Assembly (NCBI GenBank): GCA_914767715.1
Contig: OU612073.1
Location: 434,001-498,000, forward strand
Reading direction: 5' to 3'
DNA: 64,000 nt
Source of the DNA: Membranipora membranacea
Taxonomy: Eukaryota > Bryozoa > Gymnolaemata > Cheilostomatida > Membraniporidae
How positions within the stretch are numbered: the first letter of the stretch is position 1; each line of letters begins with the position of its first letter. A program made the position numbers and the translations under genes. Of the stretch, positions 1-64,000 are shown piece after piece. The notes beneath the pieces were generated by a model. It worked only from the letters and a program-made list of their open reading frames with translations, did not search any database and was not told the origin of the DNA.

Positions 1-855
1 ATGTAATAGATAATCACTCTATTTTAGAAGTACTCAGCCACCAACCTTGGCACTAAGAAAGGCTGGTTGGTATTGCAGCCGGAATTGAAACAAAAGAAAT
101 ATTTTTTTCCGGTAACACGCAGTTTTATTGTAGTGCAACAGAACAAATAAAAATTCTCAAACATTGCTATATAAACAACGAGTCTTCAAGATTGCGGATC
201 ATTTTATTATTTACCACAATTGTCACAATCAAGCGATTCGATATGAAACCTAATATAATAACTATGATTGCCTTGCCTGTATTAAAAAAGTTCACAGGCG
301 CCATATATATGATACATATTAAAAAAAGTCATCTCATTGTTATTTGTTGTGACTATCGGTAGAGTGTAGGTGCAAAATAACCGTCAAAATGTTACTATAA
401 TCAAACGGATTATATATGATAATTTATAAAGAAACGTACACTACACTGTAAGTATGTGGTAGGCGAGATTAAAGCTTGCTTCACTGTGGTGTTTATGAGA
501 CAATATTGATCAACCCTAATGGGGTAAAATTTTTACAGGAGGAAATTTATTGCTTGCTCGATGTTACTTGACGGTGGCCCGAACTTGATTAGCAAAAATT
601 GATGAGAGGTAAAATTGAGTCATCCTCAAACAAGATAAAACTAAATTCTAGCTAACATTTAATCCTCCAGGGTAGCGTTACTACAAAAACTCCCGCATTG
701 ACGATGTATTTGCAGACTCCTGGTAAAAATATGATAAAGATAAAAAAGTCTTCCATTAGGCAGCTTCAGTCCACAAAGACAGCTATTCTCAGCAATCGCA
801 GAACTTGGTAGAGGGAAACCTAAAATTAAACGTATAAATTAACATTATTATCTGC

Positions 856-1146
856 ATGCAGTCTAATATTTCGAAAGCACCCCCTATATTTGATGAACAG
901 GCAGTCTGGAAGCAAGATAAGGAATCGTTAACAGTGGTTGTGATCTCATTGATCCAACATGCCATATCTCGGGTTTCGTCTTATTCTGGTATTTTAAAAC
1001 TTGGACTACCTGATGAGACAGACACCACGCCCCATGACATGGTTTACTTGGATAGTATAGGTGCGCTCTCTTTAGACATACGTACAGCATTTGACACTAC
1101 ATATCATGGAAAACTCATCCACACGCGTGACCATCATATAGCTTAA
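856..1146 (+). CDS. Unrecognised 96-codon open frame, left arm
   Basis: This is an open frame of 96 codons starting MQSNISKAPPIFDEQ. The right-arm copy at 57,686-57,976 is the same length and differs by one residue (Tyr to His in VSSYSG). No domain, signal peptide or splice context was recognised. The conservation is no better than that of the surrounding noncoding bases in the two arms, so it says little about coding. It may be a chance frame. Confidence 0.15.
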   Translation: MQSNISKAPPIFDEQAVWKQDKESLTVVVISLIQHAISRVSSYSGILKLGLPDETDTTPHDMVYLDSIGALSLDIRTAFDTTYHGKLIHTRDHHIA

Positions 1147-1340
1147 AAGCCAGGTTGTTTACAATGCCTAGAGGGTTTTGTACCAAGCATCATAACATGT
1201 TTTTTATGGATATTAGTTTCACACACAGAGAGAGCTCCAAGCCACACATGCGGGAATAGGTCTCATCAGTTTATATGTAGAATGATATCGGCAGTTGTGG
1301 GTAGGGATGGAACAAGATTTTGGATGAACCAGAAATATAA

Positions 1341-1541
1341 CTAAGTTAATTTACACAAGTTACTGTTGTCTGACTTGATTCTATGATTGACTTTGTATAG
1401 AGGATGTGGTACTAGTGATGGTGCACTGAAGGTGTGTACTATGTAAGGGTCGATTTCAAATTCATCATCTTGGATCTGGCCTATTACATAGCCGATAAGG
1501 TTTGTGGTTGGATCCAATGCCAAATATCCGAAATTCAACTC
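1341..1541 (-). CDS. Possible orphan exon, left arm
   Basis: The minus strand has an acceptor-like AG just before GAGTTGAATTTCGG, followed by an open frame reading ELNFGYLALDPTTNLIGYVI and onward to a stop. The stretch GYLALD...LIGYVIGQ loosely recalls the second and third beta strands of a GNAT acetyltransferase fold. I cannot see the acetyl-CoA loop (R/QxxGxG/A). The same frame occurs in the right arm at 58,166-58,366. No partner exons were found. Treat it as an unassigned fragment. Confidence 0.2.
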   Translation of the reverse strand, partial: ELNFGYLALDPTTNLIGYVIGQIQDDEFEIDPYIVHTFSAPSLVPHPLYKVNHRIKSDNSNLCKLT

Positions 1542-1828
1542 CTAGCTTCCACCCCTTGGTGTGGGCATGCTCAGCGATATTGTGACCAGGATTGAACAAT
1601 TTTGCTTGTCTTCAAAGAATAATATTTATATAAGTTATAATGTAGTTTGAGTTTGAAGTACTGAATGATAGTTGGATTTCAGACATGCAGCCACGGGATA
1701 AGTTAAGTTTCACAACAATACTTCTTTCTTTTGTTCTCACCTGACTGCTATTCTTCACCATAATATATAAATATGCAGCATAACATCAGCACACTTACAC
1801 CCCAAACCTGAGCTAGAACTCTGGTAAC

Positions 1829-2572
1829 CACCTGAAATATAAAATATATAATATGGAGGGAATCATTTGTTACTGTCTATTAATTGAGTTAGTGGTTTGT
1901 TTACGCCAACCTTAGAATGTAAGGGACTTCTGTGGGTGGGAAGGGTATAAGTCAGATGGATTTACTATCAGTAGTCTGTTTAGTAACTCCACGCGCTACT
2001 GCGTATGGTGCTTATTTTGGGCCATGCAACCGACACAACAGATTTTTAGGAGTAAATGGACCAGTGGGTAGGGCACTCACGTATTAGAGGTATTTTGACA
2101 ATTTTTGTGATAAAATACCTGCTGTCAACCCTCTATTTCAGGGAAATTATGTTGGCAGAAGGGTCTTGATCATGGAGAAAGAGCTATAATCAATATCTAC
2201 TCCCATCTTGTGATCATTCAGGGATTATGAGCCAACTGAGATAGGTCTTGAACATATCACATGCGGCATGGAATGCCAAAAGTTACCAAAATTACCTCAA
2301 CATAAATAGTCTCCTTCCCATGTGACTTTGTGGATGATCATGATCATGCATGAGGCATTTTCCTTGCATGGTATGGTGAAAGTAACCCGATCGGCATTCA
2401 CCCACAGATTGAATTAGCTTTTGGTGACACTCAGTTCTACAAGTACCAATAACAGCCAAATTCATTGCCAAGCTACTTCAAAAATGATGACGTTTGATTT
2501 TTGAGGTAGGTTGCCAATAATTGAACATCGTTATATATTAGTTGTTCAGCTGTTGATGAATTAAGGGAGCTC
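1829..2572. other. 744-base block private to the left arm
   Basis: In the left arm the sequence reads ctggtaac, then this block, then aatgggtgcaaatg. The right arm joins the two flanks directly at about 58,653 (ctggtaac-aatgggtacaaatg). No target-site duplication or terminal inverted repeat is visible at the ends, so a deletion in the right arm is more likely than an insertion in the left. No coding content was recognised. Confidence 0.8.
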
Positions 2573-5057
2573 AATGGGTGCAAATGAAAAGCTGCAGATC
2601 TTTCATAAAATATAATTCAAGCGTGTTGACACAATTTACCTTACTACCAAGCAACTCAAGCTTTTTTCACATTATATGGGAATTTTTTTAGATTTTTGAC
2701 TGAGTCAACTTACCATCACTTTTGCTTGTTAGACAGGCATATTGTATAGTGTTGAGCACCGCAGACAAAACAGTGGCATTTCCTGTGAGTAATCAGTGAA
2801 CTTCTGATATCTTTGCTACCACACATCTAAAATGGCAAGTAGCATGGATATGGACAATCGATGTAACCAAATAAATGCCACTTCTCAGCGTTGTGTTTAT
2901 AGATATAGTGTCAAGGCAAAGAGCAGCGAGGAGGCTGCGGTTCTTTGTGCAAATAGTATTTTACTCGAGGGTTGTCCGTTGCAAAAAATTATCAGGGCAT
3001 GATGCACTATGAGCTGTCTAATAAACAATTCTGTGAGCCGAATCCCAAGACCTAGAATCTCCATGGCGAAGTCAAGGACCTGCTATGTCAGCTTTAAAGA
3101 TGAAAGGAGTGGGAGTTAAATTAACACTTAGCTGTTCAGTAAAACATATTGCCAAAGTGTTATTTTTATTCCAAAAGGTGCACTGTCTAGGGTGATGGTC
3201 TATGAAACTTAGTTACATCATCTTGAAGATGTGGAGCACAATTAAGTCAAGTTTAAATGGTTGAGCTTTCAACCTCATGACCTACATATAGCGAAAATGG
3301 CTCGCACCAGCTACACCCTACACGTGCACATTACAATCCATTCAAAGTTACCTTCTCGATAAGTGTGAGCAGACAACTCAGCGAACAAATCATCTAAAGC
3401 ATATTTTTATGATGATGATGTGATTGATCTCACAATGTCAAATTGACCATCGATGTCGGACCCCTTGATCAGGAATCGATCAAACAGACCATCATTTTGG
3501 ATCCATTAACATCGTTGCATCTTGCCGCACTACTGCATACACAGTTCAGTGGTATCTTATGGCCTCACATCTAGGATGCATTCTAGTTTTCTAGGATGTA
3601 TCAGTTTCTCAGTATGATTATTTAGGGCACCTTGCGTCCCTCTTACTAAACAGCAAGATTCAAGAAGGTTTCTTTATAATGACTTCATGATCAGTGAATA
3701 TTAACCAATCCAAAGAGAATGTTTGTATCTATAGCGAGGCTAGTCTTTCTCTCTCACTACTCTGAACAGTTGGGCACAATAAATAGCGATAATCTGACAT
3801 AGACTGAGAGTGAGGTCTTATAACCCTTCATAGACTGAGAGGGGCGTCTTATTTACGGACTGAATGGGATACGACTTTTAATCTATCACAGACTGAGACT
3901 TACGTGTACATATCTACAGCCGATACCTTCTGGGCGTACCTACTCAGTAATGATGAGCTAATACTTATATCCGAATGTGATCTAAAATATCCAGTGAGCA
4001 GAAAAATAAGCAACTTTTAGATGAAAGTCCTAATCTTCTCAAGTTTTTACCCTATCTGCTGAAAATGTACAGCTTTAAAACTGATCAAGCAAGGAGTTAG
4101 ACCCCTAGGATTAAGTCAACATGGGATATTTTACTACATAATTATAATGTTTAAGGAGAGGTATACACCCGAGGGTGCTGGTGGCTGGAACAATCAACAA
4201 TGAAAGCTCCCCGCATAGGACTCGACACCCACAACTCCTCCGGCACTAATCGCCTGGCAGTGAATAGCAAGCGCGGTAACCGATTGCCATCTCACCATCC
4301 CCAGAAAAGAATGGGTCGATGGCGCAAATTAGATATCTCATCCCACAGCACATTCCATTCCACCATTGCCACCCTATGAAACACAGCGTACGTGTTAGGG
4401 TTATTGGCCTTACGTGGCCCATTGCTGGGACCCCTTTTAGGAGGTTTAGCCTTGTTTAATGTTAGATAAGACTGCATTAATAAGGTGATATCCTCTCAGA
4501 AGGTCTTATGAGATCTTATGAAAGCAGCAGCAGCAGCAGCAACTATCTCTACATAACCAGTTTCTAGTAACCCTTTAGACAATTGTTTGTGATGTTCTGC
4601 TGTTGTTAGAGCAGGTGTCACATAATTCCTGATCACATTGCTATAAGATCTCAGTCTACATACAGAGTCATATTAGCACAGATGACCTTAACTAGTACAA
4701 TAGGCTATACATACACAGATACCTTCTTAGTATCGCTGAAAATGATGGCTAGCTTAAAATCAGAGGTAGCCTTGAACTGTCAGATCATCTGACGATAGTA
4801 TTATTGTCAAGATAGATGAGCATATGATAAGTAGATCTACCCTTAGTACAATATAGGAGACTTTACTCAGACAAGTAGACAGCATGACAGTAGCTGATAC
4901 ACACTACAGGGAGGTACACAGAAATCACATAAAATCGCTCATAATGATTTATATTATATGTAATATGTATTATCATCTATCTTATATATACAATATATAT
5001 ATATATATGATGTTCAAACTATTTATTAATCACTGATAATGATATATAATAATATAC
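2573..5057. other. Noncoding duplicated stretch without recognised genes
   Basis: No exon could be supported here. It contains a short CAG/AGC trinucleotide run near 4,525-4,545. On the minus strand at about 4,200-4,310 there is a tRNA-like stretch with possible A- and B-box-like segments, which may be a degraded SINE head. A 61-codon minus-strand frame at 4,292-4,477 is interrupted by a stop in the right arm. If CEP104 continues downstream of its exon at 5,058, its TOG-domain exons are not recognisable here. Confidence 0.5.
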
Positions 5058-8000
5058 CTGTTTGGAAGAGCGGGTAGAGGACTTGGTTGATTAGGACGGC
5101 TCACAGCAGCTCTCGGTACAGGCGGACTTGGTATCTCCTTCAGCCTTGTAGGGGGAGGTTCTATACGAGGTGACTTCTTATTCTCTTTGTTCTGTGAACG
5201 TAAACAAAGATAATAACTACAGTATTACAGAGCTATAGAGGTCACACTTTGACGGTCAGGATACTAGACTGGCATTGGGGAGGGTACAACGTGGATTGAA
5301 TACAAAAACGCTATTTTCAGTTGTTGTCCGCTCGTGTTCAAGGAGTGGGTAACTCCCGGACAAATTAACTAATTTGCTTGATTTTGACTCTTCACTGCTT
5401 TTAGAATGTCCTTAGTCTCTAAACAATATTACTCAAATATTTTAGGAGATAAAATTTTAAGCTTTCATCCAGGATATCAATGGATAGATCAGGGAATACC
5501 GGATCCTATCCGGCTAGAATTATTCCTGATAACCAATTAAATAATGAATAAAAATAATGTATCTGTGGAACAACGCTAAGCTATAATATAGCTGGTTACA
5601 TTCCCTTACAATCACTTTATATGGCCAGTGTATAACTGGCTTTAAGTCCACAACACATATCTTGTCTTATGTCTGCGATATGTTTCTAATGTTCAATCTT
5701 ACAAGGACCGTGTTTGCAATGATTTACTTCAGCTGTCTCAGCATGTTGGTAGGACAGCATTATATGATAAACTGCTGTCTAAAAAATTCATTTATTTCCA
5801 TGCCTTCTTTTTCACACGGCTTCATTTGTCAAGATACATTTGACGGTGATTATAATTAAGTATATATAATAAAAAAAACTTATATATATATAATGTTTTG
5901 CAGGTTTTATCTCATACTAGTTGACTTACAGACGAATGTTCCTGTAGAAGCTCATGTATATCCAGCTGTTTATACATCTGTAGTTTGTACTCCTCCATCT
6001 GTACTTTCTTAAGCTTAGCTTTAACATAATCTTCGTTCTCTACAGCCTGCCTCTTCTCTACTTCAAACTTTCCCAGCCTCTCTCCCACCTAAATATAAGA
6101 GATTAGAAACTGTAGGTGTAACTCCTAGCAATACAATCAACTTGGTCAAATAATAATTTCTAGTTTGAGCCCCTCTCCCGACGGCCCCCTGGGAAACAAT
6201 ATCCCAATGTAAACACCATATTCTCTTTTCAGAGACTGTAATAAACTGTATCCCTATCCCCTAAAATTATTAGATTTTAGTAAAACATATTACTTGCGCT
6301 TAATCTCAATTTCCCAGGAGAAACAACTGTTCGATACTTGAGTGCTAAATAGCATCTTACTACATACTTTGTGAAGTTCAGCTATAGCCTGCTTCAATCT
6401 CTTTGCGTAATCATATTTTTCCTCTATAAATATAAGAGCATAAATCAAGTCATTGTTGTTATCAGTTATTTATAGGTAGAGGAGTGTGCAGTTCTCTATA
6501 AATGCCTATTTTACAGGAATACAATGAATATCATTGATAACATGGGAAAGAAGGGGGCTTCTTGTGCAAATATGTATTTCTACGTATACTAGAGTATAAC
6601 TCTTCTCAGACCGGGACACAACCTCAGTATCATTCACAGTCAGACTTATAGGCTAAATAGCCACACTGACATAGAGATTACACTATTAGCATGTGTGTCT
6701 ATGATAGTTAGAGTTAATTTAGTTTTAGTTCATTAAGGGTGCCGCTCTTATTGCCGCTCTTATTCTAAATATTGACTTCTTGTGAAGGAGCTGAGGCTAC
6801 ATGAATCAATTCATGCTCTATTGATCAGAACATATGCAATATTATATCACATGGTAAGTGTGTCCACCGGCTATCGTTACTATAGTCTGAGGGCAGAGGC
6901 TGTAGGTCTTGTGGTACTTACAACTAAGTTCAAGAAAATTCATACCAGAAGCTTTACAACAGTCTAATGTTTCACACTTTTTTCTCTTGGTGACTTCCAC
7001 TCAATCAAAGTCAAATAAATAGCTAATAGCCTATAAGAACATCTTCTTCTCCATTGATGACCATTGATGACTAAGTAAATTTTACTGTTTATAATTTCTA
7101 TGCTTGCTTTTTAATTAATTTTTGCCTCACTTTTTTAAATTTGCGACTTCATGCATGTATGTTTTAACTGTTTCTGTTATCCGTCTCTGACTTAATCTGC
7201 ACCAGAATAAATATCTCTTAATCAAAAGTTGCCACAATTACCATCTGGTGATCGCACTGAGAGTGAGAGATCTGCTAGAGATCTCGTTTCAATCATTTGG
7301 TTCATAAATTGTAGCTATTTGAAATGAAGTGCCCTCCAGTATGAGAAATTCATTATTATCATGATATGTGCTTAATTTCTTTAAATTTGGCAAAAGGCCA
7401 AACTCAAACTCACGCATCTCGAGAATCTAAACCTTTGATGGGGGGTATGTAACAATACCCTCACTACAATCCACTGAGTATGAGACAGTGGCGCTCAACA
7501 GGCTACCTAAATATTAATACGTGTTGTTATTCACAGTCTGATACTGGGGGTCTTTCAATTAGAAACAGCAAAACTTCCAATCTGATCCCTCAATCAGTCA
7601 GTGATACCTGCTAGGCTCTTGCTTTCAGATCGCCCAGTCATAGATGGAACTATATACATTCTGAGTGAGCAACAGGTTTTGTCTAATTGAAAGACAAAAT
7701 TAGTGATAATTTTCAGCAATAATAGCGAGAACTTGCTTTAGTAAAGCATTGCTCTTTCTAATTGAAAGACCCCCCTGTATACTATTATAACGTATACTAG
7801 AAGAAGAGATATCTGTATAGCCTCACCGTGTTTATCTTATTTAGATCATCTCCAATCACATTAATAGCTATCACTCCAACCTAACAAACAAATCATTACA
7901 AGTTTATATACACAATAAAGTACCTATACACAATGATACTAACAGTAAGAGATAAGGGGAAACAAACAGGGGAGACAACTAAGAGGATCACCATTAATTT

Positions 8001-8858
8001 CAGTCTTCTCAAAGATCATACACATGAATCCAATTTGTCCCCATCCATATGACACCCATAGCATACTAGTAAGATAAATTATAGCTGACTTTATCCTCAA
8101 TGTTATTCAAATTTGAAAAAAAAACCAACGACTTAAATCATAATAATTTATCATTATTACCAAGTCCACGTCCACTCGACTGACTGATTGACTAGACCAA
8201 TGTTTGTCCACAAAACTGTGAACACTTACAACTGTCGCTGACAAATAAGCTTCAATAAAACCTCACAAAAGTTTACTAATATTAAGTCTTGTAACTCTAC
8301 ATTAGAACAGAGGAGTGGCTGAGTTGAGTTTATATAAGTGTTGTTACACACAGTTGATTGTATAAGACACAGTAGGTACCTGATTATAAAGATTATATTT
8401 GTTGACGTGATTCTTGTGTATAACGAGTTTGAGATAGATCCCTACAGCATCTACATGTACTGACTTGAGCTCCCTGGCCTTATAATCTGTCTGTTCATTA
8501 TCTGACAGCGCGACATATCTATATAATAAACAAAATAGCGTTACATATATATATATAAGCAATAAAACATACTTATCATGCATTCTGTAGATTAACAGGT
8601 AGATCAAGGCTTACCCAAGTCGAGTGAATCACATGTTCTGCAGACTTACCCAAGTTGTGTGTATTAGGAGTTGTGTAGACTTACCCAAGACGTGTATATC
8701 GAGCGTTCTGTAGATTAACTGGAAGATCAGGAGGAATATCTCCGACGAAGAACTCCACCCGACTTGCTATAAGATACTGATGAGATAAAACCTGAACCTT
8801 CTTAAGTCTGCTTCTCTTCTCTAACTGTATAACTATGTCTTGTGGATACAAACAAAAT
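5058..8858 (-). CDS. CEP104: CEP104-like centrosomal/ciliary tip protein, partial
   Basis: CEP104 is a ciliary-tip and centriolar protein that binds tubulin through a TOG domain. Six minus-strand exons were read: 8,685-8,858, 8,380-8,518, 7,827-7,880, 6,368-6,421, 5,930-6,088 and 5,058-5,191. They have matching phases and GT-AG borders. They encode the N-terminal jelly-roll (SDNEQTDYKARELKSVHVDA, then NHVNKYNLYNQVGVIAIN), then the coiled coil (EKYDYAKRLKQAIAELHK, VGERLGKFEVEKRQAVENED) and a proline-rich linker. This order and wording match the animal family closely. The initiating exon was not found upstream of 8,858. The family's segment between INVIGD and KYDYAKRLKQ is shorter here, so one exon may be missed or lost. 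The TOG and zinc-finger exons are not visible before the window edge. The intron at 6,422-7,826 contains a MITE. Confidence 0.88.
7546..7775. mobile_element. MITE, GGGGGTCTTTCAATTAGAAA family
   Basis: The element starts GGGGGTCTTTCAATTAGAAA and ends TTTCTAATTGAAAGACCCCCC, a clear terminal inverted repeat. A related internal copy of TCTAATTGAAAGAC lies near 7,690. It is about 230 bases long with no coding capacity, and sits in a CEP104 intron. Relatives occur at 16,391-16,530 and 32,130-32,366. Autonomous partner and superfamily are unknown. Confidence 0.75.
8585..8720 (-). repeat. Tandemly repeated 5' splice-site segment in CEP104
   Basis: Read on the minus strand, the end of the CEP104 exon 8,685-8,858 and its donor are followed by two more roughly 35-base units, each ending CTTGG-GTAAG(T/C). 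A further partial copy of the exon segment GTTAATCTACAGAA(T/C)GC follows. This gives three consecutive donor-like sites. Because 35 is not a multiple of three, using a downstream donor would shift the frame. Confidence 0.7.
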
Positions 8859-8890
8859 CTACAATCATACAGTAGGCTAGATACATGTCA

Positions 8891-8978
8891 GTACAATACA
8901 GGTCAATACAATACATCTCGGTACAATACATGTCGGTGCAATACACCTCGGTGCAATACATGTTGATACAATATAATA
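8891..8978. repeat. 15-base minisatellite
   Basis: About five tandem units of the form GTACAATACATCTCG with a few substitutions each. It lies in noncoding sequence just upstream of the CEP104 exon (in its transcription sense). There are no spacers, so it is not a CRISPR array. Confidence 0.8.
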
Positions 8979-10951
8979 CATATGGTTGATAAAAGTAAAA
9001 ATGGATATATATGTCCTCCTAAATCTGAATCGGTTGATGTTGGGATGTGGCATCTTATTTTTTTAAAAAAAAACAATTTTAATCAACCATACAAAGTTTC
9101 CATGAGTTGGGTCACTACAATGGCCAAATTAAGTACAACTAGTACGACTGTTGCAGCTGCAACTTGGTTGCAGTATACCAGTTTACTACAACTGGTCTCC
9201 AGTAGAGGTCTCAAAGCGCAATGCAGCCATAAGTCTCTCACACAAAATGTTTACCTGTAGAGCCTCAATTACAGCCTCCCAAAACCCACCCAGAGCCTGC
9301 AGAAGACCAATGGACGGCCTGCAGTACTAACGGGTTGTCACAATATTACTAATCTGGTCAACACAGAGTAAGACTACGTTAGATGATGTTCACTTGTTTA
9401 GCAAACAACAAGTGATGATGAGTGACTAAAATACTGGTTGGTTGTGCTCTGTAGAAACAACCATCAGTCAGTTTTGGCTCAGGACCACAGGGAGTACCCT
9501 CACTCTAGCTTGTCTTAACAAGCCCCCACTGAACAAAGCTTGTTAAGACACTAGCTAGACAGGCTACCCTCACTCACATAGGGAGAGGATACTAGTTGTA
9601 TGAATGATAAAGGGCAGTACAGCACATGACTGACATATTGAATGAATTCATTGTGATTACCATGACAATTTTCACTTGTCTTTTGTATCTAAGTGTGTGC
9701 CCAAGGAGTGACCCTTGGTCACTGACTCCAGTCTTGGTGTGACACTGACTGTCACCAACCATAGTCCATAGCATAGATGGCATAGGCCACCAATTGGTAT
9801 AAGATACATACATTATACACCATTAGGCCTACATGAAAACATGGTGATGTAGGCCTACCAATCAGAGTGATTTACTTAACCTTTTTATTCTCACACAAAC
9901 ATTAAAATATGAACTCATCACCACTAGTCACATGGGTGCATGCTGAATGACATAGAATTCAAAATATAGGTCAAGTACAGATTTAAAGGTAAAGTGAAAG
10001 CGCATCCCTGCGCACATGTAGTGCTTTCACTTTCACTCCATCGGTGTGTTGTAAATTGTGTTCTATGTCATTTGTAATTAAGCTCTTCAAGAGTGAACAT
10101 TCATTTTTATTTTCCTAGTACCTATTAGTATATGATAAAGAGAGACAAACCCATTCTTAACTGCGACATCAGCTGCCGCAAAAGCATTGGATTTTGTGTT
10201 GGACCGACTGCCAAAATGGATTTAGTATCATATCATACTAATGAGACGTTAGCAAGAGACCATCTAAGGCAGCACAGACAGAACATCAGCTTCAGTTCTC
10301 TATATTTTCTCAGGAGAAATCGTTTGGTGACAGTTTGGAAGATTATATGGAAGCTGGTGAGTGAATCCTACTGTATCAAGTTTGAATTTGTAGTCATATG
10401 CTGTGAAAGGTGTTGTTGGTTTCTGTGGTGTGCCCATCCACAGCATGATATCAATTTCCAAGGAGGGGGATAGGGTTTAAGCAAAGCGATGCAACAAAAT
10501 AATCTCAATGCAATGTAAGTAACCAGATTGGATTGTGACAGCTAACTGAGTTATGGCAAGCCCTTCATAATTATTATTTCCCTAGCGAAGGCCGAAGCTA
10601 TAGAGATGGGTTTGAGGCAAAAAAAATGGGTGTCATGGATGAGCTGAGGGCATTTTCAAGGAGTGTGTGGTGGATGAACTCTCACACCATATGAGTTCAC
10701 TGAGTGTGCTCGGTCCTGCCTGTAAACTGAGATGAGCGTTGCATCAAATTATTTCCCTGTCTTTGAATATGAATAGCCCATGCAATGTTATGTACTATTT
10801 AAACTCGCTTTCTCTCTAACGTAAATGCATCAGATCATGCGTGGCAAACCTTTTTTTCTGCTTTGGCCTCTTTTTGTTCGGGAACATACCAATTGGCCGC
10901 ACCACTTTTTGGACAAATTTTACTTGAGGTACACAATAGGGAATATCCAGG
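8979..10951. other. Intergenic stretch, no supported gene
   Basis: The first CEP104 exon should lie in or beyond this region, but no convincing donor-linked frame was found. A plus-strand open frame at 10,132-10,473 passes a donor-like site (AAGCTG-gtgagt at about 10,360) but has no recognisable domain. A foldback element lies at 9,507-9,556. A short inverted pair (gtgaaagcgc ... gtgctttcac) lies near 9,996-10,032. Confidence 0.5.
9507..9556. repeat. Foldback element, AACAAAGCTTGT family
   Basis: AGCTTGTCTTAACAAGC pairs with GCTTGTTAAGACACTAGCT across a short loop that includes GAACAAA. The same AGCCTGTCTTGACAAGCTTTGTTC-type arm recurs at 21,622-21,666 and 23,121-23,195. A diverged form is at 52,894-52,959. 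Confidence 0.6.
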
Positions 10952-11083
10952 TCTGTATCCATTGGTTTTCAAGTGGTAGAGCCAGGCGGGATGGGTGCCT
11001 TCATCCTAGGGGGTAAGGGCCTCTCCCAGAAAATCTTTTTATTTCAATATGGAGGCAGTTTTTAGAGATTCCAGCCCTCTTCG
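10952..11083 (+). repeat. Dispersed repeat, copy 1
   Basis: It aligns with 34,632-34,765. Shared landmarks in order are CTGTATCCAT, GGGTGGGTGC-like sequence, AGGGGCCTC-like sequence, CAGAAAAT, AGGCAGTTTT and ATTCCAGCCC. No coding capacity was recognised. It ends about 90 bases before the SINE at 11,171. Confidence 0.6.
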
Positions 11084-11170
11084 GGAAAAAAACTAACAAG
11101 CAGGAAACTTTGATTAACAATATCATTTGAGGGACATCATATCCGATCCCTACTTTGTTTGATACTTTGA

Positions 11171-11366
11171 GTAGGAGGTGGCTCAGTTGGTTAGAGCACC
11201 ACACCTTTAGCATGCAGATGCTAAAGGTTGAGGGCTCGAATCCTGTGGTCCATCGACTACTGGGGTTTGGTTGGCCCCCAGTGCTGTGCTCCGACCTGCC
11301 TGCAAACAGAGAGCAACCTGGTACAGATATTGCAGCCTCGCTACTAGGGCAATGAATTTTGGCGCC
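11171..11366 (+). mobile_element. tRNA-derived SINE, copy 1
   Basis: The tRNA-like head starts GTAGGAGGTGGCTCAGTTGG. It has an A box (TGGCTCAGTTGG, 11,179-11,190) and a B box (GGGCTCGAATCC, 11,232-11,243), the internal RNA polymerase III promoter of SINEs. The anticodon arm is lengthened into a hairpin, CCTTTAGCAT paired with ATGCTAAAGG. A body follows (TACTGGGGTTTGGTTGGCC, CTCCGACCTGCCTGCAAAC, GAGAGCAACCTGG) that recurs in the copy at 23,342-23,539. Confidence 0.8.
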
Positions 11367-12048
11367 CATGTTTCAGAATGTGACATGTGACAAGACATTT
11401 GATTTTATCAACCTTTTAATCAATCTTGGATTGAATATTTCTGTCAACTTATTGCGTAGGGTGGTAAATGGCTGAGAGCAATATTTTATAGTGATTAATG
11501 GGAGTCCTAGGCGGTAGGAACTAGAGCTTGAGTTAACTGCTAACAGTCAAGAAAATATGTGATTTTGGTAGATTGTCTGTGAATAGAATAATAAGAAAAG
11601 TCAAAATTCTCTGCAACCAATTTAGAACTTATGATGTTAGGAGGCTGTGTTTTCTAGCCTTGCCCATTGACGTTGAGGTATGTTTTGAGGCAGACCATTA
11701 TGCTGAGGAATAGCTCACATGTTTCAGTTTTGAATTTTTTGATGAGCTCTGAACATTATAACGTATATAAATTTGCCAATAAAAGCGGAAGTAGCAGTAA
11801 AATGGCAACGGACCCCCTTAGCACCCTGAGATAAACATAAATAGAGTCAATGCATATTCATGCTATTATGGCATGTTAAGGTTTTCTTTTCCCAACTTTA
11901 CCTGCTTACCTACCTATGAATACACCCCATCTACTCACATAGAGCAACAATTGCAATTTTCAATGTGTGTTAGCTGGTATATATACCTGTTTAGCAGTCT
12001 TAGAATGTTGGCTAAAATCACAAGGTCTGTTTCAGCTCAAATACTGAG
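11367..12048. other. Intergenic, nothing recognised
   Basis: AT-rich sequence between two SINE copies. No exon, RNA gene or repeat family could be identified. Confidence 0.4.
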
Positions 12049-12180
12049 AAATCAAGCTGCCAAGTTCAGTACAAAATTTGCAGGCAGGTCGGATCCACCG
12101 GGGCATCAACAGAACCCATTAGTCAGAAGACTGAAGCGGAAAATGATCCTGTGTGAAGGGCATGCAATCAAACCAGCAGA
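12049..12180 (-). mobile_element. Old, diverged SINE copy
   Basis: An exact 17-base match TTTGCAGGCAGGTCGGA to the SINE body on the minus strand is followed by a weaker but collinear match (CAACAGAACCCATTAGTCA against CAACCAAATCCCAGTAGTCA, then a GATCC box). It lies inside a 111-codon plus-strand frame that otherwise looks like a small protein. That frame is best explained by the SINE. Confidence 0.45.
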
Positions 12181-14222
12181 GCTACTTGCTTATCTTTATC
12201 ATAATTAGTTAGTTTCACAGCTGTTTTAATCCGTTTTAATCCAGGGTCTGTAATTTAAAGCCGTTACAAGGAATTGAGGCGTTGTGTTATGTTTTATACC
12301 CTAATTGAGTTAAAAAAATGTGATTAAGCCAGTTTATTCTTGCTGGAATTATGCATGATAGAGCATGAGCATGCCATAGCGGTTCAATAGTCAGTGTCTA
12401 CAAAATATCATGCCGAAATAAATGATGCACTTTTATTTACTGGGTGACCTTTGATGATGAATATTATGTGGAGAGGGAATAAATTTTTCTGATTTTTTCC
12501 ATGTGAGAGTTGTATGCAGACCATTGAAATGTGTTGGTGTGATGGTGAAACACAATAATTATTTTGTATAAACAGCCTAGGCATTCTAATAGTCATATTT
12601 GGCCACATCATTCAAATCCTTGTCATATATAGAAGTAGCATCTTTTTGTTCAGGTTAGAAGAGATAATTCTTACTTCATTTCCACTCATTGGTAGCTTTC
12701 AAGTAACTAAATCCTGTAATATTCTTGGGGGATTTCAGGTTGCAAGGCAAAAGTTTTCCACCTGTAGCAGTACAACATTCTGTCAAAGTAAATGCAAGCT
12801 TATTTCCTAAAATTCGTCAATTTGTATCAGTGTCATGAATCTCTGCTTTAACTTTCCCAATCATCATTGGTGTATTGTCACAAAAAATTATCCCCCAGCT
12901 TGCTAGCAAATATTTTTGCACTCAGTAAAATCTCTCTCTTATCTGGTTGGTGCCTGGTGGTAGGCCGTGATGAAGAAATTAAAATTACATTGTGCAGACT
13001 AACGGATTCATATCTTGTTTTGACTCAGCTGTAGGATGCAGGTCATCTTCATTTCCAAGCGAATAATCACACCAATATTCAACATAAGTGTTGGTACTTA
13101 TCTAGGAAAATAGGTTTCTAATTGACCAAAGGAAACACTGGACACGGGCAAATGGTAAGAAGCATAGAGCTTCAGGAATCCGCTGCAATTGAATAAACAT
13201 ATATTTGCCCTTATATTTCTATAGGAAGAAAAATTGACTGGGATGATGGGGGTAGGGGTGGATGGTTGTGTGAATATGCACTCCAATCTTCCAAGTGAAG
13301 AAAGCTGGATAAAATTATGATAATCTTTTGGAACACTATTCCCTCACCAAACAGGTGAAAGGATAAAGCATTAATATTAAAACAGGTAGAGCAATCTACT
13401 TCACTCTCATAATGATTGGTAATCTGGAGAATCATCTAAGATACCTAAAATATCTGAGACACTGTTTGTTTTGTTTATTGGGTATGAAACATCCTCATGT
13501 CTCTGGTACCTTTGGTGCAGGCATGGGTGTAATCAATGATATTGTTCTGTTTCCATTCATACCAGCAAAAATAATTGCCAAGCTGCCTGACATATATGTT
13601 CTATGTTTGTGTAAGGAAGCTAATCTTGCTTATGAAGATTTAATCTTATTTTGTAATTACAACATATAATAGAAACACCTTTATTTATCAGCCCCAGATT
13701 TGGTTTGATCTTTTTAAATAATAGAACTGTTATGGATGGAGCCATCTTCAGCCAAAAACAATGTCATGAAAATAATTTTGTTCTAGGTGAAGTTTGACAT
13801 TCTGGTTTAATTAATTGGTCTGCATCACCTAGCCTGCTGGTAAAATAATATAATCTCTCACACCACTGCCTGTAATGGTCAAAAAATTTAAATCATTATT
13901 ATCAAGTGTTGTAATTTTTAGAGCTATGAAACTGCCCAAGCAAGTCATGCAAAATATTAATTATGTTCCGGTATTAAATTCAGCCTCATATCTTTTTTAA
14001 ATGGCAAATGACATAGCAAATAGTAATACCTCACTCATCTATAACAACATGAATCAAGGATTCAAGTTGCTAAGGCCTTAAAACTAGTGACATATATTTA
14101 TGATTTCTTGAAAAAAATCTATTTATACCTTATTCCACCAAACCAAGCTTACTTTCTGTTGTTCTGATATTCTGATCTATACTACTGTTTTTTGTTTAAA
14201 TTATTCTATAACACATAAGGAG
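12181..14222. other. Intergenic, no supported gene
   Basis: Only short open frames without domains or good splice context. 5' exons of the CARF-like gene at 14,888 should lie in or before this region, but none could be named with confidence. Confidence 0.4.
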
Positions 14223-14600
14223 GGACTAGCCCTGGTTACAGCAGTAGAGAAATACAAACATTACCTTGCGGAGCAACACTTTTTGGTGCTCACTGACCAC
14301 ATTAGCCTCAAGTGGTTGAAAAGCATAAAGGACACTAAGGGCAGACTAGGTCGCTATGACACCAAACACAAAAGTGGGAAAACTAATACCAATGCTGATT
14401 GCCTTTCCAGGAGGCCTTATGCGCAAACAGAACCACAAACACCGCTTGACCTTGTTCACAACCTTCCTGTGCTCACCACAATTTTGGGTGAATCAGACAT
14501 TAAAGGTGAATCACAAGCAGACAAACAAATTAGGGGGCCTGCTAAATACAATCCCGTAACACTGATGAGCCTAGGTAGAATGCCTATGATGAAGAATTAA
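14223..14600 (+). mobile_element. Ty3/gypsy RNase H relic
   Basis: The frame reads GLALVTAVEKYKHYL, FLVLTDHISLKWL, KDTKGRLGR, YDTKHKSGKTNTNADCLSRR. This is the end of the RNase H domain of a Ty3/gypsy polyprotein (TDH...LxWL, GRLxRW, HxxGKxNxxADxLSR). The segment after GRLGR is too short: roughly a dozen residues that normally precede the K-x-G-K motif are missing, so it carries an internal deletion. No integrase follows and no LTR was seen. It is a dead fragment. Confidence 0.75.
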
Positions 14601-14887
14601 ATTGATAGATAGGTTCTACATGATGGAATTGCAATAAGCTAGAGTGGACCAAAGTTTGGTACTGGTGACCCTAGGTTGGGTATATCACAAAAGAGAATAA
14701 TAGACAATTATTGGTGAATTCACATTCATCTATAGTTGGAACTTAATTACTATGGTTGCAACTTAGTTACTATTGGGTATAGTAAATCAAGAGTTGTAAT
14801 TCTCTGAAATATTATTTACTAGTGGGCTGGGGGCTATGGTTTCCTACCAAATACTAACAAATCATACTTGAATTATTTTCCTTGTAG

Positions 14888-17800
14888 GGCTCCTGCAAAA
14901 GAGAATATATATTGAGAGAATTGACGGAGTGCACCAGGCTTTTTCGGGTGTGGGTTCACAGTATCTGGATTGCAGGCATGGGAAGAAAAGAAGGCCAGGT
15001 TTCTGTGAGCAGCGTACTGTAAGTTGCAAACAAAAAGTTGTGAATAATAATATATGTATATATAGATACATGTATATGGTGTTCAGTTGTCTCTACCAAT
15101 AATTTTTTCAATTTAGAGATGTTAGGTAGTCTCAGCGTAGTGTGATGTTTGCTGTGCTACATCCATTCATTTTTACTCTATCAAAGACGGTTTGTGTAAT
15201 AAAGTAGCTGGGTAGAATGAAATCAGGGTAAAAAGCTTTGAGTCTGGTTGTAGAAATATACCCTAGAGTAAGAGTAGAATTGAAGATCGTAGCTTTTGTA
15301 CTGTGATGTGATCAATTGGATTATTGCGCATCTGACTAATTTATTGTTCCAAAAGGTGTATGTGTGAAATATTTTCTGACAAAGAGATGACTACAGATAG
15401 TAACACCTCAATCATGCTGCTTGTACAACAACAGTTGATGAAGATAAGAAATTTTTCTTTTCTAGGATCACCCTGATCCAGTGAAACGACGTATACGCAT
15501 TCAGAACACGATGAAGATGAACTGTCCGGCTAAAGTTTCTATCAAAAAACTGGTACTCTATGATAATTTCAAGGTATGATTCTCAGTTTGCAGGAACTCT
15601 TTTGTTTTATTACAGTCATAATCCCACTCCTTAGGCATTATCAACATTAGAATTCAGTTGTCATGAAATACGATATGTATTAGGTTTGAATAATCCTTTT
15701 CTTGCTACTTAAATCCTGAGCAGTTTGCAGTGCTTGTCCATCCATATCATTTTTTTCGAGTTTATGTTTAAAAGAGTATTTGAAATACAAATTTGTTTTC
15801 ACTCCTTTTGCCTTTCAAATGACTGATTAGAGCTTTATTTTTATACCATAATATCAACATCCAGGATACAAAACTTTTCTGTTATTGTTGGAAGGTGAAC
15901 ACAAAACTATTTTTCATCAAAGTTATCCTATATCAGTAATGAGTAATTATAAAAAAAAATTAAATTGCTTGCACAAAGACCGTTTAATGTAGTAATAAGT
16001 AGTGGCCACAACAGCACTTGGTATACCACCAACTTATTATCAACTCCCTCCACATTGTTACAGCTGACTGATTCTGAGCCGACTAGTCAAATGCTCCGTG
16101 GAATCCGGCATGGAGTGTCAGAATCACTAAAGGGCCCTGCGCCACACAACATATCCTTCAGCTACAATGAATGACAATTTCTTCATAATTTCAAAGGTGT
16201 TCAATATTGAATTGCTTTCCGGTCCCAGTTTAGTCATTTTGAGTTTTTAAAGCTATCCCTTATTTATCCATTCATTCTTGGGAAAAAAACTCACCAGACT
16301 TCCTCGTCACCAGACTGAATAGCCAATATATAAAATACCTCATCATGACAAATCATGGAACAATTAAACATAGCTAAAATGAAAATTGCGAGGGTCTCTC
16401 TCCCTCTCCCATTGACAAACTATATACATTCTGAGTGAGCGATTTGGGAACAAATTTGTCTACTTGAAAGACCAAACGAGCAATATTTGAATGAGTGCAT
16501 CACACAGTCACACTCTGATTGAAAGACCCCTGACTGAGTTGTTCCATTGACAGTGCTCCTATTTTATTCATATTACAGATAATGCTACAAGAACTAACAG
16601 TTAAGTGTGCAGCTGGAGATGAGGAAGCTACATTTATAAAAGGTACTGAAGGAGCCATGTCTCACTTGAAGAGAGCTGCTATGTCCCCAATATTGATTGG
16701 TGATAAGCAGGTGAGAAATAACTGACTTTTAATGGGCCCCCCCCCCCCCTACTTATAGCATAGATTATAGATGACCATTTCTTAGCTTATAGGCTTGTAG
16801 GCTTATAGATAGATGCAAGTAAAGATATAGATTTATAGATGTTATCAATGTAAAGATATAGATTTATAGATTTCTTAATGTGTCTCTAAAGTGCTGTCAG
16901 TGCTGTGTGTCTCCTGTGCTCTCTTTGTGTGTGTATGGTCGTTGTGTAGCAAAGCAAACATTCAGATATGTTTACAATCTAATGGGTTTTCCCCAGGTTT
17001 TTGGAATTTTCCAACTGTCAGTCTATTGATGAAATGAGTGGGCCACATGCCATCGCAGCGCGCTTAAGTTTATAGATTGGGATTCTTAATTTATAGATAT
17101 TATAGACAGTCCTGTGTGGGGGAGCCCCTTTTAATATAAATGACTTAACATTGACCAGCTTGTTACAATATAAATTTTGGCCAACACCACTGAATTCTAA
17201 ATTTGAAGTTATCCTGACATGCTCAAAGGGCACATAACACCTAATATGTTAAGAAAAATGACCTCTAATTTCTGTTTTGGTTCTCTCTTATCAAATACTT
17301 AAAGTTGCAAATTTTATGTTGATGTGTCTTTTATTATCAGGATGACAAATTTACGAAATTAGTGCTCCGATGTGCACGAGCTGGAATAGTGGGAGCCAAC
17401 AGGAAATTTGCGCTAGAGGATTGGTTTTGGTTCAATTACTTGCTTGAGGTAAGCATACCAGCACTTCAAAAGGGTGTTCTAGTGATCAGACATACAAATA
17501 AGGGACTCCCTTATTTGTATGTCTGATCACTAGATGTTACATACTCCCTTAAAGGGATTATGTAACATTGAAATATCCATTATCATCGGCAAACAAATAT
17601 GATGTCCAACCACGTATAGAGCCCTCAAATACGTATCAAATCAAGGAGTTGGAAGTTTTAACTCTAACGCTGTGATCAAACACAATCTGAATGACAAGAG
17701 AGTAATGAGAAACTTGTTTTGTCAACTGGAATTAAGGTAACCTGTTTCATTTCAATCATCCTAGCTGCAAGGCACATTGCTGACTTTTACAGTTGTACTT

Positions 17801-18083
17801 ATATTGGTAAGATGATTGAATCCATAAGGTTTTGAAGTTTTAGCTCTACAGTCATTCTCCAATGTGTATAAGAATAATTATTACAATGTTCAGCTTCCAT
17901 CTTTTCTGGTCTGGACCTGGTTGGTAAATATCAAAATATACTTGCCTTGCTGAATTAACCTTTGATTTTATTGTTTTCTAGGTTATTATCAATGGCATTC
18001 AACTAGCTGACAAAGTATCTCTTGGGGAAGCTGAAGAAGCATACCGAAGAAACCTAAACGAAGTGTTGTCCATCTCATTGTGA
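14888..18083 (+). CDS. CARF-like DNA-binding protein, 3' five exons
   Basis: Five exons were read: 14,888-15,018, 15,466-15,573, 16,579-16,710, 17,341-17,448 and 17,982-18,083. All junctions after the first exon are phase 0 with AG/GT borders, and the frame closes at TGA 18,081-18,083. Exon 1 has YLDCRHGKKRRPGFCEQRT and exon 2 has MNCPAKVSIKKLVLYDNFK. The Cys-His-Cys-Pro-Ala pattern with basic stretches is typical of the CARF/FAR1-like DNA-binding region found in many invertebrate proteins of uncertain role. The following exons are helical and charged (GANRKFALEDWFWFNYLLE) and not assignable. The first exon starts in mid-codon, so upstream exons exist but were not identified. The exon structure is well supported; the family assignment is moderate. 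Confidence 0.6.
16391..16530. mobile_element. Degraded MITE, GGGGGTCTTTCAATTAGAAA family
   Basis: Shares ACTATATACATTCTGAGTGAGC with the copy at 7,546-7,775 and ends GATTGAAAGACCCC. The left terminus is degraded. It lies in an intron of the CARF-like gene. Confidence 0.6.
17479..17568. repeat. Two adjacent near-perfect palindromes
   Basis: At 17,479-17,533 a 27-base arm beginning CTAGTGATCAGACATACAAA is followed by one base and then its exact reverse complement. Directly next, at 17,534-17,568, ATGTTACATACTCCCTT pairs with AAAGGGATTATGTAACAT, one mismatch apart. Both share the core CCCTTA/TAAGGG. They lie in the last intron of the CARF-like gene. Confidence 0.9.
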
Positions 18084-18639
18084 GACATATCATACAAACT
18101 TGCATACCTTGCAATCATTCATTTTTTCCTATAAATGTTCAAAGACAAACCTACAAACCTGTTCTTTATTTCAATTTTATAATCCATGACTTTTATGCCT
18201 TCTATGCAGTATTTTTACATAAACTTTTATTCTCAAAAGCAAACCTACAAACCTGTTGTTTTTTCAATTTTGTAATCCATGAATTCTGTGCCTTCTATGC
18301 TTTTTATGCCTCTAAACCTACAAACCTGTTGTTTATTTCAGTATTATTTTTACATGTAAGAAGGTGATCGGTATATCTTCAATAATATATTAGTTGAACA
18401 TCGCTTAATTAGTCACACACAGATATTTGAATATTTTCAGGACTTGAGTGTACAAGATCCTAGTCCTAGAATCGTAACAAAATCGACATCATAAAGAGTT
18501 ATCCACTCTCTGATCAGTGAAATCAGATCTATGTTGTAGCGTGAAAAAACATGGAATTGATCTTTGCATTCTACTCCTTGGTTTCAAACACTACTGAGTT
18601 GTTTTCTATATAAAAATATATGAACTAACATGGTTAAGT

Positions 18640-20600
18640 GCAGTTGGTCAACCAGACCTTGAGCAATGCATTGGCTTGTGAATCCAGTCAAATAGACTAA
18701 ATTTTCAAATCTATGTTTTTCAATCCTACATAGTATGACATAGATTTGGTTGTAGGTCAGAGAGTAAACTCATAAAAATATTGTTGGCGTCCCTCGTCTG
18801 TTTCATATATATACCATCTATTGTTTATGATTCAAATACTATTCATGGCACATTCCATTCTCGCTGTTGACACTAGTTGCAATCATTAAAATTCTTTGGT
18901 TAGACACACTACATCATTTTGTACACATGCATAAGAATTAATACGATAAGGATTTTTTAGTAACACTGCCCGTTCATCATTGCAAAAAAGCAAGCCAAGT
19001 AGACTAAGTCCTCAAATCTATGTAAAATAGATCTACGTAGGATGACATAGATTTGGTTGTTTTGTTCAAAGAGGGGACAACTCGCTCATAAAAAAAAATC
19101 GATTTGGCGCTTCGTGTCTGTATTAATCGGGGACCAACTTTCTGTATTAATCAAGAACTACAACATTTTGAATGAATGTAAACCTCAATGTATTGCTGTA
19201 AAATTAATGTTTTATGTACCATCGAGGTATTGTATCAGTTTCCCTTACAGCCCACAACACTCCGTATCCTCCTCGATGGCACCAGTTGGAAACCCCCCAA
19301 AACTATCAGCTTGACTCACGACGCATACATAAGAATTAATACAATTAAGTGCTGTTAATCACATATTCAAACCGTGCTCAATATGTTTGGTATGTTTGAT
19401 ACCGCTGTTTGCTTTATCTGGAGAAAAAGCAAGCCAAGTAGACTAAGTCATCAAATCTATGTAAAATAACACAACATAGAATGACATAGAATGACATAGA
19501 TTTAGGTGTTTTGTTCAAAGAGGGGACAACTCACTCATACAAAAACCGATTTGGCGCTTCTCGTCTGTATTAATCAGGGACCAACTCTCTGTATTAATCA
19601 AGCACTACAACCTTTTGAATGAATGTAAACCTCAATGTATTGCTGTAAAATTAATGTTTTATGTACCATTGAGGTATTGTATCAGTTTCCCTTACAACCC
19701 GCGACACTCCGTATCCTCCTCGATGACATCAGTTGGAAACCCCCAAACCCCTGAGCTTGACTCATGACGCATAGATAAGAATTAATACATTTAATTGCTG
19801 TCAATAACATATTCAGACCGTGTTCGATATTTTTGATATGTTTGATACCGCTGTACACTTTATCTGGAGAAAAAGCAAGCCAAGTAGACTAAGTCATCAA
19901 TTCTATGTAAAATAACACAACGTAGGATAACATAGATTTGGGTGTTTTGTTCAAAGAGGGGACAACTCACTCATACAAAAACCGATTTGGCGCTTCTCGT
20001 CTGTATTAATCAGGGACCAACTCTCTGTATTAATCAAGCACTACAAGCTTTCGAATGAATGTAAACCTCAATGTATTGCTGTAAAAATATTTTACATGTG
20101 CCATATAGGCATCGGATCAGTTCCCCTCGCAGCCCGCGACACCCCCTATCCACCTTGATAGTGAGACAGGCTGGAAACCCCCAAACCCCTGAGCTTGACT
20201 TATTACATATACATAAGAATTAATAGAATTAATTGCAGTAAATCACAGATTCAGACTGTGTTTGATATGTTTGATACTGCGGTTCGTTCGTCGGAGAAAA
20301 AAGCAAGCCGAGAAGACTAAGTCCCCAAATCTATGTAAAATAACACTACTTAGGATGACATAGATTGGTTGTTTTGATGAAAGAGGGGACAACTCACTCA
20401 ACATATTGAATGAGTCCCTGGGCTGTTTCAATCAAGATTTAGAACCTTTTGAACTAAGGTTAGCTTTCAAACTTAATACCAAGTGCAATTGCAAACTCCT
20501 CTGATATTTAAATCACCTGTGCCTGGTTCAATACATTATATGTTTTATTAGTGGTAGTTGTCTACTCCTTCCCACGCCGGCCAATTCTATGTCATCTACT
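18640..20600. repeat. Tandem array, about 440-base unit
   Basis: The landmark CAAGCC(A/G)AGTAGACTAAGTC-like sequence recurs at 18,991, 19,430, 19,876 and 20,304, spacings of about 439, 446 and 428 bases. A degenerate unit precedes them. Each unit carries CAAATCTATGT ... ACATAGATTTG as a small inverted pair, then AGAGGGGACAACTC and CTGTATTAATCA(A/G)G. It is satellite-like with no consistent open frame. Confidence 0.85.
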
Positions 20601-20885
20601 TGAAATCTATGTTTGTTATGATCACGTGTCCAAAATATTGACCTAATTCGCGAATTCTTTTGAAAATAGCATTCACCCACATTTGATAGTAGGCCATGTT
20701 CAGAACCTCATTCACCAGAGAAACACACAAACATTCACTATTTGAACATCACGTGACATAATCTCAAAGCTACAAATTGCTTTTTCATAGTTTTCGCATA
20801 GTTTTTACAGAGCAAGATACATATAGAGGGGACGACTCTGTAACTCTTGACTCTTGCTCTGGTGACATCAGGGAGGGTGACATTG

Positions 20886-21158
20886 GTGACATACTCCCCA
20901 AAGTGTGCGGATTTGTTATTAATAGTTATCCTCTCTTGTCATTATTAGCTGATTTTTATTAACAGTTTATGCAGGGGATATCCCATTTCCCCTTTCCAAA
21001 GTTGCAATCAGAACCCAAACTAAACTCATTGTTCTTGCACATGCGCAAATTCAAGTTACGCATGATGCATACTTTGCCTTACGACACCTGCTTTGTGGTA
21101 ATGATAGCCTAGTTTATCAGTGATCTACATGCCCAGTCAGATCACGAGAGTCAGTATG
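20886..21158. mobile_element. Dispersed element, truncated copy
   Basis: Aligns without gaps in length to 63,471-63,743, from GTGACATACTCCCCAAAG to GAGAGTC(A/G)GTATG. The right-arm copy is longer at its other end (starts 63,380) and has a target-site duplication. This copy therefore appears 5'-truncated or was captured in other sequence. Confidence 0.75.
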
Positions 21159-23120
21159 AAATAACGCTGATGTTGATCGTCACATATTGGATGGAAATTC
21201 AAAACATCGAGGAATTACTCCCTGGAAAAATCAAAGGAGTAAAAGTTTTACTCCTTAAAGTTTTGGACGTGTCCCAAGCTCCCTGCTGTTACACAAATCA
21301 AAAATGTCCCATCCTCAGATTGCGATAAACATTAAATCGACGACAAAATGCTTACAATTTGGCGTCTGGAGACCGTATTCAAAATATATTTGCGTCATTT
21401 GGTCGTATAGACTGTTCCATATAAGATAAAGTTGTAAGTACTATTCCAACTAATCGATCACCTTTGCTGATTCACAAAAGGTTTGAAACACATTTTATTT
21501 AGCTGCAAATTTCTTCAAGACATTATTTTAAAAGTTGATATAAATAAAATCTATAAAAATATAAATCTCCCATAGACTTAGTATAGTTTATTTAGGTAAA
21601 AGTATCACCCAATATAGCCATTAGCCTGTTTTGACAAGCTTTGTTCGTTGGGTGTCAAGACAGGCTACACCCAATATATAGGAGGCAAGTGATGATAAAA
21701 GATTATTTAATAAGAACTACAGATGAAAGATTAGTTGTGCACCATTAGATACTTTGCTGTATCTCCAGTATACCTTTGGAGGGTTTAATCTAACATTAGG
21801 CTATCGATAATCAGCATAATCCAGTAAAATGTTAATGAGTGTATTGTATCAGTAAAAGTTACCTGGTAACGCTACAAGTATCACGTCCATTGTTGATATC
21901 TGCACCTTGCTATTACAAGGGAATTCTATTAAGGTGAGAAATTTATTTCACCGTATATGTTCAAAGAAATAATGTACAGGGCCTCTTTTATCTGCTCGAT
22001 TCTCAGGAACAAACTTCTTTCTTGACTTTAAATTTGAGCGGATTATTTGTATTTGAAATGGCAATAATTGGTCTGAACGAAGCAGAAGACTGAGTTAGCT
22101 AACTTTTAGTAAGTATGTAGTTTAGGTAGGGGAGACCGGCAGTCACCAAGCCATCAGAATGAAACCTTAGACTTGTGTATTGACCTCATGGCCTGCTTAA
22201 TGAGAACCGACCCAGTTGCTCGGCACAAAACATCAGTAACTAAATCATTTGATGGATCCTCCATTACAGATTTGGAGAAAATTTTCTATTCATATACAAA
22301 CAGCTCATTAAACTATGATGAACAACCGGTATGATATGATATAATATGTATGATAATCTCGTTCTAAACCTGTACTCTTGACTTTTGTAGATGAAACAGA
22401 GAGCTGAGGACAGGAGAAGCATGATCTTGACCTCTGTACTGATTATCACATAAACCCTGATACAGAATATAACTTCATCTCCTCTGTCTGCAGATGGGTT
22501 TGAGAGAAGTCTCTTCAGACCGCAAATCCTTACTTGCATTCTTCTTCCTCGAAACAAATTACAGTAAATTTTATTAGATACTTCTACATCTGATTCTGAT
22601 GTGACATTACATCATGCTGTTTGCTAAGAAACAGAAGATTGGGCTGCCCCTAAAGAGGGACGCAAGGTGCCCTAATCCTCATACTGAGAATGTGATACAT
22701 TCTAGAAAACTAGAGTGCATCCTAGAGGTGAGGCCATAGAGGACCTCCTAATCATAAGTGAGCAGCAAACTACCAAAACTGAACTGGCACTAATCAGCCA
22801 TTGGCAGTGACACTTTGATCTTAGCCAATAGGCCGTGAAGGGATGTGACATTACATCTCATGATCAGTGATACAGGCCACGCTGATATCGAGACTTCACT
22901 ACTAGCATCTGTAGTATCTCTGATGGTTAGAGTCAATCTAGTGTGAGTGTGTGTCCAATTTTTCCCTACGGGCCTTATTAGCTCCATATATCACTGACAG
23001 CCATTTCCCATATTACAGATAAAATTCTAATATGTGGGAAACAAAACTTAATGGGAGAAACTAATGGGCATATCCTGGTAATCCTGGTCTCTTTAGTTCA
23101 CAGATCATCACCTCAATTGG
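21159..23120. other. Intergenic, no supported gene
   Basis: No convincing exons or RNA genes. A foldback element lies at 21,622-21,666. A segment at about 22,640-22,740 (AGGGACGCAAGGTGCCCTAA, TTCTAGAAAACTAGAGTGCAT) is the reverse complement of part of the segmental duplication near 3,565-3,650, so a small inverted repeat copy exists here. Confidence 0.5.
21622..21666. repeat. Foldback element, AACAAAGCTTGT family
   Basis: AGCCTGTTTTGACAAGCTTTG pairs in part with GTCAAGACAGGCT. The right arm is shortened compared with the copy at 23,121-23,195. Confidence 0.55.
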
Positions 23121-23195
23121 CCTGACATGACAAGCTTTGTTCAGTGTTCTCCCCCCCCCCCCCCGTCCCCACCGAACAAAGCTTGTCAAGACAGG
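23121..23195. repeat. Foldback element, AACAAAGCTTGT family
   Basis: CCTGACATGACAAGCTTTG pairs with CAAAGCTTGTCAAGACAGG around a loop that contains a run of about 14 cytosines. It is the best preserved copy of the family. Confidence 0.7.
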
Positions 23196-23341
23196 CTTAA
23201 TCTCAATGTACTATGAAGCTGCTGAGTAAGACATCAAGATTTTAATGCCTCCTCTGCTACTTGACTACAATCACGATTGGTTGATTAAAAAAAGCGTTGA
23301 TTAAAATCAGGTGTCTTATCACTCGCCCATCCCGAAGAATA

Positions 23342-23539
23342 GGCGGCGAAATATAAGTGCCTTAATGGCGAGGCCGCAATAGCTGCGCCAGGTTGCTCTC
23401 AGTTTGCAGGCAGGTCGGAGCACTCCTGGCGGCCAACCAAATCCCAGTAGTCAATGGACTGCAGTGGGATTCGATCCCACGACCTTCAGTATTTTCACAC
23501 TGAAGGACCGGCGCTCTAACCAACTGAGCAACCTCCTAC
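23342..23539 (-). mobile_element. tRNA-derived SINE, copy 2
   Basis: Minus-strand copy of the element at 11,171. The head begins GTAGGAGGTTGCTCAGTTGG, the B box is GGATCGAATCC, and the body carries TGACTACTGGGATTTGGTTG and CTCCGACCTGCCTGCAAACT. The extended anticodon arm is CCTTCAGT paired with ACTGAAGG, where copy 1 has CCTTTAGC paired with GCTAAAGG. The stem is therefore kept by paired changes. Confidence 0.82.
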
Positions 23540-23610
23540 TATCACTTATTATATCCCGGAAATAAATCATCATACTGCAGCCCTTATCACATCTCCTCCT
23601 ATTATTACAG

Positions 23611-26600
23611 ACAAGAGAGAAGTTATAAGTCATGGCAGCAGTGACTTTGATATGAGAAGACGACTACAGAGGAGTACAGGATTGGCTGCCGCTGACTTTG
23701 CTGGAGACTCGATTGGTCAGCATAATTTTTATACGTTTAATGCATATTTATTCTGGTAGTAAATAAGTCTAGGAACATAAAACATATATGAAAACAATTA
23801 CTTAAATGTACGACAATAAAACTACACCGTCCTCACTGTCTGCTTTCGATTAACGTTCAGCCGCTGCGTCAAACTGTGCTGGATAAACATAACATCAAAC
23901 TGTGGAGGGCGACCACCACGTCGACACATGCTGGTCAAGTCAACATTTTGTATGAGTGAACATGTCTAGGACCATCAGGGATTAGACATATGTATATTTT
24001 TTCTCAGATAATATTGCCAATGCTGCCATTCTTGCCCAACGATTCTTTCAAGGCTTGTATCCTTCATTATTTCTTATACTATCTCTCTGTATATCTGATC
24101 TATATGTCTGATGTATATATCTGATCTATATGTCATAGTATAGATCATTAGGTTAATGCTAGTCTTAGCGCTCGAACGGTGCCGTGGATAGCTGATAGAA
24201 GCATTTCACTACCAACAAAAATAATACAATGCCACAACCAATGTCCGTAGCACAGTTTGAGAACGTAGGTTATGACTCAAGTTTATTTCTAACACTAACA
24301 CGGAGATGTTGCAAAAAAAGAATGCATAGTGCTCCCGCAATTAAATGCCCTTATTTGGTAAGTGATCATTTTTTGTGCTAGTAGCCGAGTATTTCATTAG
24401 CAGAATTGTGTTTAAACTGTGCCTGTTAACAATCCCAGACTGATCTTTCGATGAGTCTGTAAATGAAGTGATCAGATTCCTTTCAATGCAGTGTATGATT
24501 TTTTAGGTAATCCAGAGAATAAATCGTGGAGTTGTCCCTCTCAGCTGAGTGAGCCATGTACCTTCACAATGCCTGTCACTATAGAGATCACAGAATACTG
24601 GTATAACACAGATAAGATACCAGAGCCCACTCAGAGAGAGCTAGTTATGCAAGCTGCTAAGGTGAGACATATGTCAACAAGTTGTTCTTAATTTGCTTTA
24701 ATTATATAAACTTTTAGAAAACCTCAATAAATGAATATGTGTGTTGTGTTCGTCAGATACGAGTTATCCTGCGTCCTGATCCTGACCCGATAAACATATA
24801 GGGATATAAAATTATCATCAGAAGATGGGTTCCTTGTTTATTGATCTGTAACGCTGATATATATTATATGGATGACATGAACATATCTGACCCTGACCAA
24901 GCATACGGTTATTTGTGCACGGTTGCTGGACCGCATTTCTCATCTTTGATTGGTCCACAAGTTCAGAATCTAATATAGCTGACCCTTGTAAACTTTTGTC
25001 AAGCAGTTTGCCTGAGTTTTTGAAGGTTGTAACTGGGAGGTCAACCAATACAGATTTTTAGCTTCTGAAACAAAGCCTTATACTGATGGCATATCTCCAC
25101 AAATAGCCGCACTATGTATTTTACCACTGAGACATAGAATCATATCAATGATCTGTAAATAAATGATAAGTACTGCTTACAGAAATGGGAGGCAGTTACT
25201 GGTAATCTCAGGTTTGACTGGGTAACTCCTGGTCAGAGAGCTGATATAGAGGTGTTCTTCGCTTTCATAGATGGACAGCACAAGGTTTGTGGGTAAGGCG
25301 TCCGACCCGGGCCCTGACTCCCCTCAGGCTACCTGGGTCCGGTTAGATGATCAGGAAAACTGGAGTACAGAGGAACTCCCAACTGGCTCCGACGGTATTT
25401 GTAGTTAATACTTAGACTAAATTATAAGATTGTAATTGTCCTAACATTGATTATGCACGTGACTCCAGCGAAAAACAGGTCTACACTTACTCATGAGTAG
25501 ATACGCCTGTAGAATCAAACATTCTCCGGTAGATTATTTCACTCTATGATCAGACAACTGCACTCTTATATAGCTTGTCTTTTTCTCTGATCAGAATATT
25601 CGCTGCCGATGACTTTGTTACATGAGTTTGGACACGCTATCGGTTTGAGACATTCAGATAACGATGATGATGTGATGTATGTACAGCTCATTGAGGATAA
25701 AAGGCCTATACTGAGCATCGGAGATGTCTGGGCTGCTCAAAGATTCTATGGAAGCTTTCGTGTCGGTGAGAGAAAAGTGTTTTCTTAATGCAGCATTGCT
25801 CACTTAACTTAAGCAAAGAGAGCACAATCATCTGATATATAGAGTGTTTGTTTTAAACTTTAGGCCATACTTGATTGGAGTATTGGCGATAATGTATAGA
25901 TATAATCTGGAGATACTAAATTAGAAACAAGTAGAGGGGAAGTGTAACATAGATATAGTGTGTTGGATGAAATAGTATTTGTGTGATTGTATATCTACAC
26001 ATATATATATTCTTAACCAAAAAAAACAAACATTGCAATCAATTCTTCCCCTGAAGGGGCTTGATACTAAGGTTTGATGCAATTTAGTTCACGTATTCTG
26101 TTAAAAAAATTCACTGCTATGTACAATATTCAAAGCGCCCAAGACCACAAGATCTATTCATCAGCGTAAAAAATATTATTTGAATTGTTGGATTTATCTT
26201 TTGATGTTTGAAATTTTTCAAGTACCACTGAAGACGACTGCGAGGATACCGATGATACCACCCTCAGTGGCTCCTGAGCTGAATGTTATCTCTGAGGCTA
26301 AACCACTGGTTCCTTTTGTCAGACCACCACTGAGCTCTAACCCCAGAGATACACCCTCAGCTGGGATTATAATAAGTGATGGTGATCTCCCGGCTCCTCT
26401 GTTACCTGGTGTACCATCTGCTCCACCAGCACCAGATGGTGGAAGTGTCAATCAGGAAATTGGGTGAGACAGGGAGTCATTCAGTTAGCCCTCACTAAAC
26501 TTTTAAAATCTGTTATAAGACATATAGTTTTCTTTTTTAAGACTCTCAGTCTATGCATCCAGTTGTAATTTGTAAATTTATTATATTTTTCTGCCTCAGG

Positions 26601-26854
26601 TTTTTCCTGAATATTTGATATTTCATCCACATCATAATATAATGCCTTGTAGACAGAGCCAGGCAAAGAGCGGAATCATCCGGACCCAAAACAACAACGA
26701 GACGACAGCTGTACCGAGAAAGGGCAACAGGAAAACAAACAAGAGAAGGAATAGAAGGAGGAAATGCACAAAACAGAGACAGCGGGCTGGAGAATGTAGG
26801 ACCCGCAATAATAGAAAAGGATCACTGGCTAGAAACTCCGGTAAAAAAGAGTGA
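23611..26854 (+). CDS. Matrix metalloproteinase (matrixin), no hemopexin domain
   Basis: Zinc endopeptidase of the MMP family (M10A). Exons read: 23,611-23,715, 24,008-24,052 (weak GC donor), 24,507-24,661, 25,183-25,284, 25,328-25,394, 25,595-25,765, 26,223-26,463 and 26,653-26,854. Phases are consistent throughout. The catalytic domain has VRLDDQENWS before the zinc site LLHEFGHAIGLRHSD and the Met-turn VMY. All three zinc histidines and the catalytic Glu are present. After the catalytic domain come a Pro/Ala-rich linker (exon 26,223) and a strongly basic tail (RKGNRKTNKRRNRRRK) ending at TGA 26,852-26,854. The usual hemopexin repeats are absent. The signal peptide and the PRCGxPD cysteine switch were not found; the first two exons (RRRLQRSTGLAAADF, NIANAAILAQRFFQ) may be propeptide. 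One intron is only about 43 bases. Confidence 0.85.
24846..25152 (+). repeat. Dispersed repeat in MMP intron
   Basis: Aligns with 33,607-33,941. Landmarks: GAACATATCTGACCCTGA, ATTTCTCATCTTTGATTGG, TGATGGCATATCTCCACAAA. Diverged copies sit in introns of two different genes. No coding capacity. Confidence 0.7.
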
Positions 26855-28099
26855 CCGTTCGATGAGGTTGAGGGAAGTTATGAAATGCAGAGACAAAGTA
26901 ACCCACAAATAATAATTGAAGCTGCTGAAAACTGCTTCCCCGGACATTGACAGAAATATAATATAATATATAATACAATACAAAAAATATATTACTACAT
27001 AAACTACGGCAATGGTTAAGCATTTGTTTCATGATAATCTCAAGAAGTTTTATAATAAATTAAGTCTTAACAACGTCTCCAACCCCTATTATATGATCAC
27101 ATATTGTGTTACAGAATCAACTATCTAAAAGATTTCCATCACCTGATAATTTCTATTTTCAAAACTCCTGGTAACAGCTATCTTGGTAACTCAGGTTATC
27201 CCCCTGATAACAGTGTACTAGCAGATAAATAAGTCATCACTAACCGAGTTGAAGCTCGGCAGAGGCTTTGGAGGAGTTATCACTCTTCTCCCTTTTCACT
27301 CTTGGTTATTACTAACATGAGCCAACGTAATTATGATCAACCATGTACACTGTTATCATTCCATGGTAGTTTTAAGATAGCAGTAGTACTACTCCGCTCT
27401 TATATAAAAAGTCACCATCAAGTTGTTCATATAGGTTTGACTTTAGACCACATTTGTGTTATCACAAAGTTCCGGGTAGGCCTATAGCACAAAATCCCGG
27501 GTAGCTGTTCTACCTGTTGTTATGAGGTAAAACAGCTTTGGTAAGTGTACATTATTTGTATAGACCATAGAGTTATCCCCCTAACTCTATGGTATAGACT
27601 GATATTAGGTACTGGAAGACTCTCAGCTCTACGTGATTTATCTGTGTAATATATGTTAGCATATCTGCATGGAGTCTTATATTTTATACTGTGCTGCAAA
27701 TCAGCGTTAACTATTCCCCAATACTCTTATACCCTGAAAAATTCATTTTATACCTTTCACTGAAGGACAATTATACAGTATAACATACATCTTGGTACTT
27801 GTCTACTCTTACAAGATGAGAAGATAACTATAAATAACTTGTAAAGTTCTGACCTGTTTTATTTATCTGGACTGATTTTGGTCTGAATATCCTTATATTA
27901 TTGTTATACTTATACACATAGACATCAGACTATCTATATCTACTAATTATAAATGTATCTATCAATGGGACCGCTTCTTTGATAGGAAAAAAAAAGAATG
28001 CTGTTATACCCAGTTGTTAAAATGAAGCAGTGGTAAAATCAGCAGTTGCTGTGGATCAAGTTATGTAAATAGCAATTAAGATGATCACGATGAGTTGAT
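26855..28099. other. Intergenic, no supported gene
   Basis: AT-rich 3' flank of the metalloproteinase gene. A short perfect hairpin, ACCATAGAGTTA with TAACTCTATGGT, lies at 27,564-27,593. No exon recognised. Confidence 0.5.
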
Positions 28100-28330
28100 A
28101 ATAAATAACATACCCGAGAAACAGGCATTTTCTCTCCTGATGGAAGTAAAGGGGAGGGGGGTTGTAGGAAGTAGAAAGATACTGGGCTATCTTGTTGTAT
28201 TTCTGTAGAAGTTTGCCAAAGTGTTTGGAGGTGAATTCAGCTCCATGATCTGACAGTATTTATATTTCTGTGCCCAGATGGGTGGTACATCATGATAAAA
28301 TTGTCTATCCTTTTATTATGGCTGTTGAAC
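28100..28330 (-). mobile_element. Retrotransposon integrase relic
   Basis: On the minus strand the frame reads LSDHGAEFTSKHFGKLLQ, then YLSTSYNPPP and HQERKC. This matches the retroviral-type integrase core around its second Asp (the SDxGxxF segment) and the following helix of gypsy-like elements. A stop immediately precedes it (EI-stop-ILSDHG) and the rest of the enzyme is missing, so it is a dead fragment. It may belong to the same family as the RNase H relic at 14,223. Confidence 0.6.
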
Positions 28331-28339
28331 AAAGACTGG

Positions 28340-28562
28340 CAATCCTGATTGAGTTGTGATCTGTTAGGTCCAGGTCCAACTTCCGTGGTTGGCAGTCATT
28401 CCTTGTTATCTACTGGCAAGCCATTCATCCTAGCCAGGCTCAGATCCTTGCGTAATGGGAGAACGCAGGGAACTGAAAACCTTCCACAGTTACAGCCCCT
28501 GCTCAGCTCTGCAGGATTTACCTGCTGCTTATAAATCTGATTGCCTTTACCTTTACCTTTAC
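28340..28562 (+). repeat. Repeat with CCTTTA tail
   Basis: The segment ends in short tandem CCTTTA units (GCCTTTACCTTTACCTTTAC), a style of 3' tail seen on some non-LTR retrotransposons and SINEs. An open frame of 61 codons runs through it without a recognised domain. Family unknown. Confidence 0.35.
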
Positions 28563-30384
28563 TACAATTTAGATCGGGATTTTAAAACTAGAATCATGTG
28601 AGAACAACCATCATCAACCTCATATTTGGTACGCTTAGCGCTAGCCGTACTACACATGCGAAGGTGGAACTGCTAGCCACTAACATTAAGGTTGGCAATC
28701 AACTATATACCATGCGGCATCCACCACACTTTCCTATAAAACAGAGTAATAAAATATATCTTTCCACACACAACAACTGCATTGAAAAGTGAGAAAGTGA
28801 ATTCGTCATTAAAACAAAATGATTTATCGATTAATGCGCATTCAGATCATTCGGTGGCAGAGTATGTTCTGGTTTCGCTGTGTCATATTTTAAGACTTTG
28901 CTGTAATTAATAATTGACAAAACAACTTGATCAAATCCACTTTTGAGAAATTACCCGGTCGATTTTTATGATTTGTTTTACAATCTTTGTTCTTTATTTC
29001 TCTTTTTTTTGGGGCAACAAAATTGGACAATTATTTTTGTTTTTCTATCATTTGACTTTGTGACTTTTGGATGAAATCATTAATATAGATATATTTTCTT
29101 CACTCATCATTAACTCTAAACTTGGCCGTCTACCTACATTCGAGACAAACCATCACAGGCGAATCTCTGACAAACTGATATGAAATAACGCTCACTTTAT
29201 CGAGACGAGTCAGATAACCGAAGTGCTAACTGTTGACTCATTAAGTTGTTTTTCATGTTGGATACTTAGTAAGGACTCTGATAGGAGATGACTTTATCAG
29301 TCTTACCTGAGAGAATACAATTTTCACAATTTAATCACCGCCGAGTCAACCCTCTATGTTTACAAACAACAATAGCCACCAGGCTGTAGTAATTAGCAAA
29401 CATGTGATCCTGTTTTTTTCGTTGCTGTACACCAGCCAGCCAATAATGTTGATGTCCTTGTGCAAGTGTGATGACAAAATTTTTTGAAATAAATACCAAA
29501 TCAGGGAGAAATCTCCCTGAGTCCCTGGCCAAATAAAGTTGTCCCTGCTCCCTGGTATTATGTTCCTAAAATGTGAAGTTGTCTTCACTATGTCAATTAA
29601 ACAAACTTGAGTGAAAACTATCAAGCAATCCCCATATTGTTTCCTTTTTTCGTAGTGAAACTGCATCCAGCTTCCTGATAACAAACTTGCAGTGAGCTGA
29701 ATTTCGCATTCTCCAAAAGAATTAGCCATTTTAATACAGTATTTATAATATGAACCTTGAATTCTAGCCAATGTGTTGGCTACAAAAGAATACTTCTGCA
29801 GAATCTCATACATAATATACACATAACTGTAGGAAACTGTAGGATCTTCACTAGTAAATGAAGGTGAGCTTCTCTTCATTTTTTTGACCTTATTTATTAT
29901 AACAAACAGGGAAACTTTACTTTAACTTTTCTTTCTTTGGAACTGACCATAGGACTATTGCATTTCCTGACTTTGGGCTTTGCGTGGATGGTTGGTTTAT
30001 TGGGCTGTGAAGGATGGAAGCTCTCTCTGTTTCTTAAACTCTGATCAATTTTTGTCAAAAAAAATCTTTCAACAGCCTCCTACCTAAGGCTAAGTCCTTT
30101 TTTTTCACAATCCTCATACTAGACACAGTAATGGTAGTAGAGAAGAGAAGATTATTCCAAATGCGTGTGGAATAGACTCTTAAGTTGTTTTGTCTTCTCC
30201 ACCAGGGAGTCTCCACTATTAGTAACTGTTTGTCGTACGAAAATTGTGTTCACCTGCAAGTGTGCGGGTTAAAAACTCCGGCCTCTCCAGCTGTGATTTG
30301 AAGGAACCTATTTAGACATTGTCCGTCGATCAGTCCAGTTCAAAACCGTAAATTAATTTGAACAGCTATGTACAGACTAGGGGA
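28563..30384. other. Intergenic, no supported gene
   Basis: Contains a 177-codon minus-strand frame at 29,346-29,879 with no recognisable domain, no repeat partner in the window and no splice support. Otherwise unassigned AT-rich sequence. Confidence 0.4.
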
Positions 30385-30672
30385 TCAACAGTGGACAGGT
30401 TGAAGGTAGTATATTCCAGTTCTTATCAGTTCCAAAGAAGAAGGATCGACGGCACACATGCGTTGAAAGAGCTTCAGAAGTTTGAGATGTTCTCTGAGTC
30501 CAGTGGTGTATGTTTTCTTGTTGTTCCGACTTATTCCGCAGATAGGGCGTGTAGGCCTCCTTTGCACGGCTTCAAGTCTGGTGGCCAGACTATCACTCAC
30601 AAGAGTCCCATGCTGCCGAAGCGTATTTGGGCAGTTAAAAGATATTTTGACAAATGTATCAGAGTATGCCAA
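30385..30672 (-). mobile_element. LINE fragment, C-terminal end
   Basis: The frame has LVSDSLATRLEAVQRRPTRP, then ICGISR and LREHLKLLKLFQRM. This is the pattern after the reverse transcriptase of LINE ORF2 proteins (LExVQRRAxRxIxG ... LxxLxxRR). No reverse transcriptase core adjoins it. The fragment is frameshifted downstream. Confidence 0.6.
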
Positions 30673-32129
30673 ACAGAGAGAGCTTCCATCTTTCTCCTAG
30701 AGACTCTGAAACACAAATATGTAATATTGAATATACAACAGGAGGGTACCGTAGCCTGGACATGCTGCTGGGTGGTTGGGGGTCATGGTAAGTTAATTAA
30801 ACAATAAGTGTGATTGTATAATGACCTGCGAGGTCAGTGCAGGTCTGATTCATAGTTCTAATTATTGTATGTTATAACATTTATTGTAGCCTTGACTGGA
30901 ATGGGACCAACTTGACGGCACGCATATATATCAGGACTAGGCTCCCATCAGACTTAAAACTGGTAATTCAGTTTAGGACTCGGACTTAGTGTGACCAGGG
31001 AGAATTCTCCCTGGTGGTGTGATACAGACTGGTGCTCATACAACCTTCTCCTGGCCTCCACCATTATAATATGAGAAACAAGACTGATTAACAAAGGTAA
31101 GAGTGACATATAAGTACTACTTTGGACTGTTCCCTGTATTGTTAAGTTAATTGTTTGATATGATTCGGCAAACCGGCAATAACCGAAGTTTTGGAGTTTA
31201 GGATAACCGATGTCAGATTCCAATCAATACGATACCGTCAGAAGAACAGGCTCACCTGAAATCATGGTTACCAGTAACTAATTTAGACAAGTAATATCCA
31301 CATCAGGATGAAGCTATCAGTGGAGTGTCAAGTCTTCTCCTCTAACTTCCAGCCTTTAGATGAATCTACAAGTAACATCATCCTCACATCAGTAATATAG
31401 CCGTCTTGGCCAGGAGACCCGTTGTCCACTATACAGCCTACGAAGAATCCATTTACCAATCCCGCCTTCTTGTTTTTGTCTGTTTCTTTGTTGTAGCATT
31501 CAAAATTTTGTGGGTTCATTTAGTTACTTTTTAGTTTGAGAGTTGATAATATGGTAGATTAGATATGGATATGGTAATATTGTAGCTACAAAAGTATGAT
31601 ATAGTTCCTCAGTATGAAATATTAGTATCCTGTTCCATCTGGTCTCCGCTGTTTGTTTGACTGCTTTCTGGCTGAGTCGTGTTATCAAGGAGTAACTCCT
31701 TTGTGTTATTATACCTTGGTACTCAACTACTAGTAAAATGGGAGTTGCCTTCTCTTCATGTAAGACTGGGCAACTCCAGAGCAAAAAATGATGACTGTTT
31801 GAATTTTGCTATTTTTTCAATACAACAACACACACAGACTTTATAGTGTTTTGATAGATATAATATAGTCTTTTTGTAAAGTATTGCAACATACCATGTC
31901 AAGACACAATCGTGATCTGAATAGCACCACCAATAACATTGATTGGTATACTTTCTACTCACAGGAGCCAATTTACATGGTTGAATAATTTATTATTCAG
32001 ATTCAGACATTGTGTAGTTAAGTTATACATACTGATACACTGTCATCTCTTCTACATAGACTCATTCCCTTACTGATTGGTGCTGACACGACAATATGTC
32101 ATCTACCATTAATGTGAAGAATTCAGCAA
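30673..32129. other. Intergenic, no supported gene
   Basis: Apart from one unusual short frame at 31,328-31,519 no coding segment was recognised. The promoter or first exons of the LRR-ROC-COR-caspase gene may be here. Confidence 0.4.
31328..31519 (-). CDS. Unassigned 63-codon frame
   Basis: The frame includes CYNKETDKNKKAGLVNGFFV, DNGSPGQDGYITDVRMML and GWKLEEKT before a stop. The YITDVR...GWxL wording loosely resembles MABP-type repeats (xITDVxV...GWxxL), but only one partial repeat is present. It could be a stranded exon of an unseen gene or a pseudogene piece. No flanking exon found. Confidence 0.2.
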   Translation of the reverse strand: MNPQNFECYNKETDKNKKAGLVNGFFVGCIVDNGSPGQDGYITDVRMMLLVDSSKGWKLEEKT

Positions 32130-32366
32130 GGGGGTCTTTCAATTAGAAATTGCTATGCTTCACTAAAGCAAGTTATCCAGCACATTGCTCAAAATCATCA
32201 CTCTCTCAGTCTTTCAATTAGACAAATTGTTTCCAAGATCGCTCACTCAGAGTGTATATAGTTTCTTCATTGACTGAGTGATTTGAAAGCGAGAGCCTAG
32301 CCAGTGTCTCTCATTCACTGAGTGAGCGATCAGATCGCGATTTTGGCTGTTTCTAATTGAAAGACC
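32130..32366. mobile_element. MITE, GGGGGTCTTTCAATTAGAAA family
   Basis: Starts GGGGGTCTTTCAATTAGAAA and ends TTTCTAATTGAAAGACC. It contains AGAGTGTATATAGTTTC and ACTGAGTGAGCGATC related to the other copies. It lies about 60 bases upstream of the first recognised exon of the LRR-ROC-COR-caspase gene. Confidence 0.75.
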
Positions 32367-32423
32367 AGACAGATCAGACAGATCACATTCTCTTCAAAAA
32401 TAAAAAATAACTTGAATTTTTAG

Positions 32424-35400
32424 GACAGTAAGAATAAGATTCAGAATAAGCATCCCTCAGTCAGCTCAAAGAATCCTTTTTTGCAAGTTGGAGATCCTGC
32501 AGGGAGTATGAGTCTCACACAGTATAGAAAAAGACTGAAGCTAGCCACGGAAGAGAATATGTCAGAAGGTAAGGGTTATATAAGGGGAGTACGATACTTA
32601 ACATAACCAGTTTATAATCGTGATGCATTATGAGACAAACTTTATACTGGTGTAGCACGGTAGTGATTATAGCCAGATCCCCTGTTTCACCGCTCCTTAT
32701 ACGCCACAGAACAAGCACCGAAGATCCAATGAGGTACTATTGCGCAGAGAATCAACAATAAGGTTCTTCTTCTATGGCACCAAATATGAACAAACATTTA
32801 CTAGGACGGCAGCATTGTCGAATAGAGTGTCAGATTCTGACATGGGGTCAGAAATTATTGACCTTCTGAATGTGAAACTCAACCAACTTTCATTTGAGGA
32901 ATTTCCCACATATTATCAAAGAGGGAAGGCAGAAAAAACTGTTTTTATTATTCCTCACCTATACTCACCTATCTCTGCTCTATCCTGTTCGAGTAGCGGG
33001 TGCCTGCTTGAGGCCTAGCTCTATCAAACTTCTCCATCTAATCCTGTCCTGAGCATCCTCTTCATTGAGGGAACATCATTGGAGATCCTTCTTGATCGTA
33101 TCCTTCCATCTATGCTCTGGGCATCCCCGATTTCTCCTTCTATCCACTCACTTCTCATGTACTCTTCTGAGGTCATCATATTCCTCTCTTCTGCACACAT
33201 GCAAACACTGCAACCTTCTTCTTCTCATCAGGTCAAACACACTCATGACATTTGCTTCTTGCCTTATACTTTCGTTGGTTTTGTGCTTCTCAAGACTAAT
33301 TCCAAGACAGTATCGCAACATTCTCATCTCACATACACTGAATCTTTCAGCAAGATAATTTGTCAATGGCCATCTTTCAGATGAAAAAACATTACCTAGG
33401 CAGTAGGGCGGCTGCATTGTCGAAAATGTCTGAAGTCTGAATCTGACTAGCTGCTGAATGTGAAAAGCTCAAAAAAAATTTATTTTAGGAACTTCTTTCA
33501 TATTATCAAAGAGGGAAGGCAAAACATGCCTTGATTAATTCATGTTCACAAACCCACTACTTACATCAAAATTGCTCATTTCAGCAAGTCAATGAGCCAT
33601 CAAAGGCTGTAACCTGTCAACACATGATTTGATTTGTCACTGACATATGTTATATAGATGAGGGGAACATATCTGACCCTGAACAAGTGTTTGGTTATTC
33701 ATGTATGGATGCTGGACGGCATTTCTCATCTTTGATTGGTCTACAAGTCCAGCATCTATTATAGTTGTGCTCTTGTAAAATTTTGCCTGAGTTTTAAGGT
33801 TGTTACTGGGACATCAATCAATGCATAACGTAAAAGCTGCCAGATTCTGACCCAAAGTTATATGCTGATGGCATATCTCCACAAATAACCATGTTAGGCC
33901 TATGTATTTTACCACCGATCCGTAAATTCATATCGATGGTGTTGATGATTCGAACACCTTCAAGGTGATTTGGTGTGTTATAAAATAGCGCAAAAAGTGA
34001 TTTGCATCAACTCTGCTATATCAACGTATGAAGGGCTCATCTGCATATATCATAGCATATAATCAGATGTTATTGTTACATATATTATATAGATAAGTAC
34101 AGGGTATGGTTCAGACATACCGGGGAGGAGGTGATAGAGAAGATACCTTACATCGATCCCGTTATGTACAGAGAGATGACAGTGAGTGATATCGAGTTAT
34201 CTAAGGGAGATAACTCTATCACTCATCTCTGTATCTACTCCCCACAGTGTATCCCTGACTGGATATCCAATGTAGCCCCTGATGTCGTACAGCTGAGACT
34301 GTGGAATATCAATAAGGAGTCACTGAGAGAGGATCGAGTACATTGGGAGAGGTAAGTTATCTTATTGGTACCCTAATTATTTTATACTGTAAATGTGAAC
34401 TCTTTTAAACATATAGTATGACACACCTGACCTAATCTTTCAGTACCTTCAGGATGGTGGTTCAATTGAAGTATATCGAAAATATCGAAAATAAAGTCAA
34501 ATTCTACAATGTAGAATAAGCTTGTCAGGAATGACAGTATCTATGTGTAGTCTTGTTATCTGACACACTTATGATGATATTATGAGGAACAGACAGTGGG
34601 CGTGATATTGTAAAGCAAGTCATCTAGCGGGGCTGTATCCATGGGTTTAGAAAATGTAGGTTCAGGTGGGGTGGGTGCTGTGAGCCTTCCCGCCAGGGGG
34701 CATAGGGGCCTCGCTCAGAAAATTTTGAAAAATCAGAGGCAGTTTTAAGGCATTCCAGCCCTTTTGGAGCAGAAAATTGACAGAATAAAGTATATTGTCC
34801 TAGACAAGATTTAAGAATAATAACAATCGTTTTTGTAAGAAATTTTTCGTCGACATTCTGATTTTATTGACCACCGCAGATAAGGCTTGCGATGAGATGC
34901 CATGAACTAGTCAACATTGACATAAGACAATCTCATGTGGAATGGACGAGATAACTGATGAGTCCCCTCAAAATATCCGCGCCACAGAAATAAGATAAAG
35001 AAAGATAAGAAAAATGTTAATAAAATGCGTTAAAGAGTTAATAAATGCGGAGACACAACTCCAAATTACTAAAATAGTCACTGTCAAATTGGAACTATAA
35101 TGGATGCGCTCACTATTCAATATTTGTTTTAAACTTTAAGTGATAGTTTCACAATGTATGATGGTAATTGGTCGTAATACTGCATATATTTACGATGCTG
35201 TAGATTGAATGCTATCATCTTAAAAATGAATGTCTTATACTTAGGAAGGAATCAGCTGATCTTGTGGTTGGGGACATCCCTCTTTTGTTTACTGTTTACA
35301 AACAGTTTCTACATAGTGATTTGTGGTTGCATAATGAATGCTATAAATCATCCTTCGATGTATGCGGTAGTAGAGCTATTGACAGTGATCAGAGTGCACA

Positions 35401-38400
35401 ATACACTGTTGCATTCAATAACTTTATCATGCATGCTCAGATTTTTTTGTCCTGCAGATATGTGAAAGTTCTTATGATGTGGTATAACTTACTTGCAGGG
35501 CTGGACCCATACCCTACCCAATGGATGTTTTTTCTGTTATGGCTACAAAGTGAGATGTGATTATAGAGTAACCTGTGAATATGGTTATGCTATCAGACTA
35601 TTATGCCCTGAGGGCATTATGGTCTGGTGAAATTACATTTTCCTATGAGACCAGATCTACATATACAATAAAATACCACATAATGTCCCAAACTATCAGA
35701 CCAGATTTACTGTGCAAAATATTTGGAGTTGTTTTTGTTATCATGTGGCATATAAGATGATAAACCGTATATAGAGGAAAATGCACCGTAAACTGACATG
35801 GAAAAATGAGAACTTTTAGAATTATATCAAATAACTAAATAGTTAGGCTTGCTGGAAGTTGAGCAAATAACAATCAAACAAAGCAGTATTAATTTAGTAT
35901 TTCAGGTTGGTAAAATGCGAACAGAACAATATACAAATTTTATTATTACTCCACCCTGATTCCTTCAGAGATAAAGTCCAATATTAAAGGAAACAAAAAG
36001 TACCTGATATATTTTCATGTTTTTATCTCGTACTCAGGATTCCTCACCTATATATACATTGTGTATAATGTGATGTTATCTTGTAGATTATCACAGTTAG
36101 ATCAGCTCAAGGTGCTGGTTATATCGGGTAACCCTGCACTAGGAGCTGTACCAGAGGTAGTGTATAATCTGACACAACTTACTGAGCTGAGACTGGAGAG
36201 GTGTGGGATCACAGAGATAAGTGACAGGTATGTCACAGTATCTTATACAGTCAGATAGAACACTTTTACAACATTAACATTTATCCTAACAGCAATCAAG
36301 ACAATAATAAAGTGTAATATAAAAGCAAATATCTGTTGTTGTTTTTTAAACTGACCATGGGCTGTACTAACTCAGGTACTTGGCTATATTAGTGAGATAT
36401 GATTTTTTGGAGTAACCTGAAAATATGGCTACGATATTAGTCTATAAGATATGTTCTGAGGGCGTTATGGTCTGGTAAAATTACATATCTTTATGCAACC
36501 ACATCTACATTTACCATTAAATACCACATTATGTCCAAAAAATTTTATTGTGCAAATAATATTTGAACTTGTTTTTGTTATCATGTGGCATATAAGATTA
36601 TAAACTGTATGTGGAGGGAACTGCACCATAGACTGACATGGAAAAATGTAAACTTTTATAATTATATCGAGTAATTCAATATTTGGGCTAGCTGGAAGCT
36701 GAGCAAATAACAATCAAACCAAGCAGTATTATTTTAGTATTTCAGGTTGGTTAAAAATAAATGGGCTCCATTTAATGAAAAGCCCAGATTGATGGAAACA
36801 AAAGTACCTGATATTTTCATGTTTTTATCTCATACTCAGGATTCCTCACCTATATATACATTGTGTATGACGTGATGTTATATTGTAGATTATCACAGTT
36901 AGATCGGCTTCAGGTGCTAGATATAAATAATAACCCTGGACTAGGAGCTGTACCAGAGGTAGTGTATAATCTGACACAACTTACTGAGCTGAGAATGCAG
37001 ATGTGTGGGATCACAGAGATAAGTGACAGGTATGTGAGAGTATCTTATACAGTCAGATAGCACACTTATATATCATGATGGTTGTTTGTTCTGCTTATTT
37101 GTGCTGAATCCCAACAGCGATCGAGACAATAACACATGTAATGTTAAACAAAGTATTTTTTTTTGTATAAGCTGACCATGGGCTATACTTACTCAGTTAC
37201 ATGGCTATAATAGTGAGATGTGATTTGAGAGTAACTTGAGAATATGGTTATGATATGAGGCTATTATGCCCTGAGGGCGTTATGGTCCGGTAAAATTACA
37301 TATCTTCATGTAACCAGATCTACATTTACCATAAAATACCACATAATGTCCCAAACTATCAGACCAAATTTACTGTGCAAAATATTTGGAGTTGTTTTTG
37401 TTATCATGCGGCATATAAGATGATAAACCGTATATAGAGGAAAATGCACCGTAGACTGACATGGAAAAATGAGAACTTTTGGAATTATATCAAATACCTA
37501 AATGGTTAGGCTTGCTGGAAGTTGAGCAAATAACAATCAAACCAAGCAGTATTAATTTAGTATTTCAGGTTGGTTAAAAATAAATGGGCTCCATTTAATG
37601 AAAAGCCCAGATTGACGGAAACAAAAGTACCTGATATTTTCATTTTTTTATCTCATACTCGGGATTCCTCACCTATAATTATACATTGTGTATAACGTGA
37701 TGTTATATTGTAGATTATCACAGTTAGAGCAGCTCAAGGTGCTGGTCATATCGGGTAACCGTGCACTAGGAGCTGTACCAGAGGGAGTGTATAATCTGAC
37801 ACAACTTACTGAGCTGGATATGAGGGCATGTGGGATCACAGAGATAAGTGACAGGTATGTGAGAGTATCTTATACAGTCAGATGGTACACTTATATATCA
37901 TCATGGTTGTTTGTTCTGTTTATTAGTGCTGAATCCAAACAGTGATCGAGGCAATAACACATGTAATGTTAAACAAAGTATTTTTTTTGGTATAAGCTGA
38001 CCATGGGCTATACTTACTCAGTTACATGGCTATAATAGTGAGATGTGATTTGAGAGTAACTTGAGAATATGGTTATGATATGAGGCTATTATGCCCTGAG
38101 GGCGTTATGGTCCGGTAAAATTACATATCTTCATGTAACCAGATCTACATTTACCATAAAATACCACATAATGTCCCAAACTATCAGACCAAATTTACTG
38201 TGCAAAATATTTGGAGTTGTTTTTGTTATCATGCGGCATATAAGGTGATAAACCGTATATAGAGGAAAATGCACCGTAGACTGACATGGAAAAATGAGAA
38301 CTTTTGGAATTATATCAAATAACTGAATAGTTATGCTTGCTGGAAGTTGAGCAAATAACAATCAAACCAAGCAGTATTATTTTAGTATTTCAGGTTGGTA

Positions 38401-41400
38401 AAACACGAACAGAACAATATACAAATTTTATTATTACTCCACCCTGATCCCTTCAGAGATAAAGTCCAATATTAAAGGAAACAAAAAGTACCTGATATAT
38501 TTTCATGTTTTTATCTCATACACAGGATTCCTCACATATATATACATTGTGTATGATGTGATGTTATATTGTAGATTATCACAGTTAGATCAGCTCAAGG
38601 TGCTGCTTATATCGGATAACCGATGTTAGGTAACCAAAAGTACCTGATATATTTTCATGTTTTTATCTCATACTAAGGATTCCCTACCTATACACACATT
38701 GTTTATAACGTGATGTTATATTGTAGATTATCACAGTTAGATCAGCTCAAGGTGCTGGACATCAGTGATAACTTTGACCTATATATATGTAATAACCCTG
38801 CACTAGGAGCTGTCCCTGAGGGAGTGTATAATCTGACACAACTTACTGAGCTGAGAATGCGTGACTGTGAGATCGCAGAGATAAGTGACAGGTATGTCAG
38901 AGTATCTTATACAGTCCGATGGTACACTTATATATCATCATGGTTGTTTGTTCTGTTTATTAGTGCTGAATCCAAACAGTGATCGAGGCAATAACACATG
39001 TAATGTTAAACAAAGTATTTTTTTTTGTATAAGCTGACCATGGGCTATACTTACTCAGTTACATGGCTATAATAGTGAGATGTGATTTGAGAGTAACTTG
39101 AGAATATGGTTATGATATGAGGCTATTATGCCCTGAGGGCGTTATGGTCCGGTAAAATTACATATCTTCATGTAACCAGATCTACATTTACCATAAAATA
39201 CCACATAATGTCCCAAACTATCAGACCAAATTTACTGTGCAAAATATTTGGAGTTGTTTTTGTTATCATGCGGCATATAAGGTGATAAACCGTATATAGA
39301 GGAAAATGCACCGTAGACTGACATGGAAAAATGAGAACTTTTGGAATTATATCAAATACCTAGCAGTATTAATTTAGTATTTCAGGTTGGTTAAAAATAA
39401 ATGGGCTCCATTTAATGAAAAGCCCAGATTGACGGAAACAAAAGTACCTGATATTTTCATGTTTTTATCTCATACTCGGGATTCCTCACCTATAATTATA
39501 CATTGTGTATAACGTGATGTTATATTGTAGATTATCACAGTTAGATCAGCTCAAGGTGCTGGATATAAGTTTTAACCGTGCACTAGAAGCTGTACCAGAG
39601 GTAGTGTATAATCTGACACAACTTGCTGAGCTGAGAATGAGTGACTGTTGGATCACAGAGATGAGTGACAGGTATGTGAGAGTATCTTATACAGTCAGAT
39701 GGTACACTTATATATCATCATGGTTGTTTGTTCTGTTTATTAGTGCTGAATCCAAACAGTGATCGAGGCAATAACACATGTAATGTTAAACAAAGTATTT
39801 TTTTTGGTATAAGCTGACCATGGGCTATACTTACTCAGTTACATGGCTACAACAGTGAGACGTGATTTTAGAGTAACCTGAGAATATGGTTATGATATAA
39901 GACTATTATGCCCTGAGGGCGTTATGGTCCGGTAAAATTACATCTCTTCATGTAACCAGATCTGCATTTACCATAAAATACCACATAATGTCCCAAACTA
40001 TCAGACCAAATTTACTGTGCAAAATATTTGGAGTTGTTTTTGTTATCATGCGGCATATAAGATGATAAACCGTATATAGAGGAAAATGCACCGTAGACTG
40101 ACATGGAAAAATGAGAACTTGTGGAATTATATCAAATACCTAAATGGTTAGGCTTGCTGGAAGTTGAGCAAATAACAATCAAACCAAGCAGTATTAATTT
40201 AGTATTTCAGGTTGGTTAAAAATAAATGGGCTCCATTTAATGAAAAGCCCAGATTGACGGAAACAAAAGTACCTGATATTTTCATGTTTTTATCTCATAC
40301 TCAGGATTCCTCACCTATATATACATTGTGTATGACGTGATGTTATATTGTAGATTATCACAGTTAGATCGGCTTCAGGTGCTGGTTATATCGAATAACC
40401 CTACACTAGGAGCTGTACCAGAGGTAGTGTATAATCTGACACAACTTACTGAGCTGAGAATAAAGATGTGTGGGATCACAGAGATAAGTGACAGGTATGT
40501 GAGAGTATCTTATACAGTCAGATAGCACACTTATATATCATGATGGTTGTTTGTTCTGCTTATTTGTGCTGAATCCCAACAGCGATCGAGACAATAACAC
40601 ATGTAATGTTAAACAAAGTATTTTTTTGGTATAAGCTGACCATGGGCTATACTTACTCAGTTACATGGCTATAGTAGTGAGATGTGATTTGAGAGTAACT
40701 TGAGAATATGGTTATGATATGAGGCTATTATGCCCTGAGGGCGTTATGGTCCGGTAAAATTACATATCTTCATGTAACCAGATCTACATTTACCATAAAA
40801 TACCACATAATGTCCCAAACTATCAGACCAAATTTACTGTGCAAAATATTTGGAGTTGTTTTTGTTATCATGCGGCATATAAGATGATAAACCGTATATA
40901 GAGGAAAATGCACCGTAGACTGACATGGAAAAATGAGAACTTTTAAAATTATATCAAATACCTAAATGGTTAGGCTTGCTGGAAGTTGAGCAAATAACAA
41001 TCAAACCAAGCAGTATTAATTTAGTATTTCAGGTTGGTTAAAAATAAATGGGCTCCATTTAATGAAAAGCCCAGATTGACGGAAACAAAAGTACCTGATA
41101 TTTTCATTTTTTTATCTCATACTCGGGATTCCTCACCTATAATTATACATTGTGTATAACGTGATGTTATATTGTAGATTATCACAGTTAGATCGGCTTC
41201 AGGTGCTGGATATAAGTCATAACCGTGCACTGGGAGCTGTACCAGAGGTAGTGTATAATCTGACACAACTTACTGAGCTGGGACTGGCGGGGTGTGGTAT
41301 CACAGAGATAAGTGACAGGTATGTGAGAGTATCTTATACAGTCAGATGGTACACTTATATATCATCATGGTTGTTTGTTCTGTTTATTAGTGCTGAATCC

Positions 41401-44400
41401 AAACAGTGATCGAGGCAATAACACATGTAATGTTAAACAAAGTATTTTTTTTGGTATAAGCTGACCATGGGCTATACTTACTCAGTTACATGGCTATAAT
41501 AGTGAGATGTGATTTGAGAGTAACTTGAGAATATGGTTATGATATGAGGCTATTATGCCCTGAGGGCGTTATGGTCCGGTAAAATTACATATCTTCATGT
41601 AACCAGATCTACATTTACCATAAAATACCACATAATGTCCCAAACTATCAGACCAAATTTACTGTGCAAAATATTTGGAGTTGTTTTTGTTATCATGCGG
41701 CATATAAGGTGATAAACCGTATATAGAGGAAAATGCACCGTAGACTGACATGGAAAAATGAGAACTTTTGGAATTATATCAAATAACTGAATAGTTATGC
41801 TTGCTGGAAGTTGAGCAAATAACAATCAAACCAAGCAGTATTATTTTAGTATTTCAGGTTGGTAAAACACGAACAGAACAATATACAAATTTTATTATTA
41901 CTCCACCCTGATCCCTTCAGAGATAAAGTCCAATATTAAAGGAAACAAAAAGTACCTGATATATTTTCATGTTTTTATCTCATACACAGGATTCCTCACA
42001 TATATATACATTGTGTATGATGTGATGTTATATTGTAGATTATCACAGTTAGATCAGCTCAAGGTGCTGCTTATATCGGATAACCGATGTTAGGTAACAA
42101 AAAGTACCTGATATATTTTCATGTTTTTATCTCATACTAAGGATTCCCTACCTATACACAGATTGTTTATACTGTGATGTTATATTGTAGATTATCACAG
42201 TTAGAGCAGCTCAAGGTGCTGGACATCAGTGATAACGATGACCTAAGAGCTGTACCGGAGGGAGTGTATAACCTGACACAACTTACTGAGCTGAGAATGC
42301 GTGACTGTGGGATCACAGAGATAAGTGACAGGTATGTGAGAGTATCTTATACAGTCCGATGGTACACTTATATATCATCATGGTTGTTTGTTCTGTTTAT
42401 TAGTGCTGAATCCAAACAGTGATCGAGGCAATAACACATGTAATGTTAAACAAAGTATTTTTTTTGGTATAAGCTGACCATGGGCTATACTTACTCAGTT
42501 ACATGGCTATAATAGTGAGATGTGATTTGAGAGTAACTTGAGAATATGGTTATGATATGAGGCTATTATGCCCTGAGGGCGTTATGGTCCGGTAAAATTA
42601 CATATCTTCATGTAACCAGATCTACATTTACCATAAAATACCACATAATGTCCCAAACTATCAGACCAAATTTACTGTGCAAAATATTTGGAGTTGTTTT
42701 TGTTATCATGCGGCATATAAGGTGATAAACCGTATATAGAGGAAAATGCACCGTAGACTGACATGGAAAAATGAGAACTTTTGGAATTATATCAAATACC
42801 TAGCAGTATTAATTTAGTATTTCAGGTTGGTTAAAAATAAATGGGCTCCATTTAATGAAAAGCCCAGATTGACGGAAACAAAAGTACCTGATATTTTCAT
42901 GTTTTTATCTCATACTCGGGATTCCTCACCTATAATTATACATTGTTTATAACGTGATGTTATATTGTAGATTATCACAGTTAGATCAGCTCAAGGTGCT
43001 GGATATCGGTGAAAACGATGACCTAGGAGCTGTACCAGAGGTAGTGTATAATCTGACACAACTTACTAAGCTGAGAATGTTTGACTGTAGGATCACAGAG
43101 ATAAGTGACAGGTATGTGAGAGTATCTTATACAGTCAGATGGTACACTTATATATCATCATGGTTGTTTGTTCTGTTTATTAGTGCTGAATCCAAACAGT
43201 GATCGAGGCAATAACACATGTAATGTTAAACAAAGTATTTTTTTTGGTATAAGCTGACCATGGGCTATACTTACTCAGTTACATGGCTACAATAGTGAGA
43301 TGTGATTTTAGAGTAACCTGAGAATATGGTTATGATAAAAGACTATTATGCCCTGAGGGCATTATGGTCTGGTGAAATTACATTTCCCTATGAGACCAGA
43401 TCTACATATACCATAAAATACCACATAATGTCCCAAACTATCAGACCAAATTTACTGTGCAAAATATTTGGAGTTGTTTTTGTTATCATGCGGCATATAA
43501 GATGATAACCTGTATATAGAGGAAACTGCACCGTAGACTGACATGGAAAAATGAGAACTTTTGGAGTTATATCAAATACCTAAATAGTTAGGCTTGCTGG
43601 AAGTTGAGCAAATAACAATCAAACCAAGCAGTATTAATTCAGCATTTCAGGTTGGTTAAAAATAAATAGGCTCCGCTTAGTAAAAAGCCCAGATTGATGG
43701 AAACAATAGTACCTGATATATTTTCATGTTTTTATCTCATACTCAGTATTCCTCACCTATATATACATTGTGTATGACGTGATGTTATATTGTAGATTAT
43801 CACAGTTAGATCAGCTCAAGGTGCTGGACATCGGTGCTAACGGTGACCTAGGAGCTGTACCAGAGGTAGTGTATAATCTGACACAACTTACTGAGCTGGA
43901 TATGAGGGCATGTGGGATCACAGAGATAAGTGACAGGTATGTGAGAGTATCTTATACAGTCAGATAGTACATTTATATATCATTATGATTCTTGATTTTG
44001 TATTAGCTTAGCCTGAGCTGTATTTTCTCCTATACCCGGCTGTGAATAATATGGAAATATACCCTGATGGCAAGTTTCACCGAATCACATTTTTTGCAAA
44101 CCAGATTTAAATCTACCCTTTGACACCCATCTATTAAAAAAATCAACAAAATATTTGTATGCGAAAAATTATTAGGAGTTGTCTCATATTTATCACAGAT
44201 ACTTCATAAACGATCACAGATACTTCACTCTTTATTCAATATTAATATTAGAGAATATAGTTGTCACATCATGAACCAGTTATGTCATGAATAGCTTATT
44301 CGCTTTCGGCCCATCTTTATCAATAGCTTTACCAACAGGTGCTTAGTTGGCTATTTATTTTGTTAGTTCTATTTCAGTATATCAATTATTGTTAGTATTG

Positions 44401-47400
44401 TAATCATAATCATCGCTCAGGCCAAGCAATAAAAATCTCGAAGCCCAACCTTTCCATTCTTGATAAAATACCTCTTTTTTTTTATTGGAATTTTATCATA
44501 ACATGAACGTGAATTAAATGCCATCACGAATAATTTCAGGCAGCTCTGTCATGTGATTTATGGTTATGCGGTTGATGTAGCCTCCAGTTTTTATCTTCCA
44601 GTCAGACAGTCATTACCACTATGCCTTGACTTCATTACAGCCCTCCGTACAGTTGTTCTCTTTGTTGTGTCCTGCCACAATTTCAGATCAATCTCTCAGT
44701 TTTTTTATGTATCGTTAAGTTGCATCCTTATATCTGGGCCTAGGTCTAACCTGACTTTCCCTCTCATGGCTTTGGGAGTACAGTTTATGTCCAGGAAGCC
44801 GAACATTGTCTATCAAGTTTACGTCGGAACGATCTCAGCTTTCTCTCTATGAGAATGAAATAAGCTGTACCAGACAGGAAGGCATTGGAGCACAATCCAC
44901 GGTCTCAATATACCTTATCTTATCACATCATCCGGTATTCGTCACGTCTCTCAGTTCTCTCATCATGTAGGCATTTTGCTTCTTAACTTGTGTCCTCTAT
45001 ATCGTCTAGCTTTCATCTCCATGTATATATACGTATATATGATATATACATCGCCTTATACTCAACGCTGTGTATCTTTGGCTCTGGTGGCAACAACGCA
45101 CTGTCATCAGTAAAAAACATCTCTCTTACTAGAATAGGTATCTGGCGGGGGGGGGGGGGGGGGGGCGAGGTATTGTCTTGTAGCAATGAGACACTCTAAA
45201 GAGATCTGCCTAATGCATTGTTCTGTATGCGAATCCCTTCTTGTGTATCCTTAAATGCAAATTTTAGTTCAGTGTAAGCTGGTTAATTTCGGACTTCATA
45301 ATTGGGAACTCCCGTTGATTCAAACAATGAAAATTGGTCCCTCCAGCCAGATGTCAGTGCATTCTATTGTCACTTAATTCAGACTCGGCTTAATTAGGCC
45401 GTATTTTTGTGGTCTCCAGAGGTTTGAATAAAGTGAACTGCACTGCATAGCTGTCAGATATATTCACAATAGTGTGGATGCGAGCAATCCTTATAGCTCA
45501 ACACCACAGCAAAATCTTAGGAGGGAACTCTTGAGGGTACCTAAGTTCTACAATAATGGTAAAAGTTAATGTATATTTGTAATGTGACAATTTGAGCACT
45601 AAATTTAATTTAACCAATGCACAATACAGGGTATGGATATAAGTGATCATATTAAATTATTTTGAGATTTGGGATTTACTACTATTGTAGCGATTTATAC
45701 ACAGAATTAAAACTGGCTTACACATACTACACTACACTAATAAATAAATTAAGTTTGTGATACATTTGGCTTTAATTATTTTACACATTTTTTGGGAAAG
45801 TTGAGTCTCTCTACTATCGTCTGCCTGGATAGATATATATGTATATAATATGATCTATTTGTCTGTCCTTGTTTGGCGTCTGCTCATTGTCAGCCCAAAT
45901 GTCGTATTAATCTAGGAATGTCACTGAATTTAGGTAAAAATCTAGGTCTCACCCTTTATTTTCAGAATGAAATATTATCACAGGTTATTGCTTGAATAGA
46001 TATTATAGTGTTTATATAAATATAGCTGTGGTTTTCATGCACTCTTTTGGGATATTGAATTTGATTATGATACCTCAATGTCTTTAGGTATTCCTCACGT
46101 ATAGAAGGGTTAATTCATATCCCATTGGCATCCTTTATTGTTTGGTGGGTGTTGCACATGTGGCAATGATGATATCAATATTGTGAACACCAAGAACATA
46201 AATCAGTAATCACTTGAGTAAAAATATTAGATAAACCAGGAATACCATACAAACAAATATAGTTTTGAAATGTGTAAATCTACCCTGAATAAAAATAACC
46301 ATGTGTGGAAAGGGAAAAGCAGGTCATCTACCCGTGATAATCTACATTCTTCTCTGCAGATGCAGGTTTATAGTTTGGATGCAGCTTTGAATGTGTTCAC
46401 TTTACTAAGTTTTATGTATTGTAGATTGTCAGATCTCACTGAGCTTGAGGTACTAGATATAGGAGTGAATGAGTTCATCACACTCCCTACAGCAATTCTC
46501 AAATTAACGAAACTGAAGACACTGGACCTTGAGTATAACAAAAGTCTGCAGTCATTAGATTCCCGTCTGTTACTTCTACCTGCTCTGGAGGAGCTGAAAT
46601 GCGAACGTTGTGAAGCTCTGATATCTCCACCTTATGCAGTCTGTGAGCAGGGTCTGCAGCCTGTAAAACAGTATTACACAGATCTCAAACAAACAGGAGG
46701 AATAAAACTTCCTATAGTCTCTGCTGCAGTGATAGGAAACAGGATGGCAGGTAAAACTAGTCTGATAAACAGTCTGAAAGCCCGAGAACGGAAACTCACG
46801 TATCGTAACAAGGAGGGAGAGTATGATGACACAACAGAGGTGTTCAAAATAGAAGAGATTGAAATGGGAGATTCACAGTTAAAGATCTTTGACTTTGGAG
46901 GTGACAGAATATATCACTTGACGTATGTTATTACAATCCGTAGTAATTACATTCCAATAGTCGTTGTGAATATGGAAGAGTTTGATCAGCTATCTACGTC
47001 TAAGGGTTGTAAGGAAGCAGTGAGAATTTTAGCACTAGACTACATATCTCACCTTTATACATCAAGCCCTCGGCTTGACTCTCCCTTCGTTGTTCTCACA
47101 CACAAAGACAAACTCAGCCCTGCAAAGTTTGAAAGCAGAGCAACTGAGCTCTCTGATTCTCTCGAAAAGCTCTGTTCAGAAATGATGGAGGAGGAAAGGC
47201 TCTTCTCAAAAGGAAAATCTGACTTTTGCAAAATTCTTATCTTCTCAAAGGACAAGCAAATCATCTCCCCTCGAGATATATTCACACTGGGCCAGGCCGA
47301 TGTAAACAATGAGGTTATCCTTCGCATTCTCAGTCAGCTTCAGATGAGAGCAGAACCATTCTTCACTACCATCCCCAAACTTTGGGAGCTTCTTCTTCTA

Positions 47401-50400
47401 TTCTTTGACAGTATGCCTCATTTGCCATTCATTCTTCTTGTTGAGGTGAAACAGAGATTCCCTGGTGATGCCGGCTTCACAGTGCTACGCTACATGCATA
47501 ACATTGGGAGAATTCTGTGGTTTGAACATGATGAGATCTTGAGAGGATTTGTTTTCCATAAGCTGACAGAGGTGACGGACATGATCGCTTTACTGTTTCA
47601 TCACAGGTCAGCTGACCTATGGAAGTCTCATATCAATGCCCAGCCAAACTTCATCCTCTTTGGAAATGAAATGATTCAAAAGAGCAAGTATCAAAAGCTT
47701 GTAGAAGAGTTTATGCAGACAGGAGTTATTGACGAAGCTGTGCTGGTCAGGGTGATCAGTAGTGGAAGTTTTCAACACGAACCGGCCATAAAACTACTAA
47801 AGGCATTCAAACTACTGTGTGGACCTATTCATACATCACCGCGGAACACATACATTGTTCCATACTTCTCTAAAGGCTCAATGGATCTGATCCCAATAGA
47901 CATCAAGCTGCTTCAGCTACGTGTAGACATTTCATTTAAAGGTCTGTCCCCTCCCTCTTATATATACAGCCTACTCACCTGCCAGTTTCTAGCTCCATTC
48001 ACAGACCCCGGTCTTCGGCTTAGAACGGCTAAGAACGGAGCCATGGTACATCATGGTAACACAGTGAGTCGAGTAGTGCACAGCAGTAGAGACCGTAAGG
48101 TTAGTGTACTCGTAGATACCCCAGTAGCAGATATAGATTCCTCCTGGAACCAACTGATTGACCACACAGACTCTATCATCAATCACCTGCTCTCTATCTG
48201 GGTCGCAGCTCGACCTATATGTGAGTTCTACTGTGCTCACTGCCTGTATCTACACAAGTCTGAGCCTGAGATAGAAGTAGATCCAGACTGGTATTCTCCT
48301 CTGAATCACAATGAGAGGGATAAGCCTCCATCTCACCTGCTGAGAAGACTGCCTTCTAATGCTGACCCTGTGAGCTGCTGTAACGACCAAACTAATGGTG
48401 GACAACTCAGAGTACCAAGACCTCTGAGATTTCCATGTAAGTACGAGGATCAAACACAAACTTTGTTACCAATACAAAATTGTTCTTTCTGATATTTCAT
48501 GATGAAAAAAGGTAATTATCAGCAAAATGGAATTTTTGTTCCCTTATTTGAATAAATCCCTCTGATTTATGGTTTACACATTTTTTCGATTGCAGATATA
48601 AAAAACCTTACTTGGATTTGCCATTTGTTGTGACTTCCAATTGATTCAATCATTTGGTTAGAGAAATATGACAGTGTAATTTTTTCTCTGATAGGTTTAT
48701 CGCTGACAGAAGCAGATAAAGATGAAGTCAGCACCTATATATCCACTCTACAGCCACAGGACACACCAGCTCATCTGGGTCTGTACAGTTATATCAGGAT
48801 TAGGTTTAGGGATTAGTTTATACCTTCACTTCTGTACATAACAGCATATATTTGTCATATATTATAATTTCACTTCATTGGGCTTGAGCAGATTATAGGT
48901 CAACTTAACTTATTATAACTTGTATTAATTAGGATAAATTTATTTAATTGTCTCCCCACAGCTGTACAACCAGAGGAGACACACAGAGCAGTAGCAGCTG
49001 GTGGAGAGAATGTCAGAAATGATATACAGAATAATGAGGAAGCTGTAGATGAGATCATAGAGCTGATGACATCACAACCTCCAATAATCGACCTACCGCT
49101 GGTCATCAGTGACTCACAGGAAACTAACTCACAGGAAACGGTAAGTTGTCCTTCTATAACTACAGAATTCAGGTGAATTATATAAGTTTATACAGCTTAT
49201 ATTCATGATGATCCATTGCTTGATTACAGTTAGTTGTAAGTAAAACTGAACTCGTCTCTTTGTCTGCATGGACAAATATTTTATTCTAGATGATCATTTT
49301 GATTAAACGCCATATATATATATATTATACAAAATAAAGGTTAAATATACGTGTTCTGAATATTATCAATATCCCCTTCCCTATTTTAGATGAGATATAA
49401 GATGACTAAGACAAGAGGTCGAGCTCTCATATTATCTAATAAGTATGAGTACACTAATCGACGAGGTCAACAAGTCTGGAGAGCGGGTGCTGACATTGAT
49501 CATGAGAATATGAAGAATATGCTGGAGAACTTTGGGTTTGTTGTGAATGGAGAGTATAAAAACTACACTTCAGAGGTAACCCATTCAATATAATCCATTA
49601 CTATAATGTGAACAAGAAATGCACCAGATTGAAAGGTTGAGCTTTCATGTATTTCACGGAACCCGGCAATATTATTGATGAAGGCTGTCACATTCCCCCA
49701 ATTTTCTTATCAAATAAACATGTTTGTTTATAAAGGATATGGTGACCGAGATTCACAGAGAGACCCAGCTGGTAGACCAGACAGGCCAGTCGGTATACAA
49801 AGATCTAGGAATGTTTGTACTGGTTATAACTAGTCATGGCGCTGAAGGAACTGTTGTCGGGTCTGATCACAAACACATCAAACTTACTGATATCTATCAG
49901 TTATTATCTGCTCAAAACTTCCCGGCTATGAAAGGAAAACCAAAACTCCTAATAATACAAGCCTGTGCCGGAGGTTAGTACGTCTGCTACAATTAAAGAA
50001 TTATGACAAGCAGAAACAACAGGTACTGTTTGTATCTGACATCAATGTAACATAACCAACAATGCAAATCCTTGAGACAGAAGTTAGAATCTATCATAAT
50101 TATTATTATTATTATTATCATATAATTATTGCCGACATGTTATGAGCTATCAGACGTTTTGTACCAACAATGTCTCATCAATATTTCGTGTCATATCCTG
50201 TGATGAATTTCTATTTGCAGTTAACAGAGAGATGATGACAGACTCGATAAATGACACAGCTGTTGATCAGCAGTATAACAGACAGGAGGTGACATCACAG
50301 ACAGCAGATTATGGACATGTAGACTCAGAGCCCAGTGATATCTCTGTGGCTAATCTGTTTGTCATGCAAGCAAGCTTTGATAGTAAGTGACATCTGAGCC

Positions 50401-51624
50401 TATCTGCCACAGACTGAAAGTTTACCGCCTTTTCACAGCAGTATAGATGCAAAATCTCAAAAAAGAAGAGGGATGAGTTTGCACATTGCGGATTATCATC
50501 TCTCAGAATTTTTGTGAAATATTTCCTAAACTAATACCCTTTTGATTGTTCAGTTCAGTTGTACTGTTGTACTGTTGATATCACATTCAACTGTTATTCT
50601 ATACATCTCTTTGATATGGTCAATCATTCTAATCTGTTGAAAATTTTCCTCTTCAGCATTTGTGTCAATAAGATCGACAGATTTGGGATCTCAATTCATC
50701 AGAGCTGTGGTTGTGACTTTCTACAAGTATGCTCATAAACAACACCTACAGACTCTGGGGAATATGGTAAGTTTCTTATATAGAAATATGTTTCATTTCT
50801 GCTCTACAGTAAATGATATGATAGTCTGATATATCAGACTGGGTATCATTCCGATCAGAGAGTTGTCCCAAAGCTTTTTTATCATCCCGCCCTCCTTGTC
50901 GATGATATTTGATGATAAATTATGATTGTTATATGCTAAACAAGAAAGAGGATCAATATAGAACAGGTATATAAGACGTGTCAATTGGAATAATTCAAAC
51001 GAACATGTGTTAGTTGTGGTTGCTGTGGTTGCTGTAGTGACCTTGGCGTGGCGTGGTTACAAATATTGTATTCAGTTATTGAGCCTATGGGTATTATTTC
51101 TGTCTTGACAGATCCAGAAAGCTGTCAGTAAGAGCAGCGTGCAGAGAACTGATGAACTCAGGCAGATAGTGTCACCTCAGGATAGAGAGAAGGCGTATGT
51201 AGCTCAGATGCCTAAGATAACCAGTACTATGTGTAACAGACCACTCTACCTAGAACCAGGAATAGATATGAGACATCTAGGAGAGCATCTAGCTAGTGTT
51301 ACTACTGATGTCAGAGATCCTAATCCTCCCCAGACTACGATCTCCTGGCTCGCTGGTATAAATAATACATTGATAATCTACTTAGCAATCAACTCTCAAA
51401 CCTATCATGTGCAGTTATACTTCAGTCACTCATAAAACTTACCCTTTATTTAGGCCAGTAGAGCTGCGCCAATCACATGTTATTTCATACAATCAGTCAA
51501 TAATGTGATTACGTTAAATGAAACATTTTCTCGTGTATTTATAGATGATGTAGTGACAACACGTGGAGGAGGAGGAGCTACAACCTCACAGAATATCAGA
51601 AAATGGAGAATAGACAGGACATGA
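32424..51624 (+). CDS. LRR-ROC-COR protein with C-terminal caspase domain
   Basis: Predicted single gene. Exons: 32,424-32,568; 34,093-34,351; ten LRR cassettes 36,087-43,936; 46,425-48,436; 48,695-48,778; 48,962-49,140; 49,390-49,575; 49,736-49,973; 50,221-50,382; 50,657-50,766; 51,112-51,355; 51,545-51,624 (TGA). Every junction keeps phase, including the step from COR into the linker and from the linker into the caspase. Domain order is N-terminal region, about 22 LRRs, ROC GTPase, COR, a linker without recognised domain, caspase p20 and p10, and a Gly-rich tail. Known Roco proteins couple LRR-ROC-COR to kinases or other modules. A caspase partner would make GTP- or ligand-controlled proteolysis the likely output (inference). 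The true start is uncertain; ATG at 32,508 is in frame. No kinase, death or CARD domain was seen. The fusion rests on splice phase alone. Confidence 0.7.
32957..33417 (-). mobile_element. RTE-like LINE fragment
   Basis: Minus-strand frames read CEMRMLRYCLGISLEKHKTN, then ESIRQEANV, MRRRRLQCLHVCRREEYDD and, after a frame change, QDRIRWRSLIELGLKQAPA. This is the C-terminal signature of RTE-type LINEs (MRMLRWxxGxxxxDxxRNExIR ... RRLRWxGHVxRR). It lies in the intron 32,569-34,092 of the LRR-ROC-COR-caspase gene, antisense to it. Confidence 0.7.
33607..33941 (+). repeat. Dispersed repeat in the LRR-ROC-COR-caspase gene intron
   Basis: Second copy of the repeat at 24,846-25,152, recognised by GAACATATCTGACCCTGA and TGATGGCATATCTCCACAAA. 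Diverged, noncoding. Confidence 0.7.
34093..34351 (+). CDS. Exon before the LRR cassettes
   Basis: Reads YRVWFRHTGEEVIEKIPYID, then ELSKGDNSITHLCIYSPQ and VVQLRLWNINKESLREDRVH. It looks like a first irregular LRR or N-cap: IPDWI...VVQLRLWNI fits the LRR spacing. It ends in phase 2 (HWE-AG), which fits all cassette exons, all starting with A to complete AGA (Arg). Confidence 0.7.
34632..34765 (+). repeat. Dispersed repeat, copy 2
   Basis: Partner of 10,952-11,083, located in the intron 34,352-36,086 of the LRR-ROC-COR-caspase gene. Same order of landmarks from CTGTATCCAT to ATTCCAGCCC. The rest of this intron shows no recognised feature, except that its 3' part (about 35,570-36,086) is an early copy of the cassette repeat intron. 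Confidence 0.6.
36087..36227 (+). CDS. LRR cassette exon 1
   Basis: 141 bases, phase 2 at both ends, encoding two leucine-rich repeats in 47 residues. Strand residues: LVISGNPAL in the first repeat and LRLERCGIT in the second. Framework LSQLDQLKVL, AVPEVVYNLTQLTEL and EISDR is shared with the other cassettes. Confidence 0.85.
36889..37029 (+). CDS. LRR cassette exon 2
   Basis: 141 bases, phase 2-2. Strand residues LDINNNPGL and LRMQMCGIT. It differs from cassette 6 at about 9 of 141 bases, eight of them amino-acid-changing. The following introns of the two cassettes differ at only about 5 of 684 bases (counted by eye). Confidence 0.85.
37714..37854 (+). CDS. LRR cassette exon 3
   Basis: 141 bases, phase 2-2. 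Strand residues LVISGNRAL and LDMRACGIT. It differs from its higher-order partner, cassette 7, at roughly 20 positions, although the introns that follow read almost the same. Confidence 0.85.
38575..38629 (+). pseudogene. Truncated LRR cassette with in-frame stop (a)
   Basis: The acceptor TTGTAG is intact and the exon begins like the others (LSQLDQLKVLLISDNR), then reaches TGT TAG and jumps into the 3' part of a cassette intron. A GTAACC donor-like site directly follows the TAG. Inclusion would stop translation. It probably arose by deletion or unequal exchange. Confidence 0.75.
38727..38891 (+). CDS. LRR cassette exon 4, eight residues longer
   Basis: 165 bases, phase 2-2. The first repeat is extended: LDISDNFDLYICNNPAL, eight residues longer than the 47-residue norm. 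This looks like an internal duplication of the asparagine-ladder segment. The second repeat has LRMRDCEIA. Confidence 0.8.
39531..39671 (+). CDS. LRR cassette exon 5
   Basis: 141 bases, phase 2-2. Strand residues LDISFNRAL and LRMSDCWIT. The intron before it is shorter than in other units: the segment with TGGTTAGGCTTGCTGGAAG is missing, as it is before cassette 9. Confidence 0.85.
40354..40494 (+). CDS. LRR cassette exon 6
   Basis: 141 bases, phase 2-2. Strand residues LVISNNPTL and LRIKMCGIT. First exon of the second higher-order unit, 3,465 bases after cassette 2. Confidence 0.85.
41178..41318 (+). CDS. LRR cassette exon 7
   Basis: 141 bases, phase 2-2. Strand residues LDISHNRAL and LGLAGCGIT. 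3,464 bases after cassette 3. Confidence 0.85.
42039..42093 (+). pseudogene. Truncated LRR cassette with in-frame stop (b)
   Basis: Copy of the truncated cassette at 38,575, 3,464 bases away, with the same stop (CGA TGT TAG) followed by GTAACA. The truncation therefore predates the higher-order duplication. Confidence 0.75.
42191..42331 (+). CDS. LRR cassette exon 8
   Basis: 141 bases, phase 2-2. Strand residues LDISDNDDL and LRMRDCGIT. It lacks the eight-residue extension of its partner, cassette 4. Confidence 0.85.
42971..43111 (+). CDS. LRR cassette exon 9
   Basis: 141 bases, phase 2-2. Strand residues LDIGENDDL and LRMFDCRIT. One framework change, TKL for TEL. Confidence 0.85.
43796..43936 (+). 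CDS. LRR cassette exon 10
   Basis: 141 bases, phase 2-2. Strand residues LDIGANGDL and LDMRACGIT. Its second half equals that of cassette 3, while its first half resembles cassette 9. Confidence 0.85.
43937..46424. other. Long intron before the ROC-COR exon
   Basis: Nearly 2.5 kb without a recognised LRR cassette. It contains a run of about 20 guanines near 45,148-45,166, which is a likely sequencing difficulty. Open frames at 44,553-44,852 and 44,990-45,199 show no domain. Confidence 0.5.
46425..48436 (+). CDS. ROC GTPase and COR domain exon
   Basis: A 2-kb exon that begins like an LRR cassette (LSDLTELEVLDIGVNEFITL) and continues with further LRRs. The ROC (Ras of complex) GTPase follows. 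Its P-loop is AVIGNRMAGKTSLINS, its G3 motif IFDFGGD, and its G4 motif LTHKDKL. The COR dimerisation region follows, with IPKLWELLLLFFDSMPHL, FTVLRYMHNIGRILWF and LRGFVFHKLTEVTDMIALLF. All nucleotide-binding motifs look intact, so GTP binding is expected. In Roco proteins GTP state controls dimerisation and the output domain. The donor at 48,437 (CCAT-GTAAGT, phase 1) fits the acceptor at 48,695. Reading past the donor gives a stop soon after, so an unspliced form would end without the caspase. Confidence 0.9.
48695..49140 (+). CDS. Linker exons between COR and caspase
   Basis: Two exons, 48,695-48,778 and 48,962-49,140. They are acidic and polar (LTEADKDEVSTYIS; NDIQNNEEAVDEIIELMTSQ) with no recognised domain. 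Junction phases are 1, 1 and 0. They are the critical link for calling the LRR-ROC-COR and caspase parts one gene. Confidence 0.7.
49390..50766 (+). CDS. Caspase (C14) p20 and p10 exons
   Basis: Exons 49,390-49,575, 49,736-49,973, 50,221-50,382 and 50,657-50,766. The p20 begins KTRGRALILSN, with RAGADIDHENMKNMLENFGF as the usual early helix. The catalytic His is in VLVITSHGAEG and the catalytic Cys in LLIIQACAGG. The standard pentapeptide is QACxG, so alanine at x is slightly unusual but the dyad is present. The p20/p10 linker is acidic (SEPSDISVANLF). The p10 has SIRSTDLGSQFIRAVVVTFY and LQTLGNMIQKAV. Length and order fit an ordinary executioner-type fold without CARD or DED. An ATG at 49,390 could also start a separate transcript of the caspase alone. 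Confidence 0.88.
51112..51624 (+). CDS. C-terminal tail exons of the caspase part
   Basis: Exons 51,112-51,355 and 51,545-51,624. The first completes the p10 helix and adds a region rich in short polar motifs (MCNRPLYLEPGIDMRHLGEH). The second is short, with four glycines (TTRGGGGATTSQ) and a basic end before TGA at 51,622-51,624. Function of the tail is unknown. Confidence 0.7.
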
Positions 51625-52745
51625 GTTTTTTTCTTAACTCAGCACATTAAACTATCAGGAGAGTAAAAGTGAGACCAACTGTGTGATACTTATTCTTATC
51701 TCTCACATTTTATAAGTGACAATGTTACAATCACTTAGTTTATCAGTACCATTTGACGAACATTGAATTATCTACATAATTTTTAGGATGTTGATATTTT
51801 CTTTATTTAATAACAGAATGTTTACAGAAGGTACACTTGACATGCATCATCAGTATGTCATGTTATTTCTCAGAATACTGTATTTATTATCCATCAAGAT
51901 TAAGTTCTACAAAATAGTTTTATCTTTTTTTATGATTTAGTATGTAATGTGTGTCCACCATGTACATTATATTGATTTTATCAGAAGTTATTTTCCCACT
52001 GCAAGAGAGAGGACAACTACAGTTCTTGAATTTTGCTGAATACATCAGTTTGCTGAGAAGCTATCAGACATATATTTAGAGGTCCAAAACAGTCCTATCA
52101 AGATTAATACAAGTTAAAGCTGTTATATCATCATATCTGACTGAAATATTACATGTCTTTTCTACTAATGATGAGCAGAATTATCAGTTATGTGATTTTT
52201 GATGTACAATTATTTCACCAAAGATAACTTTGATATATTGCTAGTTATAATGTCTACTCAATTTATTTTATTGATGACTCAATATCATGACACACATCTC
52301 CTGAAACCTCCATCAAATATTTTTCTTTGATATCTTTCAAATGTATTCAATAGCCTTCAACAACATGTCAGGTCTTTAAACAATTTGAAGGCATCCGGAC
52401 AACGGACATTCCTTTGTTTCAGTAATCAGTTGAACGGTCTATGGCTTCCATTTTTCTTCTTTTGTTTATTTTAATATTTTTTTGCTTCCTCCAGCACAAT
52501 TGGAAGAACATCACTAAAGTGATTATAATTGTTGTCGATAAATGTTTTAAAAATAATGACCATGATAAGTAATAAAAGTAGGTCATTTTCAATCACAACA
52601 ATGCCTCAGTAATGTATAAGCTGCTTCAGTGCAGGATGAGCTATTGACCGAAGGTCTATGACATTAGATAATTGCTGGTAACACTTACAGACTTTTGGAA
52701 AAAATACTTGGCACACCAGTGAAGTAAATCATAGTTCCTAGCTGA
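51625..52745. other. 3' flank, nothing recognised
   Basis: AT-rich sequence between the caspase stop codon and a SINE fragment. No exons, RNA genes or repeat families recognised. Confidence 0.5.
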
Positions 52746-52850
52746 AGTCTACCGACTACTGGGCTCAATTGACGTCCCAGGTGTGCACCGACCCGCCTGC
52801 CAACTGAGAGCAAAATGGCGCCAAATATGGCGGCCGGGCCCTTAAGGCAA
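52746..52850 (+). mobile_element. SINE body fragment
   Basis: Shares CCGACTACTGGG, GCACCGACCCGCCTGCCAAC-like sequence, TGAGAGCAA and GGCGCC with the SINE copies at 11,171 and 23,342. The tRNA-like head is missing. Confidence 0.55.
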
Positions 52851-52893
52851 CCTTATTTCTCAGTCTTCAGACAGAGACAGACAAAAACACAGT

Positions 52894-52959
52894 CTGCCGT
52901 ATCATGCCTGTCTTCTAGCTCAACAAAGCTTGACCTAGAAGACAGATATGATACTGCAG
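52894..52959. repeat. Inverted repeat related to the foldback family
   Basis: CTGCCGTATCATGCCTGTCT pairs, with a few mismatches, with AGACAGATATGATACTGCAG. The loop contains CAACAAAGCTTGAC, recalling the AACAAAGCTTGT core of the copies at 9,507 and 23,121. Confidence 0.6.
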
Positions 52960-53008
52960 CCTGTGCTTCTTACTCAGACATATGATCACACTGAGCTATC
53001 AGATATAG

Positions 53009-56000
53009 GAATATGCTGGAGAACTTTGGGTTTGTTGTGAATGGAGAGTATAAAAACTACTCATCACAGGTAAAACCATGCACATTGTATTTTATTTATT
53101 TGTCACTTTAGGTAATTTTAGAGAATCACCCCTATAATCAAACTTTTTTAAGTTGCTCTAAGTTGATCTAAGAGCTTTTATGTCGTTTCACAAGAACTGC
53201 CAAATATCATTGATGTATGTTTGTATGTATGTTTGTATTTTTGTTCCTCCTAAAATCAACAGTGCGATGTACCGGAGTGAATTCCACTAGAAAAAAAAAT
53301 TCAGTCAGTAAAATACACAGTAGTAAAATATAAAATGATAAAAATGGTCACTAAAAATTATATTAAAAATTAGAGTATTTTATAAAAAAAAGTGTTTCGT
53401 AGCTTTTCAGTCCGACAGCGGGGCATCTGGGTGGCAAGTGACACCCGAGTCTATCGCCCACTCTTCCTTATTATCAGCTTGTTGAGTGGGTGTCCCTCGT
53501 CATTAAAAATGTTGGACATGGCGTTATGTGACAGGTGAGCTATAAACTCTGTGATGTATGGCAGCTGATAATGGCGTACAACATCTTCATGGTGCATATC
53601 ACTGTTGATGACTTTCATTGCTCGCTTTTCTACCTGTATCACCTACTCCAGAGACCGCTTGGTAATAAGTGAACCCCACATTGGGCATGCATATGTGAGC
53701 ACGGACCAAATGTTGGCTGTGTAGTATAGTCTGAGGCCTTGTGCGTTCAGCCCTAGTCTTTTCAGTTCCCTCATGCCATATAGACGGCGAGCTAGGCGGT
53801 CACATATGTCATCAATGTGGTCGGAGAAAGTTATCCTCTGATCAACTGTGATGCCTAGTAACTTAGCATTTGAGGATACTTCGAGATTATGCTGGTCTGA
53901 TAAACTTAGGTGCAGGATCTTAGTCTTAGAGGCGTTTATCAGCATGTTGTTGTCATCTAGTGCTGTTTGGAAATAATTCACAGAGAGAGATCAGATTTTT
54001 GAAAGGCAGTATACAGAGTCAGATCATCTGCATATTTTATGATCTTGCATTCAGGAGACATGGTCAGATCGTTGATATAGATCAGCCAGAGCAATGGGCC
54101 CAGCTTCGTCCCCTGAGGCGCACCCATAGTCACATGTTTATACTCAGACTGCTCACCAAGCTTGACACGGCACTGTCTGTGACTCAGAAAATTATCAATC
54201 AGGTTGATCAGTCCACTGTTTACCCCTAGTGTTTGGAGTTTTCTTATCAGGAGGTTTGGATCTAGGCGATCAAAAGCCTTGGACATGTCGATAAAGGCGG
54301 TAGTGACGTGGCTAGTTTTCTTGTTGTCTAGATATTGGCACCAGTCATGAGTGGCGTGTAGCAGGGCGTCGGTCGTGGAGAGGTGCTTTTGATATGCATA
54401 TTGACTTATATCCAGTTTATTGCTGATATTCGATTTCAGTCTCTCAAGGATTACTTCTTCTGCAATCTTGCCAATATAATGTAGAAGTGAGATTGGTCTG
54501 TATTGCTCTAGAGTTGATTGATTTTTCACTTTTTTCAAGGGGATAATCTCAGCCTTTTTCCATTCTTCGGGATAGGTGTTGGTGGCTAGCATGGCATTCA
54601 TAATATCAGTTATTGGTATGCAGAAGTCTTCTGCTGCTGCTTTCGATATCCATGCTGGGTAGTCATCAGAGCTGGTTGATTTGCTGGTATCAATTTGTGT
54701 CAGGAGTTTTTTGATCTTGCCTATACTCACTGGTTCTAGACAAGCAGGCTGCAGCTGGGGCTTATCGGTGTTTTCTCTTTCTCCCCCTACAGAAACGAAG
54801 TAGTCATTGAGCGATGAGACAAATTTTTCTGTGCTTACCCAGTCTCCATCAATAAGGTGGTGATTGGAGCTGAATTCCAGATGTTTGCCTTCAAGATCAC
54901 GAATAGTCTTCCACCATGTTTTAGATGTTGAAGCTCTGCTTAGCTTTGTAATTACATATTCAGTCTTACGACGCCTCATCAGTGATTTGGATAGCGTGCT
55001 TAGGAATTTCCATGCCGTTTTATTCTTAGCATATGCGCGATCTCGGGCTTTCATCACCTTGAGAATGGTACTGTTAATGTACTGCGGTTGGTTTTCCCTG
55101 GTTTTGTAGGTCTGGTACGGGCAATGTCGGTCCAGAATAGATCTTATGGTGTTATTCATGATTTCTGTCTTGGTATCTACACATTTTGCCTGAAGTACTA
55201 TAGACCATTTTGGTGTAGGTATATCTGCGAGCACTTGTTGTTTGGTGTGAGGAGTTATCTTCCTACGCTTCACGTGTACATACTTGTTCTTACTAACGAC
55301 AGCACTACCTATGAATATTGAATACAGCACAGTGGTCATTCTCATTACCTATTAAAGAAGGTAATTTTACAGGCGCAGGGTATTTAGCATTTGTAAGAAT
55401 CTGATCTAGTGTATGGACACCCCTGGTGGCAAAATTGATACATGGCATAAGGTTGAACTCAGAACAGAAAAATTCTAGTGGAGTTCTATTGAAATCACCT
55501 ACTAGTAGGATTTTGCTATTGGTATACTTGATGAAGCCTGTCCCCGTCACTGATTTGTGTATATAAATGTACATGTCGCTAATAAAGGATATAGTGACAG
55601 AGGTTCACAGAGAAACTCAGCTGGTAGACCAGATGGGCCGGTCGGTATACAAAGATCTAGGAATGTTTGTACTGGTTATACAAGTCATGGTGCAGAAGGG
55701 ACTGTGATGGGATCTGATCACAAACACATCAAACTTACTGATATCTATCAGCTATTATCCGCTAAGGATTTTCCTGCCATGAGAGGAAAACCAAAATTCA
55801 TCATTACACAAGCCTGCGCCGGCAGTAAGTCACTTCTATACGGATCCAACAACTGAAAGGCTATTTTGAACCATTTATAAATGTTTCACTGATTCTAATA
55901 ATCAGGTACACCGACTCTAGACTTTGACTACTTGTAAAACATGGTAGAGTAAGCGCTCAAACTGTGTCGGGATAGCTGGAAGTGGCAGCTCATTATCAAC

Positions 56001-56223
56001 CACTTTCCTAACCGAAGCGGTTGATAATGAAATTACAAATTAATGTATCCTATAGGCAACAGAGAGCTGATGCTTGATGATATAGATGATCCCCCTGCTA
56101 GTCATGTGGTCACACAGAGAGTGATGTCATCACAACAAGGAGCACAGGCTACAGGTGATGATTTAGACTCAGGACCTGAGGATATATCCACAGCTAACCT
56201 GTTTATCATGCAGTCAAGTTTCG
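53009..56223 (+). pseudogene. Broken second caspase copy
   Basis: Three pieces match the intact caspase. 53,009-53,069 is only the end of the first p20 exon (NMLENFGFVVNGEYKNY). 55,588-55,824 corresponds to the catalytic exon but is 237 instead of 238 bases, with one base lost just before TSHGAEG, so the frame shifts ahead of the catalytic His. It still spells IITQACAG with a donor GTAAGT. 56,056-56,223 is the next exon, ending abruptly after ANLFIMQSSFG in hairpin repeat sequence. The exons for the start of p20 and for p10 are absent. A LINE occupies the intron between the first two pieces. It probably arose by tandem duplication of the caspase part. Confidence 0.8.
53283..55574 (-). mobile_element. 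LINE (non-LTR retrotransposon), inactive
   Basis: Minus strand, in order: the end of an endonuclease domain (ILLVGDFN, TLDQILTN, GNENDHCAVF; 55,305-55,574), then a linker and reverse transcriptase (53,978-55,345) with YRPISLL, AFIDMSKAFDRLD, MGAPQGTKLGPLLWLIYIND and the catalytic IIKYADDLTLY, then the C-terminal domain (53,451-53,981) with KTKILHL, LLGITVDQ and YACPMWGSL. Frame breaks occur between endonuclease and reverse transcriptase and just after the YADD motif. An in-frame TAG interrupts the C-terminus (RSLE-stop). The 5' part of the endonuclease is missing. It resembles CR1/Jockey-type elements. An A-rich flank on the 3' side lies near 53,283-53,400. Confidence 0.88.
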
Positions 56224-56285
56224 GGTTCACTACAATGCGGAAATCCGTGAACACGCAAATTCACGTGCGTGTTGCGGGAATTAGT

Positions 56286-56414
56286 GCGCATTTTAGTCAA
56301 TCCTGTGTGGGATTGACTAAAGTGCGGAAATCACCTTGTGTTCTACTTGTCACCTTGAAAACCATTTTTCCGCATTTTAGTCAATCCCACACAGGATTGA
56401 CTAAAATGCGGAAA
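56286..56414. repeat. Pair of inverted hairpin repeats
   Basis: At 56,367-56,414 TTTCCGCATTTTAGTCAATC plus one base pairs perfectly with its complement around a CACACA loop (21-base stem). At 56,286-56,327 a near-identical hairpin has the loop TGTGTG, so the two are inverted relative to each other. They cut off the end of the caspase pseudogene exon. Short palindromic mobile unit is the likeliest explanation. Confidence 0.8.
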
Positions 56415-56828
56415 TTACAATTATAGCATTTTTTACCACTGAATGTGTCCTACATATGGAAATTTGGTATGTATTTTATAAAACCACCTCCAAAGCTATG
56501 TTCATAAGTAATCTGGATCAGAATTCATGTGGTACAGTACAGCTGTAGCACTATTTCTGTATTGCGGAATTCCCTGTGCAATGTCGACATTAATTTACAG
56601 GGGAAGATAACTTTGCACTCCAACAGTTTTTAACATTAGTCATGAGCAGAAATACTTTTGTGGGTACTATTATACAGTGTGAGCGCAATACACCTCAATG
56701 TAGCTGAGCAATAGTAAATCTGGTATCTTACCATTAGTTGAGTTGGTGATTATCAATGAAGTAATAGTAAAGTCAACTGAGGTGCATTGCAAAACAAACT
56801 CCGACAAAATCAGTCTGCTAAAATGATT
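56415..56828. other. Spacer before the right duplication arm, nothing recognised
   Basis: About 400 bases without recognised feature. Two partly complementary segments mention AATACACCTCAATGTAGC and CAACTGAGGTGCATTGC, a weak inverted pair near 56,690 and 56,775. Confidence 0.4.
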
Positions 56829-57685
56829 ATGTAATAGATAATCACTCTATTTTAGAAGTACTCAGCCACCAACCTTGGCACTAAGAAAGGCTGGTTGGTA
56901 TTGCAGCCGGAATTGAAACAAAAGAAATATTTTTTTCCGGTAACACGCAGTTTTATTGTAGTGCAACAGAACAAATAAAAATTCTCAAACATTGCTATAT
57001 AAACAACGAGTCTTCAAGATTGCGGATCATTTTATTATTTACCACAATTGTCACAATCAAGCGATTCGATATGAAACCTAATATAATAACTATGATTGCC
57101 TTGCCTGTATTAAAAAAGTTCACAGGTGCCATATATATGATACATAATAAAAAAAGTCATCTCATTGTTATTTGTTGTGACTATCGGTAGAGTGTAGGTG
57201 CAAAATAACCGTCAAAATGTTACTATAATCAAACGGATTATATACGATAATTTATAAAGAAACGTACACTACACTGTAAGTATGTGGTAGGCGAGATTAA
57301 AGCTTGCTTCACTGTGGTGTTTATGAGACAATATTGATCAACCCTAATGGTGTAAAATTTTTACAGGAGGAAAATTATTGCTTGCTCGATGTTACTTGAC
57401 GGTGGCCCGAACTTGATTAGCAAAAATTGATGAGAGGTAAAATTGAGTCATCCTCGAACAAGATAAAACTAAATTCTAGCTAACATTTAATCCTCCAGGG
57501 TAGCGTTACTACAAAAACTCCCGCATTGACAGCTGTATTTGCAGACTCCTGGTAAAAATATGATAAAGATCAAAAAAGTCTTCCACTAGGCAGCTTCAGT
57601 CCACAAAGACAGCTATTCTCAGCAATCGCAGAACTTGGTAGAGGGAAACCTAAAATTAAACGTATAAATTAACATTATTATCTGC

Positions 57686-57976
57686 ATGCAGTCTAATATT
57701 TCGAAAGCACCCCCTATATTTGATGAACAGGCAGTCTGGAAGCAAGATAAGGAATCGTTAACAGTGGTTGTGATCTCATTGATCCAACATGCCATATCTC
57801 GGGTTTCGTCTCATTCTGGTATTTTAAAACTTGGACTACCTGATGAGACAGACACCACGCCCCATGACATGGTTTACTTGGATAGTATAGGTGCGCTCTC
57901 TTTAGACATACGTACAGCATTTGACACTACATATCATGGAAAACTCATCCACACGCGTGACCATCATATAGCTTAA
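57686..57976 (+). CDS. Unrecognised 96-codon open frame, right arm
   Basis: Copy of 856-1,146, one residue different. No domain recognised; see the left-arm entry for the doubt that it is coding. Confidence 0.15.
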   Translation: MQSNISKAPPIFDEQAVWKQDKESLTVVVISLIQHAISRVSSHSGILKLGLPDETDTTPHDMVYLDSIGALSLDIRTAFDTTYHGKLIHTRDHHIA

Positions 57977-60900
57977 AAGCCAGGTTGTGTACAATGAGAG
58001 TTTTGTACCAAGCATCATAACATGTTTTTTATGGTCATTGGTTTCACACACAGAGAGAGCTCCAAGCCACACATGCGGGAATAGGTCTCATCAGTTTATA
58101 TGTAGAATGATATCGGCAGTTGTGGGTAGGGATGGAACAAGAATTTGGATGAACCAGAAATATAACTAAGTTAATTTACACAAGGTACTGTGGTCTGACT
58201 TGATTCTATGATTGACTTTGTATAGAGGATGTGGTACTAGTGATGGTGCACTGAAGGTGTGTACTATGTAAGGGTCGATTTCAAATTCATCATCTTGGAT
58301 CTGGCCTATTACATAGCCGATAAGGTTTGTGGTTGGATCCAATGCCAAATATCCGAAATTCAACTCCTAGCTTCCACCCCTTGGTGTGGGCATGCTCAGC
58401 GATATTGTGACCAGGATTGAACAATTTTGCTTGTCTTCAAAGAATAATATTTATATAAGTTATAATGTAGTTTGAGTTTGAAGTACTGAATGATAGTTGG
58501 ATTTCAGACATGCAGCTACGGGATAAGTTAAGTTTCACAACAATACTTCTTTCTTTTGTTCTCACCTGACTGCTATTCTTCACCATAATATATAAATATG
58601 CAGCATAACATCAGCACACTTACACCCCAAACCTGAGCTAGAACTCTGGTAACAATGGGTACAAATGAAAAGCTGCAGATCTTTCATAAAATATAATTCA
58701 AGCATGTTGACACAATTTACCTTACTACCAAGCAACTCAAGCTTTTTTCACATTATACGGGAAATTTTTTATATTTTTGACTGAGTCAACTTACCATCAC
58801 TTTTGCTTGTTAGACAGGCATATTGTATAGTGTTGAGCACCGCAGACAAAACAGTGGCATTTCCTGACAGTAATCAGTGAACATCTGATATCTTCGCTAC
58901 CACACATCTAAAATGGCAAGTAGCATGGATATGGACAATCGATGTAACCAAATAAATGCCACTTCTCAGCGTTGTGTTTATAGATATAGTGTCAAGGCAA
59001 AGAGCAGCGAGGAGGCTGCGGTTCTTTGTGCAAATAGTATTTTACTCGAGGGTTGTCCGTTGCAAAAAATTATCAGGGCATGATGCACTATGAGCTGTCT
59101 AATAAACAATTCTGTGAGCCGAATCCCAAGACCTAGAATCTCCATGGCGAAGTCAAGGACCTGCTATGTCAGCTTTAAAGATGAAAGGAGTGGGAGTTAA
59201 ATTAACACTTAGCTGTTCAGTAAAACATATTGCTAAAGTGTTATTTTTATTCCAAAAGGTGCACTGTCTAGCGTGCTGGTCTATGAAACTTAGTTACATC
59301 ATCTTGAAGATGTAGAGCACAATTAAGTCAAGTTTAAATGGTTGAGCTTTCAACCTCATGACCTACATATAGCGAAAATGGCTCGCACCAGTTACACCCT
59401 ACACGTGCACATTACAATCCATTCAAAGTTACCTTCTCGATAAGTGTGAGCAGACAACTCAGCGAACAAATCATCTAAAGCATATTTTTATGATGATGAT
59501 GTGATTGATCTCACAATGTCAAATTGACCATCGATATCGGACCCCTCGATCAGGAATCGATCAAACAGACCATCGAAATCGGACCCCTCGATCAGAAATC
59601 GATCAAACAGACCATCATTTTGGATCCATTAACATCGTTGCATCTTGCCGCACTACTGCATACACAGTTCAGTGGTATCTTATGGCCTCACATCTAGGAT
59701 AGCATTCTAGTTTTCTAGGATGTATCACTTTCTCAGTATGAGTATTTAGGGCACCTTGCGTCCCTCTTACTAAACAGCAAGATTCAAGAAGGTTTCTTTA
59801 TAATGACTTCATGATCAGTGAATATTAACCAATCTAAAGAGAATGTTTGTATCTATAGCGAGGCTAGTCTTTCTCTCTCACTACTCTGAACAGTTGGGCA
59901 CAATAAATAGCGATAATCTGACATAGACTGAGAGTGACGTCTTATAACCCTTCATAGACTGAGAGGGGCGTCTTATTTACGGACTGAATGGGATACGACT
60001 TTTAATCTATCACAGACTGAGACTTACGTGTACATATCTACAGCCGATACCTTCTGGGCGTACCTACTCAGTAATGATGAGCTAATACTTATATCCGAAT
60101 GTGATCTAAAATATCCAGTGAGCAGAAAAATAAGCAACTTTTAGATGAAAGTCCTAATCTTCTCAAGTTTTTACCCTATCTGCTGAAAATGTACAGCTTT
60201 AAAACTGATCAAGCAAGGAGTTAGACCCCTAGGATTAAGTCAACATGGGATATTTTACTACATAATTATAATGTTTAAGGAGAGGTATACACCCGAGGGT
60301 GCTGGTGGCTGGAACAATCAACAATGAAAGCTCCCCGCATAGGACTCGACACCCACAACTCCTCCGGCACTAATCGCCTGGCAGTGAATAGCAAGCGCGG
60401 TAACCGATTGCCATCTCACCATCCCCAGAAAAGAATGGGTCGATGGCGCTAATTAGATATCTCATCCAACAGCACATTCCATTCCACCATTGCCACCCTA
60501 TGAAACACAGCGTACGTGTTAGGGTTAGTGGCCTTACGTGGCCCATTGCTGGGACCCCTTTTAGTAGGTTTAGCCTTGTTTAATGTTAGATAAGACTGCA
60601 TTAATAAGGTGATATCCTCTCAGAAGGTCTTATGAGATCTTATGAAAGCAGCAGCAGCAGCAGCAACTATCTCTACATAATCAGTTTCTAGTATCCCTTT
60701 AGACAATTGTTTGTGATGTTCTGCTGTTGTTAGAGCAGGTGTCACATAATTCCTGATCACATTGCTATAAGATCTCAGTCTACATACAGAGTCATATCAG
60801 CACAGATGACCTTAACTAGTACAATAGGCTATACATACACAGATACCTTCTTAGTGTCGCTGAAAATGATGGCTAGCTTAAAATCAGAGGTAGCCTTGAA

Positions 60901-61186
60901 CTGTCAGATCATCTGACCATAGTATTATTGTCAAGATAGATGAGCATATGATAAGTAGATCTACCCTTAGTACAATATAGGAGACTTTACTCAGACAGGT
61001 AGTCAGCATGACAGTAGCTGATGCACACTACAGGGAGGTACACAGAAAACACATAAAATCGCTCATAATGATTTATATTATATGTAATATGTATATCATC
61101 TATCTTATATATACAATATATATATATATATATATATGATGTTCAAACTATATATTAATCACAGATAATGATATATAATGTTATAC

Positions 61187-62547
61187 CTGTTTTGCAGAGC
61201 GGGTAGAAGACTTGGTTGATTAGGACGGTTCACAGCAGCTCTCGGTACAGGCGGACTTGGTATCTCCTTCAGCCTAGTAGGGGGAGGTTCTATACGAGGT
61301 GACTTCTTATTCTCTTTGTTCTGTGAACGTAAACAAAGATAATAACTACAGTATTACAGAGCTACAGAGGTCACACTTTGACGGTCAGGATAGTAGACTG
61401 GCATTGGGGAGGGTACAACGTGGATTGAATACAAAAAGGCAAGTTTTCTGTTGTTGTCCGCTCGTGTTCAAGGAGTGGGTAACTCCCGGACAAATTAACT
61501 AATTTGCTTGATTTTTACTCTTCACTGCTTTTAGAATGTCCTTAGTCTCTAAACAATTTTTTTCAAATATTTAAGGGTATAAAATTTTAAGCTTTCATCC
61601 AGGATATCAATGGATACATCAGAGAATACCGGATCCTATCCGGCTAGAATTATTCCTGATAACCAATTAAATAATGAATAAAAATAATGTATCTGTGGAA
61701 CATCGCTAAGCTTTAATATAGCTGGTTACATTCCCTTACAATCACTTTGTATGGCCAGTGTATAAACTGGTTTTAAGTCCACAACACATATCTTGTCTTA
61801 TGTCTGCGATATGTTTCTAATGTTCAATCCTACAAGGACCGTGTTTTCAATGATTTACTTCAGCTGTCTCAGCATGTTGGTAGGACAGCATTATATGATA
61901 AACTGCTGTCTAAAAAATTCATTTAATTCCATGCCTTCTTTTTCACACGGCTTCATTTGTCAAGATACATTTGTCGGTGATTATAATTAAGTATATATAA
62001 TAAAAAAACATATATATAATGTTTTGCAGGTTTTATCTCATACTAGTTGACTTACAGACAAATGTTCCTGTAGAAGCTCGTGTATATCCAGCTGTTTATA
62101 CATCTGTAGTCTGTACTCCTCCATCTGTACTTTCTTAAGCTTAGCTTTATCATAATCTTCGTTCTCTACAGCCTGCCTCTTCTCTACTTCAAACTTTCCC
62201 AGCCTCTCTCCCACCTAAATATAAGAGATTAGAAACTGTAGGTGTAACTCCTAGCAATACAATCAACTTGGTCAAATAATAATTTCTAGTTTGAGCCCCT
62301 CTCCCGACGGCCCCCTGGGAAACAATACCCCAATGTAAACACCATATTCTCTTTTCAGAGACTGTAATAAACTGTATCCCTATCCCCTAAAATTATTAGA
62401 TTTTAGTGAAACATATTACTAGCGCTTAATCTCAATTCCCCAGGAGAAACAACTGTCCGATACTTGAGTGCTAAATAGCATCTTACTACATACTTTGTGA
62501 AGTTCAGCTATAGCCTGCTTCAATCTCTTTGCGTAATCATATTTTTC
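61187..62547 (-). CDS. CEP104: CEP104-like, second copy, partial
   Basis: Three minus-strand exons equal those of the left arm: 62,494-62,547 (KYDYAKRLKQAIAELHK), 62,056-62,214 (VGERLGKFEVEKRQ, with DYDKAK where the left arm has DYVKAK) and 61,187-61,320 (proline-rich, ending LPALQNR for LPALPNR). Frames and splice borders are intact, so it is not an obvious pseudogene. The 5' exons would lie beyond 64,000. Downstream, only about 4.4 kb separate the last exon from the foreign sequence at 56,828, and no TOG or zinc-finger exons were seen there. This copy may therefore be 3'-truncated. Confidence 0.8.
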
Positions 62548-62719
62548 CTCTATAAATATAAGAGCATAAATCAAGTCATTGTTGATATCAGTTATTTATA
62601 GGTAGAGGAGTGTGCAGTTCTCTATAAATGCCTATTTTACAGGAATACAATGAATATCATTGATAACATGGGAAAGAAGGGGGCTTCTTGTGCAAATACG
62701 TGTTTCTATGTATACTAGA

Positions 62720-63006
62720 CACTGAATTAGATTCTTCTCTTAGAATGGAAATAGTATCATAGCGTTATACGGTTAGGACACTAAACACAGGGACCCATCT
62801 GACTGTTATCTGATTGGCTGTCCCTAGTAGCATGAATAATTAGCCTGAGAAATTGTCTTGTTTACAAAATTGCAAACAGTAATAATACCCCTACAGTGTC
62901 GATGATTAGGGCATTTCTAGATTGCTACTAGGGACTGGCTATTTTTGCAAGCCCTTTGTTTTGCAAAAGAAAGCTAATGATGCTATTCCAGATATGGAAT
63001 TCAATG
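62720..63006. mobile_element. hAT-like MITE, present only in the right arm
   Basis: A 287-base insertion flanked by the 8-base target duplication ATACTAGA (62,712-62,719 and 63,007-63,014); the left arm has a single ATACTAGA. Ends CACTGAATT ... AATTCAATG give a 9-base terminal inverted repeat with one mismatch. Eight-base duplications with CA(C/G)TG-like ends are typical of hAT elements. No coding capacity. Confidence 0.85.
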
Positions 63007-63379
63007 ATACTAGAGTATAACTCTTCTCAGACCGGGACACAACCTCAGTATCATTCACAGTCAGACTTATAGGCTAAATAGCCACACTGACATAGAGATT
63101 ACACTATTAGCATGTGTGTCTATGATCTTTAGAGTTAATTTAGTTTTAGTTCATTAAGGGATTTTTAGTTCATTATGGGTGCCGCTCTTATTGCCGCTCT
63201 TATTTTAAATATTGACTTCTTGTGAAGGAGCTGAGGCTACATGAATCAATTCATGCTCTATTGATCAGAACATATGCAATATTATATCACATGGTAAGTG
63301 TGTCCACCGGCTATCGTTACTATAGTCTGAGGGCAGAGGCTGTAGGTATTGTGGTACTTACAACTAAGTCCAAGAAAAT

Positions 63380-63743
63380 CATTCTGCGCATGCTCAGCTC
63401 TGGGCATGAGCTGATCTCTGCAAATTTGAGTCTCGGAATTCCGAAGCCATCTGATTGGCTACCTGCTCTAGTGACATACTCCCCAAAGCGTGCGGATTTA
63501 ATATTAATAGTTATCCTCTCTTGTCATTATTAGCTGATTTTGATTGACAGTTTATGCAGGGGATATCACATTTCCCCTTTCCAAAGTTGCAATCAGAACC
63601 CAAACTAAACTCATTGTTCTTGCACATGCGCAAATTCAAGTCACGCATGATGCATACTTAGCCTTACGACAACTGCTTTGTGGTAATGATAGCCTAGTTT
63701 ATCAGTGATCTACATGCTCAGTCAGATCACGAGAGTCGGTATG
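63380..63743. mobile_element. 364-base insertion with 9-base target duplication
   Basis: Flanked by CAAGAAAAT on both sides (63,371-63,379 and 63,744-63,752), single in the left arm. Starts CATTCTGCGCATGCTCAG and ends GAGTCGGTATG, so any terminal inverted repeat is only about three bases (CAT/ATG). The last 273 bases recur at 20,886-21,158. Nine-base duplications occur in Mutator-like and some other DNA transposons, but the family is not determined. Confidence 0.8.
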
Positions 63744-64000
63744 CAAGAAAATTCATACCAGAAGCTTTACAACAGTCTAATGTTTCACACTTTCTTCTCT
63801 TGGTGACTTCCACTCAATCAAAGTCAAATAAATAGCTAATAGCCTATAAGAACATCTTCTTCTCCATTGATGACCATTGATGACTAAGTAAATTTTACTG
63901 TTTATAATTTCTATGTTTGCTTTTTAATTAATTTTTGCCTCACTTTTTTAAATTTGCGACTTCATGCATGTGTGTTTTAACTGTTTCTGTTATCCGTCTC

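Follow-up and report, generated by a model that had tools for sequence, protein, structure and literature searches.

Gene architecture and the cassette pool

The window, a 64,000-nucleotide stretch of the one Membranipora membranacea reference genome analyzed here, contains gene W, one of six tandem genes (A, C, D, E, F, and W) that belong to an expanded family of LRR-ROC (ROCO-type) genes. The exons of gene W are as follows.

34077..34352, + strand, probable N-terminal exon, ends approximate (from tblastn matches and paralogue identity)
36087..36227, + strand, cassette exon 1 (141 bp, two LRRs)
36889..37029, + strand, cassette exon 2
37714..37854, + strand, cassette exon 3
38727..38891, + strand, cassette exon 4 (165 bp; in-frame 24-bp insertion FDLYICNN)
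39531..39671, + strand, cassette exon 5
40354..40494, + strand, cassette exon 6
41178..41318, + strand, cassette exon 7
42191..42331, + strand, cassette exon 8
42971..43111, + strand, cassette exon 9
43796..43936, + strand, cassette exon 10 (last in gene W)
46425..48492, + strand, exon with the last LRRs, Roc GTPase, and C-terminal region (weak COR-A match)

A first-pass annotation had called ten cassettes at 36087-43936, and these were borne out: all ten are open, lie between AG and GT, and measure 141 bp except for cassette 4. The introns are in phase 2 by the usual convention, with a split Arg codon cut after its second base; the start of the final exon was placed by way of this codon, and the exon is taken to run to the stop codon of its open frame. 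The intron after cassette 10 groups with the last-cassette introns of the five other genes. For the N-terminal exon, gene A has a fully identical copy (100%) and one further paralogue a 99.6% identical one, with partial or weaker matches elsewhere; the exon shares 48-52% identity over 92-101 residues with open frames in four sister-cluster loci (tblastn) and matched no Pfam family at E<=5.

Together, the six genes span a cluster of ~224 kb and hold a pool of 36 cassettes (4-10 per gene), 34 of which are distinct. All 36 are open and on the same strand, have AG and GT at their ends, and begin with the A and finish with the AG of a split codon, that is, in one phase. In a separate sister cluster, from which 16 cassettes were analyzed, similar cassette pairs occur.

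In gene W, exon order places the LRRs N-terminal to Roc, which was recognized by PF08477 (28.2 bits, cut-off 27) and by matches over the Roc part to PDB entries 3dpu (E 4.6e-5) and 4wnr (E 0.0032), both Roco structures. The putative COR-A segment (residues 355-396 of 690) scored 16 bits against PF16095, below the cut-off of 35.3, and its assignment rests on this subthreshold match because the fold predicted for the Roc-bearing exon, using three sequences, was unusable (pLDDT 33). Genome wide, 61 of 355 candidate Roc-exon matches were scored, some being pieces of one gene. The Roc exon is constrained, with pN/pS of 0.35-0.61 in ten comparisons; when gene W was compared with four paralogues (including a partial one), the values were 0.37-0.61. 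In two of the six genes, the Roc exon appears to be broken, that of D being in two pieces with stops and that of E matching over residues 1-396 of 730; thus, part of the cassette pool may belong to dead genes.

Divergence of cassette exons and introns

Recounting confirmed the few base differences that had been estimated by eye for two cassette pairs. Cassettes 2 and 6 differ at 9/141 exon bases, of which 8 are replacement changes and 1 is synonymous, and at 4/683 bases plus one gap in their introns, and cassettes 3 and 7 differ at 21/141 exon and 4/872 intron bases; the corresponding Fisher p values (3.9e-5 and 2.1e-15) assume independence between sites, an assumption that copied stretches violate. 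Exon divergence exceeded intron divergence in 21 of the 23 pairs with introns <1% apart (pairs that are not mutually independent), and the remaining two, D1/D2 and A1/W1, have identical exons. The proposed reversal of exon and intron conservation therefore holds in young-intron pairs but not as a general rule: across all 630 pairs, exon distance was the greater in 415 (mean, 0.129 versus 0.094), since the introns of 276 pairs are >10% apart. The annotation was also correct that such a reversal is abnormal, although it has a precedent in duplicates under gene conversion. In human opsin exon 5, conversion homogenizes introns and selection keeps the exons divergent, in two genes and at two key residues (PMC3924837). 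Intron homogenization is alike in the two cases as far as the available portion of that account goes, whereas the 36-cassette pool described here is still diversifying.

The same contrast was seen between whole genes. Between genes A and W, the colinear cassettes differ at 23/705 exon positions, compared with 14/3534 in introns and 113/12403 in the 5' flank (Fisher p of 5e-10 and 9e-7). Among the last cassettes of A, C, D, E, and F, the adjoining upstream 188 bp are identical in 5/5, every third of the exon is 8-14% diverse, and the following 141 bp are 0-0.9% diverse; farther out, diversity reaches 7.7% on the upstream side and, over a further 94 bp on the downstream side, 3.8%. Adding W to this set raised near-upstream diversity to 4.3%. 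Paralogues that are near identical outside and divergent at the functional exon fit concerted evolution with a selected peak of divergence. Alternatively, the pattern might be an artefact of assembly or of haplotypes, given that genes A and W have a ~15-kb stretch in common that is 98% identical. We regard this as extremely improbable: neither collapse nor error should produce identical introns alongside differing exons, the pattern repeats over six genes and a separate cluster, and the A and W Roc exons differ with a pS of 0.447.

Model-based evidence for positive selection, and dead exon fragments

The presumed ligand face consists of the solvent-exposed residues in the two beta strands of each cassette, LxLxxN and LxLxxC. 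Nine residues that had been singled out as hypervariable (11, 13, 14, 16, 17, 35, 37, 38, and 40) do vary among the 36 cassettes, with 13 amino acids each at residues 14 and 37, but they are not the whole set, as residues 8, 24, 33, and 36 vary too; residue 8 (K18, Q14, E3, R1) varies more than residue 40. In the main set, a site model with positive selection was favored (M2a over M1a, 2dlnL 115), with omega 6.5 at 11% of codons and selected codons 13, 14, 16, 37, and 38, by our own code on a single tree although the exons recombine. Neither codon-model run on this set supported positive selection at residues 11 and 17. For the 16 sister-cluster cassettes, the model gave 2dlnL 51.6 and omega 7.3, with codons 9, 11, 14, 16, 24, 26, 33, 35, 37, and 38 selected. 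The expectation of dN/dS above 1 was thus borne out unevenly: clearly by the site model, but simple counting (NG86) gave a naive pN/pS of only ~1.0-1.5 at the nine codons, with a pS at variable codons (0.21-0.37) that multiply hit codons and hitchhiking inflate. Support for selection accordingly leans on a model, and the selected residues are assigned to the concave face from the LRR motif rather than from a structure.

An internal control is provided by dead exon fragments, each comprising the first 48 nt of a cassette followed by a stop. Two lie within gene W.

38575..38622, + strand, dead exon fragment in the intron after cassette 3
42039..42086, + strand, dead exon fragment in the intron after cassette 7

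These two copies and a third in gene A are identical across the 48 nt, which include codons 11-14 and yet show no variation, and the live exons of the same three units differ at 11, 0, and 11 positions. The fragments lack the downstream identity blocks of intact cassettes.

Very high diversity restricted to a few codons could in principle reflect targeted hypermutation, either AID/APOBEC-like or similar to that of diversity-generating retroelements. A bias toward NNT codons (third base T in 33/36 cassettes at codon 16 and 27/36 at codon 14) is what adenine mutagenesis of AAT would leave. Hypermutation nevertheless appears most unlikely. Codons 11-14 are invariant in the dead fragments, and four-fold sites in variable codons differ in 84/876 same-family pairs, at about the framework level. 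Sources of exon singletons (A 12/44, C 7/24, G 10/40, T 5/33) reveal no clear base preference, so that the adenine-specific change characteristic of diversity-generating retroelements was not seen among them, and an open reverse transcriptase frame in the window matches RVT_1 only. The suggestion that mutation is directed at the cassettes consequently found no support. At two codons, four-fold differences were higher (5/15 at codon 11 and 12/31 at codon 37).

Proposed exchange of sequence between cassettes

Linkage was analyzed in the 26-unit middle class, whose introns are ~5% diverse. Within 150 bp, r2 between exon and intron sites was 0.035 on the downstream side, where shuffling gave 0.041, and 0.054 on the upstream side, where shuffling gave 0.039, compared with 0.274 between intron sites. 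An earlier 30-unit analysis, with a downstream-intron r2 of 0.87, was set aside, as that value probably arises mostly because the introns of last cassettes form a class of their own. Identical 21-nt 3' blocks are shared by W3/W10, W8/E5/E6, A6/E1/F1, and A1/W1/E2, and the following introns of these block-sharing cassettes are 4.8-18.7% apart, except for A1/W1 (0.8%). With two exceptions allowed over the 36 units, the three longest near-invariant runs bracket both variable blocks. In the 26 middle-class units alone, near-invariant intron runs are as long as those of the exon, and thus homology by itself fails to explain greater exon exchange in that class.

Point mutation under very strong positive selection, with no exchange of cassette sequence, is consistent with the 38 nucleotides private to one cassette, which comprise 12 replacement and 2 synonymous changes at variable codons and 17 and 7, respectively, in the framework. 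As a full explanation it is very unlikely, since the same 21-nt variable blocks occur in cassettes with unlike introns, four-gamete violations affect 57-80% of site pairs in exons and 30-80% in introns, depending on the distance class, and the synonymous framework differences of young pairs travel with their variable-codon differences.

In lampreys, VLR genes are assembled somatically from flanking cassettes, with diversity arising from LRR modules. Equal-length LRR modules with variable ligand faces, present in 4-10 copies per gene, recall this system, and the annotation had proposed a comparable logic. The likeness extends to variable LRR modules drawn from a pool and ends there: lamprey cassettes lie outside an incomplete germline gene, whereas those of gene W are ordinary in-frame exons with splice sites, located between the N-terminal and Roc exons. 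Given that every one of the 36 cassettes is an open exon with splice sites, on the same strand as its neighbors, and that a Roc exon follows in each gene (two of the six seemingly broken), we give scarcely any credence to somatic assembly of the lamprey type, and nothing in this one reference genome points to it.

The best reading, to which we assign a probability of roughly 0.72, is germline exchange of cassette sequence combined with diversifying selection and no targeted mutator. Diversifying selection and import of variation had been offered as alternatives; the codon models, dead-exon control, shared blocks, and exon-intron unlinkage support both, acting together. In the proposed model, the cassettes of the cluster's genes would make up one germline pool, in which ectopic recombination or gene conversion may copy short stretches between cassettes, probably guided by the identity blocks that flank each variable block. 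Whole units, or blocks of units, would also be duplicated. Selection for new combinations would hold the variable codons apart, whereas the remainder of the unit would undergo repeated homogenization. All cassettes would be spliced into one solenoid, with two LRRs contributed by each 141-bp exon, and the exposed residues are predicted to bind ligands. The selecting agents may be non-self, either microbes or allorecognition.

Is exchange focused on exons?

A further possibility is that exchange is itself exon targeted, with a recombination hot spot in the cassette exons or RNA/cDNA-templated copying replacing exons far more often and selection sorting the products. Exon variants are at or near shuffle linkage with both introns, whereas intron sites retain an r2 of ~0.27 within 150 bp, and this low linkage holds in a class with ~5% diverse introns and identity runs as long as the exon's. 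Exchange was further modeled in 373 random-parameter simulations, after a 3-run trial and a 48-run coarse grid. Observed values were taken from gapless intron columns, with the two intron halves averaged for distance and the columns of the second half placed next to the exon in the comparison, though they are not adjacent to it. Exchange was exon concentrated in 7/7, 16/20, and 28/40 of the simulations nearest to the data, and a ratio of intron-intron to exon-intron r2 of >=6 arose in 5/40 exon-concentrated runs versus 0/50 uniform runs of comparable diversity. Exon-concentrated exchange therefore fits better than uniform exchange, but not decisively; neither model reached all observed values, and the simulations are stylized (150-200 genomes, without homology dependence).

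Several observations weigh against exon targeting. The dead fragments show no import over 48 nt (the downstream identity blocks being absent there), homology alone would focus exchange on the exon in the whole pool of 36, and framework synonymous diversity is not below that of the mid-intron, where exon-wide cDNA homogenization would predict a lower value. We consider exon-targeted exchange unlikely. On this tentative and less favored reading, exon-directed germline exchange would swap LRR cassette coding sequence among tandem ROCO genes but not move the introns, and the resulting recognition repertoire would be both combinatorial and heritable.

Relation to known systems and significance

The closest precedent is exon shuffling in brown-algal LRR-ROCO genes (Zambounis et al. 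2012, via Teng et al. 2024, PMC11378527). These genes carry tandem, equal-length, one-phase LRR exons that undergo shuffling and are candidate immune receptors (Teng et al. 2024, PMC11378527); four residues of the concave face are under positive selection, alternative splicing has been shown, and the surveyed species have 9-47 such genes each, mostly dispersed (PMC11378527). LRR-ROC genes (with a putative COR here), tandem LRR exons of equal length and one phase, apparent shuffling, selection at presumed concave residues (here by site models), and candidacy as immune receptors are common to both. Brown algae have one 23-residue LRR per 72-bp exon and mostly dispersed genes, whereas the present genes have two LRRs per 141-bp exon and form tandem clusters, with 61 scored Roc matches of which some are pieces. 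Exon-intron unlinkage and the dead-exon control go beyond the available part of the brown-algal account.

Other systems share individual elements. In the Podospora HNWD genes (het-d and het-e), WD-repeat units are exchanged within and between members and vary in copy number, four interaction-surface codons are under diversifying selection, and an allorecognition function is established (PMC1805685). Repeat exchange and selected surface codons are alike, but the repeats there are WD40 with NACHT rather than LRR exons with ROC, and the intron contrast seen here is absent from the portion of the HNWD account available. In zebrafish NLR-B30.2 genes, a positively selected recognition exon spreads across groups by conversion and another exon is group specific (PMC4852459); a single B30.2 exon is involved there, in place of repeated LRR cassettes. 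Tetrahymena has tandem arrays of 90-bp, equal-length, phase-2 LRR exons, for which ectopic recombination was proposed (PMC6564038), and the available text of that account includes neither binding-residue selection nor a ROC domain, in contrast with the model-supported selection and the Roc domain here. Searches of open-licence PMC literature listed no such cassettes other than those of brown algae and Tetrahymena, although this is weak evidence that none exist elsewhere.

In sum, these genes show on a small and countable scale how recognition diversity could be generated in a germline that lacks somatic rearrangement; the introns act as a built-in clock, and the dead exon fragments supply a built-in control. 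Exon-intron unlinkage makes it testable whether ordinary gene conversion plus selection is enough or whether exchange is exon focused. The brown-algal theme of LRR-ROCO exon shuffling is carried to a different exon design and, for an animal host, to a distant lineage, in what looks like an inherited route to recognition diversity akin to the brown-algal one.

Organization of the cassette array

The window corresponds to C9 434001-498000 in an assembly of 339 Mb in 18 contigs. Its LRR-ROC (ROCO-type) gene, gene W, carries ten open cassette exons bounded by AG and GT (10/10). Each encodes two leucine-rich repeats (LRRs), all but cassette 4 (165 bp) are 141 bp long, and each intron interrupts an Arg codon between its second and third bases.

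Features of the window and of its contig, C9
Window ~34077-34352: probable N-terminal exon
Window 36087-43936, + strand: ten cassette exons of gene W
Window 38575-38622 and 42039-42086: truncated cassette-exon fragments in gene W introns
Window 38727-38891, + strand: cassette 4, with a 24-bp in-frame insertion 3' of the first LRR strand
Window ~46425-48492: Roc GTPase exon, which also encodes more LRRs and matches COR-A weakly
Window 53978-55348, - strand: open 456-aa frame with an RVT_1 match
C9 414001-434000 and window 23655-44722: stretch of the gene A/W comparison
C9 575382-577482 and 609379-610566: broken-looking Roc exons of genes D and E

By its motif, we take the 456-aa frame to be apparently a non-LTR retroelement; window 14112-14600 (+) resembles, by eye, a retroelement RNase H remnant. 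A tandem repeat (447-bp unit, 3.2 copies, 86% matches) occupies 18985-20400, and segmental duplications of up to 12.8 kb, many 90-99% identical, at 1-9000, 20715-35519 and 46243-64000 link to other parts of the tandem cluster.

Across six tandem genes (A, 7, at C9 416-421 kb; W, 10; C, 5; D, 4; E, 6; F, 4), a profile search covering a joined stretch of 264 kb recovered 36 full cassettes, 34 of them distinct in sequence, along with a truncated exon fragment of 48 nt present in three copies. A sister cluster of four 10-kb loci at C9 2.17-2.50 Mb contains 16 cassettes that share this design and have ~250-bp introns. Genome-wide, the cassette search scored 150 out of 923 candidates, giving at least 139 matches, and the Roc-exon search gave at least 61, the number scored among 355 candidates, some with stops or representing pieces of one gene. 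The Roc-exon matches mark a large expansion of LRR-Roc genes (C9 1.29-2.5 Mb, C11 0.64-1.5 Mb, C1 36 Mb, C3 and C5); surveyed brown algae have 9-47 ROCO genes (PMC11378527). Constraint on the Roc exon shows in pN/pS values of 0.35-0.61 (ten comparisons among five genes, one gene partial). In genes D (two pieces with stops) and E (only residues 1-396 of 730 matched) this exon looks broken, with the cassettes of both still open.

Exon and intron divergence

All comparisons derive from one genome assembly. The first-pass annotation had described cassettes more diverged than their introns, and this reversal stood for young introns but not as a general rule. Introns were <1% apart in 23 of 630 cassette pairs, and in 21 of these mutually non-independent pairs the exon was more diverged than the intron, with identical exons in the other 2; over all 23, the exons differed at a mean of 12.8 of 141 bases. 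Across the whole pool, however, exon distance exceeded intron distance in only 415 of the 630 pairs, and the sister-cluster means were equal (exon 0.094 vs intron 0.092, 120 pairs), although two pairs there had introns 0/256 and 0/243 apart and exons differing at 9/138 and 7/141. Exon and intron distances were uncorrelated over the 630 pairs (Mantel rho 0.045, p 0.24) and weakly correlated (0.20-0.22), by another measure, in 26 middle-class units, whose introns are of another class than those of the last cassettes.

The 5' halves of genes A and W are a recent shared copy: their upstream sequences differ at 113/12403 positions, and across five colinear cassettes the exons differ at 23/705 and the introns at 14/3534. 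Gene A appears to be a chimera: it is identical to W at 100% in the N-terminal exon and 99.1% in the 5' flank, but the pS between the Roc exons of the two genes is 0.447. Comparing the last cassettes of five genes (A, C, D, E and F) shows 188 bp of identical sequence directly upstream (5/5), exon diversity of 8-14% in each third, and 0-0.9% diversity in the 141 bp directly downstream; farther out within the same intron part, diversity reaches 7.7% upstream and 3.8% downstream, and adding W raises close upstream diversity to 4.3%.

Evidence for exchange between cassettes

Import of variation into the cassettes, raised at first pass as an alternative beside diversifying selection and targeted variation, is supported by blocks shared between cassettes with unlike introns and by near-random exon-intron association. 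Identical 21-nt variable blocks occur in W3/W10, W8/E5/E6, A6/E1/F1 and A1/W1/E2 (gene letter plus cassette number), and the introns that follow are 4.8-18.7% apart, except for A1/W1 (0.8%). In the middle-class units, mean r2 over sites up to 90 bp apart went from 0.45 to 0.21 within introns and from 0.225 to 0.063 within exons; exon-intron r2 was 0.034-0.061, around the shuffle level of 0.040. Within 150 bp, exon-intron r2 was 0.035 on the downstream side, against 0.041 after shuffling, and 0.054 on the upstream side, against 0.039 after shuffling, with 11% of shuffles reaching 0.054; the intron-intron value was 0.274. On this evidence, exons and introns have separate histories. Among young-intron pairs, framework synonymous distance was 0.061-0.066 vs 0.003-0.007 for introns, as expected from older exon sequence copied in.

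Scored over all 36 units with two exceptions allowed, the longest near-invariant runs cover the exon end and 5' splice site (27 bp), the stretch between the two variable blocks (25 bp) and the exon start (23 bp). Such runs may guide homology-based copying that would swap each variable block; in the 26 middle-class units alone, intron runs are equally long (22-24 bp).

Evidence for selection on the variable codons

LxLxxN is the LRR strand motif, by which the nine variable residues (11, 13, 14, 16, 17, 35, 37, 38 and 40) would lie on the concave face. A dN/dS above 1, the criterion set at first pass, emerged at several of these positions from site models (our own implementation, FastTree topology) but less clearly from counting. 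M2a was favored over M1a in the main set (2dlnL 115, omega 6.5, 11% of codons; codons 13, 14, 16, 37 and 38) and in the sister cluster (2dlnL 51.6, omega 7.3), where six of ten selected codons were among the nine; p values are unreliable because one tree was used for recombining exons. Run per exon half, the models gave 14 and 16 in one and 33, 35, 37 and 38 in the other, with 40 at 0.85. NG86 ratios at the nine codons were only ~1.0-1.5 (pN 0.21-0.48, pS 0.21-0.37), pS being inflated because of multi-step codons and hitch-hiking. Four-fold third positions within one codon family, a cleaner count, differed in 84/876 pairs summed over the nine codons, near the framework mean of ~0.10 (17 sites), the exceptions being codons 37 (12/31) and 11 (5/15). 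Diversity at first and second positions of codons 14, 16, 37 and 38 was 0.48-0.76.

The truncated fragments provide a dead-exon control. They lie in the introns 3' of A4, W3 and W7, comprise the first 48 nt of the exon, including codons 11, 13 and 14, and are identical in all three copies, whereas over the same 48 positions the live exons of these units show 11, 0 and 11 differences, and two adjoining sets of three live exons show 4, 3, 3 and 5, 0, 5. Although the sample is small, this favors selection acting on coding function over a mutator targeted to the sequence, the targeting of variation having also been raised at first pass.

Exchange directed to the exons is the main rival to ordinary homology-guided conversion combined with selection. 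In 373 random-parameter simulations (188 with uniform and 185 with exon-concentrated exchange), those nearest to the data were mostly exon-concentrated (7/7, 16/20 and 28/40), and among runs of comparable diversity an intron-intron/exon-intron r2 ratio of at least 6 arose in 5/40 exon-concentrated and 0/50 uniform runs; the observed ratio was 7.9 for the intron half adjoining the exon; for the far half, artificially moved next to the exon, it was 5.7. However, a mean exon difference of at least 13 at young introns, observed at 14-17 by the simulation measure, was reached in 0/40 exon-concentrated and 1/50 uniform runs. Because the simulation model is stylised and lacks homology dependence, ordinary conversion with selection remains our preferred explanation.

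Relation to known systems

Brown-algal LRR-ROCO genes combine tandem LRR exons, exon shuffling and alternative splicing with positive selection at four concave residues (PMC11378527), and Podospora HNWD genes follow the same logic but with WD40 repeats (PMC1805685). Human opsins pair conversion-homogenised introns with a selected exon peak (PMC3924837); zebrafish NLR-B30.2 genes (PMC4852459) and Tetrahymena LRR exon arrays (PMC6564038) are further parallels, whereas in sea urchin SpTransformer intron type is tied to exon pattern (PMC8634487). The array is a variation on these systems, with two-LRR cassettes, tandem genes and evidence for separate exon and intron histories. The cassette genes may serve an immune or allorecognition role.
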